Shown here: one piece after another, positions 1 through 64,000 of the stretch
How positions within the stretch are numbered: position 1 is the first letter of the stretch
Layout: each line of letters begins with the position of its first letter
IMG/VR virus record: IMGVR_UViG_3300048591_001244
Coordinates: 1 to 64,000 of that record
DNA from: a virus
Reading direction: 5' to 3' (one strand)
Length of the DNA stretch: 64,000 nt
The notes under the pieces: generated by a model
Databases searched by the model: none
What the model was told of the DNA's origin: nothing
The model's input: only the letters and a program-made list of their open reading frames with translations
Program-made: the position numbers and the translations under genes

Positions 1-167
1 ACAAGCTCATTCTTTTTGATATTGAAGGACAAGACAGAGGTGGAATCTTTTTGACATTGCCTGAGTTCCTTCAAAAGAAAATTGAACTTTCTCCTGAATG
101 GAGCCGAAATCCATTTGAGGAAACGCCAATCGCTCCTGCAGAAGAAATAGGTGCAGACGAGTTTTAA
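1..167 (+). CDS. 3' end of an unidentified protein (partial)
   Basis: The reading frame is open from base 3 to a TAA at 165-167 and enters from outside the window. The visible 54 residues include an acidic, Pro/Glu-rich tail (EETPIAPAEEIGADEF). The following gene begins 7 bp downstream after an A-tract. The acidic C-terminus would suit a replication or recombination accessory protein, but no family is recognisable from the fragment. Confidence 0.6.
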   Translation, partial: KLILFDIEGQDRGGIFLTLPEFLQKKIELSPEWSRNPFEETPIAPAEEIGADEF

Positions 168-173
168 AAAAAA

Positions 174-722
174 ATGAGAGTAAAGAGAGTTTACAAGAAA
201 CCAGACATTTACGCTCCTGTCGGACTTCATTTAGCAGAACTAAAAGATATTCGATATGCACGTAAACCAGATGGTAACATAATCTATGATCAGTCAGGAG
301 TTCACCCAATTGTAAAACTCAAGATTGGCTTAGATACCTCTGCAGGAAAAGAAGATATCATATTCAATGTAGGCACTACACCAAATGTTGAATGGATCTG
401 GAAAAACCTGAGAGGCGCATTGAAGATAAAAAGTGACGAGAAGAAAAACGTTCTTGAAGCTATTGGAGAAAAGTTTTATGTCATCGTTGCAGGAAAGGCA
501 AAACTTGATGCTACCGGTGTTGTTCTTGATGATAAAGGACAAGTTACATACTCTTCAAAGGAATTAAGAATGAAGTTCTTTCAGTACAATGAAAATGGCT
601 TCAAGCCAATTTTAGAAGGTGATCCGGAGAGAAGAGATGGAATTCCTGCAGGTGATTTTCTGCTTAATGAGGTTGACATTAAAGAGTACTTAAAACTGAA
701 TACGCCATCAGATGAATTCTGA
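174..722 (+). CDS. Hypothetical phage protein, possible ssDNA-binding role
   Basis: 182 residues. ATG follows an uninterrupted A-tract, the usual weak-SD start of Bacteroidota phages. The protein is mixed alpha/beta with many beta-prone segments and an acidic end (NTPSDEF). Size, acidic tail and position before NinB-like, RusA-like and glycosylase genes would fit a single-strand DNA-binding or DUF669-like protein; this is inference from context. Its stop overlaps the next start, so the two are probably translationally coupled. Confidence 0.7.
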   Translation: MRVKRVYKKPDIYAPVGLHLAELKDIRYARKPDGNIIYDQSGVHPIVKLKIGLDTSAGKEDIIFNVGTTPNVEWIWKNLRGALKIKSDEKKNVLEAIGEKFYVIVAGKAKLDATGVVLDDKGQVTYSSKELRMKFFQYNENGFKPILEGDPERRDGIPAGDFLLNEVDIKEYLKLNTPSDEF

Positions 723-1209
723 ACCAAAGGAAAAGTTTACTGGAGTAGTGAAAAATGGAATCATTATCCATAACAAACCGCTGTCTTATTCAATTGCGAT
801 AAAGAGGCTGGAAGGGCAAGAGGTAGAATATACCCTTGCCCCCAGGTTTGTTCAGGCTACAAGTGATCAGCATGGCTATTACAGAGCTTCTATCCGTTGG
901 TTGATAGACAATATCGAATCTTTCGGTGGATGGGAACAAGAAGCACTACATAACTTCTTTGCAAGGAAATTCCTTTCTCATAGATTTATGGAAAAGATCA
1001 TCTGGCCTGATGGGAAAGAAGAATTGGCAGAGTTTGTTCATGTAGCAAAAACTTCTACCATTGGAAAGAAAAGGATGGCTGAGTACATTACTAATGTATG
1101 GGCCTATTTAGCAGAGAGAGGAATTTACGTTCCGGAAAGTGAATCTGTAGACCCGGGAAAATATGCAACACGAGTTAAAATAAAAAAGAATGAGTCTGAT
1201 AAAAAATGA
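712..1209 (+). CDS. NinB/Orf-like recombination mediator
   Basis: 165 residues; its start overlaps the upstream stop by 11 bp. The C-terminal half (residues about 110-145, KTSTIGKKRMAEYITNVW then GIYVPESE) resembles the conserved end of NinB/Orf family proteins, where a Ser/Thr-Thr segment is followed by a helix ending in 'gi.lP.p'. NinB (lambda Orf) helps load recombinase onto single-stranded DNA. The neighbours (RusA-like resolvase, UDG-like) fit a recombination-repair cluster. The family call is by motif only. Confidence 0.5.
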   Translation: MNSEPKEKFTGVVKNGIIIHNKPLSYSIAIKRLEGQEVEYTLAPRFVQATSDQHGYYRASIRWLIDNIESFGGWEQEALHNFFARKFLSHRFMEKIIWPDGKEELAEFVHVAKTSTIGKKRMAEYITNVWAYLAERGIYVPESESVDPGKYATRVKIKKNESDKK

Positions 1210-1492
1210 TAACACTATCAGGGAACTGATAATTTCCAGAACAGAGAAGGAATTGAATATTCCCAAGAGTCAGATTATTGAAGATGCTCTAAGTTATGGA
1301 GTGAGCATTAATTTTGCAGCATTGTCAAGGTACTTCAAAAATGAGGCAAAGGATTCGATGCGTAGTAGCCTTACCGAATTTCAAGTACTTTGGCTTTGTT
1401 GTAGATATCGCATCGAAGTGAAAGTAAAAATCAAAAAGCAACCTTATTCTAAGGAGAGTGCTGTTAAAAATCTTAAAACCTGTAAATCATGA
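1190..1492 (+). CDS. Small hypothetical protein, possibly helix-turn-helix
   Basis: 100 residues, overlapping the previous gene by 20 bp. The central region (residues about 22-75) alternates predicted helices with a short turn (SQIIEDALSYGVSINFAALS), which could be a DNA-binding helix-turn-helix. The C-terminus is lysine-rich. No family recognised. Confidence 0.6.
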   Translation: MSLIKNDNTIRELIISRTEKELNIPKSQIIEDALSYGVSINFAALSRYFKNEAKDSMRSSLTEFQVLWLCCRYRIEVKVKIKKQPYSKESAVKNLKTCKS

Positions 1493-1737
1493 ATCCAATA
1501 AAATTTCCAGAGGTTAACAAAACATATGCTGAAAATCAACCGGAATATCAGCCAATTCCTGTATATCAAGATCCCGGACCAGATGGATATGTAATTAGTT
1601 GTTGGCAACTATCATGGAAAGAAAGACTTAAAATTCTTTTTACTGGAAAATTATGGATGGGTTTAATGTGTTTTCACAAACCATTGACTCCAAGTAATCT
1701 CTCTGTTTATAAAAGCGACTTTTTAAATGCAAATTAA
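1489..1737 (+). CDS. Conserved small phage protein with ISCWxLSWKERL motif
   Basis: 82 residues, overlapping the upstream stop by ATGA. It contains a segment (residues about 36-58) of the type ISCWQLSWKERLKILFTGKL. A very similar 'SCWkLSWKERLkvLFtGkvW' block is common in short hypothetical proteins of many phages, including those of Bacteroidota and Proteobacteria. The function is unknown. Its 3' end overlaps the RusA-like gene by 11 bp. Confidence 0.7.
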   Translation: MNPIKFPEVNKTYAENQPEYQPIPVYQDPGPDGYVISCWQLSWKERLKILFTGKLWMGLMCFHKPLTPSNLSVYKSDFLNAN

Positions 1738-2302
1738 AAGAACTCTCTATTGGCCTATTACGGTCATGGGCAAGCCACGAATGACACGTAGCGACAAGTG
1801 GAAAAAAAGAGATCGTGTTGTCAATTACAGAACTATCGCTGATGCATTGAGGACATTTGCAGATAAAGATAAATTTACTCTTGGAAATCATTTACATGCT
1901 GTTTTTTTTCTGCCTATGTCAGAATCATGGAGTGAAAAAAAGAAGGCTGAAATGCATGGAACACTACACAATGAAATGCCGGACACCGACAATTTACTCA
2001 AGTCGATTTGTGATTCTCTGGCAAAACAGGATAAAGAAATTGCTGTCAAATTAGGAGTAAAACTATGGAGCTATGAAGGAGGACTTTTGCTATACGAATA
2101 CGAGCAGGATCAAATTGTACTCAGCAGATTGGATCTTCGGCTTACAAGCATTCAACAAAACCAACTTCATTCAGGTCCAGAAGATGCCAACAATGTACCT
2201 GAGCAAAGAGATGTTAAATCTATCCTTCTCAGCAGTCAGAAGAACTATCAAATATTTCGATCTTTACTCAAAGGACAGAAAAAGAATAATAAAAACACCT
2301 AA
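1727..2302 (+). CDS. RusA-like Holliday junction resolvase
   Basis: Residues 1-126 look like the RusA endodeoxyribonuclease family: an N-terminal strand with GKPRMTR, then the signature PDTDNLLKSICDSL at about 85-98 with acidic residues D86, D88 and D96 that would bind Mg2+. RusA dimers cleave four-way DNA junctions during recombination or before packaging. The family is normally 120-140 residues. Here another 65 low-conservation residues follow, overlapping the next gene in another frame, so a frameshift or read-through tail is possible. Confidence 0.75.
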   Translation: MQIKRTLYWPITVMGKPRMTRSDKWKKRDRVVNYRTIADALRTFADKDKFTLGNHLHAVFFLPMSESWSEKKKAEMHGTLHNEMPDTDNLLKSICDSLAKQDKEIAVKLGVKLWSYEGGLLLYEYEQDQIVLSRLDLRLTSIQQNQLHSGPEDANNVPEQRDVKSILLSSQKNYQIFRSLLKGQKKNNKNT

Positions 2303-2465
2303 CTTTGATGTACCACTAATTTTTGAAATTCATTGGAGAGAACAAATAGGAATAAGCAATGTCACATATGAAGAATTTATCAAGTCCACTTACAGAGAAA
2401 TTATCCTGGCAAGAAATGTTGCTCGACAACATATTGAAGAAGCCGAACGCGATCAAATTACGTGA
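2184..2465 (+). CDS. Small hypothetical protein overlapping rusA-like gene
   Basis: 93 residues from the ATG at 2184; the frame is open further upstream to 2073 but that part lies inside the RusA-like gene. It is helical and charged, with a basic patch (KDRKRIIKTP) and an acidic C-terminus. Its 5' half overlaps the non-conserved tail of the RusA-like frame and its 3' end overlaps the glycosylase-like gene by about 100 bp. The overlaps are unusually long, so either this frame or the flanking ends may be spurious. Confidence 0.5.
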   Translation: MPTMYLSKEMLNLSFSAVRRTIKYFDLYSKDRKRIIKTPNFDVPLIFEIHWREQIGISNVTYEEFIKSTYREIILARNVARQHIEEAERDQIT

Positions 2466-3102
2466 GTTCATTGCCCGGCAACGTATTGATGAAGAAGTCT
2501 TTCCTGAGCAACATGAAGTCTTTCGAATTTATAAAGACTTGCAACCCTCAGATGTTCATGTAGTCATTCTTGGATTTGATCCTTACATAATTTCAGGAGT
2601 ATCAGATGGATATGCTTACAGTTCAAAAAAGATGGGCTTTATCCCGCGGGTCTTAGATACCATTATCAAAGAAATTTATCTGCAGCATCAAAAGAAATAC
2701 TATTCCTCAAGGCAACAGGATGGCCGTTTAGACGGTCTTGTAAATCAAGGAGTCTTTCTACTTAATAGATATCTTACTTCAGTAGGCCCCAAATCAAGAG
2801 GTCACAAACAAAGAGGATGGGAAGATATCATTGATGCAACAATGGAAATCTTAGGATCCAAAAATCAGAAACCTACAGTTTTCCTACTTTGGGGTAAGGA
2901 ACTTCAAGCCTTTTCAAAGTTTATCGATCAGGATGTTCATCTGATAATAAAAAACAATGCTCCCGGTGGTAATGCGTATCACAAAAAGAGCAAGAATAAA
3001 TTTTCACAGGACAACACTTGCTTTTTAGAGGCAAATATATTTTTGAAAAAGAATGGCCGGCAGGAAATCGACTGGCTCAGTTTTAACCCAACAGAATTTT
3101 AA
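2359..3102 (+). CDS. Family 1 uracil-DNA glycosylase relative with altered active site
   Basis: 247 residues align along their whole length with E. coli-type Ung: N-terminal 'LSWQEML', VVILGFDPY at 68-76, NQGVFLLN at 129-136, PTVFLLWG at 172-179 and IDW near the end. Ung removes uracil from DNA. The water-activating Asp is kept (D74 in GFDPYI) and the uracil-binding Asn is kept (N136). The GQDPYH motif has lost Gln and His. The HPSPLS loop reads APGGNA at 201-206, so the catalytic His is replaced by Ala. It may be weakly active, of changed specificity, or only a uracil/DNA binder. Confidence 0.8.
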   Translation: MSHMKNLSSPLTEKLSWQEMLLDNILKKPNAIKLREFIARQRIDEEVFPEQHEVFRIYKDLQPSDVHVVILGFDPYIISGVSDGYAYSSKKMGFIPRVLDTIIKEIYLQHQKKYYSSRQQDGRLDGLVNQGVFLLNRYLTSVGPKSRGHKQRGWEDIIDATMEILGSKNQKPTVFLLWGKELQAFSKFIDQDVHLIIKNNAPGGNAYHKKSKNKFSQDNTCFLEANIFLKKNGRQEIDWLSFNPTEF

Positions 3103-3114
3103 AAAAAAACAACT

Positions 3115-3561
3115 ATGAAATTACAAGAAGAAGGATTCCCAGTATTGCCACTATGGCTCAAAGAAGGGCGAATGACTATTGAGGTCATGAAAATTAAAGG
3201 AAAGACAAAATCCGGAATTGATCTTGAAGAAGATCAGACAATCTTTTTAAGAACAGGAAAAATTGTTGCCTTAACTGAAAATCTTGTAAGAGAATACGGG
3301 TTAAAAGTAGGTGATTACGTTCTTTTTAATATGCTTTCCGGTGGAGTTGTTAAAATCGACTTCAATAAAGTTGAGGGAAAACTTCTATCGTTCTTACATG
3401 GAATGGATGTCTTTGGTGTTTGGACAACCGATCCTGTTGCTTATTATCAGGGTGGTGTTGTTCCTGGTAATCTATCTGATACGATCGTTACAGAGAAGCC
3501 TGCAGAGATCCCTGAAGGATTCAGTTCTGATCCTATAGGTATGCAGATAATCAAGGAGTAA
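3115..3561 (+). CDS. GroES/Cpn10-like protein
   Basis: 148 residues. Residues about 20-100 have the beta-rich layout of Cpn10: an opening strand (MTIEVMKIKGKTKSGI) followed by a possible mobile loop, a GKIVAL strand, then GLKVGDYVLFNMLSGGVVKI, close to the 'dvKvGDiVlfn..yG.k' block of GroES. The 45-residue C-terminal extension is not typical. Phage co-chaperonins such as T4 gp31 assist capsid protein folding. No GroEL-like gene is in the window, so it would act with the host chaperonin. Confidence 0.55.
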   Translation: MKLQEEGFPVLPLWLKEGRMTIEVMKIKGKTKSGIDLEEDQTIFLRTGKIVALTENLVREYGLKVGDYVLFNMLSGGVVKIDFNKVEGKLLSFLHGMDVFGVWTTDPVAYYQGGVVPGNLSDTIVTEKPAEIPEGFSSDPIGMQIIKE

Positions 3562-3845
3562 TGCTACAGATGCTCCCGGGATTACGCGGATGGAGAAAGA
3601 GCATTTTAGAAAAGGAAATCGAAATTACTCTTGTAATCATTCGTGAAAAGTATGAATCCAGCTTTGTCTTAAAAGTCAAAGAAGTTCCAGAGGTTGGAAC
3701 TGTGATAACGAAAAAACTGATCGATCCAATGACAGTTGGAAAGGTTGTAAAAGTTGACAATCGTGAAGGGTGGTATTTGGTGTATGAAAAAAAGGTTGAT
3801 ATCCTTTCAAAATTGTGGAAAGTTGAATGGGATGAAAACTTTTAA
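3561..3845 (+). CDS. Small hypothetical protein
   Basis: 94 residues, starting at the TAATG overlap with the GroES-like gene, so very likely coupled to it. Beta-rich and basic at the N-terminus; the middle (LKVKEVPEVGTVITKKLIDP) looks like a small barrel or SH3-like fold. No family recognised. It is the last coding sequence before the structured intergenic region. Confidence 0.65.
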   Translation: MLQMLPGLRGWRKSILEKEIEITLVIIREKYESSFVLKVKEVPEVGTVITKKLIDPMTVGKVVKVDNREGWYLVYEKKVDILSKLWKVEWDENF

Positions 3846-3851
3846 ATTAAA

Positions 3852-3883
3852 TTTGGAACTTTAAAAATTCTGTTTTACATTTG
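3852..3883 (+). promoter_or_regulatory. Bacteroidota-type promoter
   Basis: TTTG at 3852-3855, a 20-bp spacer, then TACATTTG at 3876-3883. This matches the Bacteroidota primary sigma consensus TTTG-N19/20-TAnnTTTG. Transcription should start about 5-8 bp after the -7 box, right at the first base of the inverted-repeat-rich stretch that follows. There is no close downstream gene, which supports a dedicated RNA transcript. Confidence 0.7.
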
Positions 3884-3888
3884 TCCTG

Positions 3889-4226
3889 TTGTAAGGCGTT
3901 GACAGGCGAAACAACAAAAAAATCTTACTATCGGTTCGCCGAGCGAAATTCCCAGAAAGTCCTGTCAACGTTTATTGATGGGATTTCGTGTTTATAGGGT
4001 TTCGCTTCGGATTACAGGCTGAACAACCAGCGCCCAGATTCTAGCTAAAAGAATCAAATAAGCCGATAGTTGTATTTCTTGCACATCGTTCTAGTGGTGG
4101 CTCTGTCTTGCTCCTGACAACATACCGACCTGAAAATAAAAGAAAGCGATGTACCACCTTACAGGGTGTGGATACTTGAGAAAGTAACAGCTTAAAGAAA
4201 ATCAATAGCTGAAAAATGATTTTCTA
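3889..4226 (+). ncRNA. Putative structured non-coding RNA, family unknown
   Basis: No ORF fits this stretch, but perfect complementary segments are dense: CGTTGACAGG 3897-3906 with 3961-3970 (10 bp); a UUCG tetraloop hairpin 3931-3942; GCGAAAC 3906-3912 with 3999-4005; ACTATCGG 3927-3934 with 4063-4070; hairpin 4037-4055; ACATCG 4083-4088 with CGATGT 4147-4152; terminal hairpin 4196-4225 (9 bp). Some pairings exclude each other, implying a switch or pseudoknots. A promoter ends 5 bp upstream. I see no tmRNA, RNase P, 6S or group I intron signature. The 3' end could lie anywhere up to the terminator at 4612. Confidence 0.6.
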
Positions 4227-4332
4227 CTTCTGAAAACCAATTTGTCCTATTTTGATTAAGATAAGGCATAAGGCACATTCAGGGATAAAAAGGAGTGTGT
4301 TTAAATAAAAAAAACTAAAAACAAAATAAATC

Positions 4333-4530
4333 ATGGCACATGCAATAGAGCAACAGCAGTATATAAAAAATGTTGGTCAATATATGGGAATTGAAATAAC
4401 TTGGGGCGGAATTGGATCTAATATATCCGGAACATCTCGATTTTACGCAACTCTTCCAAATGGAACAAAAGTAAGCTCTCCTGTTAAGAGATATTTAAAG
4501 AAACGAATTAAAAAATTCTTTAATACTTGA
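4333..4530 (+). CDS. Small basic protein
   Basis: 65 residues, ending with a strongly basic tail (KRYLKKRIKKFF). The ATG is preceded by an A-rich leader without a clear SD. It sits between the putative structured RNA and a rho-independent terminator, so it may share the RNA's transcript and be controlled by it. Function unknown. Confidence 0.6.
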   Translation: MAHAIEQQQYIKNVGQYMGIEITWGGIGSNISGTSRFYATLPNGTKVSSPVKRYLKKRIKKFFNT

Positions 4531-4580
4531 AAATAACTATCTTTGAATTCGACTTTGACATAGGTTGATTTAGACAGAAG

Positions 4581-4612
4581 AACCCCGACAGAATACCGTT
4601 GGGGTTTTTTTT
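4581..4612 (+). terminator. Rho-independent terminator
   Basis: AACCCCGAC (4581-4589) pairs with GTTGGGGTT (4598-4606), 9 bp with one G-U, loop of 8, followed by a T-run to 4612. It ends rightward transcription where it meets the convergent lysis genes. The T-run abuts the endolysin stop codon on the other strand. Confidence 0.8.
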
Positions 4613-5039
4613 ATGGATTGACGATTAAGATATGATCTAGTCCGGTCCAGCGGATATCTAAATGATTCCAGCCTTTAGTAAAATCTACATTTTCCATTGT
4701 AGTAAGCCCGGCTTTCATAAAAGCTTTCTCATTTGCCAGGATAACATCATAGACCTCTTTGGCTGTCATTCCGGAAGTATTGCTATCGTAAGCCCTGCCA
4801 AACTTATGCTGAGATAAATTACCGCCTGTAGTTGTATTTGGCGGCCTGAAACCTCTCAGACTAAAAGCTCCACCACTATCCCAATTGTTCACATAAACAG
4901 GCAAATCAAAAAAGGTTCTATGGAATTCTGCCAATGCAATTAGCCTGGGATCTAAAAACATGATCGATCTTTTATTCCAACCGGCAAATATTGCTTTTGG
5001 AACAAATTCTTCTATATCAAAATTATCACTGAGTTTCAT
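4611..5039 (-). CDS. M15-type peptidase, probable endolysin
   Basis: 142 residues. It has the zinc site of M15 (D-Ala-D-Ala carboxypeptidase / L-Ala-D-Glu endopeptidase) enzymes: SQHKFGRAYD with H78 and D85, and WNHLDIRW with H126. Such enzymes cut peptidoglycan cross-links and are common Bacteroidota phage endolysins. There is no signal peptide, so it depends on the holin-like protein for export. It starts in an ATGA-type overlap with the spanin-like gene. Last gene of the leftward operon. Confidence 0.8.
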   Translation of the reverse strand: MKLSDNFDIEEFVPKAIFAGWNKRSIMFLDPRLIALAEFHRTFFDLPVYVNNWDSGGAFSLRGFRPPNTTTGGNLSQHKFGRAYDSNTSGMTAKEVYDVILANEKAFMKAGLTTMENVDFTKGWNHLDIRWTGLDHILIVNP

Positions 5040-5614
5040 GGCTTCCTTCTTAAAGAGATTTTAAGTTGTACTGACCCCATCCAGCTTTTAGATAGCGCAT
5101 CTTTTCCAACAGAGAAGATATCGCCTCTACGATTCTGAAACGACATCACAGGACCAAATGCTAAGTCAGATCCGTCAGATAATGCAAAGGCACCAGCTAA
5201 AATACGACGGGTAGGCAGTTTGGTCTCCGTGATTAATGTCGTTGTATTGTTAATCTTGAGATTCCTCAATAATGTCTTAATACGATTGTCCTGTAAGGTG
5301 ATTTTAAGCTGTTCTGACGATAGCGAGTCTGTAAAGGTCGTATCATATGTAACAAGCTCAGATAGCCGGGAATTAAGCTGATATATCATCATAATCAGCG
5401 TATCTATATTAGTAGTCTCCACCTTGAAATTCGATGGATGAACAACAATAGATGCTGGAACAGGAGATTCTATGTAAATTGGTTGTAATTGAACAGTAGT
5501 GGTCTTTGTCTCGACTTTCTGAACCGGCGGTTCAGGTTTACCCCTACTGAGATAAATAAAAAAGCCTATACAGGCTAAAATGATTAAAATGGTATTTATG
5601 TTAAATGATTTCAT
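5036..5614 (-). CDS. Membrane-anchored lysis protein, spanin-like
   Basis: 192 residues. One N-terminal membrane segment (about 7-23, ILIILACIGFFIYL) is followed by a long periplasmic part with a helical coiled stretch (about 70-120) and a C-terminal beta-rich region with GAFALSDGSDLAFGPV. Topology and position between a holin-like gene and the endolysin suit a Rz-type or unimolecular spanin that disrupts the outer membrane. The family itself is not recognised. Confidence 0.5.
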   Translation of the reverse strand: MKSFNINTILIILACIGFFIYLSRGKPEPPVQKVETKTTTVQLQPIYIESPVPASIVVHPSNFKVETTNIDTLIMMIYQLNSRLSELVTYDTTFTDSLSSEQLKITLQDNRIKTLLRNLKINNTTTLITETKLPTRRILAGAFALSDGSDLAFGPVMSFQNRRGDIFSVGKDALSKSWMGSVQLKISLRRKP

Positions 5615-5622
5615 CTTTTAGC

Positions 5623-5679
5623 AAAGCCGTCCGGGTAGAGCAGTTCAGCATGAGCAAACCCTACCCGGAACATGGCTTT
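5623..5679. promoter_or_regulatory. Long hairpin just upstream of the spanin-like gene
   Basis: AAAGCC (5623-5628) and CCGGGTAG (5631-5638) pair with CTACCCGG (5661-5668) and GGCTTT (5674-5679), a 14-bp interrupted stem with a 22-nt loop. On the leftward transcript it lies directly before the spanin-like ATG and could hide its ribosome site. Read rightward it is followed by a T-run and could be a terminator facing the lysis operon. Confidence 0.5.
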
Positions 5680-5866
5680 ATTTTTTTAATGGATTTTTTC
5701 TCCACTTGTACCCTGGATACATTTTCTCAAGAACCTTCTTGCGATGATAGATCCCACTACGAGAAGGATACTTATCAGGACTGTTGATATTTCCATTGGT
5801 ATGCAACACATGAATGTAGAAATACGCTTTGGTTTTCCACCATTCGATATAACCTGTTTTCTTTGC
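5678..5866 (-). CDS. Small basic protein of the lysis region
   Basis: 62 residues from the ATG at 5866, chosen because it lies 7 bp after the holin-like stop; the frame extends upstream to 5908 inside that gene. Aromatic and basic (IEWWKTKAYFYIHV, then YKWRKNPLKK at the end). No membrane segment. Function unknown. Confidence 0.6.
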   Translation of the reverse strand, partial: AKKTGYIEWWKTKAYFYIHVLHTNGNINSPDKYPSRSGIYHRKKVLEKMYPGYKWRKNPLKK

Positions 5867-5873
5867 CATGAGC

Positions 5874-6254
5874 TTACTCTTTAATTGACAGAATTGTCTT
5901 GTCTCCAATTGTCATTGGAGTTGTTGTTCCAAGAGCAAGAATAGCAGCATTCAGAGTTATAACCCCTTTTGATATCCAAGCTATAACCACTTCTGAAAGG
6001 CCAAATAACTCTTGATTAGCAACAATGCTACCACCGACCATTATTACAACACCAAAAATATTTACAATCCAAAATCCGGCAGACATATTTTTTAGCCAGA
6101 CTCCGGAATCGGATGTTTTCTTTAGCCACATGATAATAGCTGAATTTGCTATTCCAACAATAGCAATTCCAATTGGGCCGAATGCATCAGTCATATTCAT
6201 TAAGAATATAACTACCATTGACAAAATAACTACTCCTAACGATTTCTTTTTCAT
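5874..6254 (-). CDS. Holin-like membrane protein
   Basis: 126 residues with about four hydrophobic segments: residues 7-20 (VVILSMVVIFLM), 26-44, 61-80 (FWIVNIFGVVIMVGG) and 88-107. A short basic start (MKKK) and charged end are typical of holins. It sits two genes upstream of the endolysin in the same operon. Role inferred from topology and context; sequence family not recognised. Confidence 0.6.
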   Translation of the reverse strand: MKKKSLGVVILSMVVIFLMNMTDAFGPIGIAIVGIANSAIIMWLKKTSDSGVWLKNMSAGFWIVNIFGVVIMVGGSIVANQELFGLSEVVIAWISKGVITLNAAILALGTTTPMTIGDKTILSIKE

Positions 6255-6302
6255 GTGATTTTTTTTAGATGTTTAATTTTGAATAACAAGTATACGAATT
6301 AT

Positions 6303-6995
6303 TTAATCAATAAATTTCAATGTTCTATGGTACCCGATAATATTTCCCTTGGGATCAGTAAGCCTTGTAGCTTTTGAAGATACATGATACTCAGTGCCTT
6401 TTTTATCTACAATATAATAAGTTGACTCATAATCCCTTTCGGCCATAATAGCATCGTTAAAATCTTTCCAAACTCTCGACCTGTCCGATTCTGCAATACA
6501 ATTAATCCATCCACTTCCTTTTATTTCTGACTGATCCCTTTCTGTTGTGCTCCTAAAAAGTCTGTTTGCTCTTAAAACTTCACCTTTTGGATTGGTCATT
6601 AATATCATCTCTTCCTCATTCTTATCAATCATTGTCAAAATAAGAGCATGAGTCATGGTTGTCATTTCTTTCATGCTCTGCCCTCCATTGTTGGGATTGA
6701 ATTCTTTTATCATTGTCTCATGCTGACTTTTTAGTTTTTCAACATCAGAGGTAAGAATTTTTATCCCTGCAATCCCGCTTGTCATCAATGTTGTTAGATT
6801 ATCAAGCCTTGCATTAGTCGCAGCTCTTCCGGATATCTTATCGAATATTGGCATCATAATTTTTCTCCAAGCATACATTACATATTTATGAACATTAACT
6901 TTGTATCCAGCCCATATTGCAAATAAAGATACAATAATTGCCAGGAAGTCTTTTATGTCAATTTTAGCTTCTTTAAGTATCTGATACCACTCCAC
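6303..6995 (-). CDS. Membrane-anchored PAS-domain protein
   Basis: 230 residues. One membrane segment near residues 18-36 (LAIIVSLFAIWAGYKV), a helical linker (about 60-105), then a PAS domain at about 118-230: GEVLRANRLF, a central helix around SRVWKDFNDAI, YYIVDKKGTEYHVSSKAT and the final strand NIIGYHRTLKFID. PAS domains bind ligands or sense redox state. No kinase or cyclase domain is attached. Directly upstream of the holin-like gene, it may link host state to lysis timing (inference). Confidence 0.7.
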   Translation of the reverse strand: MEWYQILKEAKIDIKDFLAIIVSLFAIWAGYKVNVHKYVMYAWRKIMMPIFDKISGRAATNARLDNLTTLMTSGIAGIKILTSDVEKLKSQHETMIKEFNPNNGGQSMKEMTTMTHALILTMIDKNEEEMILMTNPKGEVLRANRLFRSTTERDQSEIKGSGWINCIAESDRSRVWKDFNDAIMAERDYESTYYIVDKKGTEYHVSSKATRLTDPKGNIIGYHRTLKFID

Positions 6996-6997
6996 AT

Positions 6998-8254
6998 CTA
7001 TTCCAGTTCTTGGGCCATCTCAAGGTGAGAGGGCAAGGTTTCATTGATAAAATCAGGATCGGCAAAGGCCGGTAAATATTCAACTTCTACTCCGTCAATC
7101 ATTCTTGCCATTGGAACAGAGCTTGGCTGTGCTACTCTCAAGAAGTCAAGAGCAAAGACTATATATCCGTCTGTTTTCAGATTACTATAATTCATAGCAT
7201 CAAATCCCTTTTTCCACTCGAAGTATGCCTCATCTAGCGAATGAGCTTTATAATACCCCTGCATAAAATCAGGTTCTGCTGAAAGTATAGGACGGAAAAT
7301 CGGTATTTCGTTTTGGGCTTTTGCTTCTCTATTTAAGTCATTACACCTTGTTCTCGACCTGCCAAAATCAGGAGATGAATAGTACATGTGAACAATCAAA
7401 ACATCTGTTTGAGCGATCAATGTTTTGGGCGCATCTATTTCAAATGGAGTTTTAAACCAGCCGAAATAATCATAAATCGTTTCAACCTGACCATTGGATT
7501 TGCCAGCCTTCATTTCAGACAAATATCTTTTGTTGTCAAGCCAGGCTAATCCTCTTGATGCTTCAGTTGAACTTGTTTCACTTGCCTTTGTCTTGTCAAA
7601 CGTATAGCCACCTGTTGAAGTTGGGTAAGCATTCCAAGGCTCAAATTCTAAATTCCAGCCGTCAAAGTCTGCTGAATCGGCATTGTTTTTATTGAAAGTT
7701 GTTGCTGCACCAACGCATGAAGCAGAGTTTCCGCGAGCTGCGACAATTTCCTTAATGCCAGATTCTTTTCGCATTCTGATATGGAGCTTTGCAAGTGCCG
7801 GCTCTTTCGAAGTGCCTAAAATATCTCCAAGATTGTATTCGTGAACTGCATTAATCTTCCAGAATTTTAAGTCATAGCATAAAGCATCTTCGTACATTTT
7901 GTTTCCGACAATATTTTTAAATCCGTTTAGATAAAGCCCTCTGTATAAAGTATCAGCATCAACCGGTTCAGTTATCGTATCACAATACATTGAAAGGATT
8001 CTGCCAGTATCAGCCGTAACAAAATAAGGCACATCAATCTTGATAGTATCCTTCCTACATTTTGCTAAAATTGCAGCTGTATCAGGAACAAATAGATTCT
8101 TATACATAGTCAGGATTGCCAGGGTATCAGCCGGGACGGTCCTGATCTCAGGTATGCAGTAACCCATGAAGATGAATTTCTTCTTGGGCTGGTTTAATGT
8201 TTGCCCCTGAGTTGTCAGCCATAGCAGCGATAGTATGAGGGTTAGGAATCTCAT
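6998..8254 (-). CDS. Secreted-type TIM-barrel-like tail-associated protein
   Basis: 418 residues. The N-terminus resembles a signal peptide (MRFLTLILSLLWLTTQGQ). Residues about 195-208 read DSADFDGWNLEFEPW, close to the GH18 pattern DGxDxDxE but with Asn and Glu for two Asp. The rest (HMYYSS, QGYYKAHS, YIVFALDF) is compatible with a glycoside-hydrolase barrel. It could be a depolymerase or receptor-binding subunit between fibre and lysis genes. It shares a barrel-like impression with the N-terminus of the 1385-residue adhesin. Confidence 0.5.
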   Translation of the reverse strand: MRFLTLILSLLWLTTQGQTLNQPKKKFIFMGYCIPEIRTVPADTLAILTMYKNLFVPDTAAILAKCRKDTIKIDVPYFVTADTGRILSMYCDTITEPVDADTLYRGLYLNGFKNIVGNKMYEDALCYDLKFWKINAVHEYNLGDILGTSKEPALAKLHIRMRKESGIKEIVAARGNSASCVGAATTFNKNNADSADFDGWNLEFEPWNAYPTSTGGYTFDKTKASETSSTEASRGLAWLDNKRYLSEMKAGKSNGQVETIYDYFGWFKTPFEIDAPKTLIAQTDVLIVHMYYSSPDFGRSRTRCNDLNREAKAQNEIPIFRPILSAEPDFMQGYYKAHSLDEAYFEWKKGFDAMNYSNLKTDGYIVFALDFLRVAQPSSVPMARMIDGVEVEYLPAFADPDFINETLPSHLEMAQELE

Positions 8255-8255
8255 A

Positions 8256-8471
8256 TTACTGAGCTATGCCTAAAGCTGTTTTAACTTGCGTTTCTGCTGC
8301 TGCAACAATCTCTTCAACTGTTCCATTAGGATAGTCGTTCATAGCTCCTTCAACTCTATTAAGAGTAGCTATGAACCCTTCCAGCTGAGAGTCTGCCAAG
8401 AATATTCCTCTTAAATAAGCACTGTCTTGAATAACAGTAAGAGCCGCTTTAAATTTCGCTAAGTCGTTCAT
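8256..8471 (-). CDS. Small helical protein
   Basis: 71 residues, acidic and almost entirely helical (LAKFKAALTVIQDSAYL..., VEEIVAAAETQVKTAL). It lies between two tail-fibre-type genes and stops 2 bp before the downstream start. Possibly a fibre chaperone or small structural subunit; no family recognised. Confidence 0.6.
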   Translation of the reverse strand: MNDLAKFKAALTVIQDSAYLRGIFLADSQLEGFIATLNRVEGAMNDYPNGTVEEIVAAAETQVKTALGIAQ

Positions 8472-8498
8472 TTTGTTTTTTTTTTGATTGTTTAATTA

Positions 8499-9776
8499 TT
8501 AATATGATTCAACAATATAGACAGCCACGTTGTGGTCTCCCTGTCTTTCAAGTGTTACGAAGCCGGTGTTTCCGTTATATGTTTCAAACGCAGGAGATCC
8601 TGAAGGGTAGTATCTCGGGAACATGATTTCGTCAGTACCGGCATTTCCGGGCGTTCTGACGTTCATAACAAATCCATCAAATTCGACAGGTGACTGAAAC
8701 CTTGTAACTTTTCCAATTGGATTAAACCCTGTAATTTTTGAAATATCTATGTAGTTGTTGAGATTAAATACACCTACAAAATCAAGAGCAGCATCAATTG
8801 TTAAGAGTTCAGTTCCACTGTCATAAACAGCAGGCAGTCCTGTATCAAGGTCATATTCAAAATTGCTTGATACCCCTGATATAAGTGTTTTTCCTGTTGC
8901 TGAATATCCTGCAGGGAACACAATAGTTTCTCCTGTACCTAAAAATATACAATCTGTCAAAACAACACTTCCTGCAGAAAGATCCAATGTAATATTTGAA
9001 GCAAAACCACTAAAGCTTGAACCCGACCCAGGAACAATTTTATAATCAGAATATGCTGGACCCCTTAAATTTCCTCTTAGCGTCCATGTGCTGGCACCGG
9101 TCTTTTCATAATAATCTCCCGTGAGAGTATCTAAAGCCCAATCACCTACAATACCTGTTCCGGCCGAAGGAGGACCACTTGCATGATACCAAACAGATCC
9201 TGCCGCTCCTGTTGCTCCGGTAGCACCAGGAGGACCCACAGGGCCAAGAATGTTTCCAGATAAAGTCCATGAACTACCATTATAGATATAAACATCTCCA
9301 TTAGAAACATTCAAATAATGATCATTTGCAACAGCTGGAAATGCAGGAACACCTGCTGATGAATACCAAAGAGAACCAGCCGGCCCTGCTGCTCCTGCTG
9401 CTCCTGCTGCTCCTGTAGCTCCTGTAGCTCCTGTAGCTCCTGTAGCTCCTGTTGGCCCAACAATCCCTATTGTACTCCATTTATATACCCAGACTCCACC
9501 TGTTTTATAAAATAAATCACCCGGAAGTACAGTATCATCAATGTATAAATCACCGTCATTGCCAAAGCTATTGTCAGGCGGATTTTCAGGTCCAACAGTT
9601 ATAGTCGCTCCACCACCAGGAGAAAATCCTGAAAGGATTTCCATTAACTGATCTAAAGGAACAGCATTATCATTAGATTCAGCATAAGCAATACTTCCCA
9701 AACGAGCGCGAACACCCTGCTTGACCAGTCTGATCAAACTGCTATAACCATCATTAAATATGTGTCTTGTACTCAT
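8499..9776 (-). CDS. Collagen-like tail fibre protein
   Basis: 425 residues from the ATG at 9776, chosen because it forms an ATGA overlap with the preceding adhesin's stop; the frame opens at 9782. It has two collagen-like Gly-x-y stretches (about 115-136 and 183-194, GPTGATGAT type), each next to a short module with a shared '(D)GDxYxxxG.xW' pattern (GDLYID, GDVYIYNGSSW, GDYYEKTGASTW), then a beta-rich C-terminal domain of about 180 residues. Such trimeric fibres are common in tailed phages and bind receptors. Confidence 0.7.
   Translation of the reverse strand: MSTRHIFNDGYSSLIRLVKQGVRARLGSIAYAESNDNAVPLDQLMEILSGFSPGGGATITVGPENPPDNSFGNDGDLYIDDTVLPGDLFYKTGGVWVYKWSTIGIVGPTGATGATGATGATGAAGAAGAAGPAGSLWYSSAGVPAFPAVANDHYLNVSNGDVYIYNGSSWTLSGNILGPVGPPGATGATGAAGSVWYHASGPPSAGTGIVGDWALDTLTGDYYEKTGASTWTLRGNLRGPAYSDYKIVPGSGSSFSGFASNITLDLSAGSVVLTDCIFLGTGETIVFPAGYSATGKTLISGVSSNFEYDLDTGLPAVYDSGTELLTIDAALDFVGVFNLNNYIDISKITGFNPIGKVTRFQSPVEFDGFVMNVRTPGNAGTDEIMFPRYYPSGSPAFETYNGNTGFVTLERQGDHNVAVYIVESY
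9384..9452. repeat. Tandem 9-bp repeats in the collagen-like stretch
   Basis: Successive units of the type GCTCCTGCT and GCTCCTGTA (coding Gly-Ala-Ala and Gly-Ala-Thr on the other strand) are nearly identical at DNA level, so the number of collagen triplets can change by slippage. Confidence 0.7.
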
Positions 9777-12700
9777 CAGCAATTTTTACATCCACAAAAC
9801 TGTTGAACAGTGGCCCAAAGAGCTTCTATTTCAGTTTCAGTTAAACAATACTCCGGATTATTAAGCAGTACTCTTGAAAGAGCCATAAGTGTCTTACTCT
9901 TAGTTTTCAAACAGGTTGCATTAAAGGCTCCTGTTTTTTCTGCCATGATAGCTTTGTATGCATAATCACCTACACAACACATCAAATTGTGCTTTTTTGC
10001 ACAATCTTCATCAACCTCATCAATTATTTCCGGCACATCTTCACAAATAAATTGAGCAGTATATGTACAGCCAGCAATATCTGTAACCTCTACAGAATAA
10101 AGACCTGAAGAAGAAAACCTCACAACATCTGTTGTTTCCCCCGTTAAAACAACACCGTCTTTTGACCACTGATAAGTAAAGATGCCGCTACCGCCGGTTA
10201 CTAAAGCTTGAGCCCATCCACGAACTCTTGTTCCAGCTTCAGGACATAATGCATTGATTCCTAATCGGGCCGGTGGTATCGATGATACATCAAAGAACCC
10301 TTCAATGGTACATCCATTGGCATCTGTCACAAGAACTGAATAGGATCCGCCAGGAATATTTGCCCTGTTTTGTGTTGTTGCCCCATCATTCCAAAGGAAT
10401 GAATAAGGAAAAGTCCCGCCAGTAACGTCATAGTTTATAGAACCTGTATTGGCTCCTGCACAACTTTCATCAACGATTGCAATGTTACTTATTCTAGGAG
10501 AAGATATTATAATGGTTTCCGTCAAAGCTACTGTTTGACCTAGATTGTCGGTGACAAGCAAATTATATGTTCCCAGATAAAGACCACTAATATCTTTTGT
10601 CGTAGCAGTAAATCCTGTAGGCCCCGTCCATGCATAAGCATAAGGCTCGCAACCACCCGTAACATCAACATTGATAGCACCTGTATTGGCTGCGGCATTA
10701 CAAGCTACATTGGTAACAGAAACGGCACTGATTGTCGGTGGTGGAGCAGGAGAAACAATGATATGATTTGATTCTGTGCGACATCCGTAAGCATTGATAC
10801 CAACAACCCAATATTCGATCGGTGCTGTCAATCCGGATGAAGGATAAGCTATCCCCGTAGTAGTTTCTAATGTTGGCTCCCAATAAAATCCTGTAAAAGC
10901 ACCTGTACCGGCAACACTAAGTTCATAATCATTAATGCCACAACCATCAGGAGCAACATCTAAAGTTACTACAAGAGGATCTGTTGAAGCTGCAATGACA
11001 TCAAATTCAAAAGTCTGTACTTTTGCACATCCGTCTTTTACGACATATGCCCAATAGCTATACGATCCGGGAGCAAGAAGTCCAATATTATTAACCAATC
11101 CCGTTGCCCCGTTAGACCATAAAATACTATCTACAGGTGTTTCAGCACCATTAACACTTATGCTGTCAATGGTTAATACAACAGCTTGCCCTTCACACAC
11201 AACAGAGCCGAAGTTTCCTGAAATAGAAATAATAAGCTCTGGTGCCGGTCCGATAACAAAAGGTCCGAGATCCGGTGAAGTCTGACAGCCAAGAGAATCT
11301 TCTACATGAAGCATATAACTGCTTCCTGGCGACAATCCTGAAATATAATTCGAATCCGGTGCTGATGGTGTCCATGTATATTCGTATGGTTCTACACCCC
11401 CTGTAACCTCTACCTGAATAGCACCGGTAGGAAGAAGACAATTAGGATGTGTTATGATTGACTCAACAAGACGGATACCAACAGTATCTTCAAGTGTTAT
11501 GGTGTTAAAAGCTGTGCAACCATTAGCATCGGTAACATAAACAATATAAGTCCCTGCAGGAGCTTCAATATAATCATCAGTCCCCCAGTTTATAGACTCT
11601 CCTGGATAATCCCACCATTGATATGTATATGGTGCTATTCCGCCTGTAATGTCTACATTGGCTCTTGCAGATGGAGATGGATTTGTACAGTCAGCATTGA
11701 TTCCAACAACTGATACTGATAATGCTGGAGGCTTTTCAGTTCTAAATGGTCCCAAAACCATTGTAGTATAAAGACCACCATCGTCAATAATTCTCATCCA
11801 CAAATCAACTCCAAATGGAGGATTTGCAAAATACTGAAAAAAACCAGAAGCCGCTTGTTGAGAAGTATAAACACTTGTAGCTAATAATGTTCCGCTACAA
11901 GTAGCATTAATACCATAAGGCTCTGATATTGTACCACCAGAATAAAGCTCCACAGTAAAAGTGTTGCTATAAGCCGGAGCATTATTTGGAACTAAAATTA
12001 TTGGAGATATATAATTTGTCCCTTCTAATGCAAAACACTGCCAGTCTGCTGTTCCACCATAGGCCGTTATACGGTCTCCGGTTCCATACATAATAGCAAT
12101 AGTATCGCCACCATAATTAGATGTTACAACATGTGTTAATATAGTTGGCCCGCTAGAAGGAACAAAAACATGGTTAGCATAAAACCCTTGAAAACTTGGA
12201 ATGCCAAATGTCGATCCCGGTTTAGCTGTAATAGTTATTATTTGCCCAACATAATAGTGTAGAATATCCTGACAAGTTCCTGTAAGCCCTACAGGATTAC
12301 CATTAGCATCTGTAACACTTATATCGTAATCAATATTAGCATAGTTAGATACGATCTGAACTCTTTGTCTTGCCGGTGGCGTAGGAACATAAACCGCATA
12401 AAGGACATGAGAAGAAAGATCATCCAATAAAATAGTAGGAGAGAAAGAAAAGTCGAAGCCCCCACGAGTCCACTTTTGAAATACATTGCCACCAAAAGTT
12501 GCCGGTGCCGTAGCAGTAACAGCTGTAGTAGCATCATATTCAGCTATAAATGGTGTCGGTGCACTTGAAATTGCATTTATATCTGCAGGACTTAAATTTA
12601 TCACTACTCCATTGCCAGGCGATGAATTAAATCTTAAATGCTTTTGTGCCGGTGGAGAAGATACAAGTATCTGCATATCATCATAAGATGATACTGTTCC

Positions 12701-13933
12701 ATCTGACGCTGTCAATCGAAGAACATATGTTCCTGCAACTTCGAAAGTGAAGGTCGGTATAAGCGATGTTTCTGTTCCATTAAAGTTACCTAGCCCCCCG
12801 CCAGGTTGAGAAACAATACTCCAAAGATACGTTAATGTTCTTCCTACCGGAAGTTCATCGTCACAAGCCGTACCGACTGGATTGGCTGTTTGGTTAGGAA
12901 ACGATGGACTGTTGTTAACAATGTCATTGCCTGCGTTGACTAAAATAAATGGCCCGTTACCAGCACTTAAAGCCTTCATCCGACCATAAGTAAAGATTAC
13001 TATTCCAGTAAGATTAATGAAATTCTTTATGTTGGCATGCGTAGAAGGATTATTAAAGTATTCCGAGTTCCCTTGAGGTGTACCGGAAGCCATTGACAAT
13101 GTCAGGTAATCCCAAGCATCCTGAATTGTTTTCTTTGGATACACAACAGCTCCAAGCTCATTCTTTCCTTCGAAGAAATTCTTTGAAAAGGCAGACTCTA
13201 CCGAAAGAATAATATAACTCTCTGCATTCCATGTAACATCTTCCATTCTTCCTGCAGCGTATCCAAAATTAGGTCCGTTCTTTGGATCTGACTTATAATA
13301 GGAGTGCCACATCATTACATCAAAAACCCCTTGAAGCTGATTAGCTTCATGACCACCAGTTACCTGAGAGCCATCCATTCCTGGCTGATCAGTATAGAAT
13401 TCTAAGTTCCTTTTTAACCATCCAACATATCCGTATGTCAATAAGCCTCTTGCAAGCAAAGCAGTACGCCTTGAAAGCAAATTGTTTTTCATTGACAAAA
13501 AAGAATAGGTGCCTATTTTTCCAGGGCCAAGAGCATTTGCTTTTGTAGCCGGGTTGTTGTAAGAATACCACCACCATTCATTTTCAATAGTAATTCCTAC
13601 AAGTTTTTCACTGACAGAAGCAATATTTTGATAATCAATGTAACAATCAATATGATCTGGATTGCTATCAGTAACACCCGCTACGTCCAGCCCCACTGCC
13701 CGACACTGAGAAGTGAAGCTTCTTAGCTTAGTCTTGGCCGTAGTTCCGAAAGTTGTATCGCCTGATGATCTCCATGGCGCAACATTCATCTCATAGAGAA
13801 AAAACCCGGTATAACCACCTGCTTTAGCAACACAAATAACACGCGTTATTTCTGCCTGACTATAAAGTACCGTCCCTGTATTAGAGAGATAATACCATTT
13901 TTTTAAAGGTGCTGTTATTGCAGGCCAAGCCAT
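9776..13933 (-). CDS. Large tail adhesin: hydrolase-like head plus SprB-like repeats
   Basis: 1385 residues. Residues 1-345 look like a (beta/alpha)8 sugar-hydrolase-type domain (GYTGFFLYEMN, WWWYSYNN, VMMWHSYY). A PKD/Ig-like module follows at about 345-440 (TLTYLWSIVSQPG). From about 780 to 1290 there are several SprB-type repeats of the form '...GxixvdVTGGxxPYxYxW...G.Y.vxVTDxxGC'. A Cys-rich helical end (about 1300-1385, QQFCGCKNC) resembles the end of the protein at 14987-15562. SprB repeats are known from Flavobacterium gliding adhesins. Probably the main host-binding fibre. Confidence 0.7.
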   Translation of the reverse strand: MAWPAITAPLKKWYYLSNTGTVLYSQAEITRVICVAKAGGYTGFFLYEMNVAPWRSSGDTTFGTTAKTKLRSFTSQCRAVGLDVAGVTDSNPDHIDCYIDYQNIASVSEKLVGITIENEWWWYSYNNPATKANALGPGKIGTYSFLSMKNNLLSRRTALLARGLLTYGYVGWLKRNLEFYTDQPGMDGSQVTGGHEANQLQGVFDVMMWHSYYKSDPKNGPNFGYAAGRMEDVTWNAESYIILSVESAFSKNFFEGKNELGAVVYPKKTIQDAWDYLTLSMASGTPQGNSEYFNNPSTHANIKNFINLTGIVIFTYGRMKALSAGNGPFILVNAGNDIVNNSPSFPNQTANPVGTACDDELPVGRTLTYLWSIVSQPGGGLGNFNGTETSLIPTFTFEVAGTYVLRLTASDGTVSSYDDMQILVSSPPAQKHLRFNSSPGNGVVINLSPADINAISSAPTPFIAEYDATTAVTATAPATFGGNVFQKWTRGGFDFSFSPTILLDDLSSHVLYAVYVPTPPARQRVQIVSNYANIDYDISVTDANGNPVGLTGTCQDILHYYVGQIITITAKPGSTFGIPSFQGFYANHVFVPSSGPTILTHVVTSNYGGDTIAIMYGTGDRITAYGGTADWQCFALEGTNYISPIILVPNNAPAYSNTFTVELYSGGTISEPYGINATCSGTLLATSVYTSQQAASGFFQYFANPPFGVDLWMRIIDDGGLYTTMVLGPFRTEKPPALSVSVVGINADCTNPSPSARANVDITGGIAPYTYQWWDYPGESINWGTDDYIEAPAGTYIVYVTDANGCTAFNTITLEDTVGIRLVESIITHPNCLLPTGAIQVEVTGGVEPYEYTWTPSAPDSNYISGLSPGSSYMLHVEDSLGCQTSPDLGPFVIGPAPELIISISGNFGSVVCEGQAVVLTIDSISVNGAETPVDSILWSNGATGLVNNIGLLAPGSYSYWAYVVKDGCAKVQTFEFDVIAASTDPLVVTLDVAPDGCGINDYELSVAGTGAFTGFYWEPTLETTTGIAYPSSGLTAPIEYWVVGINAYGCRTESNHIIVSPAPPPTISAVSVTNVACNAAANTGAINVDVTGGCEPYAYAWTGPTGFTATTKDISGLYLGTYNLLVTDNLGQTVALTETIIISSPRISNIAIVDESCAGANTGSINYDVTGGTFPYSFLWNDGATTQNRANIPGGSYSVLVTDANGCTIEGFFDVSSIPPARLGINALCPEAGTRVRGWAQALVTGGSGIFTYQWSKDGVVLTGETTDVVRFSSSGLYSVEVTDIAGCTYTAQFICEDVPEIIDEVDEDCAKKHNLMCCVGDYAYKAIMAEKTGAFNATCLKTKSKTLMALSRVLLNNPEYCLTETEIEALWATVQQFCGCKNC

Positions 13934-13936
13934 AGA

Positions 13937-14983
13937 TTATACGTTTTTAAAGATCGGTACAGACGTTGACTTAATATGCAGATCGTCCGGACCTGACGAT
14001 GGTTGAGTAACCATTTTTACCTGACAGTAAACTTTTTGTCCTGCTGTTAATGTCAATGGAACAGATATGGTATTCATCGTATGGTAATCTCCATCTGCAT
14101 CAGCAGTCCATGAAGCCCCTGTAACAAAATCAAACCCTACCTCATTGCCATCAAGCATCATTTGAAGCCTTACGTTAGATCCTGCAGGATTAACACCTGC
14201 AGCCCACTCTAGAATAAGACCTGAAATTTCAAATGTTGCTGTCATTGCTACCGGAGCAATAAACCATCCAGCTGTAATGTCATGATTGTTTCCTGTGTCA
14301 AAATTCAGCCCTGTTGTCTCATCATCAAAATGCAACCTGAATGTATCTCCTGTTCCCATAGCTATCCCTTCATCAAGAAGTAAGGTATCTGTAACATGAA
14401 AAGATGTAATAGGACTTGGAGCAGTATTGCAAATAGCATTCATAATCGCTACCAAATACTGATTTAGATTCATTCCCGGAGTAATTACAGAAGTAAAACA
14501 AGAAGGAATAGTAAGAGAAGGAATAATAGTAGAAGCTGCAGGTGTTGGGCCTGTTGGGCCTGTTGGACCGGTAGCACCAGGAGGACCCACAGGGCCATCG
14601 TTTCCATCTTCACCATTACAAACATAAGTAACGACTAGATTCGTATCAGGAACACCATCATTATCATTATCATCACCGGTAGTTATCTTACGGCCGCCAT
14701 TAGGACAATTGACTCCTGCAGGTTCAGCTTCATTTTTGATAGCTCTGGACTGCCCCGGAGATCCATTACAGACATATCTGGTAACGGTAATACTATCCGG
14801 ACTCCCATCATAGTTAGAATCAGGGCCGCCCTGAAGCTTTATTCCGCCATGCATACAATTGGCACCGGCAGGTTCAGGTGTTGCTATCCATGAAAAAGAT
14901 GCCCCATCCTTACCTTTTGGTCCCGGAGGGCAATTACAGTCACAATTGACATTGGTTTTATCGTTACAATTTGTACATCCCAT
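13937..14983 (-). CDS. Collagen-like fibre protein with Cys-rich start
   Basis: 348 residues. The N-terminus is Cys-rich (CTNCNDKTNVNCDCNCPPG), then a GPKGKDG collagen segment, two internal repeats of the form 'CxxGG.k...g.D.n.DG.pDs/t..vtryvCNG' (about 43-75 and 87-118), a second collagen stretch (GPVGPPGATGPTGPTGP) and a beta-rich C-terminal domain. The repeats resemble short Asp-rich modules that may bind calcium. Likely a minor fibre or adaptor beside the adhesin. Confidence 0.65.
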   Translation of the reverse strand: MGCTNCNDKTNVNCDCNCPPGPKGKDGASFSWIATPEPAGANCMHGGIKLQGGPDSNYDGSPDSITVTRYVCNGSPGQSRAIKNEAEPAGVNCPNGGRKITTGDDNDNDGVPDTNLVVTYVCNGEDGNDGPVGPPGATGPTGPTGPTPAASTIIPSLTIPSCFTSVITPGMNLNQYLVAIMNAICNTAPSPITSFHVTDTLLLDEGIAMGTGDTFRLHFDDETTGLNFDTGNNHDITAGWFIAPVAMTATFEISGLILEWAAGVNPAGSNVRLQMMLDGNEVGFDFVTGASWTADADGDYHTMNTISVPLTLTAGQKVYCQVKMVTQPSSGPDDLHIKSTSVPIFKNV

Positions 14984-14986
14984 GAT

Positions 14987-15562
14987 TTAACAAGTTAAGC
15001 ATCCATTTTCTCTACACAATAGCTGTACCTGCTCCAAAATTGCAGTAGCTTTAGTAAAATTACAACATTCATTAGCTAAGTATTTCATAGCTACTATTTT
15101 ATCGGAAATGTTGTTGAATGTCTGCGAAGCAGAGCCATCACAACACTTATCAGTAGCTTTAATCTTTGTTGCCATCGTAGCCAAGCAACAGTCAGCATTA
15201 CAAGAAACAAAAAACGTAAGTCGCCTTTCTACAACAAGATCATTAGGTCCCGTCATGGTAACAACGGCCACTGTTGTTCCGTCAACTAATTTAGCTCCCA
15301 ATACGTTCTTGTCCAAAGTGAATTCTGTTCCGGAAGTTGACGGAAGCAATGATCCTCCACCATTATAAACACTAAAAGGCCCCAGAATAACACCATTGGA
15401 CATTTCAATACTTAACGTTGCTGCATCAAAATCCGAGAGTTCCGGATTAGGACTTCCATAGCCACCCGTATTATCAGGAGTTGAATAAACGCCCGTAGTA
15501 TCTTTTATTTTAAGTTCCGAGCACCCTAATGGGGTAAAATAAGCTTTAAAATTCAATGCCAT
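14987..15562 (-). CDS. Tail-associated beta-sandwich protein with Cys-rich tail
   Basis: 191 residues. The N-terminal two thirds are beta-rich; the C-terminus carries paired cysteines (CNADCC, DKCC, ECC) and ends CRENGCLTC. The ending resembles that of the 1385-residue adhesin (QQFCGCKNC), suggesting a shared attachment or stabilising domain. First gene after the giant polymerase gene, so it may adapt the fibres to the tail. Confidence 0.6.
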   Translation of the reverse strand: MALNFKAYFTPLGCSELKIKDTTGVYSTPDNTGGYGSPNPELSDFDAATLSIEMSNGVILGPFSVYNGGGSLLPSTSGTEFTLDKNVLGAKLVDGTTVAVVTMTGPNDLVVERRLTFFVSCNADCCLATMATKIKATDKCCDGSASQTFNNISDKIVAMKYLANECCNFTKATAILEQVQLLCRENGCLTC

Positions 15563-15592
15563 AACGTTGCTAAAATAAGTTATTTATAATTA

Positions 15593-18500
15593 CTATTTTT
15601 CTTCCATGAACTTTTTTATCACTTTTTCCATTGGCAGAGTATTGACAACCATCATAGGAACCTTAGAATCTCCTTTTTTACCATATTTCGTGTCTTTCTC
15701 ATAAACCAAAGGACCATAGAATCCATTTTCAGCCAATCCTTTCATCATTTTTAATGCATCAACAATGGTTGAGAAAACTGGCAGTCCACCCTGGAAGGTG
15801 TATATATAATTGTCAATGTCATAGACAACTGCAACATCACCCCACATACGATTTAAACTTGTATATGTTTCCTTATCATCATCGCCAAATCCGGCAATAA
15901 GCATAGATATCAAAAGCATCATTGTTGCCTCTCTTGCAAGCTTCCGAAGGTTCTCCTGATCCACTGGCTTGAGAGCATAGAACATCTTCTTTGCCTTTTC
16001 ATGATCCTTTTCTTTTGCCAGAACCTCTAAGTACTTAAATGTTCCGCCACCTATATCTCCGACAGTTCGAACGATACCTTTGAGTTTTTTATCACTTGTT
16101 CCGGCAAAGCGCTCTGACATGGCATGTACATCATAGATATCAAACATCCATGTTCGAAGTTGCATGATAGCCCGGCCCTCAGTAGTGGAAGCAGCAATCC
16201 TTTTTGCCAGACGGTGATACGAACCATGTATATCCTGAGCCTCACTGATAAGCTTGATAATCTGATCGGCTGTCATTCCTTTATGTCCATCTTTAACAGT
16301 TCCGTCATGTTTGTACGCATCCCATTGTTTTTGAGACATGCTACCGGCAATGGTCATAGAATGGTTAAAAAACTCAACAAATGCCGTTGGAGAGAATAAA
16401 AGTTGCTTTATAAATCCATAATTATCAGACGAATCTGCTGTTGTCCAGTCATGGTTGATTTCTAAGATTCTTTGCTGTTGCATGATATTGACGATCTTAG
16501 AATCCAAGAAAGCAGTTTTCCAATTTGTTCCTGGTTTAACACTTCCAAAGGTTCTCATTACTCCAATAAATGTTTTCCGGAAACCAAGATCCCTTACATT
16601 CTGAGTTATACCGCCGAATAAGTTCATCGTTGCGGCACCGAAATTCAAAGCCATAAATTTCAGCCCTGTATATTCAATCAGGAATTTTGTGACAATTTCA
16701 ACATTATGAGGTAATTTGCTCTCAGGCTTGATACCATACAACTGCCAATCATTCAGCTGCTTGATAAACCGAGCAACATTTTTTCCTTTAGCATTGTATG
16801 TTGTAGCATAGTTTTCAGTGAATTCCATCACTAAAAGATTGTCACCAAGAGCCCTGACAAAAGCACCTTGATGTAAAAAGTGCATTGCAGGGGTAAAAAT
16901 ATCGCGACTTCTTGTACCTGAATCCTCTTTATACAAACTATGGAACATAGATTTTGCATCAGTTCGTATAATAGGCTCATTAGCCGCATCCATTGGACTT
17001 GTGCTATCATACATCTTCCGGGCAGTTTCAGTAGCCTTACGCAAAGCTAAGTAGTATTGTCGCTTTGATTTTTTATCAGCACCACCAATTTTTTGCCTCT
17101 CCTTTAACGTTCTCTTATAATTTTTTAATGTTACCGGCTCGTCAAACTCAGGAACCATAATGTGAAGGCGATCGTATTTTGACTGGCCAAAAAACTGATG
17201 CATGAATGCAGTAAACCATCCCAGCTTTTTTGATAATTCAGTACCGGTTGCCTCAGCATAATTTACCTGGAACATTTTTTCTCCTGTTGCAATAACTTCC
17301 TTTGGAGCATAGTTATTTAACAGAGATGCATAAGTATCTGCAAACTCAATAATAGCCTTAGACTTTTCATCTGTCTTTCCTTTTAACTTTTGATAGTTTT
17401 CAGAAGCAGGATATCCCGGACCACTTGGATGAACAAAATAGAATACTGATGTATTTGTATCCATATCAGTCATCTCTTTCTTTGTAACTTTCAAATCCTT
17501 TAATTTCTTATAAATAGGACTTAAAAGATGCTTGATTTCAGCCTGAGCATTATTGGCTTCAAATTCTGCGCGCTGGATAATCTGATTCCTCAAAGCAACA
17601 GCAGCACTGCCACTTTTTAAATGTGCCGCAAACGGAGCAATAACATTGTCCTTTCCAACCCAAGAATTATGTGTTGTCAAATCCTTCACATCTCTCGGAT
17701 CAAAAATCTCATGGAGAGCCTTTATGAAAACTCTGTTCTTGTCATTTTTTGAATCAACTTCATTTTTTATTTCTTGAGTAAAAAGGTGTGCCGTAGCATA
17801 CGAAGTAATGATAGTATCAACAGTATCAAAATATGCAAGGCTATCGCTTTTCATATTCATTCCACGACTGTTATACTTAGCCTTCAATCTGCTTAGATCA
17901 TTGGCAATATCTACAGCTGCATCTTTGTCAAGAAGCTCTAATTTGCTTTCATCAGTATAACGATTAGAAAGAAGCTTTGCAGATTCAATCATATCACTCA
18001 AATATTCTTGATATTCCTTTGTTACCTTTTTGGCAAGATTTTCATTTTCATCATTTTGAATCAAATCAATATACCTGATTCCAACCCTGTCTTTTGAAAA
18101 GGTATCCTTATCTATCGGTCTTATCATTTGGAATCCTGGTTCCATCGCTCCTGCATATGGCACTCTTGCAAACTGTTCATTATAGACATAATCATTGTTT
18201 CCGGGAATAGGAGTAAACCCTGCAGCCATAATTTCAAATTCTTTCGAATCTGCCAGCTGAATTTGCTTTCCTGTAATCCTTTCTATTGCAGCCTGCCAAA
18301 AGTTTTGTGCTCCCCTACGAATGATCTCACTAAAGGCATTTCGGGTAATATCGGTATGCTCAATCTCAGAAAGACTCTTTATTTTATTCTCTCTCTTTTC
18401 ATTGATCTTTTTTATCAAATCATCAATTTTTTCCTGATGATCCTGAAAGACAGGACCGGTATTAGTCCTCTTCATGTAATTTAATGTGAGATTCCTAAAG

Positions 18501-21500
18501 TCCTGTTGAGCAAGTTCAGCATCTGTTCCTTTCCACATACGCTGAGCCATAATTTTAGCATAAAGGTCAGGAGAGGCATCTTTCCAGATCATTGCTCTCA
18601 CCCTTGACCAAAAATGTTTCATCCAATTAGAAACCTTGTTAAACAATCCTTTGTTCTGAGATTCTAATTTTACTAATTCTGTTCCAGCCTTACCAATAGC
18701 ATTTACAGCCGCTTCCTCAGAGCCATAATGTGCAAGCAACTTCTTCTTTACAATATCACTATCAGGTAGCATAGCCCAGTAAATATGCGCGTGCTCATGG
18801 AATATAGCTTCTTGGTGAGGCGTGTTAGGATTGATCCAATAGGCATCACCGATGGAAGCACCCCAGGCATTCATGTCAAGCTTCTTTCCCGGAGCGATGA
18901 CATCAATGACTCTCTGGAACTCTTCTGCAGAGAAAGCCTTGACATGAGGGAATAGCTTAGCAAACTTTTTACGCATGATCTCTATCTGCTTAGGATCTGC
19001 AGAAGTGATAGGATCTTCATTCAGATTTTTTGGGCCAATTGTATCTTCAGGGAAATCAATTTGTGACTGTCCTGTAGTCGGTGGCGGTGGAAGATTTAAA
19101 ATAGCATTAAGCTGAGCTTCCCAATTAGGATCAGCCATGTTTATAACAGGAATTCCTTTACGAGAAGCCATTTCATTTGAAGCTGGCCTATTTAAAAATG
19201 GAGAAGCACGCATAACCTCATTTGATAGATTTACTGATTTGTCCTTTTCATAATAGAAAATATCAACACTATTCCATTTGTATTGTATAGTCTCTTTTTT
19301 GCGCTCGAAAATATTATACTTTCCTTTTCTGTTTTCATCCTTGATCTTAACAAAATAAGGAAGTTCATTTATATTCTCTCCTGCCTTGTTCTTAACAACA
19401 TATTTTCTGGAAGAAGGAATATCCTTTCCGTTGATAACAACTCCAGCATAAAGGGTGTCAAACTCAGGAATTAATTCAGGATTATTTATCAAGATATCCC
19501 TTGAAACACTTGTTGCTCCATTAGTAGAATTTAAAAATGAAAGACCTTCAAGTTTTGTCTTTACATCTTTCAATGTCTTGTATGGAAGTATCTCATAGAA
19601 AGAACCTGACCATGGCGCACTTCTCCATCCAAATTCACTAACCAAATATTTAATCAGCATATTCAGATCAGAATCAGGAAGCTCCTTCATCTTGTCTTTC
19701 GCTATTTTCGAGTAGCCAAAATCATCAACATTCTGTTTAGCCTCTTCACTAAGTTCAACTCTCTCATTGACCAGACTGAATGTTAAATATTTTTTCACAA
19801 AACTATCTTCTGGAAACTTTTCAAGCCACTGAGCCACATCATCTTTTAAAGATTCTTTTGACTCTGTGACATTCATAGCTTGAAGCATCAAGAACTTATC
19901 AAATTCATTGTAAATTAAATCATACTGATCTTTTTTTAAGTTTCTTATTCTTTCTTTCCATCCTTCTTCATTGTATGGATTATCAATCAATGACAGCTCT
20001 TTGGCAATTCTATATATCACATGCTGTCCAAAATTTGTTGAAATTGGGTGTGTAGCATAATAAGACCCTGAAATAGCCCTATTGATTTTTGCTCTCACAA
20101 AAGAATCAGAATTGATCATCTCTTGAACCTGACTGTGATTGATAAAACGCAATGGCCTTGAGCCTTCCTTTGGAAACATAATCCGATCATAAGCATGCTT
20201 TCCTTCCATGTACTCTCCATAAGAAAGAGGTCCAGAGGTTGTAAGCTTTAATATCTTATTGATCATCTGTATCTCACTGGAAAGCTTATTCATGGCACTA
20301 AACATTCTCACAATTTTAATCTGAGATGTTATTGAATCACTTTCCATATCATAATCATACAGATCTGGAAGTCTGTTCTTTTGTAAAACCCAAGCATTGC
20401 TATAAAATTCTTTTTGTTCTTCTGTTAATGACTCACCCATTGTTTTAGGAGAGATCATAGCAAGGACAATCTTATCATAAACATCATCACCGTTTCTTCG
20501 ATTACTGACTGAGGTAAAATGTTCATATAATTCAATGAACTTCTTCATTCCCGGAGTATGCATAAATGCAGTAAGACTATCTTCAATCTCAGCATCCAGT
20601 CCTAATAAAGCATCATATTGTCCGGCAGTAGAAGAGAACTTATTCATCATTGACAGCGTACCATTTTTGACAGCATCGGCAGCATGATTCAAATGAGCGT
20701 TCAATACAGAAAACAACTTTTCTTTTTCTCTTGATTCCAGCCTGTTCTTTTCTTCCGTATGAGCACGACCAAGCTGACGAACAAGAGCTTCATCTTTTAC
20801 AAGTTTATTATCTTCATTGTAATAGAAATATTCACTTTCATCCTCTTGATTCTTTTCAATCTCTACATAATAGTTCTTCCCTTTAAACTCAAAAGAATTT
20901 ATTGTGTCCTTATCAACTGTTCTACCCCATCCGGTTAATAGGAATGGAATCTTTTCCCATGTTCTTGACTCAGTATTGAATTTGGGGAAACGAATCTGAG
21001 TAGATAAGTTAATATCATTTGAAGCTAAATTATAAACAACCTTCAGTGCAGAAGCAGTAATTGATATGACATCCTGAGAATCTAAGTTAGCTCGAACCAT
21101 CTTATTCCAGCTACTCGGCATCAACGGATCAAGATTCTTTCCTTCATCATAATACGTTTCCAGATATTCTTTCTTCTCTGCAATAGTCGTCTGCTCAGTA
21201 ATACGATTGAACATATGAGGATCTTCATACGTTTCTTTCATCATTTCAAAGATGCTGTTCATCCGGGACTCATAACTAGAATCCCCTGCAGGAACTTCTT
21301 TTCCTGCCTTGTTCTTATATGGAGCCCAAAGGAATACTGTATCACCATCATGGTCTGATCCGGAATAAACCTGAATTGCGCCATCGGTAACAATAGTATT
21401 TTTCATTGTCGGCGGTAAAAACCCTGCAACTTTAACATAAGAGAAGGAATTCAAATCACCGGTAGGTACGCGAATAATAAATAATCCTTCACCTTCTTCA

Positions 21501-24500
21501 AAGCCATTAGGGTTTTCATCAGACTTCATTGCCGAAGCAGGAAGGTAAACAACAGGACTCTGTACCTCATTTTTCTCTTTGTCAAGCTTGATATGACCTA
21601 AATTCTGTCCTATTACCTTTCCATGAACATACTGAGCCTTTAGTACAACAAAGTCAAGGAGTTTTTTTCTTACCGCGTTCTTCCAGTACTTGTTTACAAT
21701 TCCACGAACAATAGGATCCTGCATTGTTATTACAGACTGCTTGTTCATTTCTTTCAAGGCCATAACATCATCACTCTTTGGATTGATAGTCATGAGCCAT
21801 TTTATAATATCTTCCCCGCTCTTATTTAATACCTCTTGAATTTCTTTTTCTTTTATTAAAGAAGCTTCAGAGAATAATTTATCAATCGCTGCTTTATGCT
21901 TTGTAGACTTTAAAATGTTCAATATCTGAGTAGGAAGGGAACCAAGATTTAACAGACCTTCATTTGTAAGATCAAGTATGACACGGAAATCATCATTCTC
22001 AATGTCTATGTATTTTGGTGCCTCTTTACCAAAGTCAACTTCTTTAATATCCGGACCGCTGGTAGTCCATTTCCAGTCATTGACATTTTCCTCTCCTGTT
22101 ATTTTTGTTCCTGACTTAAATGCAATCCTGTCAATTCCATGTTCTTTAGCATACTCAACAATCTTTTTTGCCATTGGATTCTGTGCATAAAAGATCTTTC
22201 CTTCCTCAGTATGTAAATGAGGATACACAACATCATTAGCTTTTATTAAATGCTCTGAGCCATTGATATGAGTATATGTGAATGCTTTGATAACGCCTGA
22301 GTACATTCCACCGGAACTTATTTCAATCTGGTCATTGAACCAAGGCATCATAATATCACCGCCATCAGGAAGCTCAACTTCCTTGTTCCATACTCCAATG
22401 TCAATAAAGACCTTTGGATCATTAACAATCATCACCCTGTGCGTTTTACCTATTCCTCCAGGTAATCCTTGCAATAAAGTAAGTCCCATACCATGTATCT
22501 TCCTTTTGATAGACATGGCATATGAAAGCTCCCGATCATTCTTACCTCTGAAATACTGATCAGTGTGATACTTGTTGTAAATGTGATTGTAAACAAATTC
22601 TTCGGCAAATTCTCTTGAAGATACTCCGGGATCTGTCATGAACTTTTTGGCAACAAAATTTTCAATCTTTTTTTGCCACATTCCAACTTCCTTGTTAATA
22701 GCTTCAGAAGACTGTTTTGCAGTAGTCTTATTTCTTTTGGCGTGTAACTTGCGTATGCTGTCCTTCTGAGCAGTGGTAAGATTTCTTAACCTCTCAACAG
22801 GGATCATAATCTTAGTGGAGCTATCGGCCTGCTGATCCATTGTAAAAAGATAATTACCCTTTCCTGCCATATGTTCTTTATCAGAATGCATAAAATTGGC
22901 AATGAGCATAATGTCAAAATCAGTACTGTTTAACTTTGACCTCTCTTCTGCAATATTGGTATCAGTATTTTTTACTCCATCAAGCTTAAAGAATTTAATG
23001 GAATCTTTAAACTTTTGGAACCACGGATTATCCTTGTACAGTTTTCTTATATCTTCACGCTTAGCTCTTTTTCCCTGATTTGTAAGAAAGCTATCATATT
23101 CTGTAGAATCCTGATTCTTACCGGTAGCAGTAGTAAACCGTTTGGCAACACCAAGATTTACTGAATATTCAGCAAAGTGCCTTGAGATTGTATCAAGCTG
23201 AGATCCCTTCTCTCCAACTCCTTCATAATAATCTTTTATTGCCTTTGTACTTGTTAAAGCCCTTATGCGACGAAGTTGGTGATAAGATATTTCAGTAGCG
23301 TTGTCTGCTGTTGGAAAAGCTGTCTTTCCTCCAAATGACTGACCATTTATAATTCTATTAGCCAAAAATCTTTCATATGTTTCAAAGCCTTCTTTCTTTG
23401 AATAGTATCTTAAAAAAGCTTCCCACTGACCTCTGTTTTTATGCTGATCAATACCGGTTATCCTCTTCGCTGTTTCTATATCTGCATTGATAAGATCAGC
23501 AACGAAAGAAGATCTGGTAAGAGCATCAATCAAATCTTCCTTTTTTGCAGCCCAGTCAATACCTGTTACATCAGACTTCTTATTTAATTTGCTGATAACA
23601 TATTGCCAATTAAAATGCGTTTTAGCATTTGCTCCGAATTCTTTTTTCAGCAGTTCAATTAAATCCTTGTTTTCTTCTCGAATGAATTTGTCAAGAGCAA
23701 TTAAAATCTTAACTTTCTTTTCGTCATTATTTTGAAGAATAGAACGTATTTCAGTTATACTTATGGAAGCAAGTTTTTTTGCAAGGGACTCTCTGTTCTC
23801 TCTTTTAATCTGTGGCTTAGTGTACCTTGCATTTGATTGTAATGGAACAAATGGCCCTTCATTAGAATTAATGTATAGCAGGTTTACAAAGCGCTGAGAG
23901 CTTTTGTAATGGTTTCTCAAGCGAACAAATCGGTTAAAGTGAAAATCATCTTGGTCTCCATTTCTCCAAACTTCTGCCATTTCTCGAACAGGAAAGAAGT
24001 CAATAAAATACTGCTTGACATCAATTTCATCATCAGGCATCTGATCGACAAGATCTTCTGCCATCTCCATCAATTCATTCCTGGTATATTCACCAACATA
24101 AGGAAGGCTTGTGTTACTATTTATAAATAAACCATATAGCTTCTTTTCATTTTCTGCAAATCGATCTTCAGAATCTGAAAGATTGGCCATCTTTGCAGCT
24201 TCAATTTCATCACTCCAACGTGCCTGAAGAACAGGATCATTATTAACATATTCAGCAATGATAGGATTTCTGATTTCTGTTTTTGAACCATACAAAGCTT
24301 TCAAGCTTATTGTCAAATCAGCTTCTTCTCCTATTGTAAGTTCTTTTCCTGTTTCTTCCCTGTGAAGTTTCTTTGCTTCTATGATAACCCGATCAATTGC
24401 ATCATCGGCAAGTTCAAGCCTTCTCTCTTCTGTAATTTCAATGTTCTTGCTTTTAAGAATACGTAATCCTTTTAGGTAAAGATTATAAGTAAGGTCTAAG

Positions 24501-27500
24501 AGGGCTTTCCATGTGGCAAGACCAACAATTTTAATTACAGCTTGCGGATTATAAAAAAAACCAAGATCTCCGCGGCTCTTTTTAATATTTTTTGCAAGTG
24601 AATCGCTTACTTTTTTTCTTTCTGCATTTATCTTATTAAGAAACGGATCATTCTGTTCTTCTTCAGAAGGCTTCTCAGCTTTGAATTCTGTATCAGGAGT
24701 AATTTTAAATGGATCTTCTGAAACTTCTGTTTTCTCAGGCTCATTTTTAGGCATATGAGAAAAATCAAAATCTCCTATGTTGTTTTCTTGATATCCGGCT
24801 TCTTCTGGACTAAGCTCTCCAAGAATTGACTGTTCAGAATTGCCTCCTTCCTGTTCTTCTGAATAGAATTCATGACGAATTCTGCTGATTCTTTTTTGTT
24901 CTCTAATGGCTTCATTGGCTAATTGTTTTGTTAATTCAATTCCATATTTTGTATATATCTGATCTGAAATTATTTTTGCCGCCCCATAATTATCATGGTT
25001 ATTTGAAAGACTATCTGTTGCCTTTCTTGATGGGTTGTCAAAAATAAAACGGATTAAATAATCTATTGTGTATTCAGGATATTTTACTTCAAGGTTTTCA
25101 TCTTCAAATAAATCGATATTTGAATTGTCTACTTTTTTACTCCCATACTTATCAATAAGCTTTTCTTTAACCGATGAATACTTTTCAGATTCTGATTTTA
25201 ATATTACAAGATCTGACTTCTTCAAATTCTTTTCTAAAACCCAACGCTTTTTAAATTCACTAAATTCTATGGGGCTCATGTCTCTAATATAATTTAAGTC
25301 TCCATGTCTTTGAAAACTTAAAATACTAAACGCAGGAGCATTTTCAGCTAAATAAAAATCAAGTCCTGTTTTTCTTCCAGACTCTACATTTTCTTGTTCT
25401 TTTTTAATATTTAGATATCCAATAATCCAATCGATTAAATTAGGACTTTTTATTGTAGATTCTGCAGAAGCTTCATGTGAACTGTTTTCTGGACGCTCAA
25501 ATTGATAAGATTCGTCATATTTTGCCCAGGCAATATTTTTTATTGCTTCGATTTCATAAATCTCTTTTAATGTATTATAAAGAGAACCCTTATCATATAC
25601 ATATCCGCTTTTAAAATTTTTGAAAATGAGTTTTTCACTATTCCAGTAAGCTCCAAAGGCAACATTTTTGTGATATATTTTTACGTGATCTGTTTGAGAT
25701 AATACATTCAAATATTTATTTTTTAACTTTTCCTTTCTTTCCTTAAAGTTTTTTTTCTTTGGCTCGGATATTATTTTCGCTTCCTTTTTTTCTTGAGGTA
25801 CAACCGGTTCAGCTTTATCTTCTTTTTTCTCCGTCTCATTCTCTTGAAGTTTTAGTCCTAACTGATTTTTGAAGTAAGCAAGGTCATCACTGATGAAAGC
25901 ACCGGACTTTTGCTCATGACGCTGATTGTAAAAAACCTTGCTATTTGTAACCTCTCCCTTGTTATTCAAAAGGTACAGGTATGACAAGCCCAGTTTTTTC
26001 TGAACAGGTTTTTTTGTTCTCTCCGGAATAAACTCTCCTTGAGAATCTACAATATCAGAAGTGGCAAACAGATAATTGTTACCATGCTTATCTGTTAATT
26101 TATATACTGGCAATGACTTAGAGTGAGCAAGTGTTAATGTTGTATTTCCTTCTTTGTCTGTAACCTTTATCTCTCCCCCTGGAATCTCTAACATTCCATT
26201 GACAATTTTCAATGGTGCTTTTTTAACAGTTTCCTTTGAAGGGATTTCAAGATTTAATGAAGGATCAGGCTTTGCAGTTTTATTTATTCCAAAGAATTTG
26301 AGAATTTTTTCTTTGGTGTTAAGCTTTTTGGAAACCTGACTTAATGATGTTTTATGTTTTTTAGGATCAAACAATCGAGCGGCACGATGCTGTTTGGTCA
26401 TATGAGTAACCTCAGTATCATCTGTCTCTTTTTCTATTTCTTCTATTTTTGAATCTCTTTCTTTCTGAATTTTTTCCAACTCTTCATCATGAGCAAAGAC
26501 AGAGATGGCACCTTCGTCATAATCCTTTTTAAGCTTAGCGATTTTAACTTCAGCTGTATCACGAGCTAATTTTTTACGATCGTTTATATCGTCCTCTTTT
26601 GTCTGCTTAGGAGCAGGCTTTTCGTCATTCAGTTCAGCATTGATCTGATCAAGAACATCTTTTTCATCTTGCACCTTTCTCTGTTGAATATCAGAAACGC
26701 GTTTTATTTCCGCTTCATAGTCTTCATTACTAATAGGTGTACCTTCTTGCTGACGTTTTTCTGCATGTCTTTTAATTCCTTCAAGAACTTTCTTTCTGGT
26801 ATTTTCAGCTTCAGTTACCTTTATCTCCTGTAAGTTTTTTGCTCGAACAAGTTCTTCTTTACGTACAGCTTTTTTAGCTTCTTCATCTTCACCCTTGACC
26901 TCAAAAGTTAAATCATCAGAAATGGTAAATGGCTTTTCTTCTGGCTCTCCTTCTTTTATTACCTCAGAAGTAGCCGCCGGGGTTTCCGAAGTTGTTACAG
27001 GTCCCTTAGTTTCTGCTTCTGACGAAACTGCTTGCTCTTCAGATTTAGATTCTTCCTTCTTTTCTTCAGTAGGTTTGGTAGCTTTGGCAACAATACCATC
27101 AATTTTCTTCTGCCAATGTTTAACTTGATCCTCATAAGCTTTTATTTTTGCAGAAGTATATGGATTGGCAACTTCATTTGCTGACAACTCTTCAACTTTT
27201 GCTTTCGCTGAATTTTGATTCCACAGAGCTTCAAAAAACTCTGCTTTATCTTCCGTCTGAATTTTTAAATCATCCTTTTTTATCTCGTCATGATATTGCT
27301 TATAGAATCTTATTTTGTTTACAGCATTATTGTACTGCTCGTCAGTAAGCCTACCTTGATCATGTACTTTTTTAAGCTGACTTTCTAATAAAGCTTCATT
27401 GCCCGTTTCTATGTGACGATAGATCTCTTCATTTTGACTACGCTCTCTTTGAGGAGAAACAGTTCCACCAAAAGCACCACCCATAAATCCACCTAAGATG

Positions 27501-29122
27501 CTCTCATACAATTCTGCCTGCTCCTTCTTTCCCATCATGACAGTACCATATTTGTTACCATCATGACCCATGTTGTCATACATAACCTGCATGTACTGAG
27601 AGAACAATGTCTGAGATCCTTCTTCAATTCCTTCTCCAACAGCTTCTTTTACAGCATTCTTACCATACAAAGCAAGATTTAATGCAGTATGCTTAATGGT
27701 AGCATTGAACAGACCATTCATTGACGTGGGATTAGGAACATCTACCCCTATTGTTAATTGTTCTTTTAATGCTGTCTTAACAGATTTTCTTTTTGTAGCC
27801 ATATCTTCAGCTACATCTTTGAATATCTTACGTTTGTTCAAAAGCCTTAATTCCTGACCACCGATCATTATCTCCATAGCACCTACACCAATTGCCGTAG
27901 CAGCTGTAAATGCATATCCTGCACGTCCTTTAATGCCTGCCTGCCTTGCAGCTTCTGAGGCTTCAGATAAGCTTATCATAGAAGAAACAAGCCAAGACTC
28001 TTTATTTTTAAATGGACTGTTGGCTACAAGTTTCTGAGCTATTGAAGCAGGCTTTGCTGTCAGTGCAGCAATTTCATCTCCTGCCTGAGCAGCTTTCCCG
28101 GAACCAGAGATAGCTCTGGCAACACCGGCACCACCAATAAATTGAGCCAACGATCCAACAACATCACCCATCAGGCGAACCATATTCTGAGGATTTGGAG
28201 TAAACTCAACATCTCCATCTTCTCCTACGCCAAATACAGATTTGCTTGCATCTTCATGAGTGTCAAATTTCATGTTGTCAACATGAGCAATGAAATCTTT
28301 CATCCAGGAAGAATCTTCTCCTGTTGTCAGTCCATAGAAAAGATTTGCAACTTCCGGAACAGTCTTACCGACATTAACAAAACTATTGTAAATCGACTTG
28401 CCTAATGTCGTTGCAGGGTTATCATCATCTGCACTTAGCTGATTGCCAAAAGTGCTTTCTATTTTTGCTCCTGGCGGGGGCAATTCTCCAACACCTAAAG
28501 CGATGGCTTTTCCATCTGCATCAAAATAATATCTCTTTTGATCGGTAGCGGCACCTTTTATTCCACCATAAAGACCACCGGCGGCCGCGGCAATACCTAC
28601 TCCTGCAGCTCCTACCGGTCCAAAGCTTGATGCTAACCCTGTAGCAACACCTGTTGTTGTGGCTCCGGTGACAAGACCTTCCATGAAACGGGAAAACATG
28701 GTATCATCTTGTTGCTTGGGATCAAGTCCCTGCATGACTTTAGCTGTCTGAATATAGTCTTCTGAATCAAAAGTATAAGCAGCCCATTTGAGATATTGCT
28801 TTTCATCATCATTGACATTCTGGTATCTGTCGATCTGATTGTCAATCTCTCGCTTTTTAGCAATTAATGGAGTAATCTGACTTCCGTATTTATACACCTG
28901 ACCAAAATCAGTAAGAGGCTTAACTTTTACATCTGCCCCAGATTCAATAATTTCATCTAATGGAATTCCCTTTTCTCTTATTTGAGAAACAAGATCTTGA
29001 TTGAAATCATCTTCTTCTTTTGTTTTAAAAACAACACCATTAGCTTCTAAGTCATCAATGCTATAAGCCTGACCACTTTTTAAAGTTAAAGGGTGATTGT
29101 TATTTTCCTCTGGTTTTGGCAT
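15593..29122 (-). CDS. Giant virion RNA polymerase / multidomain injected protein
   Basis: 4509 residues. Near 2545-2600 the chain reads IIRVPTGDLNSFSYVKVAGFLP, then SGSDHDGDTVFLW. D2590, D2592 and D2594 match the DxDGD catalytic triad of the YonO-like double-psi beta-barrel polymerases that crAss-like phages package and inject. A HEHAH zinc-protease motif (HExxH, H3442/E3443/H3446) lies in IFHEHAHIYWAM. Residues about 150-195 are Gly/Ala-rich and hydrophobic; about 640-960 are highly charged and helical; the C-terminus has a hydrophobic segment (MMLLISMLIAGFG). The protein would transcribe early genes on entry. The long remainder is unassigned. Confidence 0.8.
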   Translation of the reverse strand: MPKPEENNNHPLTLKSGQAYSIDDLEANGVVFKTKEEDDFNQDLVSQIREKGIPLDEIIESGADVKVKPLTDFGQVYKYGSQITPLIAKKREIDNQIDRYQNVNDDEKQYLKWAAYTFDSEDYIQTAKVMQGLDPKQQDDTMFSRFMEGLVTGATTTGVATGLASSFGPVGAAGVGIAAAAGGLYGGIKGAATDQKRYYFDADGKAIALGVGELPPPGAKIESTFGNQLSADDDNPATTLGKSIYNSFVNVGKTVPEVANLFYGLTTGEDSSWMKDFIAHVDNMKFDTHEDASKSVFGVGEDGDVEFTPNPQNMVRLMGDVVGSLAQFIGGAGVARAISGSGKAAQAGDEIAALTAKPASIAQKLVANSPFKNKESWLVSSMISLSEASEAARQAGIKGRAGYAFTAATAIGVGAMEIMIGGQELRLLNKRKIFKDVAEDMATKRKSVKTALKEQLTIGVDVPNPTSMNGLFNATIKHTALNLALYGKNAVKEAVGEGIEEGSQTLFSQYMQVMYDNMGHDGNKYGTVMMGKKEQAELYESILGGFMGGAFGGTVSPQRERSQNEEIYRHIETGNEALLESQLKKVHDQGRLTDEQYNNAVNKIRFYKQYHDEIKKDDLKIQTEDKAEFFEALWNQNSAKAKVEELSANEVANPYTSAKIKAYEDQVKHWQKKIDGIVAKATKPTEEKKEESKSEEQAVSSEAETKGPVTTSETPAATSEVIKEGEPEEKPFTISDDLTFEVKGEDEEAKKAVRKEELVRAKNLQEIKVTEAENTRKKVLEGIKRHAEKRQQEGTPISNEDYEAEIKRVSDIQQRKVQDEKDVLDQINAELNDEKPAPKQTKEDDINDRKKLARDTAEVKIAKLKKDYDEGAISVFAHDEELEKIQKERDSKIEEIEKETDDTEVTHMTKQHRAARLFDPKKHKTSLSQVSKKLNTKEKILKFFGINKTAKPDPSLNLEIPSKETVKKAPLKIVNGMLEIPGGEIKVTDKEGNTTLTLAHSKSLPVYKLTDKHGNNYLFATSDIVDSQGEFIPERTKKPVQKKLGLSYLYLLNNKGEVTNSKVFYNQRHEQKSGAFISDDLAYFKNQLGLKLQENETEKKEDKAEPVVPQEKKEAKIISEPKKKNFKERKEKLKNKYLNVLSQTDHVKIYHKNVAFGAYWNSEKLIFKNFKSGYVYDKGSLYNTLKEIYEIEAIKNIAWAKYDESYQFERPENSSHEASAESTIKSPNLIDWIIGYLNIKKEQENVESGRKTGLDFYLAENAPAFSILSFQRHGDLNYIRDMSPIEFSEFKKRWVLEKNLKKSDLVILKSESEKYSSVKEKLIDKYGSKKVDNSNIDLFEDENLEVKYPEYTIDYLIRFIFDNPSRKATDSLSNNHDNYGAAKIISDQIYTKYGIELTKQLANEAIREQKRISRIRHEFYSEEQEGGNSEQSILGELSPEEAGYQENNIGDFDFSHMPKNEPEKTEVSEDPFKITPDTEFKAEKPSEEEQNDPFLNKINAERKKVSDSLAKNIKKSRGDLGFFYNPQAVIKIVGLATWKALLDLTYNLYLKGLRILKSKNIEITEERRLELADDAIDRVIIEAKKLHREETGKELTIGEEADLTISLKALYGSKTEIRNPIIAEYVNNDPVLQARWSDEIEAAKMANLSDSEDRFAENEKKLYGLFINSNTSLPYVGEYTRNELMEMAEDLVDQMPDDEIDVKQYFIDFFPVREMAEVWRNGDQDDFHFNRFVRLRNHYKSSQRFVNLLYINSNEGPFVPLQSNARYTKPQIKRENRESLAKKLASISITEIRSILQNNDEKKVKILIALDKFIREENKDLIELLKKEFGANAKTHFNWQYVISKLNKKSDVTGIDWAAKKEDLIDALTRSSFVADLINADIETAKRITGIDQHKNRGQWEAFLRYYSKKEGFETYERFLANRIINGQSFGGKTAFPTADNATEISYHQLRRIRALTSTKAIKDYYEGVGEKGSQLDTISRHFAEYSVNLGVAKRFTTATGKNQDSTEYDSFLTNQGKRAKREDIRKLYKDNPWFQKFKDSIKFFKLDGVKNTDTNIAEERSKLNSTDFDIMLIANFMHSDKEHMAGKGNYLFTMDQQADSSTKIMIPVERLRNLTTAQKDSIRKLHAKRNKTTAKQSSEAINKEVGMWQKKIENFVAKKFMTDPGVSSREFAEEFVYNHIYNKYHTDQYFRGKNDRELSYAMSIKRKIHGMGLTLLQGLPGGIGKTHRVMIVNDPKVFIDIGVWNKEVELPDGGDIMMPWFNDQIEISSGGMYSGVIKAFTYTHINGSEHLIKANDVVYPHLHTEEGKIFYAQNPMAKKIVEYAKEHGIDRIAFKSGTKITGEENVNDWKWTTSGPDIKEVDFGKEAPKYIDIENDDFRVILDLTNEGLLNLGSLPTQILNILKSTKHKAAIDKLFSEASLIKEKEIQEVLNKSGEDIIKWLMTINPKSDDVMALKEMNKQSVITMQDPIVRGIVNKYWKNAVRKKLLDFVVLKAQYVHGKVIGQNLGHIKLDKEKNEVQSPVVYLPASAMKSDENPNGFEEGEGLFIIRVPTGDLNSFSYVKVAGFLPPTMKNTIVTDGAIQVYSGSDHDGDTVFLWAPYKNKAGKEVPAGDSSYESRMNSIFEMMKETYEDPHMFNRITEQTTIAEKKEYLETYYDEGKNLDPLMPSSWNKMVRANLDSQDVISITASALKVVYNLASNDINLSTQIRFPKFNTESRTWEKIPFLLTGWGRTVDKDTINSFEFKGKNYYVEIEKNQEDESEYFYYNEDNKLVKDEALVRQLGRAHTEEKNRLESREKEKLFSVLNAHLNHAADAVKNGTLSMMNKFSSTAGQYDALLGLDAEIEDSLTAFMHTPGMKKFIELYEHFTSVSNRRNGDDVYDKIVLAMISPKTMGESLTEEQKEFYSNAWVLQKNRLPDLYDYDMESDSITSQIKIVRMFSAMNKLSSEIQMINKILKLTTSGPLSYGEYMEGKHAYDRIMFPKEGSRPLRFINHSQVQEMINSDSFVRAKINRAISGSYYATHPISTNFGQHVIYRIAKELSLIDNPYNEEGWKERIRNLKKDQYDLIYNEFDKFLMLQAMNVTESKESLKDDVAQWLEKFPEDSFVKKYLTFSLVNERVELSEEAKQNVDDFGYSKIAKDKMKELPDSDLNMLIKYLVSEFGWRSAPWSGSFYEILPYKTLKDVKTKLEGLSFLNSTNGATSVSRDILINNPELIPEFDTLYAGVVINGKDIPSSRKYVVKNKAGENINELPYFVKIKDENRKGKYNIFERKKETIQYKWNSVDIFYYEKDKSVNLSNEVMRASPFLNRPASNEMASRKGIPVINMADPNWEAQLNAILNLPPPPTTGQSQIDFPEDTIGPKNLNEDPITSADPKQIEIMRKKFAKLFPHVKAFSAEEFQRVIDVIAPGKKLDMNAWGASIGDAYWINPNTPHQEAIFHEHAHIYWAMLPDSDIVKKKLLAHYGSEEAAVNAIGKAGTELVKLESQNKGLFNKVSNWMKHFWSRVRAMIWKDASPDLYAKIMAQRMWKGTDAELAQQDFRNLTLNYMKRTNTGPVFQDHQEKIDDLIKKINEKRENKIKSLSEIEHTDITRNAFSEIIRRGAQNFWQAAIERITGKQIQLADSKEFEIMAAGFTPIPGNNDYVYNEQFARVPYAGAMEPGFQMIRPIDKDTFSKDRVGIRYIDLIQNDENENLAKKVTKEYQEYLSDMIESAKLLSNRYTDESKLELLDKDAAVDIANDLSRLKAKYNSRGMNMKSDSLAYFDTVDTIITSYATAHLFTQEIKNEVDSKNDKNRVFIKALHEIFDPRDVKDLTTHNSWVGKDNVIAPFAAHLKSGSAAVALRNQIIQRAEFEANNAQAEIKHLLSPIYKKLKDLKVTKKEMTDMDTNTSVFYFVHPSGPGYPASENYQKLKGKTDEKSKAIIEFADTYASLLNNYAPKEVIATGEKMFQVNYAEATGTELSKKLGWFTAFMHQFFGQSKYDRLHIMVPEFDEPVTLKNYKRTLKERQKIGGADKKSKRQYYLALRKATETARKMYDSTSPMDAANEPIIRTDAKSMFHSLYKEDSGTRSRDIFTPAMHFLHQGAFVRALGDNLLVMEFTENYATTYNAKGKNVARFIKQLNDWQLYGIKPESKLPHNVEIVTKFLIEYTGLKFMALNFGAATMNLFGGITQNVRDLGFRKTFIGVMRTFGSVKPGTNWKTAFLDSKIVNIMQQQRILEINHDWTTADSSDNYGFIKQLLFSPTAFVEFFNHSMTIAGSMSQKQWDAYKHDGTVKDGHKGMTADQIIKLISEAQDIHGSYHRLAKRIAASTTEGRAIMQLRTWMFDIYDVHAMSERFAGTSDKKLKGIVRTVGDIGGGTFKYLEVLAKEKDHEKAKKMFYALKPVDQENLRKLAREATMMLLISMLIAGFGDDDKETYTSLNRMWGDVAVVYDIDNYIYTFQGGLPVFSTIVDALKMMKGLAENGFYGPLVYEKDTKYGKKGDSKVPMMVVNTLPMEKVIKKFMEEK

Positions 29123-29124
29123 AA

Positions 29125-30705
29125 TTAATCTGGAATAAAAATATCTCTTCCTTGTTCGTTCTTCAAAATTTTCCCAGGCATTCCATTTACAATAACCGGC
29201 GATCCTTCAGGATAATTTTGTCCTTTAATATAAGGTCTAACCGGTCCGGAATCATTTTGACTTTGATCATAATTGAAGTTGTCATTGACCTTCCAGTGCT
29301 TACCCATTTCAAGAGCCATAGGCTGATCATCTTTTGGTAATGGCTTTCTTATTTTAAACTTGACAACGGTTCCTTTATCTGTTTGGGTAGAAGTGTATTT
29401 ATCAGATCCGTCAATATCTCCTAATGACTCCCACAAATTTTCATTGTTCTCTCCATGAATAGTGAAATCTCCACTTCCAGAGAATCCTATCCCTGTATTA
29501 TCATCAATGATACCTGATTCATCTTCTGCAAATTTACGGAATAGATCGCCTTCCATTTCAATATTCCATTCAGTATAAAATTCTCCAAGTTTCTTATCAA
29601 AAAGAATCTTTCCTGTATTGGTAGCTTTAGCACTGCTCAGCAACATAGCTTGTTTGTCAGTAGGAATCTGATGGAAATCTTTTCCTGGATTATCTATTGA
29701 TTCGCCTCTGGAAGAAACAATGATACCATCAGACAAATCTACTAATCCATCTGAACTATATGCATTTTTAATTATCTCAGGAGATATTCGAACATATCCT
29801 GTTGGTGATTCCATCGCCCTTTTCAACTGAGTTTGGAACGGATCAAGTAACACACCACCATTTGCTCCACCGCCAGCGCCACCTCTGCCAGTATTAGGGT
29901 TGAATATCTTAACATCCGAAGGAGCCTGTCCCGGATCTGCAAAGCCTTCACCTGTCTTAACAATATATGTTGCAAGGTCATTTTTGTAAAGCTTCTCTCT
30001 AATTGCAGGATCGAGAGATTGAAACTCTTTTGTGGCTACACGCCTTGCAATAGGATTGGCAAGAACAAGATCCGCTGCAGCTCTCAAATCTTCATTTCTC
30101 TGATAGGTATATGTCCTCCCATCTTCAGTAGCACCAAGACCTTGAGCTTTGAGATTTTTAAAGATGTCAGCGACAGATTTGCCAAGATCAAATTTGGTAT
30201 CAGGATTTATGAAAGTGTATTTTTTGCGTTCCTGAGCATTGATATCAGTAGTACCAAATGTCCTGTAATTTTCAATTTCATCAAGCATCTCCTGAACATG
30301 AGGATCATCTTTTGCAGCATCAGGATTTTCATGAAGCCATTTCATTGTAGCATCGTATTCAGTCCGGAAATTCATGTCTTCAGAAACAATGTCATTGTCA
30401 ACAAGCTCTTGTTTCATCATTTTAAACTGCAACATCTTTGCAGGATTAAGATGAAGATCATTGTTTTGAAGGACAAACTTACCCATCTCAGTAAGCTTCT
30501 GCTTATAGAAATCATTGAGTCTTTGACGATTATAGGGACTGCTGACAGAAGCAAGTTTAAAGTCCTCTCCAAGAAGCTTTGCCTTGTTCTCTGCATCTAC
30601 ACGAGTCTGTCTTTCATATGCGCGCTCTTGTAAATTCCGTTGCATTCTTGCATCGTAATCAACTTTAACATTTGCGCCTTGATATACTCCGATATTTAAT
30701 GGCAT
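29125..30705 (-). CDS. Probable cargo (ejection) protein
   Basis: 526 residues, charged and helical in the first half, with a Gly-rich linker at about 273-283 (GRGGAGGGANGG) and a beta-rich C-terminal part. It starts 6 bp after the 1125-residue gene and ends 2 bp before the giant polymerase, so all three are co-expressed. In crAss-like phages this slot holds proteins stored in the portal/tail barrel and injected with DNA. Assignment is by position. Confidence 0.6.
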   Translation of the reverse strand: MPLNIGVYQGANVKVDYDARMQRNLQERAYERQTRVDAENKAKLLGEDFKLASVSSPYNRQRLNDFYKQKLTEMGKFVLQNNDLHLNPAKMLQFKMMKQELVDNDIVSEDMNFRTEYDATMKWLHENPDAAKDDPHVQEMLDEIENYRTFGTTDINAQERKKYTFINPDTKFDLGKSVADIFKNLKAQGLGATEDGRTYTYQRNEDLRAAADLVLANPIARRVATKEFQSLDPAIREKLYKNDLATYIVKTGEGFADPGQAPSDVKIFNPNTGRGGAGGGANGGVLLDPFQTQLKRAMESPTGYVRISPEIIKNAYSSDGLVDLSDGIIVSSRGESIDNPGKDFHQIPTDKQAMLLSSAKATNTGKILFDKKLGEFYTEWNIEMEGDLFRKFAEDESGIIDDNTGIGFSGSGDFTIHGENNENLWESLGDIDGSDKYTSTQTDKGTVVKFKIRKPLPKDDQPMALEMGKHWKVNDNFNYDQSQNDSGPVRPYIKGQNYPEGSPVIVNGMPGKILKNEQGRDIFIPD

Positions 30706-30711
30706 GGCTTG

Positions 30712-33700
30712 TTACAAATTATTAAGTAGGCTCATTAATCCAGATGCAAAGTTCTTTTCTGTTCCAGAATATTTAGCATCAATTTTATCAAGACGTTCCT
30801 TTTGTCCAGCTTCAGAAGTAGCACCGATGAAATTAGAAATACCCGTATTCATAAGTCCTGCAGCTGCCTGTTGGTTCAGAAGGAATTCATTACGCTTATC
30901 CTCATAAGCCATACGATTCTGTCCTGCTACCTGTCCTGCAAGATTCCCAGCAAACTGTTTCTTGTTTAACTTCTGTTCTTCCTGCATTGCTGCCAAAGCT
31001 ATGATCCCACGATTCTTATCGATGCCAGCACGACGAATGTTATTAACAGCAAGTCCAGTATCACCACCAGCCATCTGTTGAACCTGTTCAATTTGTCCAC
31101 GACGAGTAAGTTCTAAGTTACGTTCAGCATTTGACTTTATTGCAGGGTCCAACCTGTTAGAGTCAAGGATGGCTTCATCTCTGAGTTTTACTAAGGTAGC
31201 ATCAGGAGAATATGCACCCGGGTGTTTTTCTGACAATACTCCGGCAAGACCGAAACCTGTTTGAGCAAGAGCCATCAAGCCACCATAGCCACCCATTGCT
31301 TCAAAAATCTTTGAACCGGCAGATTGTGTTGGAGGAGGAGGCGTACTTTTTTCAGGATATTTTATATCGTCTCCAACAGGTTTTAATGAAGCTATTTCAT
31401 CAGAAGCCTGTTTCCTTAAAGAGGGCTGTTTTTTCTTTTGAAGTAAATCAAGTGCCGTTGGAGCAAGTGCAATATCTTGATATCTTGGATCAGGAATCCG
31501 TTCATTGTTTTGTGAAATTGCTTCTGAATCATCAACATTATATGTCGTTTTAGAAGTGGGATATTTTGCTAATTCTGATTTTAATCCTTCTTGTTTTATT
31601 AACTCTTTAAAATCAGGATCGGTACCTCTTCTTTTATAAATTTCACGAATACGATCACGTTCAGATAAAGCTTTGTCATAGTTAGCTTGAACCTTTGGAT
31701 CAATTCCTCTATTACGACTTTGATTGACAGATTCTTGACCAAAAGGAGAAACTGTTTCTTGCGAGAGCTTTGCTCGATCATATTGTCTTTTGGCAAGTTG
31801 ATATTCTTGTTCTGCTTTATCAAGCGGACCAGAACCACTTGCTACCAATTTTGCATCTCTTACTTTTTGATCTTCAGCTTGAAGTTTTTCTGCCTTCTTT
31901 AATTCAGCAGTTTTCTTTGCTAACTGTTTACCAAGTTCAGGATCATAATTTTGCTCATATTTCTTTTTAATATTAGCAATTTCTACTTGAAGCTTTGGAA
32001 CAGATCCAGCTGAATAAGATTCTTTTTTTGTCTCTGCAGGAGATGATGTTTTAACTGCTTTTGCCAAATGGTTTTCCTTTGGATCAAAAACTGACTTTGA
32101 TGGAAGCTGTATTTTTTCGCCTTTTAAATAAGCTTCACGAATTTTAGGAATGTCCTGAGACAATTTATTTGTTCTTTTTAAAGAGTCTGTTGGATTAGAA
32201 ACAGGGTCAGATTCAATACCTCCTGGCAGTGATGTCCATGTTCCTTTTAATCCTTTGTCAGCTTCGTCAAATTTTCCATTAGCAACATTTGATATTTGGC
32301 CTCTTTCTATCATTAAGGCAATTGCTCCTAATGCAGCTTCATTTAAATCAGGACTTCTCAAATCTGCACCATACGCATCTAAAATTTCTTGATGTGTTGA
32401 ATCAATAGCCTGAAACCATCCTTGAGCAGATGATTCTCCTGCTTCATTTTTTCCTGTTGCCGGATTTTTCTTTGAAGGTTCAGTATGTAATATTCCAGCA
32501 ATGTAAGCCTGAACATTTTTTTTGTTTAAATAGTCGGTTAAGAGCTTTCTTTTTTCCGCATCTGAAAGTTTTATAATTTGTGATCTTGTGAGTTTCTTTT
32601 CTACTGTTCCGCCAAATACATATCCTTTTCGAACAGTGCCACCTTTTTGATAGCCTGTACCTGAATACTCTGCATTCGGAGCCAACATAGCCAAATTGAT
32701 ACCCTGAGATTCAAGAATCTTCACTTCGTCAGGAGTAAACAAATGTTCTCCATTACTTAAAGAGACAGGAGTATTTCCACCCTTGGTCATTTTCTGCTTT
32801 CCCGGATCTCCCAAGTATTGTTCTCTCAACTGCTGAGCAATGGTAGCATTTGTAGCAGGAACAACAAATGATCCTTCCTGAACATTTACATCGATATCAT
32901 CAGACCTTCCCGTTCCTGGACCCTCTACCTGACCACCTTCTTTTAAGGATTGCTTAGCATCCATCTTTGAATGATTCGGAGTAGGAGCCATCTTATCATA
33001 AAGAATCGCTCCCATTAATCCACCGGGAGAGCCTGCTATGATATTCTCCTGTGCAGTAGCTTTCTTATTAATTACACCGCCATCTTTTGCAGCAATACGA
33101 TAGTCAGCTTTATCTTTCATTTGACTCATTAATGGATCTAGTCGCTGCTTTTGTATTAATTTATCACGCTCTTTTTTCTTTTCTTCATTCATTTTTAATC
33201 CGTGTCCCCAAGGTAATAACAATGCTTCTGCAGCAGTACCAATATCTCCTTTTCCTATTGCATTAATTCCATCCATAGTAGAATCTCCAGGACTAAAAAT
33301 ATTTGCAGCAACAACTTGAGTATCATTTCCTTTTCGTATGCCATAATCTTCTATTGGAGAAATGGTATCTGCAATTAAATGACTTGACGCTTCTCCCAAT
33401 GCAGCAAATGGAACAATTGATCCAACACCATCTGCTATTCCATCTTTTGAAGCTGCCGCTTTTGCTTGTGCATCAAAATATTCACTAGTTCCATATTCAT
33501 ATTCATTAACAGGTCTTTTTCCTATCCCTGCAGATTTTGCTGCATTACCAGCAATCATTGAAGCTCCTGCAACATCAACACCGCCACCGCTTTTTGAGTT
33601 TTCTCCTTTTGTACTATTTAAATAATCTATCTTTTCTGCATCTGTTTCAAGACTTTGAAATTTTGCTTGTTGACTTGCACTAAGATCATTTATTGCAATT

Positions 33701-34089
33701 GGATTGTAAGATGTAGTATTAGTATCAAACTGATTTGACATGGCAATCCCTTGGGAATTTAATTGAACCTTTTTTGGATTGCTATTTAATTGTACTTTTT
33801 TTGGATTACTATAAGTATCACTTATTGATTTTGCATTTCCAAGAACACCGCCGGCAAGGGCAACACCGTTTACTCCTGATCCTTTAGAATTTGGGTCCTT
33901 TGATGTATTACCAACAGATTCAAGGTAGGCCATCTTCTCATTGTCAGTAGACATGCCTTCAAACTGAAGGCGCTGATCTTCGGTAAGACTGGCAAGCGTC
34001 AATGGATTGAAAGTTGTTCCACCATTATTATATTTTTTCCTTGCAGGAACCTTTATGTCTTTTTTATCATTTACAATAGCGCGCCCCAT
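30712..34089 (-). CDS. Cargo protein with lysozyme/transglycosylase-like domain
   Basis: 1125 residues. Two related N-terminal modules (about 27-61 and 128-161) share the form '(F/Y)NP...L...Q...F..(M/L).TD.EK..YL.S'. A 9-residue direct repeat NPKKVQLNS lies at 95-112. Around residues 520-610, ILHTEPS...ESSAQGWFQAID, then a helix-rich segment, resemble an SLT/lysozyme-type muramidase that could open the cell wall during entry. The C-terminal third is helical. Position before the second cargo protein and polymerase fits an ejected protein. Confidence 0.6.
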   Translation of the reverse strand: MGRAIVNDKKDIKVPARKKYNNGGTTFNPLTLASLTEDQRLQFEGMSTDNEKMAYLESVGNTSKDPNSKGSGVNGVALAGGVLGNAKSISDTYSNPKKVQLNSNPKKVQLNSQGIAMSNQFDTNTTSYNPIAINDLSASQQAKFQSLETDAEKIDYLNSTKGENSKSGGGVDVAGASMIAGNAAKSAGIGKRPVNEYEYGTSEYFDAQAKAAASKDGIADGVGSIVPFAALGEASSHLIADTISPIEDYGIRKGNDTQVVAANIFSPGDSTMDGINAIGKGDIGTAAEALLLPWGHGLKMNEEKKKERDKLIQKQRLDPLMSQMKDKADYRIAAKDGGVINKKATAQENIIAGSPGGLMGAILYDKMAPTPNHSKMDAKQSLKEGGQVEGPGTGRSDDIDVNVQEGSFVVPATNATIAQQLREQYLGDPGKQKMTKGGNTPVSLSNGEHLFTPDEVKILESQGINLAMLAPNAEYSGTGYQKGGTVRKGYVFGGTVEKKLTRSQIIKLSDAEKRKLLTDYLNKKNVQAYIAGILHTEPSKKNPATGKNEAGESSAQGWFQAIDSTHQEILDAYGADLRSPDLNEAALGAIALMIERGQISNVANGKFDEADKGLKGTWTSLPGGIESDPVSNPTDSLKRTNKLSQDIPKIREAYLKGEKIQLPSKSVFDPKENHLAKAVKTSSPAETKKESYSAGSVPKLQVEIANIKKKYEQNYDPELGKQLAKKTAELKKAEKLQAEDQKVRDAKLVASGSGPLDKAEQEYQLAKRQYDRAKLSQETVSPFGQESVNQSRNRGIDPKVQANYDKALSERDRIREIYKRRGTDPDFKELIKQEGLKSELAKYPTSKTTYNVDDSEAISQNNERIPDPRYQDIALAPTALDLLQKKKQPSLRKQASDEIASLKPVGDDIKYPEKSTPPPPTQSAGSKIFEAMGGYGGLMALAQTGFGLAGVLSEKHPGAYSPDATLVKLRDEAILDSNRLDPAIKSNAERNLELTRRGQIEQVQQMAGGDTGLAVNNIRRAGIDKNRGIIALAAMQEEQKLNKKQFAGNLAGQVAGQNRMAYEDKRNEFLLNQQAAAGLMNTGISNFIGATSEAGQKERLDKIDAKYSGTEKNFASGLMSLLNNL

Positions 34090-34090
34090 T

Positions 34091-37000
34091 TTAGTATGCT
34101 TTTCGATATGTTATAATAACAGTATTGAGAACAGTCCTCTCATTCTTACTGAATCTTGGAGATCCATTTAACCGATTGTCCTTTTCCATCTCTACACCCA
34201 TTTGAACATCGACAAGTCGACCATCTGTTGATAGTGGAACGGAAGAAAGCCACACCTTGTTGCGATATTCATATTCTGAATGATTAACCAAATCTAAGTC
34301 CGTTGCACTCTGATCAGACGTTGATGCAGTAAGTCTATCAAAAAAGGCTTTACTGCCCTGAAATTCAAAGTTGTCAAAGACTTTTTGCATTCTTGGATCT
34401 TTGGTTAAAGTAATGAATTTCAATAATGACGGATGAACCCTTCCATAATATTTTCCAACATCTCCTAAGTTGTGCATCCACAGCTCATTCTTCTTACTCG
34501 ACTGAGCCCAAAACAAAGGAAACAATGCAGGGTTCTGTCCTCCCGTATGCGTATAAGGCTGAATGCATATCCATGTATCCTGATCTGTTAATCCATGGAC
34601 TAAATCTCCTTCAACATAGTTTCCCGGAGCCAAAACACCAAGATTCAAACTCTCAGAATTTGTTATCAGGTCTTCTCCCCAAGCATGGTATAGAGTAGGC
34701 AGAAAAGGGTAAAACCCAGCGAACTGAGGTTTAAGATGATCAAAAGCCAAAGTAAAGTCACCGGTATCAGTCCCCCGTACTGTAATGTAAGTTTTCTTGT
34801 TTTTAAAGTCATGTCCTGAAATTACACCTACCCTCAAAAATGGCGTATCGCCAGAGAGTAGATTTCCATTAATTCTTTTCTGTAAAAAGGAGTTCATTCC
34901 TTTCACCGCACCAAGTTCTACAATCTCCTGTCCTAGCGACATGTAACACAAAGTCCTTCTTTTCACGTCCATCCATACAAAACCTTGAGGCGTTTCTGTC
35001 AATCCAAACTGATGTTGATTACCATAGAACCTACTACGCTCGTCATATCTTTCCATTACGCCACCTTCTCCCATTGTGACAGCCTGACCTAAAGAAGTCG
35101 CTAAAGCGGCTCTCTCATTGACAGGAATATATCCTGTAGCGTCCTCCTGCCAGTAGAACAACTTCATTGCTTTTGCCATGAAATTTGTAATAGGACCATT
35201 CAAGCCATTGACATCTCTGAAATTCCCGGAAGAGAACCTTCGAAAAGAATTGATCTGTTCACCAGGAGTTTTACGGAAAGAGTAAAGTCCACGATATGGA
35301 TATTCATTGACCGGCCTGTAGTTTTCCGGCGCCGAATCATAGGGAACAGTCAAATGATGATTTGAATATGCTTGATTATAAAGCCACTGCTCAATATTGG
35401 TATTGGAAAGGTTAGCTGTCTTTGCAGCTGTACGGCCTTCTCTAAGCAAGAAATTAGCATGAGATTCCAATGGAATACCTACCAAGAAACGATAAGAATC
35501 TGTATTTCCATCATAGTTTTGCTCTTTAGCAAAACAATGTAGTCCGATCGTAGCATCACCACCGAAAACTTCTATCCCGCTGATAATACCATTGCCAGCA
35601 ACAAGGGCAGACATGAAATTGCTATTGAAGCTTTGAAAATGACCAATTGGAATGTATTGATTATTAGCCTTTGCAGAATTTGAAGATCCTCCATAAAGGA
35701 CAACATTATTCTTTTTCAAATTAACAACCGGGCGGATATGATCAAACTGGCCAACCCTACTTGGATTCCAGTCAGTAACAATAACAGCTCCTCTTGCTCC
35801 AATGGCATCTTTTACGGTTCCGCCTCCTATGCTAATTCCCGGCGGAGAAAGCGTAGGACTTGCTCTCATTATATTTTCAAAAGAATTACCATTGGCATTA
35901 CCGGTTCCTCCTATATCAAATTCAGCAACAGAATTTCCAGAATCTATTGGATGAATAACTCCTTGCCTTCCTGTATTTGGCTGAGCATGAACAAATTTTT
36001 GTTGCCATGTTTGGCTACCGACAAGTTTGTTTACTATTCCTCCGGCAGAAGCAGCATATTCCATTACCACTTCCATCTTGGTAACTTCATTGAAAGAAGG
36101 AAGGCCATTGTGACGCAACTGAAAGTCTGGAGAATAGAACATCTCCATATTTGGAATCAATGGATGCAAAGCATAGTCATTTGAATGACTGGGCTGAGAC
36201 ATTGCTATTGGACCTACCGTTCCAAAACCATTGCCAATTATAGGATAGCAAGTACCCTGAGCGACAATAGTAGAATCTAAAGGACATCTTAAAATTGAAA
36301 ATCCACTGAAATAATTTGGAAGTTCGGCGACAGTAATACCTAAAGCCGTGGCAAGACCATTAAAATCAATATTGTCAAAGACTACACCAATTGAACGAAC
36401 AGTAGATCTTGGCCAGCCAAGATAGTTCCCATCCATTTCAATAACATCCATATCAAATCCGATGACATTTCCATCATCATCTAAGTCAGCAGCCTTTTTA
36501 TATCGTGCCGGAATCTTCTTATCTGCAATCCATCTGGCATAGGTAATGTTCCCGGCCAGATCATGCATTCCAATAGCATATCGATATGTTTCATCACGCC
36601 AGAGACTTTTTGACCAATAGTTAAATGTCATCCCAGCACCATCAGCAAAGTCATTATCAAGAACAACATCATTATAAACAGGCCCGGCTATTGGATGATC
36701 ATACTTTTTTATTCTGATAATTGACTGTATTGTAGCTCCATTAAATGCTCTTGCTTCTTCAGCTAAAGCCAATCCATTTGTTGACGGCCTTAATCCTGTA
36801 AATACATCTCCAGGGAAATACTGAGTTCCACCAATCGGATACCTAACAAAAGAACCTGCAGGACCAACAACTTTATAGGTTTGGTTCCAGCGGATTCCGG
36901 TAAGAGTTAAAATAGGATTCTGACTTGGTAAATGTCCCAAGAAATTTGTACTGCCATATCCCTGATCATCATGAGTACGATCAAGCTTAATACATTTTAC

Positions 37001-38224
37001 AGAAACACCTGCACTTGCATCCCAAGCAAAGTCTTTAGAATAGACAATGTTTCCCGGAAAGAAAATATTGTTGACAGTAGCAATGGTCTTAACTTTCTCA
37101 ATTCTAAGAAGAACCTGAGTGATATCTTCTTCTGTCAGCTGAGTAAGGTATTCACGCCCTGTAAAGTTTACTAAAATAGTATCTCCATCTTCTACATCAC
37201 CGGTGGTAACATTGGCATTGGAAACAGTACCGTCATAAATAACAACAGGCTCTTCATAAACATTTAAGTCCGTTCCAACAATCATAGCAACCCTGAGTCT
37301 GGTGTACTTTCTATCCAGATTAGTTATCTCAAGTTGAATTCCCTGAGAGGACAAAGTTCCATATGGATGACCTTGATGATTAGAATAGCTTGTAATGACA
37401 TTTGTAACTGCATTAGGTCCGGCCACACGAATAGGAAAAGTAGGCATAGACCAATTTGTTGCAGCGCCATCATTATCCAATAGCTGATAGACAAAAGTAT
37501 AAACTCCACATGGAGCATTTCCAACAAGAGGTTTCTTGAATTTTATTTGTCCTGCTTTAAATATAGGAGTCCAGTCAAGAAGCTCCAAAGGAATGTAATC
37601 GATCAGCCTGAATGGATTTCCTGATGGGTTGGCAAATACGGCTCCGGTAGCAGTAAAAACAGTCCCTGCAGTTTCTCCCGGACCATACAAAGTACTGTTG
37701 TAGATTATCTGTCCCTGAGCAACCATATACTGATTTCCCGCAACCAAAGAAGCCGGGTTAGTATATAAATTATGAAGCTTTGTATTTAAAATATTTAATG
37801 TCCGCGGAGGATTAAAATTGTCTGTCCAATAGCTTCCCTCAACAAAACTATTTTCCGGAAACAAAATTCCTTCAATAGCATAACGCTCCTGAAAGTTTAG
37901 TCCGATATGATTGTATAAAGGAGTGTATGTTGCCGTTAAATTTTGCTTATTGATTTCAAGAATACCAATCTCACCATTATGACGAAGTGTATTACCGATC
38001 CATGCTGAATGAACAACAATTCTTCCCTGACTTCCGGAAAGGCGAAGAGGAGAATATCCAGGAGTTAAATTTTGAATAGAGATGTTTCCTTCAGGAGAAG
38101 TTATAGCAAAGCTTGTTCCACCGGTATTTATCAGGTGAAAGTTTTGTAAATCAAATAGCGTTCCTTCAGGCTGATCGTAGAAGTCCTGAACAACACCGTC
38201 TTTAAACTCCTGCGCGTATTCCAT
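34091..38224 (-). CDS. Muzzle-like tail protein
   Basis: About 1377 residues. The frame opens at 38266 (1391 residues) but that would overlap the upstream gene by 65 bp; the ATG at 38224 (MEYAQEFKDG) leaves 23 bp. Beta-rich throughout with many Gly/Asn/Pro turns and no strong low-complexity regions. Size and place between the ring-protein genes and the cargo genes correspond to the muzzle protein of crAss-like virions, which forms the tail tip barrel. Assignment by synteny and size. Confidence 0.65.
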   Translation of the reverse strand: MEYAQEFKDGVVQDFYDQPEGTLFDLQNFHLINTGGTSFAITSPEGNISIQNLTPGYSPLRLSGSQGRIVVHSAWIGNTLRHNGEIGILEINKQNLTATYTPLYNHIGLNFQERYAIEGILFPENSFVEGSYWTDNFNPPRTLNILNTKLHNLYTNPASLVAGNQYMVAQGQIIYNSTLYGPGETAGTVFTATGAVFANPSGNPFRLIDYIPLELLDWTPIFKAGQIKFKKPLVGNAPCGVYTFVYQLLDNDGAATNWSMPTFPIRVAGPNAVTNVITSYSNHQGHPYGTLSSQGIQLEITNLDRKYTRLRVAMIVGTDLNVYEEPVVIYDGTVSNANVTTGDVEDGDTILVNFTGREYLTQLTEEDITQVLLRIEKVKTIATVNNIFFPGNIVYSKDFAWDASAGVSVKCIKLDRTHDDQGYGSTNFLGHLPSQNPILTLTGIRWNQTYKVVGPAGSFVRYPIGGTQYFPGDVFTGLRPSTNGLALAEEARAFNGATIQSIIRIKKYDHPIAGPVYNDVVLDNDFADGAGMTFNYWSKSLWRDETYRYAIGMHDLAGNITYARWIADKKIPARYKKAADLDDDGNVIGFDMDVIEMDGNYLGWPRSTVRSIGVVFDNIDFNGLATALGITVAELPNYFSGFSILRCPLDSTIVAQGTCYPIIGNGFGTVGPIAMSQPSHSNDYALHPLIPNMEMFYSPDFQLRHNGLPSFNEVTKMEVVMEYAASAGGIVNKLVGSQTWQQKFVHAQPNTGRQGVIHPIDSGNSVAEFDIGGTGNANGNSFENIMRASPTLSPPGISIGGGTVKDAIGARGAVIVTDWNPSRVGQFDHIRPVVNLKKNNVVLYGGSSNSAKANNQYIPIGHFQSFNSNFMSALVAGNGIISGIEVFGGDATIGLHCFAKEQNYDGNTDSYRFLVGIPLESHANFLLREGRTAAKTANLSNTNIEQWLYNQAYSNHHLTVPYDSAPENYRPVNEYPYRGLYSFRKTPGEQINSFRRFSSGNFRDVNGLNGPITNFMAKAMKLFYWQEDATGYIPVNERAALATSLGQAVTMGEGGVMERYDERSRFYGNQHQFGLTETPQGFVWMDVKRRTLCYMSLGQEIVELGAVKGMNSFLQKRINGNLLSGDTPFLRVGVISGHDFKNKKTYITVRGTDTGDFTLAFDHLKPQFAGFYPFLPTLYHAWGEDLITNSESLNLGVLAPGNYVEGDLVHGLTDQDTWICIQPYTHTGGQNPALFPLFWAQSSKKNELWMHNLGDVGKYYGRVHPSLLKFITLTKDPRMQKVFDNFEFQGSKAFFDRLTASTSDQSATDLDLVNHSEYEYRNKVWLSSVPLSTDGRLVDVQMGVEMEKDNRLNGSPRFSKNERTVLNTVIITYRKAY

Positions 38225-38945
38225 AGTTTGGTTCGTTTCCCAGCCAGAAAGCATTTGCATATCCACTTAACGGATCACTCCACATTGCAATCATTTGAGC
38301 TTCTTCTTCAGGAGATGGCTTTCCATCGTCAGCGTTACAATGAGCAGCAAGTCTTGACCATATTTTAAATTGTCCATCAATTTCATTTCTTCCATAATTT
38401 CGGCCACCAATTTTATGGCGAGATCGTTTCATGTACATGTATTCAATATAGCTGGAAATTGCACGTACATGATTCTCATTGATAAGCATCCAGCCCTCTT
38501 CATCAACTTCTTGAATTAAAAGCTGAACAGTCACTTTCTGATTGTGATAATTTTCATCGAAAACAAGTTCGTTATTTTGAATCTTCCAAGACAGATCTCT
38601 TCTACATGCAGGACCGCCAATATTAAACTCATAAGTTAAATTAAATGGAAGCTGAGAAGTATTTATTGCAAGTTGAACTTGGTTAAATTTTAAATCACAA
38701 TCACATCCATGATCGCCCAACATTGTAGCAAGAACAGCTTTTGCCTCACAAGGAAGTGTCGCCCTACACTGACAGACATCAAGAACATAGTTCTTTTTTT
38801 TGTATTGTGTAAAACTTCCAATTTCATTCTCAGCATCAGCAGCCCATATTTTAAATACAGGCACGAGCGTATTTTCCTCTATACCAAGATCATCAAGAGC
38901 CTGTTGAACAGCTCTCTTGATACTAACCTTTTTTTTTATGCTCAT
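38202..38945 (-). CDS. Tail ring / stabilisation protein
   Basis: 247 residues with a clustered set of cysteines (CQCRATLPCEAK, HGCDCDLKF). The helical middle (VRAISSYIEYMYMKRSRHK) and the end (MWSDPLSGYANAFWLG) resemble crAss-like tail stabilisation (ring) proteins in architecture. Its start overlaps the HU/IHF-like gene by 23 bp and its end overlaps the muzzle gene. Role by synteny. Confidence 0.55.
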   Translation of the reverse strand: MSIKKKVSIKRAVQQALDDLGIEENTLVPVFKIWAADAENEIGSFTQYKKKNYVLDVCQCRATLPCEAKAVLATMLGDHGCDCDLKFNQVQLAINTSQLPFNLTYEFNIGGPACRRDLSWKIQNNELVFDENYHNQKVTVQLLIQEVDEEGWMLINENHVRAISSYIEYMYMKRSRHKIGGRNYGRNEIDGQFKIWSRLAAHCNADDGKPSPEEEAQMIAMWSDPLSGYANAFWLGNEPNYGIRAGV

Positions 38946-39387
38946 AGCTTGCGTATTGCTTGTCAGTTTTCATTAATATATTGAACAGCTTCTTTCTCCA
39001 CTTATTACTGGCAAAGAACTTAAATCCCATATCTTCCAACTCTTTATTTTCAAAGGAGATTAAATAATTTTCGTTTATTCTCTTTGGATTAAAACAAAAT
39101 TCCTGAGTGACCTTATCTGGAAACAAATGTGCATTTTTCCATGGCTTAGGCTTTTCTAAAACTTGCTTATTGACAAAGATCGTAGTCCCATCTGCAAACT
39201 TAACCCGGTTACCATCTAAAACAGATTCCATCATTAAATCACAATACATTCCTATGATATTATTGATCGTCTTTTTTCTTAAAATAGGAACGTTCCTTTT
39301 CTTTACAACAAACTCAATAATCTCCTGCCTCTTAACATTGTGGTTAAAGATCTTTGCCTTCCTATGATATGTGGATAATCTTGGCAT
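38923..39387 (-). CDS. HU/IHF-like DNA-binding protein
   Basis: 154 residues. Residues about 38-75 (KKTINNIIGMYCDLMMESV then GNRVKFADGTTIFV) resemble the HU/IHF helical body followed by the 'G.kV.l.gfGtF.v' strand. The protein is strongly basic. IHF-like genes sit among the tail genes in crAss-like phages, so the context agrees. It may bend DNA at the portal or condense it in the head. Its ATG overlaps the upstream stop. Confidence 0.55.
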   Translation of the reverse strand: MPRLSTYHRKAKIFNHNVKRQEIIEFVVKKRNVPILRKKTINNIIGMYCDLMMESVLDGNRVKFADGTTIFVNKQVLEKPKPWKNAHLFPDKVTQEFCFNPKRINENYLISFENKELEDMGFKFFASNKWRKKLFNILMKTDKQYASYEHKKKG

Positions 39388-40205
39388 TATTGCTGCTCAA
39401 TGATAGTTTGCTGATTGGTATTATCGTTTTTAATATCGGCAATTTTTCTCTCTTCAATATTTAATTCTTTTGTCAAGATCATCATCGAAACATATTCTCC
39501 ACCCTGGAATGTCATTGGATAAGGATCATCTTCTGTCATTGGCCTACGCTTGTCTTTGAAGAACACCTTTCCCGGACCAGACCATGTTGTTGCCAGCTGA
39601 CCTATAAACGTATCTCCTGCAACATAGTTCGTTCCATCATAAGTGACAGCACCTTCAGAAACTTCATATTCTAAATCTTCCTGAATCTTTTGTTGTAAGG
39701 TATTGTCAAAGAAATCTCCATCCATAGGATTATCCAGGACAAAACGAAAATGAGCCTTATTTGGCGTTGGATATAAATAGAAGTCATCCCCTGACCTCAT
39801 GTAGTATGGAATCTTTGCTCTTAAAGAAGTGCGGTCAAGATCGAAAAAACGCTCTATTGATATACCATAGTAGGTACTATGCTGAGAAGTTCCGGAAACT
39901 CTCACCACTCCTTTATCATCAGGAAGGGAAAGGATTCTGGGAAGGACAACCTTTCCAAGTGTTATGCCACTGCAATATCCCGGCAATTCCTCTCCTGAAT
40001 CTACAGGAGTAAGGGTTCTGATTCCAAGATTCTGAATCCATACCGGATCGATATATCCCTGTCGCTGGAATGATTCTCGTTTTGACCGGGCAGCATATTT
40101 ATGAATGAGAAAATTGAGATGTGGTCTTTCTAATCTGTGGTCCTTACTGACTTTACTCTTTTCGGCAATAAGTTCTATATCTGAACGAAGCTCTCTTAGT
40201 GTCAT
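39387..40205 (-). CDS. Tail tubular / ring protein
   Basis: 272 residues. A helical, charged N-terminus (RELRSDIELIAEKSKVSKDHRL) is followed by beta-rich sequence (IPYYMRSGDDFYLYP) and a Gln-rich end. The layout of N-terminal helices plus sandwich is typical of head-tail connector ring proteins of podoviruses (P22 gp4-like) and suits the crAss-like ring proteins. It starts just downstream of a terminator hairpin, so it must rely on read-through or an unseen promoter. Confidence 0.55.
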   Translation of the reverse strand: MTLRELRSDIELIAEKSKVSKDHRLERPHLNFLIHKYAARSKRESFQRQGYIDPVWIQNLGIRTLTPVDSGEELPGYCSGITLGKVVLPRILSLPDDKGVVRVSGTSQHSTYYGISIERFFDLDRTSLRAKIPYYMRSGDDFYLYPTPNKAHFRFVLDNPMDGDFFDNTLQQKIQEDLEYEVSEGAVTYDGTNYVAGDTFIGQLATTWSGPGKVFFKDKRRPMTEDDPYPMTFQGGEYVSMMILTKELNIEERKIADIKNDNTNQQTIIEQQ

Positions 40206-40234
40206 GGCTTTAAGGATTTACTACAAAAATAAAA

Positions 40235-40259
40235 AAGGAGTCGAATATTCCGACTCCTT
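40235..40259 (-). terminator. Rho-independent terminator after the 356-residue capsid-region gene
   Basis: AAGGAGTCG (40235-40243) and CGACTCCTT (40251-40259) form a perfect 9-bp stem with a 7-nt loop. Read leftward it is followed by TTTTTATTTTT. It may set a lower level for downstream tail genes. Confidence 0.75.
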
Positions 40260-40285
40260 TTATTAATAATTATACAATTTCAATC

Positions 40286-41356
40286 TTAGGTTAAAGCTGC
40301 CATTGCCGCTTCGAATGCTGCAATACTTCCACCGGCTGCATTTGCATACAGAATGTAAGTATACTCAGCAATAGTTCCACCCGCATTGACCATGCTCTGA
40401 TTGGCATCAACAGTCCGTTTCACCTTGATTACATAGGTCCAGTACGAGTTTGCTGCAACAGGAGCTTCATTGATTGCCATGGCGTGAGAGCCGGAAGCAA
40501 GGTTTCCTGATGTGCGCTCCATAACCGGAACCATATTGACAAGGTGAGAACCTTTACCTTGCTGATATACAGCTGCAGTTGTCAAAACGCGGTCAGTAGA
40601 AGTAAATCCGGATTCCAGACGAACTTCTGTTGCTCCACCTTTTGTCTCTTTTGCATTGTAATACCCGCCGGTATCAGTCAAACGAAGACCCAAAGTTGTA
40701 CTTGTCAATGGATTTGTTGCTGAGAAAGCAGCCAGTACACAAGTACCTGTTGAGGAAGAAGTAACTGTTTCTCCTGCAATAAACACTTTTCCAGGAGAGA
40801 GAGAAGTAATGTCAATGTTCAGTGTTCCAGTAGCTCCCGAAGCAATAGTATTCAAGGCAACTCCTGTTGCTCCTGAAGTTCCACCTACAAGAGTATCACC
40901 AGCTGTAATTGTTGCTGTTGCAACGTTACCCGTGAGCAAATAGCCTACACGAACACCTGCAGTAACATAACCACGCTGATCACGATTGACCTTACGAGCC
41001 ATATCCATCAGCATATTTAACTTATCAGAAGCATTTCCAATAAGTGTTGCCGGAGTAGTATAAGCTACAGGCTTCATACTTCCTGTGTACTCATAGTCTC
41101 TTTTTGAGGCTCCTCCAAATGCAAACTTGTATCGCGTTGAAGCGATCATTGTAGCACTTGGATAAATTGTCACGACCTGAGCAACTTCCGTCACTGCAGC
41201 AAAGCGCTCATACCCGTTGTAGTCAACGGCTTTAATCGTAGGCAATCCTGAGATTGCATACATAGCATTGGCTCCTGTTCCAACCGTAGTGACATCTGCC
41301 GCGACAGGATTGTTCAACAGTGACCATGCCATAGGTGCATTGAATTCTGTTTTCAT
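40286..41356 (-). CDS. Probable auxiliary capsid or head-decoration protein
   Basis: 356 residues, unusually rich in Ala, Thr, Gly and Ser, beta-rich, nearly free of Cys. The middle (about 145-205) contains repetitive small-residue strands (TITAGDTLVGGTSGATG, IASGATGTLNIDIT) like an Ig- or decoration-type domain. It lies in its own unit, with a -7-like box upstream and a perfect terminator hairpin downstream, as expected for an abundant virion protein. Exact role inferred. Confidence 0.55.
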   Translation of the reverse strand: MKTEFNAPMAWSLLNNPVAADVTTVGTGANAMYAISGLPTIKAVDYNGYERFAAVTEVAQVVTIYPSATMIASTRYKFAFGGASKRDYEYTGSMKPVAYTTPATLIGNASDKLNMLMDMARKVNRDQRGYVTAGVRVGYLLTGNVATATITAGDTLVGGTSGATGVALNTIASGATGTLNIDITSLSPGKVFIAGETVTSSSTGTCVLAAFSATNPLTSTTLGLRLTDTGGYYNAKETKGGATEVRLESGFTSTDRVLTTAAVYQQGKGSHLVNMVPVMERTSGNLASGSHAMAINEAPVAANSYWTYVIKVKRTVDANQSMVNAGGTIAEYTYILYANAAGGSIAAFEAAMAALT

Positions 41357-41413
41357 TGTTTTTGATTTTTAGTTGTTAAGTAATTATTAAAAGCCCGCAT
41401 CTTTGGGGTTGTA

Positions 41414-41421
41414 CAAATATA
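41414..41421 (-). promoter_or_regulatory. Candidate promoter -7 box for the 356-residue gene
   Basis: TATATTTG on the minus strand, 58 bp upstream of the start codon at 41356, in an AT-rich gap. No convincing TTTG is found 19-20 bp upstream, so this is a partial match to the Bacteroidota promoter. Confidence 0.4.
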
Positions 41422-41428
41422 CTTTTTT

Positions 41429-42199
41429 TTATGATCTTTCAGCTTCCATAGAAACTTTTTGAGACTTCTGGTAATCTTCGAAAGTTCCGGTCAGTACAGA
41501 GGCCGCAATCTTGCATATTTCCTCATGTGTACTCACCGGCAATTCCGTTTGTGTAAGGTTATTAACAATTCCGGTTCCTGTAAAAGAACCGATTGTTGCA
41601 GTGAAAACAGATCCTACAGGATAGATGATCGATCCTGAATTCACAATTCCACTGACAACATAGTATGGCCGTCCAATTATCAATGCTGTTAAACCTTGAG
41701 TAATTGGCGTTTCATCAAACTTTACCCTGGTATGATTCTTTAAATAAGTCATTAGTCCTGGACCTAAAACAAGCTTACCCGAACTGAAGGTAAAGCCGGT
41801 TGCAGTCCTGCGATGAATGATTTTATTAACACCGGGTTTAGTAAATGAATTTTTGGAGAGATCAGATTCCTGATAGGTCTTCAAATCACATGGCTCCTGT
41901 TTTCCATTAACGGTAACAGTAGTCAAGAGATGATAGCTGAAATCAGGCGGAGTATCTGTTTTTTGACCTACAATAGAAATGGGATAATCATCAACAATGA
42001 TAGGATACAATTCTTCGCGTACCCTTTCAGGCACCTCAAAAGAATATCTCCTTTGCTGTTTGATATTGTCGTACCGATCTTTGACAAAGCTATCAATGGC
42101 AGTATTCAAAGCCTGATCTCGATCAGTACGACTATATCTTGGACTCTTGACCTTATCGGCCCAGAAATCCACCTTATCATGCATTTCCTTTAGGTTCAT
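41429..42199 (-). CDS. Head-tail connector (ring) protein
   Basis: 256 residues. The helical N-terminus with alternating charges (MHDKVDFWADKVKSPRYS..., AIDSFVKDRYDNIKQQRR) and the beta-rich remainder match the layout of adaptor/ring proteins near the capsid genes of podoviruses. It starts 1 bp after the upstream stop. Probably one of the crAss-like ring proteins; a family call needs profile comparison. Confidence 0.5.
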   Translation of the reverse strand: MNLKEMHDKVDFWADKVKSPRYSRTDRDQALNTAIDSFVKDRYDNIKQQRRYSFEVPERVREELYPIIVDDYPISIVGQKTDTPPDFSYHLLTTVTVNGKQEPCDLKTYQESDLSKNSFTKPGVNKIIHRRTATGFTFSSGKLVLGPGLMTYLKNHTRVKFDETPITQGLTALIIGRPYYVVSGIVNSGSIIYPVGSVFTATIGSFTGTGIVNNLTQTELPVSTHEEICKIAASVLTGTFEDYQKSQKVSMEAERS

Positions 42200-42200
42200 C

Positions 42201-43115
42201 TTAGAATCCGTCTAAATTTGAACTCGGTTCATTTACTATTTCCTCATCTTCCTCTTCTTCTTCAAGATTAGGAACGTTTTTGACTGCTTCTACCTTTTTT
42301 GTATTTGCTGTAGTATGCTTTGCAGCCTTTGATATAGAATCAAGGGTTGTCAGCATATCCACATTCTTTTTAAGGTATTCAACAGCAAGTTCTTTGGATA
42401 GCCCAAGACTTATTCCCATGTATACAAATCCACGTTCATTGCCGGTATTCTGGATATCTCCATTTGAAAGGGCTCTTTCGAAGATCTCGTGAATCCTGGT
42501 CTTTTCAGTGTCATTCATATATGGAAGGAACTTCTTAGGGTTTTCCATGGCAAGATCAACCAATGTACCACGAGTAATCTCGATCGTGTTATTTGATGGA
42601 TCCATATTGAACAGTCGAGAGAAGTCATTCAACTTATTCTCGCTCATATTATTGATGAAATTGAACACATCAATAAAAGTGGTTGCTTTTTGTAATGAAT
42701 CTTTCGCTTGCTGAGAGTGAGACTCTACTTTCCAGCGTGGCCGGCCAACAACATTTGGAGAATTTTCCATGAAGAAATGATGCTTAAAAATGTGCCATTC
42801 TTTTGCATCTTCCGGGTTTTTCAAATAGAAAACTCGACCATCGAGCAGAGTAAGCTTTTTAAACTTTCTGCTTCCATCAGCATTTGTACCAACCTGAATT
42901 CCAAACCAATACTTCTTTTCTCTTACTTCCGGATCAGGATGATTTTGATTCGATGCCAACTTTCCTTTAAATCCGGAAAATGTTGTCGATTCATTCTTGA
43001 ACATATTGGGTTTCATCGGATGGACCGTAATGATTCCCTCTCTTTCAATATCATCAAAAGAGCACACTTCTGTTTCGTCAAACACTTGGGGTTGACCAAT
43101 ATTTGTTCTTCTCAT
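42201..43115 (-). CDS. Capsid-region protein with acidic tail
   Basis: 304 residues. The N-terminal 110 residues are beta-rich (KKYWFGIQVGTNADGSRKFK), the middle is helical, and the end is strongly acidic (NLEEEEEDEEIVNEP). It is the first gene after the major capsid gene, following a terminator hairpin. The acidic tail may interact with basic partners during assembly. Family unknown. Confidence 0.6.
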   Translation of the reverse strand: MRRTNIGQPQVFDETEVCSFDDIEREGIITVHPMKPNMFKNESTTFSGFKGKLASNQNHPDPEVREKKYWFGIQVGTNADGSRKFKKLTLLDGRVFYLKNPEDAKEWHIFKHHFFMENSPNVVGRPRWKVESHSQQAKDSLQKATTFIDVFNFINNMSENKLNDFSRLFNMDPSNNTIEITRGTLVDLAMENPKKFLPYMNDTEKTRIHEIFERALSNGDIQNTGNERGFVYMGISLGLSKELAVEYLKKNVDMLTTLDSISKAAKHTTANTKKVEAVKNVPNLEEEEEDEEIVNEPSSNLDGF

Positions 43116-43142
43116 TTTTTTTGTTTTTTAAGTAAAAATAAA

Positions 43143-43170
43143 GCGGAGCCAACTCTTGGGATGGCTCCGC
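43143..43170 (-). terminator. Rho-independent terminator after the major capsid gene
   Basis: GCGGAGCCA (43143-43151) and TGGCTCCGC (43162-43170) form a perfect 9-bp GC-rich stem with a 10-nt loop. Read leftward it is followed by TTTATTTTT. Placement directly after the capsid gene would keep capsid mRNA high relative to downstream genes. Confidence 0.8.
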
Positions 43171-43177
43171 CGGAATA

Positions 43178-44644
43178 TTAATTTGGTGACATATTGATTA
43201 TTCCACAGCTTGTTGTGTTGTAAATATTGATCATGTCCTGCTTGAGCATTTCATAAGCAATAGCATCAACAGAGTGGAGAACCTGTCCGTCGGCCCCTGT
43301 CAATCCATTAAGGTATGCTTCAACCATTGAACGGTTGATACCATAGGCTCCTTTGGTGACGATCTCAATGTTCGGAGAAGATATACTTCCCGGATCAAGA
43401 AAAACGGCCATGTTTCCACGGATCAACTCACCATTGGATCCACGCTCATACCATTTTTCTTCATCATCCCAGGCAACGTTCTTGCAAAGGATAACTTTGT
43501 TTCCGTTGATATTGAAAGTATCAAAGTTTTGTCCAACTTCAATATCTCCACCACCAACAGAACCACTAGAAGATCCACTATGAGTAACGTTTCCGCCCAA
43601 TTGATTAACCCAGTAATCGCGGAAAAGATTCTGATAGTGAGCATAACCATCGGTACCTGTTACCATGTACCAGTAGTTATTTGACGTTTTGTTCGAACGC
43701 TTCTCGAGCGTCTTCATCATGTCAGTTACATCATCAATGGTAGATTTACCATCGGCACCGGAACCAAAGTGCTCATTACCACCTTCGATCAGGGGAAGAA
43801 CACCGTCACCACGGACGATCTCTTTTCCTGTACCCGGATCGATTTCCAATGAACGAGAAAGAAGCTCACCTGCAGAATTCTTCATAGAAGAAGTTCCATC
43901 CCATTTGGCGTGCTCATTTTCCATCATAAATTGGATACGAAGCTGAATCTCTTTGGTGTACTTCCATCCTTTTGTATCACCGGCAACATACCATGTTACA
44001 TCAGTCAAAGCATCTCCTGTCAAGGACATACCTTTACGCTGAGTAGTCATATGCTGGATGAACTCAGAAGGGAAGAATGATCGGCTGTAACCTCTCAGTG
44101 AAGCCTCACCATAAGAAGTGTATGCTCCAAAAGCAAAGGATTCACCAATCGGGTGAAGGTGCGTTGCAGAGACAAACAGCTCATTCGGATTGTGGAAAGT
44201 GTAATTGTATCCACCGGAAACTTTTGTAGGGTTGCCGGAAACGCGAGCATAGAAATGATCACGATAGAACTTTACCATCTGTCCAGGATACAGCTGACTG
44301 TCTTTCATCGTTAAGATGAAATAGCCATCAGCAGTAGTTGTTCCTACCTGAGCAATAACGGCAGATTTCTTTTGGATACGACCTTGCACCTTGTAGCGCA
44401 TAGCCTGATCACCAATGGCTTTACCATCAGGAATCTTTCCGATTTTTGTTTTAATTGCAGTGGTATCTCCTGTACGAAGATCCCAAGGGGTGCGAGCACC
44501 AGAAACGATCATTGTAGACAATGTTCTTGCATCGGCATACTCAATGACGTCGCGCACAAAGGGCTTTTTTGCCGCATTCTGCGTAAGGCTATTGGATGTT
44601 GTACACGAATCATCCCAACTGCCCTGAATAGTTTGTATTTTCAT
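43178..44644 (-). CDS. Major capsid protein
   Basis: 488 residues, very close to the size of crAss-like major capsid proteins (about 490). It follows the scaffold-like, small and portal genes in the canonical order and is closed by a strong terminator. Mixed alpha/beta with a long central helical part (about 225-310) and a Gly/Ser-rich loop (THSGSSSGSVGGGDIEVG). Expected HK97 fold; the identification rests on order, length and expression signals. Confidence 0.75.
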   Translation of the reverse strand: MKIQTIQGSWDDSCTTSNSLTQNAAKKPFVRDVIEYADARTLSTMIVSGARTPWDLRTGDTTAIKTKIGKIPDGKAIGDQAMRYKVQGRIQKKSAVIAQVGTTTADGYFILTMKDSQLYPGQMVKFYRDHFYARVSGNPTKVSGGYNYTFHNPNELFVSATHLHPIGESFAFGAYTSYGEASLRGYSRSFFPSEFIQHMTTQRKGMSLTGDALTDVTWYVAGDTKGWKYTKEIQLRIQFMMENEHAKWDGTSSMKNSAGELLSRSLEIDPGTGKEIVRGDGVLPLIEGGNEHFGSGADGKSTIDDVTDMMKTLEKRSNKTSNNYWYMVTGTDGYAHYQNLFRDYWVNQLGGNVTHSGSSSGSVGGGDIEVGQNFDTFNINGNKVILCKNVAWDDEEKWYERGSNGELIRGNMAVFLDPGSISSPNIEIVTKGAYGINRSMVEAYLNGLTGADGQVLHSVDAIAYEMLKQDMINIYNTTSCGIINMSPN

Positions 44645-44669
44645 TTCTAAATTAGATTAGGAGTTAAAC

Positions 44670-45938
44670 TTAACGTCCTGATCTGGCCTCTTCTTCTTTT
44701 GCTAGTATTTCGCCCCAAGCATCAAGCCCTTTTGCCGTCTTCTTGTTAACAGAACTTTTGCTTCCGGTTTCAAGACCTATATTCTTAATCTTGTTAAGAA
44801 CCTGCTTTCTACCTTCGTCACGCTTTCCGTTACCAATTAACGATGGTAACTGATTTTGGAACTCTAAAAACATTGCAATCTGAACTTCCAATTCGGGATT
44901 TTTGGTAAGCATAGCTTTGTAATATCCCTTTTCGTACTTTTTCTGAAGCAACGCTTTATCTCGTTCAGCAATTGGAACCCCGAAAAATTCTTTGGCTTTG
45001 CCCAAATTTTCCTTAAAAGTCTTTGCTTCTGCTAAACGATCACTTTCTTGTTTTTCTTTTGCTCTATTTATTTTTTCTCTCGCTTCTGAAATCATCGATT
45101 CCTCACGAGAAGCTTTTCCGTTTTTTAATGCCTGACGAAGCATATCTGCTTCAAGGTCAAGCTTTCCGTCAACGTCGAAACTCTCAACAATCTCTTCGGC
45201 TTTCTCTTCCGGGAAGTTCTTCAAAAGAAGATCCTTCTTTACAAGAGACCTATTATCAAGAGCAAGATACTGATCAAATATTTTCAGCGGATTTAAGAAC
45301 GATTCTACCGTATTTCCTTCTACTGAAAGAAAATCATAAAGTTTCTTAGCATCCTCCGGAAGTTTATCAAGAGCCAAATTCTGTCCTTCTTCAACACCAG
45401 CAAGGCGCTCAGCCTTTTTCGTCTCTTCAAGCCTTACCTTAAAAGAAGTGAAATTATCATCTTCCAATTCTCCCAATCCGGTTTCTTTGGCAATCAATCC
45501 CCAGGTAGATTCTTCTACCGTTTCTGCTTCTGAAGACTCTTCAAGGTCTTTAACCTCAAATTTAACTTCTCCATCATCGTCATCTTCTCCTATATCTTCT
45601 ATTGCAGGAGCCTTCTTTTCAAGATCAGGTTTCTTTTCTTCCTTTTTTTTCGAATCTTCCTTTTTTGCTGCTCCGGCCTCGATCTCTTCCATTGTTGTTC
45701 CATCGGGAAGATCTCCAATGTCCTTTGCGCTTTTGAGAGCCTTTTCAGGATTGACAAAAGCTTCAATGGTTTGCTCGGTCTTTTTTTCAGATGCAGCTGA
45801 ATTATCATCTGCAGATTCTGTTGATACGGTAGTTTCAATTGCCGGTTCCCCGCCTTCCGCTGCTGCCGTTACTCCCCCGCCCGTAGAGTCTCCGGCATCT
45901 GAGCCTGAGTCTGGACTTCTGTGAAATTTGAACTTCAT
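44670..45938 (-). CDS. Acidic coiled protein, probable scaffold
   Basis: 422 residues. The first 150 are disordered and acidic (DDNSAASEKK, EDIGEDDDDGEVKFEVKD), followed by long charged helices (about 160-390). Composition and position between portal-side genes and the major capsid gene are those of a scaffold that fills the prohead. No protease motif is visible. Confidence 0.6.
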   Translation of the reverse strand: MKFKFHRSPDSGSDAGDSTGGGVTAAAEGGEPAIETTVSTESADDNSAASEKKTEQTIEAFVNPEKALKSAKDIGDLPDGTTMEEIEAGAAKKEDSKKKEEKKPDLEKKAPAIEDIGEDDDDGEVKFEVKDLEESSEAETVEESTWGLIAKETGLGELEDDNFTSFKVRLEETKKAERLAGVEEGQNLALDKLPEDAKKLYDFLSVEGNTVESFLNPLKIFDQYLALDNRSLVKKDLLLKNFPEEKAEEIVESFDVDGKLDLEADMLRQALKNGKASREESMISEAREKINRAKEKQESDRLAEAKTFKENLGKAKEFFGVPIAERDKALLQKKYEKGYYKAMLTKNPELEVQIAMFLEFQNQLPSLIGNGKRDEGRKQVLNKIKNIGLETGSKSSVNKKTAKGLDAWGEILAKEEEARSGR

Positions 45939-45970
45939 GATTTTTAGTTTATGATTTATTAATTAGAAGC

Positions 45971-46276
45971 CTATTGCTTCATTCCTTCGATTGTATATCC
46001 TGTCACGGCCAACTTTCCCGTGTAAGAATCGCCCTTCTCATTATCAAGAAGTTCGTTTCTTAACAGTTTTACAGTGATTTCCATCTTATACTCTTGTCCA
46101 ACTTCAAGAGTTGCAAGTTCAGGAATTTGCGTACTGTTAATATGAATCATTGGTCTTCCATCAGGAACATCCCAGGATTCTTTTGGCAATTTTGTCGTTG
46201 AATCAATCTTGCGAAGATCTGTTTTAAGCAAAACAGGAACTTTTAAATTATTTTTCATAGCTGTAATATTAAGCAA
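45971..46276 (-). CDS. Small capsid-region protein
   Basis: 101 residues, beta-rich with a single compact domain (MIHINSTQIPELATLEVGQEYKMEI). Its start overlaps the portal stop by 8 bp, so the two are coupled. Possibly a small head protein; no family recognised. Confidence 0.6.
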   Translation of the reverse strand: MLNITAMKNNLKVPVLLKTDLRKIDSTTKLPKESWDVPDGRPMIHINSTQIPELATLEVGQEYKMEITVKLLRNELLDNEKGDSYTGKLAVTGYTIEGMKQ

Positions 46277-48512
46277 TCATTTGTTGTTGTGGCTGTTGAG
46301 GCATTCCTTGAGCCCCATCCATAAATTGTGCACCCATCATACTATACTCATTCATAGCTTCTTGGTTGATTCTTCCTGATTCTAAAAGATGCTTGAGAAT
46401 TTCCATGAAAGCTTTGAATTTGCGCTCTTTATCAAGCTCTCCATCTCTGGCCTGAACCTGCTGACCTACCATCTGTTGTTTAGCTTGATTATCTCTCTCA
46501 GCCTGTTCTGCCTGATTTTTTTTAATGACTTCCCATCCGTTACGGGTAATGGCAATAGCTTCGTCAATAGTTTCTGACAGGGCCGCTTCCATCGCATCGA
46601 CAACGCGCATTTCCCCGGCATTGATCGCCTGTGGGAACCAGAGTTGCATCATCTGACGAATATCCCCTTCTTTCCGGCCATCAGTTATCACTGCATCAAA
46701 ATCATCCAGGGAAAGATTTTTAATCTCTTCCAAAAAGAGAGCACCCTTGTCACCAAGTAGTTGCTGAGCTTCTTTATGATGGAAATTGCCATATGTTATC
46801 TGAGCGGCCTGAAGTAATTTCCTGACAACCATCCGGACAAACTGATGATTCATGTGAAATAAATATTCCGTAGAAGTACGTGAAACTTGTATCTGATTTA
46901 CCGCATTGGTAGCAGTCATGGATGCAGGGGTCTGGCCCTGACGAGAATTTGACAATCCGGTAAGCAGATCTGTCGTAGCTTCCAAATTCTGCTTTAAAGC
47001 AATCAAATGTTGAAAGCTATTACTCAGTCCAAGATCAAATTCTTTTAAGAGATTCCCTACCAAGTTCCCGTTGGCAAGCTGAGCCGCATCAGAGGAAGAG
47101 TCCACGTCAATGATTCCATCATTGATCATTCGTAACAACATCTTTTCCATTGTATTATTACCAAGAAAAGCTCTGTCATAAACAATAACCTTACCTTTTA
47201 ACTTGTTCAACTCTCTACGAATCTGGAGCATGGTAATGTTGTACAATTCGGAAACATGGTCAAGAGTATTGAAAATTGAAATTCTTGTTCCGTCATGAGT
47301 TTTGAAAAGAAGACCGGTATAAGAATATTCAGACAAAAAAGGATTCTGAACCGATCGTGGCTGATTGGGTTTTACTCTAATATTTTTGAAAATGCTTTTG
47401 CCAATTCTGTATCCTTCCCAGACATATGACAATTCGGTAGCTGAAGCTTTTATCTTTCCGTTGGAAACCTTGCTTTTGAACCTCTCTCTTTCAGTAGAGT
47501 CCATCTTATCAAGGTCCATCATCTTGTAATAAGTGGCACCTGTTTTTGACGGAGATTCTTTTATGTACAAAGTATCAACAGCTCTCCATTCAAGATGGTA
47601 TACTTCAATGCCGCCATCTATTCCAACATCTTTCTGGCCGGTATTGGTGCTGATCGTTGCAGTATTACTTCTGTTTTCTTTAATCTCACTTTTCAACTGC
47701 CTGTATTCTTCAGCGGTAAGATCAAATCGATTCATGATATCGTGCATGAAAAGAACTTCACGCCTTCCGATGTATGGAGTTTTTTGCAGGAAAGGATCTT
47801 TTTTAGATTCCTCAAACAACATATCACGAACATCACACTCCCGGACCCGGGTGTATCCGGCCTTGTCGATCTCTACCTGAATAAAAGCTTCAGAACAAAT
47901 TACCTGGTCAGAAAAGGATTCAGCAAGTTTGCTCCAAATATCTTCGATTTCCATTACCTTCCGAAGAAGGATCTGCATGATATGAGTCGTTCTTCTCTTT
48001 CCTGAAAGAAGATCAAAGATTTTATCATCATCTTCTTGCAATGGTTCCATGCCTTCTAAGACTGGAACTTCTGCAGATCTGAGTTTTTGTATTTCCGGGG
48101 CTGCGTGTTTTAATCCTACCTGAAAAGCATAGTTTTCGAAAAGCTCACTCTTAGCATCAGGGTTAACACTTACAACTCTATCAAATCGTTCTCTTCCCAG
48201 CCACTCACCAACCAATAGTTCAACCTTTGTACGCCCCAACCGGTAGTCATTGTAACGGACCAACGCATCACCTCCGTAAGTGCTGTTGATATGTTTGTAT
48301 TTCTGCTCGTTAACAAGTCCATTGAAATCATTGTAAAGCTTGTTGATTTTTGTCAGCTGCTCCTTTCGAACAGAGTTAAATCTTGCAATAGCATATTCTA
48401 TACATTGCTGACCAAGATACTTCTGGTACTCCTGTATAGACATATCCTTCGGCGGCTTCTCATACATTTTGAAGCCTGGAAAATAATCCGGAACGCCAGC
48501 ATCTTTTAACAT
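46269..48512 (-). CDS. Portal protein
   Basis: 747 residues, the size of crAss-like portals. It directly follows the terminase and precedes small, scaffold-like and capsid genes. A long helical part in the last third (about 480-700) fits the portal stem/crown, and the Gln/Met-rich end (PQQPQQQMIA) is typical of podovirus portals with a barrel. It forms the dodecameric DNA gate and binds the terminase. Identification by order, size and helical pattern. Confidence 0.75.
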   Translation of the reverse strand: MLKDAGVPDYFPGFKMYEKPPKDMSIQEYQKYLGQQCIEYAIARFNSVRKEQLTKINKLYNDFNGLVNEQKYKHINSTYGGDALVRYNDYRLGRTKVELLVGEWLGRERFDRVVSVNPDAKSELFENYAFQVGLKHAAPEIQKLRSAEVPVLEGMEPLQEDDDKIFDLLSGKRRTTHIMQILLRKVMEIEDIWSKLAESFSDQVICSEAFIQVEIDKAGYTRVRECDVRDMLFEESKKDPFLQKTPYIGRREVLFMHDIMNRFDLTAEEYRQLKSEIKENRSNTATISTNTGQKDVGIDGGIEVYHLEWRAVDTLYIKESPSKTGATYYKMMDLDKMDSTERERFKSKVSNGKIKASATELSYVWEGYRIGKSIFKNIRVKPNQPRSVQNPFLSEYSYTGLLFKTHDGTRISIFNTLDHVSELYNITMLQIRRELNKLKGKVIVYDRAFLGNNTMEKMLLRMINDGIIDVDSSSDAAQLANGNLVGNLLKEFDLGLSNSFQHLIALKQNLEATTDLLTGLSNSRQGQTPASMTATNAVNQIQVSRTSTEYLFHMNHQFVRMVVRKLLQAAQITYGNFHHKEAQQLLGDKGALFLEEIKNLSLDDFDAVITDGRKEGDIRQMMQLWFPQAINAGEMRVVDAMEAALSETIDEAIAITRNGWEVIKKNQAEQAERDNQAKQQMVGQQVQARDGELDKERKFKAFMEILKHLLESGRINQEAMNEYSMMGAQFMDGAQGMPQQPQQQMIA

Positions 48513-48533
48513 AAAGGCGAATATATGAAATAA

Positions 48534-50621
48534 TTATATTTGACCACTATTAATTAATTGGCTGAAAAGGTCTCCTTGACTTGACTTATCAACATCATCA
48601 TTAGCCTTTTTAACGCTCGTTTTCATTTCAAAGTTTCCTGTAATTGAATTATAACTCCAGTGGGTTTCTACACTATCCTTCTGCTTTCCGGAACTAAGCT
48701 TGAGTAATTTCCTGTCAATGTCACAGACAATGGAAAGGCCCAAAGCATCTACTTCATCCCAATCTGAATCATCTTCAATCTCGTTGTAATTTGCCAGGCC
48801 ATCAACGATCAGGGGAAAGATACATTCGTCAATTTCATCTAAAACCCATGTTTGTAAAACAGAAAGCATCTGAGGCTTTGACTTCTTTCCAGAAGAGAGC
48901 ATCATTCCATAATCATGTCTTTGAGTAGAATCTTCAGCTTCGAAACTTAATGGTCTTGGTGCCAGGTAAATTTTTCCTCCGTTGGCTTTGTAATATTCAA
49001 TGATTGCCGGCTTTCCCGCATCGATCATTGTCATACCTGTCAGTCCCCAATAAATAGAAGCTTTTAAACAATTATCATAGAACTTTTCCTTCCTTCGCGG
49101 TCTGTTTCGAATGAGCATTACCGGTATTCGCTTATCAGCAAGAGATTCATTGTTTGCATTTCTATAAGGATGTCCTTTTCTCAAAGTGACAACCATTGCT
49201 CCCAAAGACTTACTTGTTATGGACTGATCTTGGTCATAGGAGTCAACTCCACCGGAATATGCATGCTTATATCCTTTGGTAGTAAGAGGAACTTCATATC
49301 CCTTTCGAATAAGAACAATATCTTCCGGTCGGTCCTTACCTTCAATGGGATCACGAAGAATAATTTCCCGCGGGGAACATATCCGGCCATCCTCTTCTTT
49401 GCGATCATCTAAAACATATGGCGCATACAAGGGCTTTGCCTGCATCATCAGATATGCCTGTTGATTTGCCAGAGCATCCCGATCAAACTGATTGGTAGCA
49501 ACAGCCATCAATGCCTCAGCTTCTGTTCTTGGGAAGTCAAGGAAATGCTCTATGTATGCCTCTAAATTACTTGCCTCTTTAAGTACCGTTCGCTGGGTTA
49601 AAATTTTCAGGTCGGCCTGTTCAACATCCTCACAGCCAAGCACTTGCTCGTCAGTAAGGTTTTTCTCCTCTTGTAAAATTTCAATGTTTGGAGTATCATG
49701 GTTTACTTCATTGGTTTCATCTACGCTTCCTGTAAAAAATCCTACAACAAGGCGGTAGCCGGGAACAAAAAATCTGTCAAGGCCATAGGCATTAGCATCG
49801 CCCCACATTGTTCTAAAGTCCTTAGAACCAGACTTTCCAGAAGTTCCGTAGACAAGAGGCGTTCCGATCAGTTTGATACCAACCTTTAGACCGGCAGTGG
49901 TCGCTGCATATCCTTTTAAAAGATGCTTAAATTCTCCACCCTCTTCATAGATAACATCATTTAAGAACTTGCCCTTGAAGACGTTAGCATTGTTGAACAT
50001 TGTTCTACAATACAGGGTGTTTTGAGATCCTGCTGGGTCCGAATTATCATCTTTCCAACCGGCAACAATAAGTTCTGCAGTATCGGAAATTTTAAACTGC
50101 ATGCGCAGTTCAGGGGGAAGAAAAGTATTGAGTTCCCGGAATTTTCGGCGCATATCATCAGAATAGTCTTTTAATCCTGCACACAGTCCGGCGCGGTATG
50201 CTTCTGCATGCATGTACATACCATAACCTAAAATTCCTTTGGCAGCTTTTTCTGATAGTCCAGCCCTTCGTTTTTTGAGCGAGATCATCCCCCTATTATT
50301 CTCTTTTACATGCTGATAGAGATCGAAGTATTCTTTGTCAAGGTCTACATAATCGGGAAGGTGATATCCACGAACAGGAGTAGCGATCTGACAGAAGTTG
50401 AGATACCAATAAAAGTTCGGAGTTATTTTTATCGAGCCGGATTCATGGCCATGTTCAAGGCGATAAAACTGCTCTTCCCACCAAGATTCGTAAGCTTTGG
50501 TGCCTACAACTTTTGGATTTGCCAGAGAATCGGCGTAGGCCGGAATTCCATACTTAGCTACTGGATTTGGGCAGAAGCCGATCCCCTTAATAATTGGCGT
50601 ATAATTATAGTCAAAGGCCAT
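48534..50621 (-). CDS. Terminase large subunit
   Basis: 695 residues. The ATPase domain has a Walker-A-like MISLKKRRAGLSEKAAKG (about 112-129) and a Walker-B-like DVIYEEGGEF (222-231) with the catalytic Glu pair. The C-terminal part carries candidate acidic residues of an RNase H-like nuclease (YSGGVDSYDQD; VDALGLSIVCDID). It packages DNA into the prohead through the portal encoded next. Length and position match crAss-like large terminases. Confidence 0.85.
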   Translation of the reverse strand: MAFDYNYTPIIKGIGFCPNPVAKYGIPAYADSLANPKVVGTKAYESWWEEQFYRLEHGHESGSIKITPNFYWYLNFCQIATPVRGYHLPDYVDLDKEYFDLYQHVKENNRGMISLKKRRAGLSEKAAKGILGYGMYMHAEAYRAGLCAGLKDYSDDMRRKFRELNTFLPPELRMQFKISDTAELIVAGWKDDNSDPAGSQNTLYCRTMFNNANVFKGKFLNDVIYEEGGEFKHLLKGYAATTAGLKVGIKLIGTPLVYGTSGKSGSKDFRTMWGDANAYGLDRFFVPGYRLVVGFFTGSVDETNEVNHDTPNIEILQEEKNLTDEQVLGCEDVEQADLKILTQRTVLKEASNLEAYIEHFLDFPRTEAEALMAVATNQFDRDALANQQAYLMMQAKPLYAPYVLDDRKEEDGRICSPREIILRDPIEGKDRPEDIVLIRKGYEVPLTTKGYKHAYSGGVDSYDQDQSITSKSLGAMVVTLRKGHPYRNANNESLADKRIPVMLIRNRPRRKEKFYDNCLKASIYWGLTGMTMIDAGKPAIIEYYKANGGKIYLAPRPLSFEAEDSTQRHDYGMMLSSGKKSKPQMLSVLQTWVLDEIDECIFPLIVDGLANYNEIEDDSDWDEVDALGLSIVCDIDRKLLKLSSGKQKDSVETHWSYNSITGNFEMKTSVKKANDDVDKSSQGDLFSQLINSGQI

Positions 50622-50630
50622 TTGTTTTTT

Positions 50631-50951
50631 TTAAAAATAATATAGACGGGGGTTTTTTCTTGGTCGGCTTTCCAAAATTGATAATTTTCTTTTTGGCATC
50701 AATCGATATCCATTATGGTAAGCATCCCATACTTTTTGAACTTTTCCATTTTTAATAAATGCTATGGCAAAGACCTGAAGCGTTGGGTTCATTCCCGGCT
50801 GAGGGATTAACGAAAAAAAAATTTCACGAGTTTCTGACTCGTTTTTAAAAGAATTTCGATGCTTATAAAGATGCTTCATCAATTTTTGATGAGAAGTCCT
50901 AAACGGCAACTCAATAAAATATCCAGTCTCTTGTGTTGTATACAATATCAT
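50631..50951 (-). CDS. Small basic hypothetical protein
   Basis: 106 residues with a basic C-terminus (RKLSILESRPRKNPRLYYF), 9 bp upstream of the terminase start. Beta/alpha mixture without recognisable motif. Being next to the terminase, it could be an accessory packaging protein; there is no direct evidence. Confidence 0.55.
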   Translation of the reverse strand: MILYTTQETGYFIELPFRTSHQKLMKHLYKHRNSFKNESETREIFFSLIPQPGMNPTLQVFAIAFIKNGKVQKVWDAYHNGYRLMPKRKLSILESRPRKNPRLYYF

Positions 50952-50960
50952 GACGATAAT

Positions 50961-51170
50961 TTAAAAGGGTGATTCTTCAGGATTGCAATTTTCCGAATTA
51001 CAGGACTGCTTGAAAACAAACTCATGCTTCCTGTCCATGGTCCGGAAATGATTTGTTACAATATATCCTCCCTCTACTTCTCCAATACCATCTATAAAGG
51101 TTATCGGATAGGATTCACTCCTGTTATTCAAAAAAAAAGCTCCCGAAGGAATAAGCATTACCTGTCTCAT
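50961..51170 (-). CDS. Small beta-rich hypothetical protein
   Basis: 69 residues, beta-rich, ending with a Cys/Glu-rich segment (SCNSENCNPEESPF). Its start overlaps the upstream stop by ATGA, so it is translated with its neighbour. Function unknown. Confidence 0.55.
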   Translation of the reverse strand: MRQVMLIPSGAFFLNNRSESYPITFIDGIGEVEGGYIVTNHFRTMDRKHEFVFKQSCNSENCNPEESPF

Positions 51171-51775
51171 AGTTCTTCTTTTTTACTCTCTTTTTTCTTT
51201 TTTTGTTTCCTTGCTTTAGTCGGAGAGCGGAGATCCTGAATTTCTGCAAGCCTGGTCTTATCAGTTTTGCTTCTTCTCCTGTTGGCCTGCCAGATTTCAA
51301 GAAGACTCATTTTATCCCTTCCTTCAATAGAATTCGTTGCCAGTTCATCGGTGTAAATATCATGCTCAATCTTATCAATCTCCTTTGAAAGCAATTCAAT
51401 GGCCGTTTGAATATTTTTGATCTCCAAAGGAGAATTAGCAGCCATCATGTTGATGTTGAGCAAAGATATTTTTGCTCGGTAGTTCTTTTGTGTTTCCCTG
51501 CGGATATCATACTGCAGGGAATCATAAAGTTCTATCTCTTTTTTCAGTCGCTTCTCATGCTTATCATATTCGTTATTTTTGAAGCATCTGGTAGAAGCTG
51601 TCAATCTTCTTTGTTTATGAGTAAGCTGTCTGTAGGGAGAGTAGTAGTCAGTGATCAGGATGATAAAAAGCAAATCCTCTGCCGGTAATTTTCCCAGCAG
51701 AGGTTCTAAGCTTATCGCATCGGGATGTAAAAACACCCCTTTTTGATCATCGTATAAAAATAGCGTGCTTGCCAT
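51167..51775 (-). CDS. Helical basic protein, possible small terminase
   Basis: 202 residues: a compact N-terminal domain (about 1-60), a long coiled-coil-like middle (EKRLKKEIELYDSLQYDIRRE...) and a very basic tail (KARKQKKKKESKKEEL). A DNA-binding head, helices and location two genes before the large terminase are compatible with a small terminase subunit. No motif proves this. Confidence 0.5.
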   Translation of the reverse strand: MASTLFLYDDQKGVFLHPDAISLEPLLGKLPAEDLLFIILITDYYSPYRQLTHKQRRLTASTRCFKNNEYDKHEKRLKKEIELYDSLQYDIRRETQKNYRAKISLLNINMMAANSPLEIKNIQTAIELLSKEIDKIEHDIYTDELATNSIEGRDKMSLLEIWQANRRRSKTDKTRLAEIQDLRSPTKARKQKKKKESKKEEL

Positions 51776-52554
51776 TATAATGGAAGTTGTCTGCGTTGTG
51801 ATCTTTGCTTTTCAATAGCAGCTTTTCTTTCTTCAGATTTTAATTGAGCAAGTTTGCGAAGGTCATCATTTCCTTCCAGAACAGATTTTATCCTGGAAAG
51901 TTCCATGCCGAGCCACATCTTTGCTTCTATCAAGGCAAGCCATGAAGTCTGTACAAAGATCCCTTCAAAGTTATGGTCCTGATAAGCATCAATGATCGTC
52001 TGAATAACACTACGAATTCTCTTAACTCCCGATGTTTGAGAAAGACCATTTTCATTAAAGATATGTCCATCTACAGCCTCAGCTGTCGGTTCGATCTTTT
52101 TTGATTCCGGGTTCATGCTTTCCGGATATAGATTCTCCTGATCCAGTTCCTTTAGGCGCATGTCAAGGAACATTTTTGCTTTTTCAAGGTTTGTAAGTGC
52201 CAGTGACACTTCTCGGCTGGGATTTAAAACCTTCACTGAGTTCATCAGCGCGTGAATATCCCTTCGTATAATTCGTATTCTTTCTGTTTCTACTACCATA
52301 AGATTTTGATTAGCGTCAAGAATTACTGATTCACTGTTATTCTCCGGATGATCATCATCGTCATCATCATCAAAGTGAGACCCCTCTTGATAATCGTAAT
52401 TTTCATTACTTCCAGAACCATCATTATCTTCAACGACAAGTTCAATGTCACCAAGTTTGAAAGGCTCCTGTGGAACTTCTTCCAAAGGACTGCTTTCAGG
52501 AGATGGTTTAATCAAAGGCTTCTTGCGAAAAACCCCTTTTTCATTTTCACTCAT
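51775..52554 (-). CDS. Tandem Acb2/Tad1-like hairpin protein (candidate anti-CBASS/anti-Thoeris)
   Basis: 259 residues: an acidic disordered start with an Asp run (62-68), then two related helical hairpins. The first (about 89-158) has SREVSLALTNLEKAKMFL followed by NPESKKIEPTAE. The second (about 176-226) has WLALIEAKMWLGMEL. The 'LalT.L.eAKmwLg..L' pattern followed by 'NP.s..IEPTAdt' is what I recall for the Acb2/Tad1 hairpin family, whose members sequester cyclic nucleotides or gcADPR that trigger host immunity. Two copies in one chain is unusual. The tail is basic. Family call from memory of the pattern. Confidence 0.6.
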   Translation of the reverse strand: MSENEKGVFRKKPLIKPSPESSPLEEVPQEPFKLGDIELVVEDNDGSGSNENYDYQEGSHFDDDDDDDHPENNSESVILDANQNLMVVETERIRIIRRDIHALMNSVKVLNPSREVSLALTNLEKAKMFLDMRLKELDQENLYPESMNPESKKIEPTAEAVDGHIFNENGLSQTSGVKRIRSVIQTIIDAYQDHNFEGIFVQTSWLALIEAKMWLGMELSRIKSVLEGNDDLRKLAQLKSEERKAAIEKQRSQRRQLPL

Positions 52555-52566
52555 TTTTTTTTAGTT

Positions 52567-53346
52567 TTAAAAATAGTTAGTAATTGACGCTTGGTTAAGC
52601 AGCGTCTGAGCTTCGTGTTTCAAGTATGGAATGGGAATCTTCAACCAAAATACTGGCTCGTTTTTTTCCATCGCTTCTAAGTTTATCCAGATCAAAGATA
52701 GTGTTCCTATCCGATATCCGTGTTCTTCCATCATCGCAGCATATAAACTTTGCTGTATAGCATACCGGGTGTACTTATTATCGACAAGATGATCAATCGG
52801 TGGATACATCCAGGCACTGTACTGATAAACATTCTCAATACCCTTCTTATTGGTCTTAAAATCTTCAATATGAAGGATTTTATTCTTTGGAGATTCCAAA
52901 ATAGGAACGTCCATTGTTCCGGCAACCTGAGCTTTTTCAGAATAAGCAATGACTTCCGTATAGCATTGGTAGTAATTAGAGAAGATTCCTGCCAGCCGGC
53001 GGATTTGCTTCTCCCACTGAGGTTCTGTTATCTGTCCTGAGCCAATGTAATCTTCCATTGCATTGTGAAAGATTGTTCCTCTGTCTGCAGCATCCTGACC
53101 GCCTTGCTTCCATTGCTCCTGTAACTTTTTTGACTCCCTGTTGATCGATGCTGTTGTTATTGCTACACCATCAGCTTTCATCTTTTTAATGGCGCTACCT
53201 ACAGAAGCTCCTTTGGCATCAAAGGCTTTGTAATACTGAGCAAGTAATTTGCTTACCGATATGTATCTGGTACCATCCTGATGATAGTACTGATGCTCCG
53301 GATCTTTACGGTGAACTTTATTTGGAAATGGATTAAGTGTATTCAT
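52567..53346 (-). CDS. PD-(D/E)XK nuclease, RecB/Cas4-like
   Basis: 259 residues. Core motifs of the RecB-type nuclease fold are visible: DRGTIFHNAMEDYI (about 85-98), the conserved 'G.D' strand as VAGTMDVPIL (about 140-149), and HIEDFKTNKKG (about 157-167) with the D-x-K catalytic pair. Then YQYSAWMYPP and YAIQQSLYAAMMEE give the QxxxY-like helix. Exonucleases of this type serve phage recombination or DNA processing. No helicase domain. Confidence 0.7.
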   Translation of the reverse strand: MNTLNPFPNKVHRKDPEHQYYHQDGTRYISVSKLLAQYYKAFDAKGASVGSAIKKMKADGVAITTASINRESKKLQEQWKQGGQDAADRGTIFHNAMEDYIGSGQITEPQWEKQIRRLAGIFSNYYQCYTEVIAYSEKAQVAGTMDVPILESPKNKILHIEDFKTNKKGIENVYQYSAWMYPPIDHLVDNKYTRYAIQQSLYAAMMEEHGYRIGTLSLIWINLEAMEKNEPVFWLKIPIPYLKHEAQTLLNQASITNYF

Positions 53347-53358
53347 ATCATCATCGAT

Positions 53359-53949
53359 TTAAGTCTTTTCTCTTCTTACAGGCCCTCCAAAAGAATTTAG
53401 ATTTTGCAATCGAGTAGTTTCATCTATCTGATTCTTATCAAGAGGATGCATTCCTTGCTTCGGACTAACATATTGATCATCATAAACCAAAGGAATTACA
53501 ATTCCGCAAATGAGCATATTGTAAACAGAATAATGAAAATCTTCAATTCCCCTGCTTAAATCTGCATGCCTTTGAATTGAACTTGCTCTTTCATCAGTAG
53601 CAACAAAACTCTGAAAGTAAACAGCATACCATTTGCCATCAGTATGCTGTTTCCTTAAATAACTCTCAATATCTATACCACCAGCTTTATTATAACCAAC
53701 ATGAATCTTCGGATAAATAGCCTTCCCTGTCAGATCAATCTCTATAGGAATACTCTCACTTTCAACTTCAATAGTCAATGGCCCTTTTTTCAGGGGACAC
53801 TTTTTCGGGATAGTATCCAACATTAATGGATCCAATGTATTTTGATAAGATCCTGCATTTTCAACATTTGGGTGGCTACACTCATACTGCTCTCCATGAA
53901 ATAAGAACAGACAGCTTCGGCAGTTTTTTACTACTAATTTATTTTCCAT
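53359..53949 (-). CDS. Hypothetical protein with N-terminal Cys cluster
   Basis: 196 residues. Cysteines at about 10, 13, 24 and 50 (CRSCLFLFHGEQYECSHP, KKCPLKKG) could bind zinc or a cluster. The rest is mixed alpha/beta. It stops 12 bp upstream of the nuclease gene. Function unknown. Confidence 0.6.
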   Translation of the reverse strand: MENKLVVKNCRSCLFLFHGEQYECSHPNVENAGSYQNTLDPLMLDTIPKKCPLKKGPLTIEVESESIPIEIDLTGKAIYPKIHVGYNKAGGIDIESYLRKQHTDGKWYAVYFQSFVATDERASSIQRHADLSRGIEDFHYSVYNMLICGIVIPLVYDDQYVSPKQGMHPLDKNQIDETTRLQNLNSFGGPVRREKT

Positions 53950-53991
53950 AATTTTTTTTTCTAACTCTTTTGCATTGGAATATGGAGTTAT

Positions 53992-54069
53992 TTACAGTTC
54001 CGGAAATTTTGACTTTAAATAATTCGTAGCCTCTAACCAACGTTCTTCAAAAGTATATTTCTTTGACAT
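53992..54069 (-). CDS. Very small ORF
   Basis: 25 residues (MSKKYTFEERWLEATNYLKS...), starting 3 bp after the stop of the upstream 56-residue gene. The tight spacing and clean helical sequence suggest a genuine micro-protein, but it is too short to be certain. Confidence 0.4.
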   Translation of the reverse strand: MSKKYTFEERWLEATNYLKSKFPEL

Positions 54070-54072
54070 AAT

Positions 54073-54243
54073 TTATTCCTCCAGTAATTGTTCTATAGAT
54101 TTCCTGCAGAGATAAATCTCATTGACCTCAGACTCCCCTGATTCAATTTCATCCCTGCAGAGCTGTAATAAGTCAGCCACTTCCTGACCATGTTCCGGGT
54201 ATTCACTTACAAACTCCCGGGCAAATTCTTCTAACTGTTCCAT
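54073..54243 (-). CDS. Small acidic helical protein
   Basis: 56 residues, strongly acidic (MEQLEEFAREFVSEYPEHGQ at the start, ending EQLLEE), almost certainly all-helical. It fills an otherwise empty gap on the coding strand and is closely spaced with neighbours. Acidic micro-proteins of phages often inhibit host enzymes, but there is no direct evidence here. Confidence 0.5.
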   Translation of the reverse strand: MEQLEEFAREFVSEYPEHGQEVADLLQLCRDEIESGESEVNEIYLCRKSIEQLLEE

Positions 54244-54289
54244 CGCTTCTTTTTTAATTGTGTTTGAAACTAACTAAGCTCAGTTTCTG

Positions 54290-54748
54290 CTATTTCCCAA
54301 ATAGCTCCTTTCTCATTTTGTAAGTCATTAATTTCCCCCGAAAACCGGATCGCCTTGACTTCTGCCTATCAACCTCTTTCTTAGGAATCGTCAGATGACT
54401 CTCCCAGTATACTTTCATGCAGCTCTCACGATAAATCCTCTGCTCTTCAGTCATAGGCATCTCATGATAGATCCTTTTACTTGCCTGAGACTCTAACATC
54501 TTCAATATTTCTATCGCCTGCTCTCTTGTTGAAGGAAGCGGAATCAACTTACTCTTATTCATTGGTTCATCTACCATATCTTCATTTTTTCTAAGCATTA
54601 TTTGTGTACCTCTCCTGAATTTCATAATTACAGGAGTAGCATCAATTGCTCTTGCAAAATCTACTAACCTATAGTAGTACTCAAATACCTTCCAGTCATG
54701 ATCAGTATAAGAAGAAAACTCTTTTTCAGAATCCATAGTCGTCATCAT
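54290..54748 (-). CDS. Hypothetical helical protein
   Basis: 152 residues from the ATG at 54748, chosen because AAGGGA lies just upstream and because a longer start (54781) would run through the preceding small ORF. Helical, Met-rich middle (YHEMPMTEEQRIYRESCMKV) and basic C-terminus (GKLMTYKMRKELFGK). Function unknown. Confidence 0.55.
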   Translation of the reverse strand: MMTTMDSEKEFSSYTDHDWKVFEYYYRLVDFARAIDATPVIMKFRRGTQIMLRKNEDMVDEPMNKSKLIPLPSTREQAIEILKMLESQASKRIYHEMPMTEEQRIYRESCMKVYWESHLTIPKKEVDRQKSRRSGFRGKLMTYKMRKELFGK

Positions 54749-54812
54749 TATTCCCTTGCCCGAAAGGAAAATGGTAGGCAAATAATCCCGAAGCTATCAG
54801 GATTATTGCCAT
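54726..54812 (-). CDS. Very small single-span membrane peptide
   Basis: 28 residues (MAIILIASGLFAYHFPFGQG...) with one hydrophobic N-terminal stretch and an acidic end. Its 3' end overlaps the next gene's start region, as in coupled genes. It could be a real membrane micro-protein or chance. Confidence 0.3.
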   Translation of the reverse strand: MAIILIASGLFAYHFPFGQGNNDDDYGF

Positions 54813-54842
54813 TATTAACAGCCCATTTATCAGTCCTCCTTT

Positions 54843-55445
54843 TTAAAACACTTCCTCTGCTTCACCTACGGAAAAATCCGCCGGCTCCATCACAATACAC
54901 CCCTGCTTCTCTAAAATAGACTTCGCCTTAACCAACAGCTCTTCCTCACTCATTGAATCAAGGTTCAGATCAACAAATTCTTTTTTTACCTTCTCATCCC
55001 CATACTCCTTGAAATCCAATAACACCTGCTTGGAATTCATTGCCGTACTTCCCTGTACATGCAACGCCACCAACTCATGCAATTCTCCCACCAACCTCGA
55101 CAACCCCGCGAAATCCTTATACTCCGTTCCCTCATTCATCCAGGCCGTAGTAACATTGTAATCCAACGAGTCATAACTCATCACCTGTGCCATCAATGAT
55201 ACCTTCTCAACATCACCCAAAACACCTACAACACTCAACAACGTCTGATCCTCAACCCTCAACATCCGTTTACAGTGCTCCTCCATCTTGATCAATACCA
55301 TCCGAATCTCCGGCGTAACAGGCATCCGGTACTTCCCCGATAAACTGTTCCTAAACTTCATCCCGCCACTGTCCATCTCCTGATCATACTCCACAGCCAA
55401 TCCATTAGTACCGTGGTTCATTAACTTAACCTTTGCGATTTTCAT
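54843..55445 (-). CDS. Hypothetical early-region protein
   Basis: 200 residues, helix-rich and acidic at the C-terminus (NLDSMSEEELLVKAKSILEK). Its start overlaps the upstream gene's stop by 20 bp. The coding strand here is strongly G-rich relative to C, unlike the structural genes, which supports an early leading-strand position close to the divergent region. No family recognised. Confidence 0.6.
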   Translation of the reverse strand: MKIAKVKLMNHGTNGLAVEYDQEMDSGGMKFRNSLSGKYRMPVTPEIRMVLIKMEEHCKRMLRVEDQTLLSVVGVLGDVEKVSLMAQVMSYDSLDYNVTTAWMNEGTEYKDFAGLSRLVGELHELVALHVQGSTAMNSKQVLLDFKEYGDEKVKKEFVDLNLDSMSEEELLVKAKSILEKQGCIVMEPADFSVGEAEEVF

Positions 55446-55800
55446 GTCTCCTAATTATTTTTTCCCTTATCTCATTTATATTGGCCGGAAAATATTCCAA
55501 ATCCCCCGGTTGCAATCTCTTCATCTCTACCTCAACACTACGCCTCAAATAATCCCGCAATTCATCTTCACTATCAAATAATAACAACTCCCTCACCCAA
55601 TACCCATGATCAACAACATCAAACAAATTCTCTACCCTGCTCCTACACAAATATAACCGCTCCAAATACGGATACGTATCACCAGCCTCATTCCGCTCTA
55701 TCCGCCTATACAACTCGTAATCCCCCAACTTCCCTACATCCCAAAACTCATCAAAACAGCCACACTGCTCCACCCGAAATACTCCTGATCTCGTTCCCAT
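55426..55800 (-). CDS. Hypothetical early-region protein
   Basis: 124 residues from the ATG at 55800 (MGTRSGVFRVEQCGC...). The frame is open to 55944, but a TATATTTG promoter box lies inside that extension 8-15 bp before this ATG, which favours the shorter start and a nearly leaderless message. Charged, Tyr/Arg-rich, ending in basic helices. Function unknown. Confidence 0.6.
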   Translation of the reverse strand: MGTRSGVFRVEQCGCFDEFWDVGKLGDYELYRRIERNEAGDTYPYLERLYLCRSRVENLFDVVDHGYWVRELLLFDSEDELRDYLRRSVEVEMKRLQPGDLEYFPANINEIREKIIRRHENRKG

Positions 55801-55807
55801 AATTCTA

Positions 55808-55815
55808 CAAATATA
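55808..55815 (-). promoter_or_regulatory. Candidate promoter -7 box
   Basis: TATATTTG on the minus strand, 7 bp before the start codon at 55800. The -33 element is weak. The mRNA would be almost leaderless. Confidence 0.45.
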
Positions 55816-55947
55816 GAACCTTTTTGTAAACCAGTACAGGTCCCAACGACCTAGCCAGAACCCATACCAATTTACGCGTATTAACACAAATTCCCCATAA
55901 AATCTTTGAATAAAAGAAAAATTATTTCTCACCACAATATACATCTA

Positions 55948-56013
55948 CATTTGTTATTTCTAACAAATAGTACCAACTTTATTTATCAACAATTCATTTG
56001 TTATTCCTAACAA
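55948..56013. repeat. Two copies of a 19-bp palindromic operator-like repeat
   Basis: CATTTGTTATTTCTAACAA (55948-55966) recurs as CATTTGTTATTCCTAACAA (55995-56013) with one mismatch, 47 bp apart. Each is internally palindromic (TTTGTTA...TAACAAA or TTGTTA...TAACAA). The pair lies upstream of the promoter box at 55808-55815, as expected for repressor-binding sites of the leftward genes. Confidence 0.55.
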
Positions 56014-56121
56014 GAATATATACATAGTCATGTTACCGGGAGAAGGTGTTCGGTTCTTCAGGTCTTAGGGGGCCCCCATGTTCGGGGTGGGGGGTAGGTC
56101 TTTATTCGGGTAGGAGTCCCT

Positions 56122-56154
56122 AAAAAAAAAATAAGCCCTCTCATCTGAGGGCTT
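56122..56154 (-). terminator. Rho-independent terminator
   Basis: AAGCCCTC (56133-56140) pairs with GAGGGCTT (56147-56154), a perfect 8-bp stem with a 6-nt loop. Read leftward it is followed by a run of ten T interrupted once. It ends the cluster of micro-genes to its right. Confidence 0.8.
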
Positions 56155-56222
56155 CACGTATCGTCCATTTAACCTGCCATGTGGTCTAGGCCTTGCTGAT
56201 GAGTAGCAAGATTAGCTTACTT

Positions 56223-56297
56223 TCATGCTTTGTCGTATTCTAAAGCATCTTCTTTTACGACGGTAAGCGTACCGTCAGGTAATTCATAATAAATCAT
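56223..56297 (-). CDS. Micro-ORF
   Basis: 24 residues (MIYYELPDGTLTVVKEDALE...), a compact beta-hairpin-like sequence between a 61-residue gene and a terminator. Clean composition and position support it, but length limits confidence. Confidence 0.4.
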   Translation of the reverse strand: MIYYELPDGTLTVVKEDALEYDKA

Positions 56298-56320
56298 AGC
56301 AAGGGAAAGAAAAACTACCC

Positions 56321-56506
56321 CTAATTGGGATAGTTCTTCTCTACATAGTTCTTCAGTACAAGCGCATTGTACAATGTCTTGAACTGTTCGGGCGTGAGTA
56401 GTAGTTCGGTGTTGAAGTGAACGATTCGCCCGATAGTTAAGCAGATGAACTGCTTTTGCGTGTCTGACAGTTTCCCTATGAATGTCACCTGGTATCTTGT
56501 TGTCAT
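56321..56506 (-). CDS. Small hypothetical protein
   Basis: 61 residues, beginning with strands (MTTRYQVTFIGKL) and followed by helices (TPEQFKTLYNALVLKNYVEK). It lies in the micro-gene cluster between two terminators. Function unknown. Confidence 0.55.
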   Translation of the reverse strand: MTTRYQVTFIGKLSDTQKQFICLTIGRIVHFNTELLLTPEQFKTLYNALVLKNYVEKNYPN

Positions 56507-56528
56507 GATGATTTAAGTTAAAGGAAAA

Positions 56529-56612
56529 TCAATCCATCCAGTGTTCACCGTTCTCATGTCCGTCATAGATAGTGAGTTCTTTGCTTATCTGACGTGAATT
56601 TTTGTTTTTCAT
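56529..56612 (-). CDS. Micro-ORF
   Basis: 27 residues (MKNKNSRQISKELTIYDGHE...), directly downstream of the terminator that follows the SSB-like gene. Plausible by spacing only. Confidence 0.35.
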   Translation of the reverse strand: MKNKNSRQISKELTIYDGHENGEHWMD

Positions 56613-56641
56613 AGCTGTATAGTTTAGAGTTAGAACAAAAA

Positions 56642-56675
56642 AAAGAGATTCCCCGTATTTCAGGGGAATCTCTTT
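56642..56675 (-). terminator. Rho-independent terminator after the SSB-like gene
   Basis: AAAGAGATTCCCC (56642-56654) and GGGGAATCTCTTT (56663-56675) form a perfect 13-bp stem with an 8-nt loop, followed leftward by a T-run. Among the strongest terminators in the window. Confidence 0.85.
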
Positions 56676-56678
56676 CAC

Positions 56679-57233
56679 TTAAACCTCAAGGGCTTCAAGC
56701 GGACGAATCGCTTTCAATCGAACGTCCATCTTGTGCGTCACCGGATTCATTTCAGGGCCGAGAACGATAGTCAGTTCACGTCCTAACAAATCAGCAACCT
56801 TGAAATTGGCCTCAAGCGGTAAGCCTGTAGCTCCTGCCAAACCTTGAAAGATGCTCAAAGCCTGGTCAGAACGATTCGGCTTCCATCCGTCAGCTTTCTT
56901 CTGCTCAGGTGTGGAATACGGAACTTTCTCACGCAATCCAGTACTGAGATTCAGAGCATAACCGCCTGCATCTATGTACTTTCCTGACTCACGCTCTTTC
57001 TCGCTGAGTTCAGCAAAAAGCCTGTAAGCAAACAGATTGTAATAATGCCTGAACTGACGGCCCTCCTTATCTTTGAAGGTTACCTCTGCCTGTTCGTCCT
57101 TGTCCTTGAAATCGGACTTCTTGTGTTCAGGCACCTTACCTTCAATTCCTGCAATGCGCACATTATGCACACCAGACTCCAGTAGGCCAGACTTAGCTTC
57201 ACCTACGGTAAACACCATTTCATTCAAATTCAT
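56679..57233 (-). CDS. Probable single-stranded DNA-binding protein
   Basis: 184 residues. Beta-rich N-terminal two thirds of OB-fold character (GVHNVRIAGIEGKVPEHKKS, AEVTFKDKEGRQFRHYYNLF), a middle helix and a C-terminal strand (KMDVRLKAIRPLEALEV). The pattern of an 'f..GxhnvrI..v' start and 'g..f....l' blocks resembles phage SSB-like proteins with the DUF669-type fold. It is monocistronic, with a host-type promoter about 345 bp upstream and a strong terminator, as for an abundant early protein. Confidence 0.5.
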   Translation of the reverse strand: MNLNEMVFTVGEAKSGLLESGVHNVRIAGIEGKVPEHKKSDFKDKDEQAEVTFKDKEGRQFRHYYNLFAYRLFAELSEKERESGKYIDAGGYALNLSTGLREKVPYSTPEQKKADGWKPNRSDQALSIFQGLAGATGLPLEANFKVADLLGRELTIVLGPEMNPVTHKMDVRLKAIRPLEALEV

Positions 57234-57324
57234 AACAAATAGTTTTAGGGCTGGCTTATCACCAGCGTGTTAATACGAACAAAAGAAAAATTGAATCCCC
57301 CTCTTTAGCACAACCACAACGCTA

Positions 57325-57558
57325 CACCACCATCATACGACAGGACAGGTCTAATAGGCTTTACCGACAGATACGACAGGATCTATAGCGAAAGGACAGG
57401 ACTAATACCATGAACGCAAAAATTCCCCGCCGGGTAGTGAAGCCCAACAGGGAATAGCAAGAAAAGAAAACCATTATCAGGTATCGACCACAATGATACA
57501 TAAAAAAAACCATCAGATATACTCCGATGGCTCTTTTGTCCTGTACCCCTACAGGACG
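57325..57558. repeat. Cluster of AGGAC/GTCCT motifs with a perfect hairpin
   Basis: Short motifs related to ACAGGAC recur: acgACAGGACAGGtctaata, acgACAGGAtct, AGGACAGGACtaata, and the pair GTCCTGTA...TACAGGAC (57538-57557), which forms an 8-bp hairpin with a 4-nt loop. They lie in the leader of the SSB-like gene between its promoter and start. They may be iterons of an origin or an RNA control element. Confidence 0.45.
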
Positions 57559-57577
57559 TTCATTTACTTCCGAGCTA

Positions 57578-57609
57578 CAAATATAATAACTTCCAATCAC
57601 CACAACAAA
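57578..57609 (-). promoter_or_regulatory. Bacteroidota-type promoter (leftward)
   Basis: On the minus strand TTTG (57606-57609), a 20-bp spacer and TATATTTG (57578-57585). This is a full match to TTTG-N20-TAnnTTTG. It drives leftward transcription into the SSB-like gene through a leader of about 340 bases that begins with a strong hairpin. Confidence 0.7.
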
Positions 57610-58365
57610 TTTATTTTACTATCTGCCAATTAGGCACACCTCCATAGCCCATCCTAAAGTGATACATGATACTTACATAATTACTTTATCATTTCTCTGT
57701 AACTCCTTGATTATCAGTAGGTCTTATATTTTTTGTCGACATATATTGTGATTATTGTCTGAAAAGGGTGATTATTTGTTGAGTGGGGTATTATTTGTTT
57801 GGGTTATTGATTTGGGGTATTTCTGGGATTGTTTGTGGATATTTTGTGTTATTGTTGGGAGTACTATACATTCTGGAGGAAAGAGGGGAGGGAGAGGAGG
57901 AGCCGAAATGAAGTTTCGGCCCTTGGCCCAGAGGGAGACTTGACATTCTGTCGGAAGTCGGGTAAGGTATGAGTATGGAGTTGATGGGCGACAGAAGTTT
58001 TGAACATATCGCTTGTTACCATCATTACAGCCTATTGGTCAGGTGATGAACGAGATGGGTTTTAGTTGGCTGTTGGATACGGCGGGGCCTGCTGGTGGGT
58101 CAGGTTTGTAGGAGGGATCTGGTGTCCGCTACTCAGGTGTGGAGGTAATTAACGGGAGTCCGGTTGGGCTTGGAACAAAGGCAGTAATGAACTGTACCGG
58201 GCCGAATAAAGAGTATATCCTTCACACGAGTTAAACAAATAGGTTCACTATCCTATTTCAGGGAACAAAGTAATGGTGTTGTGGTGAGAAAGTCAAGAGT
58301 TTGGGGGAAATAATTTTTCTTTCTTTCGTAATCTAATAAGTATTAACCAGATAAAATAAAAAACT
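57610..58365. other. Divergent intergenic region, origin/control candidate
   Basis: No convincing gene. The first 130 bases are AT-rich (an easily opened stretch with TTATATTTTTTG). From about 57750 the + strand becomes strikingly G-rich, mirroring the C-rich + strand left of 57.2 kb, and the flanking genes diverge. A perfect hairpin GCCGAAA-TGAAG-TTTCGGC lies near 57901-57919. Such a skew switch plus divergence is typical of replication origins. Confidence 0.45.
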
Positions 58366-58812
58366 ATGAAAATTGAGTCCTTTAGTTATGACGAATTGAG
58401 AGTTAACCATGAATTGTTTGATAATAAAATGGGCAAGTCACATGAGATCTTTAATATTGATTCGGAGCGTTATAAGTTGATAACCGATGCTATTTCAGTC
58501 CGGGCTAATAAGATTGTGGATACCCTACAAAAAGCTTCTGATTCAAAATCTGTACAAGAAAAGACAGATCTGCTCAAGCCGTATTTTAATGAACTCACCT
58601 TACCGGTTGTCATGACAGATCACTTACTTAAAAACAGTGAGGTGAAGTATGAGTCTGTAGAAGAGTTCTTTGTTGCTGTCCTATTGTGCGGTCAATTTTT
58701 TACTCAGACCAATCAAACTATGTCCAATAATCCTTCTGTTGCAATAACCATTAATCTAATAAACGTTGAAAACCTTTTGGAGACAAAGAAAGGAGAAGTC
58801 AATGAACAGTAG
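58366..58812 (+). CDS. Hypothetical protein
   Basis: 148 residues, first gene of the rightward arm. The ATG follows AAAAAACT without SD. Helical and acidic; no recognisable motif (FNELTLPVVMTDHLLKN in the middle). Its last 11 bp overlap the radC remnant's start. Confidence 0.6.
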   Translation: MKIESFSYDELRVNHELFDNKMGKSHEIFNIDSERYKLITDAISVRANKIVDTLQKASDSKSVQEKTDLLKPYFNELTLPVVMTDHLLKNSEVKYESVEEFFVAVLLCGQFFTQTNQTMSNNPSVAITINLINVENLLETKKGEVNEQ

Positions 58813-59148
58813 AGAATTGAAAGTACAATCAAAGTATGTCCATGAGGTCCGGCCGGTGTATATCAAGGAGGCAACGAGATCTTTCAGCTATACCACCATA
58901 CTACCGGATCCATTTCCGGTGTGCAGGTAGATATCAGGATGGTCCTTGCCCTGGCATTATCATGTGGTGCATATGCAATGATTCTTACCCATAATCACCC
59001 ATCCGGAAGGACATACCCTTCGGAAAGTGACAAAGAGATCACTAAGCAATTTGCCGATGCTGCAAAATTACACGATATCAAGATCCTCGATCATATTATC
59101 GTCTCACAAGAAAGCTATTATTCCTTCGCTGATGAAGGAGAGCTGTAA
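58802..59148 (+). pseudogene. radC-like gene with internal deletion and frameshift
   Basis: The N-terminal frame (58802-58930) gives MNSRELKVQSKYVHEV..., like the start of Bacteroidota RadC proteins, then hits a stop. From about 58870 a different frame reads GNEIFQLYHHTTGSISG and continues to 59148 with the complete JAMM motif HNHPSGRTYPSESD and the family ending YYSFADEGEL. About 40-50 residues of the expected middle are missing at the frame change. RadC JAB domains occur widely on mobile elements. A GTG at 58921 could still yield a 75-residue JAMM fragment. Confidence 0.7.
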
Positions 59149-59167
59149 ACCTTAAAATCAAAATGCT

Positions 59168-59392
59168 ATGACCAAACAAGAACAAATGAAAAGAATTCTG
59201 GTTTTTATTCGATTTCATACTGATATGCAGAATTTAGACAGAATAAGCCATATTGATTTAGATAGACTCGTTGCTTTCATCTTGCAATCGCTATATAATG
59301 AAAATCCAGCATTGGCTGTATCTGCTTCTGAAGAATTGAATTTTACCAGAACAAAGAAAACCTATGTTAACAATCTAAATCGACGATCATGA
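59168..59392 (+). CDS. Small helical hypothetical protein
   Basis: 74 residues (MTKQEQMKRILVFIRFHTDM...), helical and basic at the end. Its stop overlaps the next start by ATGA, indicating coupled translation. Function unknown. Confidence 0.6.
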   Translation: MTKQEQMKRILVFIRFHTDMQNLDRISHIDLDRLVAFILQSLYNENPALAVSASEELNFTRTKKTYVNNLNRRS

Positions 59393-59640
59393 CAAAAATT
59401 AATCAAGAACTAATACATACCCTCTCAGCTTCAGAAGCTCAGGAAGGTATTGTTGAAATTGAAAAACTAATGGCTAAGCATCAAGAGGTCTGCTCTCGTA
59501 TCAGTACTGATATGGAGCCGGAAGAACTGTTCTACCTACGAATAGAAGCTGCCATGACTGAAAGAGAGCTGCTTGTGGCTAAGAAAAAGATGAGACAACA
59601 AATGAAACGCAAACAAGTTCTCGGGGAGGTGTCATGTTAG
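59389..59640 (+). CDS. Small coiled-coil hypothetical protein
   Basis: 83 residues, two charged helices (IVEIEKLMAKHQEVCSRIS; RELLVAKKKMRQQMKRK). It is the last gene before the cassette-like region. A 17-residue frame starts inside its 3' end (59634) and stops at 59687, which may be the truncated start of a former next gene. Confidence 0.6.
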   Translation: MTKINQELIHTLSASEAQEGIVEIEKLMAKHQEVCSRISTDMEPEELFYLRIEAAMTERELLVAKKKMRQQMKRKQVLGEVSC

Positions 59641-59729
59641 ATATCCAACAATCACCGCAGAAACGAAAAGCGAGGAAGCAATTATAGGATTAAAACTGCA
59701 AGACAGAAAAAATGCAAAGTACGTGCCGC
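59641..59729 (+). other. Junction with gene fragments at the start of the cassette region
   Basis: Two incompatible frames meet here: a 17-residue start (MLDIQQSPQKRKARKQL) ending at 59687, and the end of another protein (SEEAIIGLKLQDRKNAKYV...) without its own start that stops at 59784 inside the first attC-like site. This looks like the scar of an insertion or deletion at the left edge of the array. Confidence 0.45.
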
Positions 59730-59850
59730 AGCTAAACGCTGTTGGCGATTTGAAATACGAAATTATCAATCTAAAAATAAAGTAACAATGGAAAACGAAA
59801 ATTTGAATACATCAGAAGCCGCCAATAGCGATTTAGGTGCTGTTAGTGGC
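59730..59850 (+). repeat. attC-like site Z, containing a start codon
   Basis: Left arm 59730-59747 (TAAACGCTGTTGGCG core) pairs with right arm 59819-59841 (CGCCAATAGC core) with one G-U and small bulges. The recombination-type core GTTAGTGGC follows at 59842-59850. The unpaired centre holds an A-rich tract and the ATG (59788) of the next gene. Length and bulged arms match integron attC sites. Confidence 0.6.
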
Positions 59851-60078
59851 AGTAGGGATTCTCAGGAAGATTGGTATGATGATGAATATTACGAGGGACA
59901 GCCGCACGAGGATTGCCCTAAATGTGGTAGAAGCTATGACCATATTGATTTTGATTACCAAAGCTGCTCTAAATGCGGCTGGGATGCTGAAAATGAAAAA
60001 TGGACAGAAGCCCGTGAGCCATCTGATGATGATTATTTAAATGGGGGTGCGGACATTCTTACTGGAAGGTGGTATTAG
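59788..60078 (+). CDS. Cassette gene: acidic zinc-ribbon protein
   Basis: 96 residues. Codons 1-18 (MENENLNTSEAANSDLGA) lie inside site Z; VSGS begins exactly at the core site. The body has an acidic stretch (EDWYDDEYYEG) and a zinc ribbon CPKCG...CSKCGW (about 48-70). The unit is bounded by GTTAGTGGC (59842-59850) and its perfect complement GCCACTAAC (60083-60091), as an integron cassette would be. Function unknown; zinc ribbons bind nucleic acid or protein. Confidence 0.65.
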   Translation: MENENLNTSEAANSDLGAVSGSRDSQEDWYDDEYYEGQPHEDCPKCGRSYDHIDFDYQSCSKCGWDAENEKWTEAREPSDDDYLNGGADILTGRWY

Positions 60079-60082
60079 TATT

Positions 60083-60216
60083 GCCACTAACGTGTTTGCG
60101 CTTGGCGCAGTGGCGGATTTCGGAGCGAAAAACTTTCAAACCACCACTAAAGCTGATGCGAGGCACAATGTTGAATTAACCACTAAAACCGCCATTGAGC
60201 CAAACGCATGTTATGC
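60083..60216 (+). repeat. attC-like site A
   Basis: GCCACTAAC (60083-60091), then arm GCGCTTGGC (60098-60106) pairing 8/9 with GCCAAACGC (60199-60207), then core GTTATGC (60210-60216). The 134-bp length falls in the attC range. A 64-residue open frame across it is only the site read in translation. This style of sequence (gcgcttggcg...cggatttcggagcg) is familiar from Bacteroidota intergenic repeats. Confidence 0.6.
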
Positions 60217-60363
60217 TCTCGTTGCGGTTCATTAAGCAGAACTTTCAATCGAAGCAAGGTGTTTTTAATCTTTTTTTGTGCGGTGGTCAAAAAAATATCA
60301 ACATTGAAAATCAGCACTTTAGAGATAATAATACAAATAAGTGAAAAATATTTGTAAAAATGC

Positions 60364-60394
60364 TTGGTGGTTACAAATAAGCGGCTTATATTTG
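60364..60394 (+). promoter_or_regulatory. Bacteroidota-type promoter inside the array
   Basis: TTG (60364-60366), 20-bp spacer, TATATTTG (60387-60394), 31 bp before the start at 60426. Cassette genes usually rely on an outside promoter, so a private host-type promoter marks this unit as independently expressed. Confidence 0.7.
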
Positions 60395-60425
60395 TACTGT
60401 CATTAACAATCAAAATAACAAGAAA

Positions 60426-60851
60426 ATGAAAAATTTAATCAAAAACACAATCATCAGACAAGCAATCGAATTAGGTTTTGACTTTGAACAATTCACTAAC
60501 GATGCAGATTTGCAAGAAGTAAGCGAAGCACTTATGGACTTCTTTAACGAAAATTCAGACAAGTTGCCAAAACTTGAAGATGCGTGCGAAGTAACAAGCA
60601 ACGGAAGAACACAACACGTAAGCTATGGCGATTTTTGGTCTGATGGAGAGATAGTTAATTTTTCAGACAACTGGCACAAATCACCTGAAACAAAAGTTTT
60701 TCACTCTGATTTTGTAATGGAAGATACTGACGGATTGATGAAAAATATGAACTTGTATTATTTAGTTGGCGAAACTGATTACAACGCACCTGACGGCTAC
60801 TATTACAGCAAAAGCGAAAAAAGACACGTAAAAGAAGAAGAAAATGCGTAA
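60426..60851 (+). CDS. Cassette-region protein with its own promoter
   Basis: 141 residues, acidic: helical start (LIKNTIIRQAIELGFDFEQF), acidic middle, a DGYYYSKSEKRHVKEEENA end. It overlaps the next gene by 8 bp, giving a two-gene operon behind a host promoter. The arrangement recalls toxin-antitoxin or defence pairs common in integron arrays, but neither product matches a family I know. Confidence 0.6.
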   Translation: MKNLIKNTIIRQAIELGFDFEQFTNDADLQEVSEALMDFFNENSDKLPKLEDACEVTSNGRTQHVSYGDFWSDGEIVNFSDNWHKSPETKVFHSDFVMEDTDGLMKNMNLYYLVGETDYNAPDGYYYSKSEKRHVKEEENA

Positions 60852-61059
60852 GATTTTTCACTTAGAAATCAAATCGGAAAGCTCCCATAAATACTACGGG
60901 AGCTTATCCGCTTTATGCTCTGAAAACCCAAATTTGGGTATTTCAAAATTCACACTTGACAGATTTGATTTTACAGAACCTTTTGAAAATGCAACTTGCA
61001 TTATCCGAAAATCAGTAATGAAAACTACTGGAAGCGTGGGAGAAAAAGTTAAATGGTAA
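60844..61059 (+). CDS. Partner protein of the two-gene cassette unit
   Basis: 71 residues, beta-rich and basic (MRKIFHLEIKSESSHKYYGS..., ending GSVGEKVKW). The ATG lies inside the upstream gene (ATGCGTAAG), so its translation depends on it. The small basic product downstream of a larger acidic one could be a toxin or effector; unproven. Confidence 0.6.
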   Translation: MRKIFHLEIKSESSHKYYGSLSALCSENPNLGISKFTLDRFDFTEPFENATCIIRKSVMKTTGSVGEKVKW

Positions 61060-61096
61060 ATTAGAGAACAACACGAATTTAATTATTAAGTAAAAA

Positions 61097-61148
61097 ACGC
61101 TCACTTTAGCAGTACGCCCCTGCTTTTGTATAGCGTATGTTATAGGGC
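61097..61148 (+). repeat. attC-like site B (short)
   Basis: ACGCT (61097-61101) pairs with AGCGT (61132-61136), and AGCAG (61108-61112) with CTGCT (61120-61124), followed by core GTTATAGGGC (61139-61148). Short for an attC and without a clear left core, so partly degraded. Confidence 0.5.
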
Positions 61149-61166
61149 GTTTTTAATTTAATCAAA

Positions 61167-61361
61167 ATGAGAACAGTAGAAGTGACAGTAACTTACAAGT
61201 ATGAGCTTGAAATTGACGACAACAACGAGATTGTCAAAGAGTATGAAAGCGAAAACGAATTATTGGTGGATTGTGCCACTTATCGTTTCTCAACAGGATT
61301 ACCTGTAATTGGTGATGGTGGGGTAAAAGTTAAGGATGTCGAATTGGTCGAGGTTTCTTAA
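61167..61361 (+). CDS. Cassette gene: small beta-rich protein
   Basis: 64 residues, acidic, beginning with two strands (MRTVEVTVTYKYELEID). Its unit is framed by GTTATAGGGC (61139-61148) and the perfect complement GCCCTATAAC (61364-61373), the clearest cassette boundary in the window. The start lies 28 bp after the core. The sequence resembles the short 'vevtytyeleiDd' proteins seen in many cassette arrays; function unknown. Confidence 0.65.
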   Translation: MRTVEVTVTYKYELEIDDNNEIVKEYESENELLVDCATYRFSTGLPVIGDGGVKVKDVELVEVS

Positions 61362-61363
61362 AT

Positions 61364-61500
61364 GCCCTATAACGTAAAAGTATAAAAGCAGGTGGGGATT
61401 GAACGGCAAACACGTTTCGACTTGCACAAAACTAAATAAACAGCCGAGGTGGTTAAAAATAGCACATAACCCCACTTGATTTTATACAGTGTTGTGTGCA
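61364..61500 (+). repeat. attC-like site C
   Basis: GCCCTATAAC (61364-61373), left arm GTATAAAAGCAGGTGGGG (61380-61397) pairing 16/18 with right arm CCCCACTTGATTTTATAC (61470-61487), then core GTTGTGTGCA (61491-61500). This is the longest and best-paired site. Confidence 0.7.
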
Positions 61501-61510
61501 GTTATTTATT

Positions 61511-61831
61511 ATGTTTAAATTACATTATGCAAGTTTAGATTTAGGGAATAATGATATTCCTTGTTTTGAGTTCAAAAAACATTCTCAAATGGTTGATTTT
61601 ATTGATGAAAAATGTATCAATAGAAATGGAAAAGTTGTTTGGCTTTTGGCTAAAGAAGATTTTACAGATGTTTTTATTTCTGAAAATCATTTAAGTATTC
61701 AGGATTTTTTAAGTAAAAAAGATTGCTGGCAAACAACTGGTAATTATTTTCTTCAAGAATATACAAGTTTTGAAGATGCTTATCGTGTCGCATTAGATAT
61801 GTCAGAAATTAGTCCGCTGTGTTATTCATAA
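61511..61831 (+). CDS. Cassette gene: hypothetical protein
   Basis: 106 residues from the ATG at 61511; an upstream GTG lies in the attC core and is disregarded. Mixed alpha/beta (MFKLHYASLDLGNNDIPCFE), ending at a stop 1 bp before the right boundary. Framed by GTTGTGTGCA (61491-61500) and the perfect complement TGCACACAAC (61833-61842). AT-rich compared with neighbours. Function unknown. Confidence 0.65.
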   Translation: MFKLHYASLDLGNNDIPCFEFKKHSQMVDFIDEKCINRNGKVVWLLAKEDFTDVFISENHLSIQDFLSKKDCWQTTGNYFLQEYTSFEDAYRVALDMSEISPLCYS

Positions 61832-61832
61832 T

Positions 61833-61842
61833 TGCACACAAC
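61833..61842 (+). repeat. Half attC-like site
   Basis: TGCACACAAC is the exact complement of the cassette's left core, but no pairing arm or second core follows. The next gene starts 3 bp later. The site was probably truncated when the segment 61846-63405 was joined. Confidence 0.5.
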
Positions 61843-61845
61843 ATC

Positions 61846-62118
61846 ATGAACAACTATCGCTCAATTGACAAAAAAACACCTGAAGTTGTTGACAATACAA
61901 CAAATGATACATATCCTAAAACCCTATACATTCGAAATGAAGTGGGAGGAATGGTGTGGCAAGTATATCATGTTAATAACATAACAGAAGCTCTCAATCT
62001 CGTTAAAAATGCTGTTAAAAATGGATTTTATGGCAACCATACATTAGAAGACCATACAAATGAAACAGAAACATGGCCTGATTGGAGAAAAACAGCACAT
62101 CCAGACATCTTTAAATAA
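61846..62118 (+). CDS. Hypothetical protein
   Basis: 90 residues from the ATG at 61846. The N-terminus is charged (MNNYRSIDKKTPEVVDNTTN), then a compact alpha/beta part (TEALNLVKNAVKNGFYG). It follows a truncated cassette boundary and is separated from the next gene by 8 bp. Function unknown. Confidence 0.55.
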   Translation: MNNYRSIDKKTPEVVDNTTNDTYPKTLYIRNEVGGMVWQVYHVNNITEALNLVKNAVKNGFYGNHTLEDHTNETETWPDWRKTAHPDIFK

Positions 62119-62126
62119 CATAAACC

Positions 62127-62495
62127 ATGAAAATAAAAGACATACTAAAGAAATACCTTCCTTATCACATAGTAAAAGAAATAACAGAAGCTATGAAATC
62201 ACAGGGAAGAGGACACGAGCTAAATCGCTTTAATTATGCGGTAAAATCACCACATTCAATAATAGGGCTTTCATTTGAATGGGCTATAAAAAACTACTTG
62301 AATAAAAATGACATCTATAAAGATGATAGTGACTTTCAGGATATCATTATTAATTCTTTCTATAATCAACACAATGAAGAAGAAGGTCGGCTAGATGTAA
62401 ATGACAATCCCTGGAAAGACAAATTAGATTATGTACATAATCACTTCGAATTATTCTGTCAGTATGCACAAAATAACTGGAGAAAGATTAAATAA
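62127..62495 (+). CDS. Hypothetical protein
   Basis: 122 residues, helical, with a conserved-looking core (SPHSIIGLSFEWAIKNYLNK) and an aromatic end (HFELFCQYAQNNWRKIK). Tightly linked to the previous gene and closed by a hairpin. No family recognised. Confidence 0.55.
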   Translation: MKIKDILKKYLPYHIVKEITEAMKSQGRGHELNRFNYAVKSPHSIIGLSFEWAIKNYLNKNDIYKDDSDFQDIIINSFYNQHNEEEGRLDVNDNPWKDKLDYVHNHFELFCQYAQNNWRKIK

Positions 62496-62507
62496 AATAA
62501 ATTTCAT

Positions 62508-62533
62508 CCCTCGCATCTTGGTCGGTGCGGGGG
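62508..62533 (+). terminator. GC-rich hairpin, weak terminator
   Basis: CCCTCGCA (62508-62515) pairs with TGCGGGGG (62526-62533), 8 bp with one U-G and a 10-nt loop. Followed only by ATTTATA, so termination would be partial. Confidence 0.45.
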
Positions 62534-62564
62534 ATTTATAGACGGATGGAAAACTGAAAGTAAC

Positions 62565-62960
62565 ATGATAACAGAGACAAAAGAAATATATAAGTGCGAC
62601 CATTGTAAAAAGATGTACCAAAGAAAGTCGGCTTGCATGAGGCACGAAGATGTTTGTTTTAAAAGCCCTGATTTTTTAAGACCATGCCATAGTTGCGTGA
62701 ATCTTGAAAAGAGAACCACAACCGTATTTAGCGGACGTAGTGATGAAAACGGCAATGAATATGAAATGACCGTAAACCTTATGTTCTGTAAAAAAAGAGA
62801 CTGCTTCATTCATCCACATAAAGTAGCGGTAAAGGGAAATGCTTTCGAGACTGGAGATAAAGAAAATATTGAAATGCCAAAAGAGTGTGAATTTTATGAA
62901 AATGAATATGCGTATGTGTTAAAAGACAATCTAACCCCAACCCATGAAAACCACCCCTGA
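62565..62960 (+). CDS. Zinc-finger protein
   Basis: 131 residues. A C2HC finger CDHCKKMYQRKSACMRHEDVC lies at about 10-30 (key residues Cys, Cys, His, Cys), then a further pair CHSC and a CxxxxxC pair (FCKKRDC). Likely binds DNA, RNA or protein. Its end overlaps the next start by 17 bp. Confidence 0.6.
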   Translation: MITETKEIYKCDHCKKMYQRKSACMRHEDVCFKSPDFLRPCHSCVNLEKRTTTVFSGRSDENGNEYEMTVNLMFCKKRDCFIHPHKVAVKGNAFETGDKENIEMPKECEFYENEYAYVLKDNLTPTHENHP

Positions 62961-63405
62961 CTACTTCAACGAAATAAAATGCCCGATTGTTAGGCGCAGG
63001 GCGATAAGGAATTGCGATGAACCTGAAAAACAAGAGAGTAGTCTAAAATGGGCAATTCATGGAGGCTTCGTCTGGAGAGAAACTCCTGAAGGTGTTGCAT
63101 ACTGGAGTGAGGTTTACGAAAACCCACTCGCCCCATCCCCAGAACATCTACTACCTGATGGGTACAGGGAGGAGGCCGAGCCAAACTTGACGTTAGCAGC
63201 AGTAACGGATTTAAAAATGGAACATTCAAAACAAGAAAAAGAAATTTACGAATTAGCAGAACTTTTGATGCAGTCTGAAAACTTAGAAGCAAGTGCAACT
63301 ATCCTTCGTGATTTTGCTGAAAAATGTTACCAAGAAGGTGCAATAGATGCTCAAAATGATGCGGCAAAAGAAATACGTGAACACTATGTAGAAGGTGGTC
63401 GGTAG
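62944..63405 (+). CDS. Hypothetical helical protein
   Basis: 153 residues. The first half has a compact aromatic region (GGFVWRETPEGVAYWSEVYE), the second half long helices (LKMEHSKQEKEIYELAELLM...). The 'WrEtpEGvaYWsevy...NPLaP' style resembles small hypothetical phage proteins. The stop at 63403-63405 lies just before site D. Function unknown. Confidence 0.6.
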   Translation: MKTTPDYFNEIKCPIVRRRAIRNCDEPEKQESSLKWAIHGGFVWRETPEGVAYWSEVYENPLAPSPEHLLPDGYREEAEPNLTLAAVTDLKMEHSKQEKEIYELAELLMQSENLEASATILRDFAEKCYQEGAIDAQNDAAKEIREHYVEGGR

Positions 63406-63410
63406 TTATT

Positions 63411-63547
63411 GCTGCTAACGCCCAAGCAGCTTTGCGTTCGGTGGCGTTTTTAAACCGAACGCTTCACTTAATAACAAAATTTGATATGGAAAAAAATGTA
63501 ACAACCAACACCTACCCACAGCATGACGCAAAACTGCCTGTTAGCGG
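63411..63547 (+). repeat. attC-like site D, containing a start codon
   Basis: GCTGCTAAC (63411-63419), arm CAGCTTTGCGT (63427-63437) pairing 10/11 with ACGCAAAACTG (63526-63536), then core GTTAGCGG (63540-63547). An inner perfect hairpin GCGTTCGGT/ACCGAACGC lies in the left half. The unpaired centre carries AT-rich sequence and the ATG (63486) of the next gene, exactly 54 bp before the core, as in site Z. Confidence 0.65.
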
Positions 63548-63701
63548 TAGTTATTATTGGTATTGTCGATTCACTTTCAAAGGAGATAAATGTGATTTAT
63601 ACCTTACAGAAAGAAACAACTGCAAAACATTTAAGGAACTTCGTAGATGGTGGAGAAAAGAGAAACCAAACTTAAAACTTCTGTCAGCGGTCAGGAAATA
63701 A
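63486..63701 (+). CDS. Cassette gene: small basic protein fused to an attC-encoded leader
   Basis: 71 residues. Codons 1-18 (MEKNVTTNTYPQHDAKLP) are inside site D and VSGS begins at the core. The body (YYWYCRFTFKGDKCDLYL, then KELRRWWRKEK) is basic and aromatic. No other in-frame ATG exists, so the site must supply the start. Framed by GTTAGCGG (63540-63547) and CCGCTAAC (63705-63712). Function unknown. Confidence 0.65.
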   Translation: MEKNVTTNTYPQHDAKLPVSGSYYWYCRFTFKGDKCDLYLTERNNCKTFKELRRWWRKEKPNLKLLSAVRK

Positions 63702-63704
63702 TTT

Positions 63705-63858
63705 CCGCTAACAAGCTGGTATGTGCTGTGCCAGCCACAAAATTAATAATCACGGCACTAACTTAACAGGCATAGCATATACCGTTTTCGGGCTTGGCGT
63801 TCGGTTTTGTGCGTAGGGCTTGTGGGTGGCAAAACTGACGCAAAACCCGTGTTATATG
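63705..63858 (+). repeat. attC-like site E, probably two sites fused
   Basis: CCGCTAAC (63705-63712) closes the previous cassette. A second left half-site CATATACC (63776-63783) and arm CGGGCTTGGCGTTC pair with GACGCAAAACCCG and core GTTATATG (63851-63858). The 154-bp total and the spare half-site suggest one site degraded into another. Confidence 0.55.
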
Positions 63859-63948
63859 AAGGTGGGATTTTCACGCACTACACTCGATTAGAAGCACGTA
63901 AAAAGAAAAAGAAAAAATGAGCGTGGGAAACAATTAAATCATTTAAAA

Positions 63949-64000
63949 TGCAAAAGAACATTTTATTATTTGACGTAGAAAGCACAAGTTTACACGGAAC
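63949..64000 (+). CDS. DnaQ-like 3'-5' exonuclease (partial, 5' end)
   Basis: The first 17 residues, MQKNILLFDVESTSLHG, match the Exo I motif of DEDD exonucleases ('fDvEttgLhg') with the first catalytic Asp and Glu. The gene runs off the window. It follows site E by 90 bp, so it is either the next cassette or the resumption of phage replication genes. Confidence 0.6.

Follow-up and report, generated by a model that had tools for sequence, protein, structure and literature searches.

The locus and its carrier phage

The stretch of DNA analysed here (the window, 64,000 nucleotides) covers positions 1 to 64,000 of the IMG/VR virus record IMGVR_UViG_3300048591_001244, which has a length of 79,204 bases. 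Near its beginning, a gap of 487 nt (3846-4332) separates a 94-aa gene (3561-3845) from a 65-aa gene and contains no + strand ORF of at least 40 aa; a gap of this length is long for such a gene-dense genome. The following elements, all on the + strand, are found or predicted in this order in the gap and behind it:

3852-3883, +, predicted Bacteroidota-type promoter TTTG-N20-TACATTTG, an exact match to TTTG-N20-TAnnTTTG
3887-3916, +, 5' hairpin TGTTGT/ACAACA with CGTTGACAGG displayed in its loop, present in the MFE fold (p 0.96 in transcripts ending at 3930)
3897-3970, +, predicted transient helix B, a perfect 10-bp complement of CGTTGACAGG (3897-3906) and CCTGTCAACG (3961-3970)
3927-4070, +, predicted core, a four-helix junction
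3927-3936/4061-4070, +, P1, which closes the junction (p 0.98 at transcript end 4075)
3939-3954 with 3989-4010, +, P2, a long helix with a 12-bp hairpin cap (3957-3968/3975-3986)
4018-4021/4028-4031, +, P3
4037-4042/4050-4055, +, P4
4083-4157, +, candidate pseudoknot 1, ACATCG (4083-4088)/CGATGT (4147-4152) crossing GTGGT (4094-4098)/ACCAC (4153-4157), read directly from the letters
4188-4225, +, candidate compact H-type pseudoknot 2, CAGCT/AGCTG (5 bp) and AGAAAATCA/TGATTTTCT (9 bp)
4333-4530, +, 65-aa gene downstream of the RNA, its product with a basic C-terminal helix
4583-4612, +, probable transcript end, read from the sequence as a stem AACCCCGAC/GTTGGGGTT with a T run behind it

The final 22 bases of the record are identical to positions 1-22 of the window. 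This end overlap points to a circular molecule, so that the record most likely represents a complete genome of ~79,182 bp. The terminase, portal and major head protein all match PHROGs and are related to those of Crassvirales; the terminase shares 21-26% identity with Crassvirales (tblastn) and 37% with its top metagenomic relative. As classified from these comparisons, the carrier is a distant, uncultured crAss-like phage of Bacteroidota bacteria. The crAss-like phages are among the most abundant gut viruses and are present in other habitats too. The + strand block that has NinB-, RusA-, UDG- and GroES-like genes extends to 3845; facing the RNA region, a long - strand block to which the structural and lysis genes belong comes to its end at 4611. 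The GroES-like co-chaperonin (3115-3561, 148 aa) matches PF00166 above the cut-off. Elsewhere in the window, a 259-aa protein encoded on the - strand (51775-52554) has a weak match to the Acb2/Tad1 hairpin domain (PF24729, E 2e-4, 21.7 bits vs a cut-off of 27) and is possibly an anti-defence protein.

TTTG-N20-TAnnTTTG is the consensus promoter known in Bacteroidota. Its two boxes lie at 3852-3855 (TTTG) and 3876-3883 (TACATTTG), and the perfect host-type promoter that a preliminary description of this DNA had placed before a non-coding stretch is thus present. A match of this kind arises by chance in the gap with a frequency of ~1% (19 of 2000 shuffles of the 487 nt), and the 79-kb genome carries three sites with the N20 spacing vs 0.78 expected from shuffles. 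If spacings of 18-22 are admitted, the whole genome holds six matches (four of them intergenic) vs 3.7 expected, so the promoter motif per se is not rare.

Stability of the predicted fold

To assess stability against chance, we compared predicted folds with those of shuffled sequences. The whole 446 nt has z = -3.1, with none of 100 shuffles equally stable, and nearly all of this stability is contributed by 3922-4075, the stretch that holds the core [MFE -52.0 kcal/mol, z = -5.0, none of 200 shuffles equally stable]. When both strands of the 79-kb genome were scanned on a grid of 1028 windows (154 nt each), the top-ranking window was about as extreme as the core; this rank is somewhat flattering because the borders of the core were chosen and those of the grid were not. 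The + strand of 3926-4075 folds better than the - strand (z -5.1 vs -3.3), which fits a + strand RNA and agrees with the direction of the promoter.

The 3' part (4076-4332) is no more stable than its shuffles (z = -1.1). The structured RNA behind a host-type promoter that was described earlier is supported for the 5' half, by the folding statistics and the promoter. Every helix then listed is present; most of them, taken singly, are at chance level, since 450 nt can be expected to contain single perfect complements of this size, 6-10 bp (we estimate ~0.14 perfect 10-bp pairs), and their count alone is no evidence. With all RNA readings considered jointly, we regard it as probable that a structured RNA is real here. 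The fold of the core is a good prediction; its role is left to the readings below.

Both pseudoknots in the 3' part are candidates, neither of them established. The crossing pairs ACATCG/CGATGT and GTGG/CCAC of the preliminary description do occur, as candidate pseudoknot 1 only, and a scan of this stretch favoured a different crossing pair with a score matched by 3 of 200 shuffles. Candidate pseudoknot 2 has Watson-Crick stems of 5 and 9 pairs with loops of 3, 2 and 5 (AAAAA), and none of 200 local shuffles equals it; yet ~27 candidates on both strands of the genome score higher, and a compact pseudoknot with a similar score turns up about every 5-6 kb of strand.

Predicted refolding during synthesis

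The order of folding was derived from the equilibrium folding of transcript prefixes, as distinct from a kinetic simulation. In this prediction the 5' hairpin forms first (transcripts ending at 3930) and is followed by helix B (3972), P2 then displaces B, and P1 is formed by 4075. The segment 3961-3970, the exact complement of the loop of the 5' hairpin, sits inside P2. Helix B has p 1.00 in transcripts ending at 3972 and 0.00 from 4015 on, and is thus predicted to be dominant during synthesis and then fully replaced by the core. Among the controls, 4 of 160 shuffles and 2 of 160 random windows of the genome showed a transient helix of at least 10 bp; the one here reaches 13 bp.

A UUCG tetraloop had also been pointed out, and it does lie at 3931-3942 (UCGG-UUCG-CCGA), although its closing pair is G-C and not C-G, so that it is not the extra-stable cUUCGg, and it is predicted in short transcripts only (p 0.88 at transcript end 3945, ~0 after core formation). 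This hairpin and the helix 3927-3934/4063-4070 are both present and exclude each other. The exchange of helix B supports, as a prediction, the mutually exclusive helices of the preliminary description.

The 65-residue gene and the extent of the transcript

The 65-aa protein has no match in Pfam or PHROG. Its structure model has a pLDDT of 75.5, and we tried it as an RNA-binding fold: Foldseek gave no significant fold match (top E 0.63), and VIA-align scored at most Z 5.7, over a mixture of unrelated chains that included KH and RimP folds; nothing was concluded from this.

Between the core and this gene, a consensus scanner found no convincing terminator, and the sole + strand terminator site listed before the gene is the P2 cap, with few T behind. 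The probable transcript end at 4583-4612 is absent from the scanner's list; the stretch around it (4526-4675) has z -4.0 on the + strand. Since no convincing terminator precedes the gene and a probable one lies behind it, the simplest transcript would be ~725 nt long and carry both the RNA and the gene. The bases 5' of the start codon are A-rich, resemble the leaders of other genes in the phage, and are 97% unpaired in the predicted fold, which therefore does not block translation. A switch in front of the 65-residue gene, as was suggested earlier, is possible, but no expression platform is seen in the predicted secondary structure (no convincing terminator, start region open).

Searches for relatives and known RNA classes

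Rfam 15 gave no match at gathering score in the window. At E <=5 all matches are sub-threshold, and two of them touch the region: rli38 with 20 bits vs a cut-off of 49, and PreQ1 (4289-4324) with 16 bits vs a cut-off of 39. ARAGORN found no tRNA or tmRNA gene in the window. The group I intron core has no Rfam match at E <=5, and the ORFs on either side (3561-3845 and 4333-4530) are separate and complete rather than parts of one interrupted gene. We obtained no positive evidence for a ligand switch or for the suggested catalytic RNA; no ribozyme or intron family appeared in the Rfam check even at E <=5. The repeats in the region are short and in two copies only, without the tandem pseudoknot units of type III toxin-antitoxin RNAs.

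By blastn, no homologue of the gap was found in phages or plasmids, and 46 crAss-like records gave only short matches (E >0.001), many of which fall in the A-rich leader. A search of viral contigs through the neighbouring proteins reached no homologue of the RNA. A covariance model of the core matched only itself in 632 kb of sequence from this phage and related ones, and nothing in 198 Bacteroidota genomes or the 46 crAss-like records. Built on one sequence, such a model reaches fairly close relatives only, and the collections searched may lack very near records, so the absence of relatives is weak evidence. The claim for the core stays a prediction.

Several sequence patterns were followed as well. 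GACAGGCGAAACAAC seemed to be a conserved 21-mer in more than 20 viral contigs; the flanks belong to one near-identical phage family with an unrelated context, and we take the match as coincidence. The pattern GTTGACAGG-N-CCTGTCAAC led to many intergenic hairpins of GTTGACAGGTTAAC-like units in Chitinophagaceae that are unrelated to the RNA; these hairpins are a repeat family of their own in Chitinophagaceae, with at least seven in one Pseudobacter genome. CGATGTACCACCTTACAGG had no match, and GATTACAGGCTGAACAAC had two chance matches in unrelated sequence.

Comparison with known systems

With its own promoter, non-coding sequence, stable multi-helix fold and a small gene behind, the region resembles in general kind the orphan structured RNAs and long folded 5' leaders known from bacteria and phages; it differs from them in having no relative in sequence or structure and no known expression platform. 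GOLLD and ROOL are large structured non-coding RNAs in phage genomes, which the present RNA resembles in general terms, but it is shorter and lacks a match to Rfam, in which they are represented. A candidate compact pseudoknot 5' of a small gene recalls the type III toxin-antitoxin RNAs (ToxI and kin), whereas the tandem repeat units and a recognisable endoribonuclease toxin gene behind are missing here. Group I introns, which are frequent in crAss-like phages (PMC10136315), are similar in length range and in having crossing helices; the present RNA, in contrast, is intergenic and has no Rfam match. In a 2023 review of crAss-like phages (PMC10136315) the words non-coding, ncRNA and promoter are absent, and non-coding RNAs of these phages have seemingly been hardly studied. 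If made and folded as predicted, this one would be a defined and testable case, in a crAss-like phage, of an RNA made by the host polymerase; it is an orphan prediction pending a relative or a transcript.

Interpretation

Our preferred reading, to which we give a probability of roughly 40%, is that the region is the structured 5' part of a host-transcribed RNA of ~725 nt that includes the 65-residue gene, and that the core works in cis, in the manner of a long leader. Host RNA polymerase would start the transcript near 3888, and ~440 structured nt would precede the gene, with the end at the terminator 4583-4612. During synthesis the 5' segment would pair first with 3961-3970; once 3975-4010 emerge, helix B would yield to the long hairpin P2, and P1 would then lock the four-helix junction. 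The folded core may govern the small-protein message in its stability, timing or translation, and is perhaps bound by the basic 65-residue protein. The promoter consensus, the exceptional stability of the core fold, the absence of coding sequence and the order of the elements are observed here; that the RNA is transcribed, how it folds in the cell and whether it influences the gene are inferred. In favour of this reading, a perfect promoter adjoins a gene-free gap; the core is exceptionally stable and ranks with the top of the genome scan; folding is better on the + strand; the predicted helix exchange is uncommon in controls; no convincing terminator separates the core from the gene and one lies directly behind it; and the start region is open, with an A-rich leader like those of the phage's other genes. 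Counted against this are the lack of a homologue and of covariation, the lack of an expression platform, and a 3' part that does not exceed its shuffles.

A close rival, which we hold to be possible if somewhat doubtful, is an independent RNA with a regulatory or scaffolding role in trans, on the host or the phage; the 65-residue gene would then just lie downstream or encode its protein partner. The perfect promoter and the exceptional fold would serve such an RNA equally, no expression platform is seen before the gene, and other predicted RNA units in the genome (68731-69000, and 57609 on the - strand) suggest that this phage may tend to make separate RNAs; the missing terminator between core and gene argues against it, as does the failure to identify a target or a relative. 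It is rather unlikely that the region is an ordinary spacer, in which the sequence of P2 is real but unselected as RNA and the remaining helices are due to chance. The low z of the 3' part, the frequency of compact pseudoknots, promoter matches not clearly beyond shuffles genome-wide (six vs 3.7) and the absence of demonstrable conservation are all consistent with a spacer, but the core ranks with the top of 1028 genome windows, a promoter lies directly 5' of it, and the gap is long in a gene-dense genome.

A long shot in our estimation is that the core represents a class of phage RNA that is new, transcribed by the host polymerase and refolding during synthesis, with an RNA function of its own and a small basic protein as partner, and with at least one further orphan RNA behind a like promoter. 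A riboswitch or a self-cleaving or self-splicing RNA is very improbable: the junction core, the helix exchange during synthesis and the group I introns common in crAss-like phages (PMC10136315) would suit it, but there is no worthwhile Rfam match (E <=5), no expression platform and no split gene around it. That the region is a DNA-level element (replication origin or packaging site) merely resembling RNA is scarcely credible, for although the + strand block here meets the end of the convergent late block near a sign change in G-C skew, the skew merely tracks gene direction, tandem repeats and iterons are absent, and the strand asymmetry of the fold and the promoter favour RNA.

Other promoter-linked units in the phage

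Outside the window, at 68731-69000 of the record, a second structured non-coding RNA is predicted behind a promoter TTTG-N18-TATCTTTG and has its own strong terminator. The 301 nt at 68700-69000 have z -4.35, and show no match in Rfam or, by blastn, in phages. The gene that follows has similarity to PRTRC system protein E (PF19556, E 6e-14).

At 57609, a perfect promoter on the - strand (TTTG-N20-TATATTTG) heads a long - strand gene block. The unit of ~75 nt behind it (57578-57503, -) consists of an 8-bp hairpin GTCCTGTA-GGGG-TACAGGAC and a terminator GCCATCGG...CTGATGG-T8; the unit 57503-57609 may represent either a small RNA or an attenuator acting on the - strand block. The promoter at 78656 precedes a gene with an ordinary short leader, and not every such promoter therefore drives an RNA.

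A palindrome ATTTGTTA-N4-TAACAAAT occurs at 55951 and 55998 and at 72869 and 78653 of the record, with a variant at 68701. It partly overlaps promoters and is probably the operator of a phage regulator. Between divergent gene blocks, 57234-58365 forms 1.1 kb without convincing genes, with a C-rich - strand at 57.8-58.2 kb, and is a candidate control region or origin.

Follow-up and report, generated by a model that had tools for sequence, protein, structure and literature searches.

At one locus of a crAss-like viral contig, a gene of unassigned function lies a short way upstream of the large terminase gene, and on first reading its product seemed to carry two hairpins of the Acb2/Tad1 type. 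Does the protein really hold two such hairpins, and if it does, what might a single chain do with both of them? The window analysed here is a stretch of 64,000 nucleotides from a virus contig of 79,204 bases, with matches to crAss-type families for its terminase, its portal and its major head protein; by sequence, the source is a crAss-like phage, with a TerL 21-26% identical to those of Crassvirales. The first-pass annotation had placed the gene exactly where a 259-residue open reading frame is found (Table 1), leaving its strand unstated; the plus strand over 51775-52554 is full of stops, and the coding strand is the minus strand (52554-51775). Downstream of the gene come, in order, a 202-residue frame, two small open reading frames, the large terminase (1.15 kb away) and the portal. 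The stop codon of the two-hairpin gene overlaps the ATG of the 202-residue frame as TAATG, and the two are therefore probably translated together. Elsewhere in the window, positions 15593-29122 of the minus strand hold a single open reading frame of 4509 residues, and a 1385-residue protein (9776-13933) has Hoc-like head-decoration matches in three stretches.

Table 1. Features of the two-hairpin protein and its neighbours, in window coordinates.
Feature	Position	Strand	Basis
Two-hairpin protein ORF, 259 aa	51775..52554	minus	Uninterrupted frame from ATG to TAA
Acidic leader, residues 1-73, predicted disordered	52336..52554	minus	Low pLDDT, no secondary structure (AlphaFold2)
Hairpin 1, residues 74-138, carries SREVSLALT	52141..52335	minus	AlphaFold2 helices 74-108 and 114-138; profile score
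Hairpin 1 tail, residues 139-160, YPESMNPESKKIEPTAE	52075..52140	minus	Conserved in single-hairpin relatives; varying form in tandem proteins
Hairpin 2, residues 176-228, KRIR...LIEAKMWLGMELSRIK, without tail or SRE...T	51871..52029	minus	Profile score; AlphaFold2 helices 176-193 and 200-228; clade placement
Basic C-terminal helix, residues 230-259	51778..51867	minus	9 K/R in 30 residues; AlphaFold2 helix 230-255
PD-(D/E)XK-type phage exonuclease, upstream neighbour	52567..53346	minus	PHROG 298, E 2.3e-23
202-aa ORF, downstream, overlapping the two-hairpin ORF	51167..51775	minus	Homologues just upstream of crAss-like TerL
Terminase large subunit, crAss type	48534..50621	minus	PHROG 6681, E 3.3e-44

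The AlphaFold2 model of the full chain contains the helices listed in Table 1, that is, two long helices per hairpin, in keeping with the antiparallel pair of the superfamily (as read from the helix boundaries, not from coordinates), followed by a tail helix, and no β-strands are predicted anywhere in the protein. The full-length pTM is only 0.40, and how the two hairpins pack together is therefore not confidently predicted. The model folded hairpin 2 even though that region had almost no aligned rows; modelled alone with its family alignment, hairpin 2 again gives a hairpin with a pLDDT of 88.5, although this model leans on the family by construction. An acidic leader and a basic tail had been described at first reading, and the composition bears both out: residues 1-85 hold 24 D/E against 6 K/R, and residues 230-259 hold 9 K/R against 5 D/E. 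Long leaders are also present in several of the related proteins described below (contigs L123, L190-L194 and L218), and the basic C-terminal helix is absent from all the other two-hairpin proteins.

The Pfam family PF24729 (Acb2_Tad1_hairpin) has a gathering cut-off of 27 bits. Hairpin 1 alone scores 21.7-23.9 bits, under that cut-off, and hairpin 2 has no Pfam match to the family; that neither hairpin directly passes the cut-off stands against reading the protein as a sponge. The four relatives of hairpin 1 that were scanned first score 27.4-35.0 bits, above the cut-off, and a profile of the domains of 63 distinct single-hairpin relatives gives hairpin 1 79.5 bits (against 19.6 and 7.7 bits with the profiles of two-hairpin proteins, making the single-hairpin family its nearest). 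Since these intermediate relatives exceed the cut-off and the relatives' profile scores hairpin 1 so highly, hairpin 1 can be assigned to PF24729. By tblastn, Tenacibaculum phage Gundel_1, Bacteroides phage BK735P4, phage cr111_1 and crAssphage ctcc615 (for the last, 56% over 55 residues) all carry relatives, in every case annotated as hypothetical proteins, and scans gave a further 80 single-hairpin loci in viral contigs and nine in bacterial genomes. The family is mainly viral, since in 396 Bacteroidota genomes only the one seed genome passed the PF24729 cut-off. Among solved structures, the relatives' profile matches Tad1 (8kbb, E 8.5e-6); its match to 'Acb2 homolog 43' (9ptq, E 0.056) is weak.

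The detail of the sequence points the same way. Hairpin 1 keeps all nine invariants of the family (R97, R114, T121, M128, L130, M132, L134, Y143 and P149), and T121, in hairpin 1 only, aligns with T68 of T4 Acb2, a conserved threonine of helix 2; the substitution T68M is reported to lower binding by T4 Acb2 (PMC12657230). The first-pass annotation regarded the continuation NPESKKIEPTAE as typical of the hairpin family. This is borne out for the Bacteroidota-phage branch, but could not be shown for the Tad1 and Acb2 proteins with solved structures. Each of the 93 single-hairpin relatives stops at or near the tail, 0-14 residues past the domain, and none of the 93 has a second hairpin. The case in sequence is strong for homology of hairpin 1 to Acb2 and Tad1, as a member of a Bacteroidota-phage family of such hairpins.

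Hairpin 2 is, on profile evidence, a real but diverged copy of the same type of hairpin. It scores 17.7-18.9 bits with the single-hairpin profile, where the best shuffled sequences reach 13.5 bits (of 2000) and 12.3 bits (of 3000), and its hhalign score of 41.1 exceeds those of 300 shuffles (at most 24.6) and of 600 unrelated open reading frames (at most 19.1). With a profile of the C-terminal hairpins from the 24 other two-hairpin proteins it reaches 36.2 bits (best of 3000 shuffles 11.2), against 18.0 bits with the single-hairpin profile and 10.9 bits with the N-terminal-hairpin profile. The original proposal of two Acb2/Tad1-type hairpins in one protein is therefore upheld by profile searches with shuffle and unrelated-ORF controls, and the homology of both halves to the Acb2/Tad1 hairpin superfamily, with the protein as a two-hairpin member, is strongly indicated. 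T203 was considered as the hairpin 2 counterpart of the conserved threonine and rejected, being one residue out of register (11 rather than 12 residues before the core W). Pfam matches of the window protein to NAGLU and YscO fall below cut-off and were disregarded.

No relative of hairpin 2 was found when the window protein or its C-terminal half was used as a sequence query against the PDB, phages and viral contigs; such relatives emerged only by way of the terminase neighbourhood. Contigs L103 and L123 carry two-hairpin proteins upstream of TerL, the TerL of L103 being 37% identical to that of the window. An alignment of these two proteins with the window protein led to 13 more loci, and the enlarged alignment to 30 loci in total, some of them repeated. 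With near-identical copies removed, the two-hairpin layout is present in at least 24 other viral contigs besides the window, a recurrence that goes beyond what was proposed at first. The single-hairpin profile by itself recovers 22 of the 25 records, with E values from about 1e-3 to 6.8e-23 (L211). As far as the coordinates show, its matches always lie within the tandem gene, and in the 22 recovered records no separate single-hairpin gene was seen at E ≤ 0.01. A search of the PDB with the tandem alignment gave chance matches only. The literature searched contains no description of tandem Acb2/Tad1 hairpins; the preprint 10.1101/2025.08.24.671296 and Tal et al. (2026, Science) fall outside its scope, and for this reason we claim no priority.

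The 25 chains resemble each other in the way their two halves differ. A tail of the PY...(D)IEPTAD type (PY...IxPTAD) follows hairpin 1 in all 25, divergent in a few, and follows hairpin 2 in none. In L217 and L194 the hairpin 1 tail is present but departs from the search pattern (NPYPNSTDSSNTTVEPSAD and SPYAGEDKIQSRNEIPATAE, respectively), and in L211 it is a longer variant. The chains end 10-19 residues past the core W position of hairpin 2, with the exception of the window protein, which continues for 45. In a tree of 21 ungapped helix-2 columns the C-terminal hairpins of all 25 chains fall into a single clade (support 0.91), and all but one of the 25 N-terminal hairpins group together (support 0.72, in what is a short alignment). 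With moderate support from this alignment, the layout looks to have come from one duplication or fusion, and the common clade of the C-terminal hairpins makes the event look old.

The two halves of the window protein are not equivalent, since hairpin 2 has neither the SRE...T signature nor the YP...IEPTAE tail. The first-pass annotation was right that a pair of hairpins is present, with the correction that the two are not alike; of the two outcomes it envisaged, binding of two ligands or a different assembly, the second is favoured, two equal sites being at odds with a tail that occurs on hairpin 1 only, in 25 of 25 chains. Common membership of one superfamily would suit a chain of two equivalent sponge domains that binds two ligands, and yet hairpin 2 is without a tail throughout, lacks SRE...T in the window, and belongs to a C-terminal clade of its own; we consider this arrangement very unlikely. 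The SRE...T signature is itself unevenly distributed. Intact R-E-T is found in hairpin 1 of the window protein and L211 (R-N-T in L222) and in hairpin 2 of L194, L207 and L210 (R-N-T in L123). No chain of the 25 has SRE...T intact in both hairpins, and most have it in neither. A strict model, in which hairpin 1 gives the tail and hairpin 2 gives SRE...T, was dropped, as it fits only 4-6 of the 25 chains. Given the loss of SRE...T from hairpin 2 of the window and from most tandem hairpins 1, ligand binding could be altered or lost.

The position of the gene raises the question of a role in packaging. The tandem gene is followed on its own strand by a crAss-type TerL, at a distance of 0.5-3.7 kb, in 16 of the 24 other tandem contigs, and this terminase-adjacent position may hint at a link to morphogenesis. 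The most direct form of such a link would be a packaging or assembly factor such as a small terminase, a helical oligomer, encoded close to TerL, in which the leader is acidic and the basic tail binds DNA. Besides its location, the basic tail helix of the window protein agrees with this, as do fold matches to the T6 small terminase, which are weak and short of significance, and, in one subclade, a GroEL-like gene directly downstream. However, a clear match to a small-terminase family, which was named at the outset as the finding that would speak against a sponge, is absent from Pfam and PHROGs at E values up to 10; no other member has the basic tail; and hairpin 1 is homologous to Tad1 and Acb2, not to a terminase. 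The remaining eight of the 24 contigs have no crAss-type TerL in the available stretch, and a recognisable tandem gene is present at only one (L123) of 38 crAss-type TerL loci for which 3.9 kb or more of upstream sequence is available, in a sample biased to relatives of the window terminase and including many fragmentary records. This is too patchy for a core packaging gene, and fits an accessory gene better. A different gene, the 202-residue family, repeatedly adjoins TerL. We therefore regard a small-terminase role for the two-hairpin protein as unlikely.

The 202-residue family is unannotated. It adjoins or nearly adjoins TerL in many crAss-like contigs, recurring beside it in at least a dozen, with homologues just upstream of TerL in L102, L104, L105, L107, L108, L110-L115 and L117; it is the better candidate for a small terminase. 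A separate frame between the two-hairpin gene and TerL in L103 (1577-1993) is likely a DUF4326 member.

In the subclade formed by L123, L190-L194 and L218, the two-hairpin gene stands directly before a GroEL-like gene, a few kb upstream of TerL; in L194 the GroEL-like gene is a Pfam Cpn60 match. An apparent GroES-like gene precedes the two-hairpin gene in this subclade, and a Cpn10 match (E 6.9e-5) was obtained among the neighbours, the contig being unspecified. This chaperonin linkage is consistent with a protein that has kept the sponge fold but now serves a structural or regulatory purpose, for instance holding a chaperonin, a nuclease or another phage protein, with no nucleotide ligand, and the scarcity of intact SRE...T among the 25 chains would agree. 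Against this stands the conservation of the YP...IEPTA tail and, in the window, of the full SRE...T of hairpin 1, which together suggest that a binding site has been maintained, at least in the window protein; we judge such a change of function unlikely. If nucleotides were not bound, the family would plainly illustrate how a sponge fold can be taken over for a different task near packaging or chaperonin genes.

It is worth adding that the hairpin also occurs in other contexts. A RyR domain (PF02026, E 5e-9 to 7e-11) is followed by a C-terminal Acb2/Tad1-type hairpin in L022 (2596-3210), L031 (2536-3210) and L061 (2581-3210), and by eye also in L048 and L068. Such fusions could possibly be two-module sponges or hydrolases for ADP-ribose signals. 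L009 (2791-3204) has a DUF1508 domain fused to the hairpin, and in L050, L071, L079 and L081 it is preceded by other N-terminal extensions, 60-70 residues long. As a C-terminal domain, the hairpin appears to be modular.

Taken together, these features suggest that the window protein is a single-chain form of a known immune-evasion family, one that has so far been overlooked. We consider it probable that it is an asymmetric pseudo-dimer of the Acb2/Tad1 sponge fold within a single chain, sequestering one of the host's nucleotide immune signals. Two hairpins would have been brought into one chain by an old duplication or fusion, after which hairpin 1 would have retained its C-terminal tail and hairpin 2 would have lost it, becoming structural or contributing a half-site. 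Hairpin 1 would pack against hairpin 2, and the resulting pseudo-dimer would assemble further; this reading is suggested by the fact that in known relatives the ligand pockets lie between two protomers. The hairpin 1 tail would take the role of the Tad1 tail, although no similarity in sequence between the two tails could be shown, and each chain would sequester at most one signal. The signal would come from CBASS (a cyclic oligonucleotide) or from Thoeris (an ADP-ribose signal), and its sequestration would block the effector. An immune-signal role is supported by the homology to Tad1 and Acb2 and by the fusions to RyR domains; pressure from cyclic-nucleotide immunity in the host, as first suggested, is by analogy plausible.

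More tentatively, these proteins may form an undescribed clade of single-chain asymmetric sponges that is widespread in crAss-like phages, with at most one composite pocket per chain made from the hairpin 1 tail and the hairpin 2 helices. A symmetric homodimer with two pockets would then have become one chain with one tail. If this is true, the asymmetric site could have a ligand range out of reach of symmetric sponges, and the conserved chain with two hairpins and one tail would show a symmetric sponge evolving into an asymmetric one. We found no annotated counter-defence example in crAss-like phages, and the tandem family offers ready candidates. Natural controls are available in the single-hairpin relatives, and in the chains with SRE...T on hairpin 1 (window, L211, L222) or on hairpin 2 (L194, L207, L210, L123).

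The known Acb2 and Tad1 proteins assemble as symmetric homo-oligomers whose chains each have a single hairpin. Acb2 (T4 Vs.4, PDB 7uq2; Acb2 homolog 43, PDB 9ptq) shares with the window protein the hairpin fold and the T121/T68 alignment, and T4 Vs.4 scores 71.4 bits with PF24729. However, Acb2 is a single hairpin of about 90 residues with no leader, whereas the window protein has 259 residues and two hairpins. The single-hairpin proteins of ctcc615, Gundel_1, BK735P4 and cr111_1 are 37-46% identical to hairpin 1 plus its tail; they stop 0-14 residues past the domain, where the window protein adds a second hairpin. A fold search of the PDB with both AlphaFold2 models gave nothing at E ≤ 0.001; the T6 small terminase (9oox, E 3.2 and 5.2), Tad1 (7uav, E 2.6) and Acb2 (7uq2, E 2.8; 8h2x, E 4.0) appeared alongside many unrelated hairpins. 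At such short lengths the comparison is uninformative, and the lack of a structural match, named at first reading as a refuting outcome, is therefore not decisive. Phage RyR-domain proteins (RyDEP) break down or sequester 2'cADPR/3'cADPR (PMC13232231), and RyR domains joined to this hairpin occur in L022, L031 and L061; the window protein itself lacks a RyR domain, and its link to RyDEP would be one of guilt by fusion.

Tad1 (8kbb, 7uav) provides the closest parallel for the proposed assembly. Its helical hairpin has the motif RE..AITKLQE..MWL, and 8kbb is the entry matched by the relatives' profile. The original description of known sponges as small single-domain proteins needs correcting here: Tad1 is not a bare hairpin, having one hairpin after an N-terminal β-sheet, whereas the window protein has two hairpins and no predicted strands, and in addition a long acidic leader and a basic tail, unlike Tad1. 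Tad1 forms hexamers of three dimers, in which each pocket is made by the tail of one protomer and helices α1-α2 of the other, and Acb2 likewise binds between protomers (reviewed in PMC12043709). If the tail of hairpin 1 acts like the Tad1 tail, the tandem chain would correspond to a covalent dimer minus one of its two tails.
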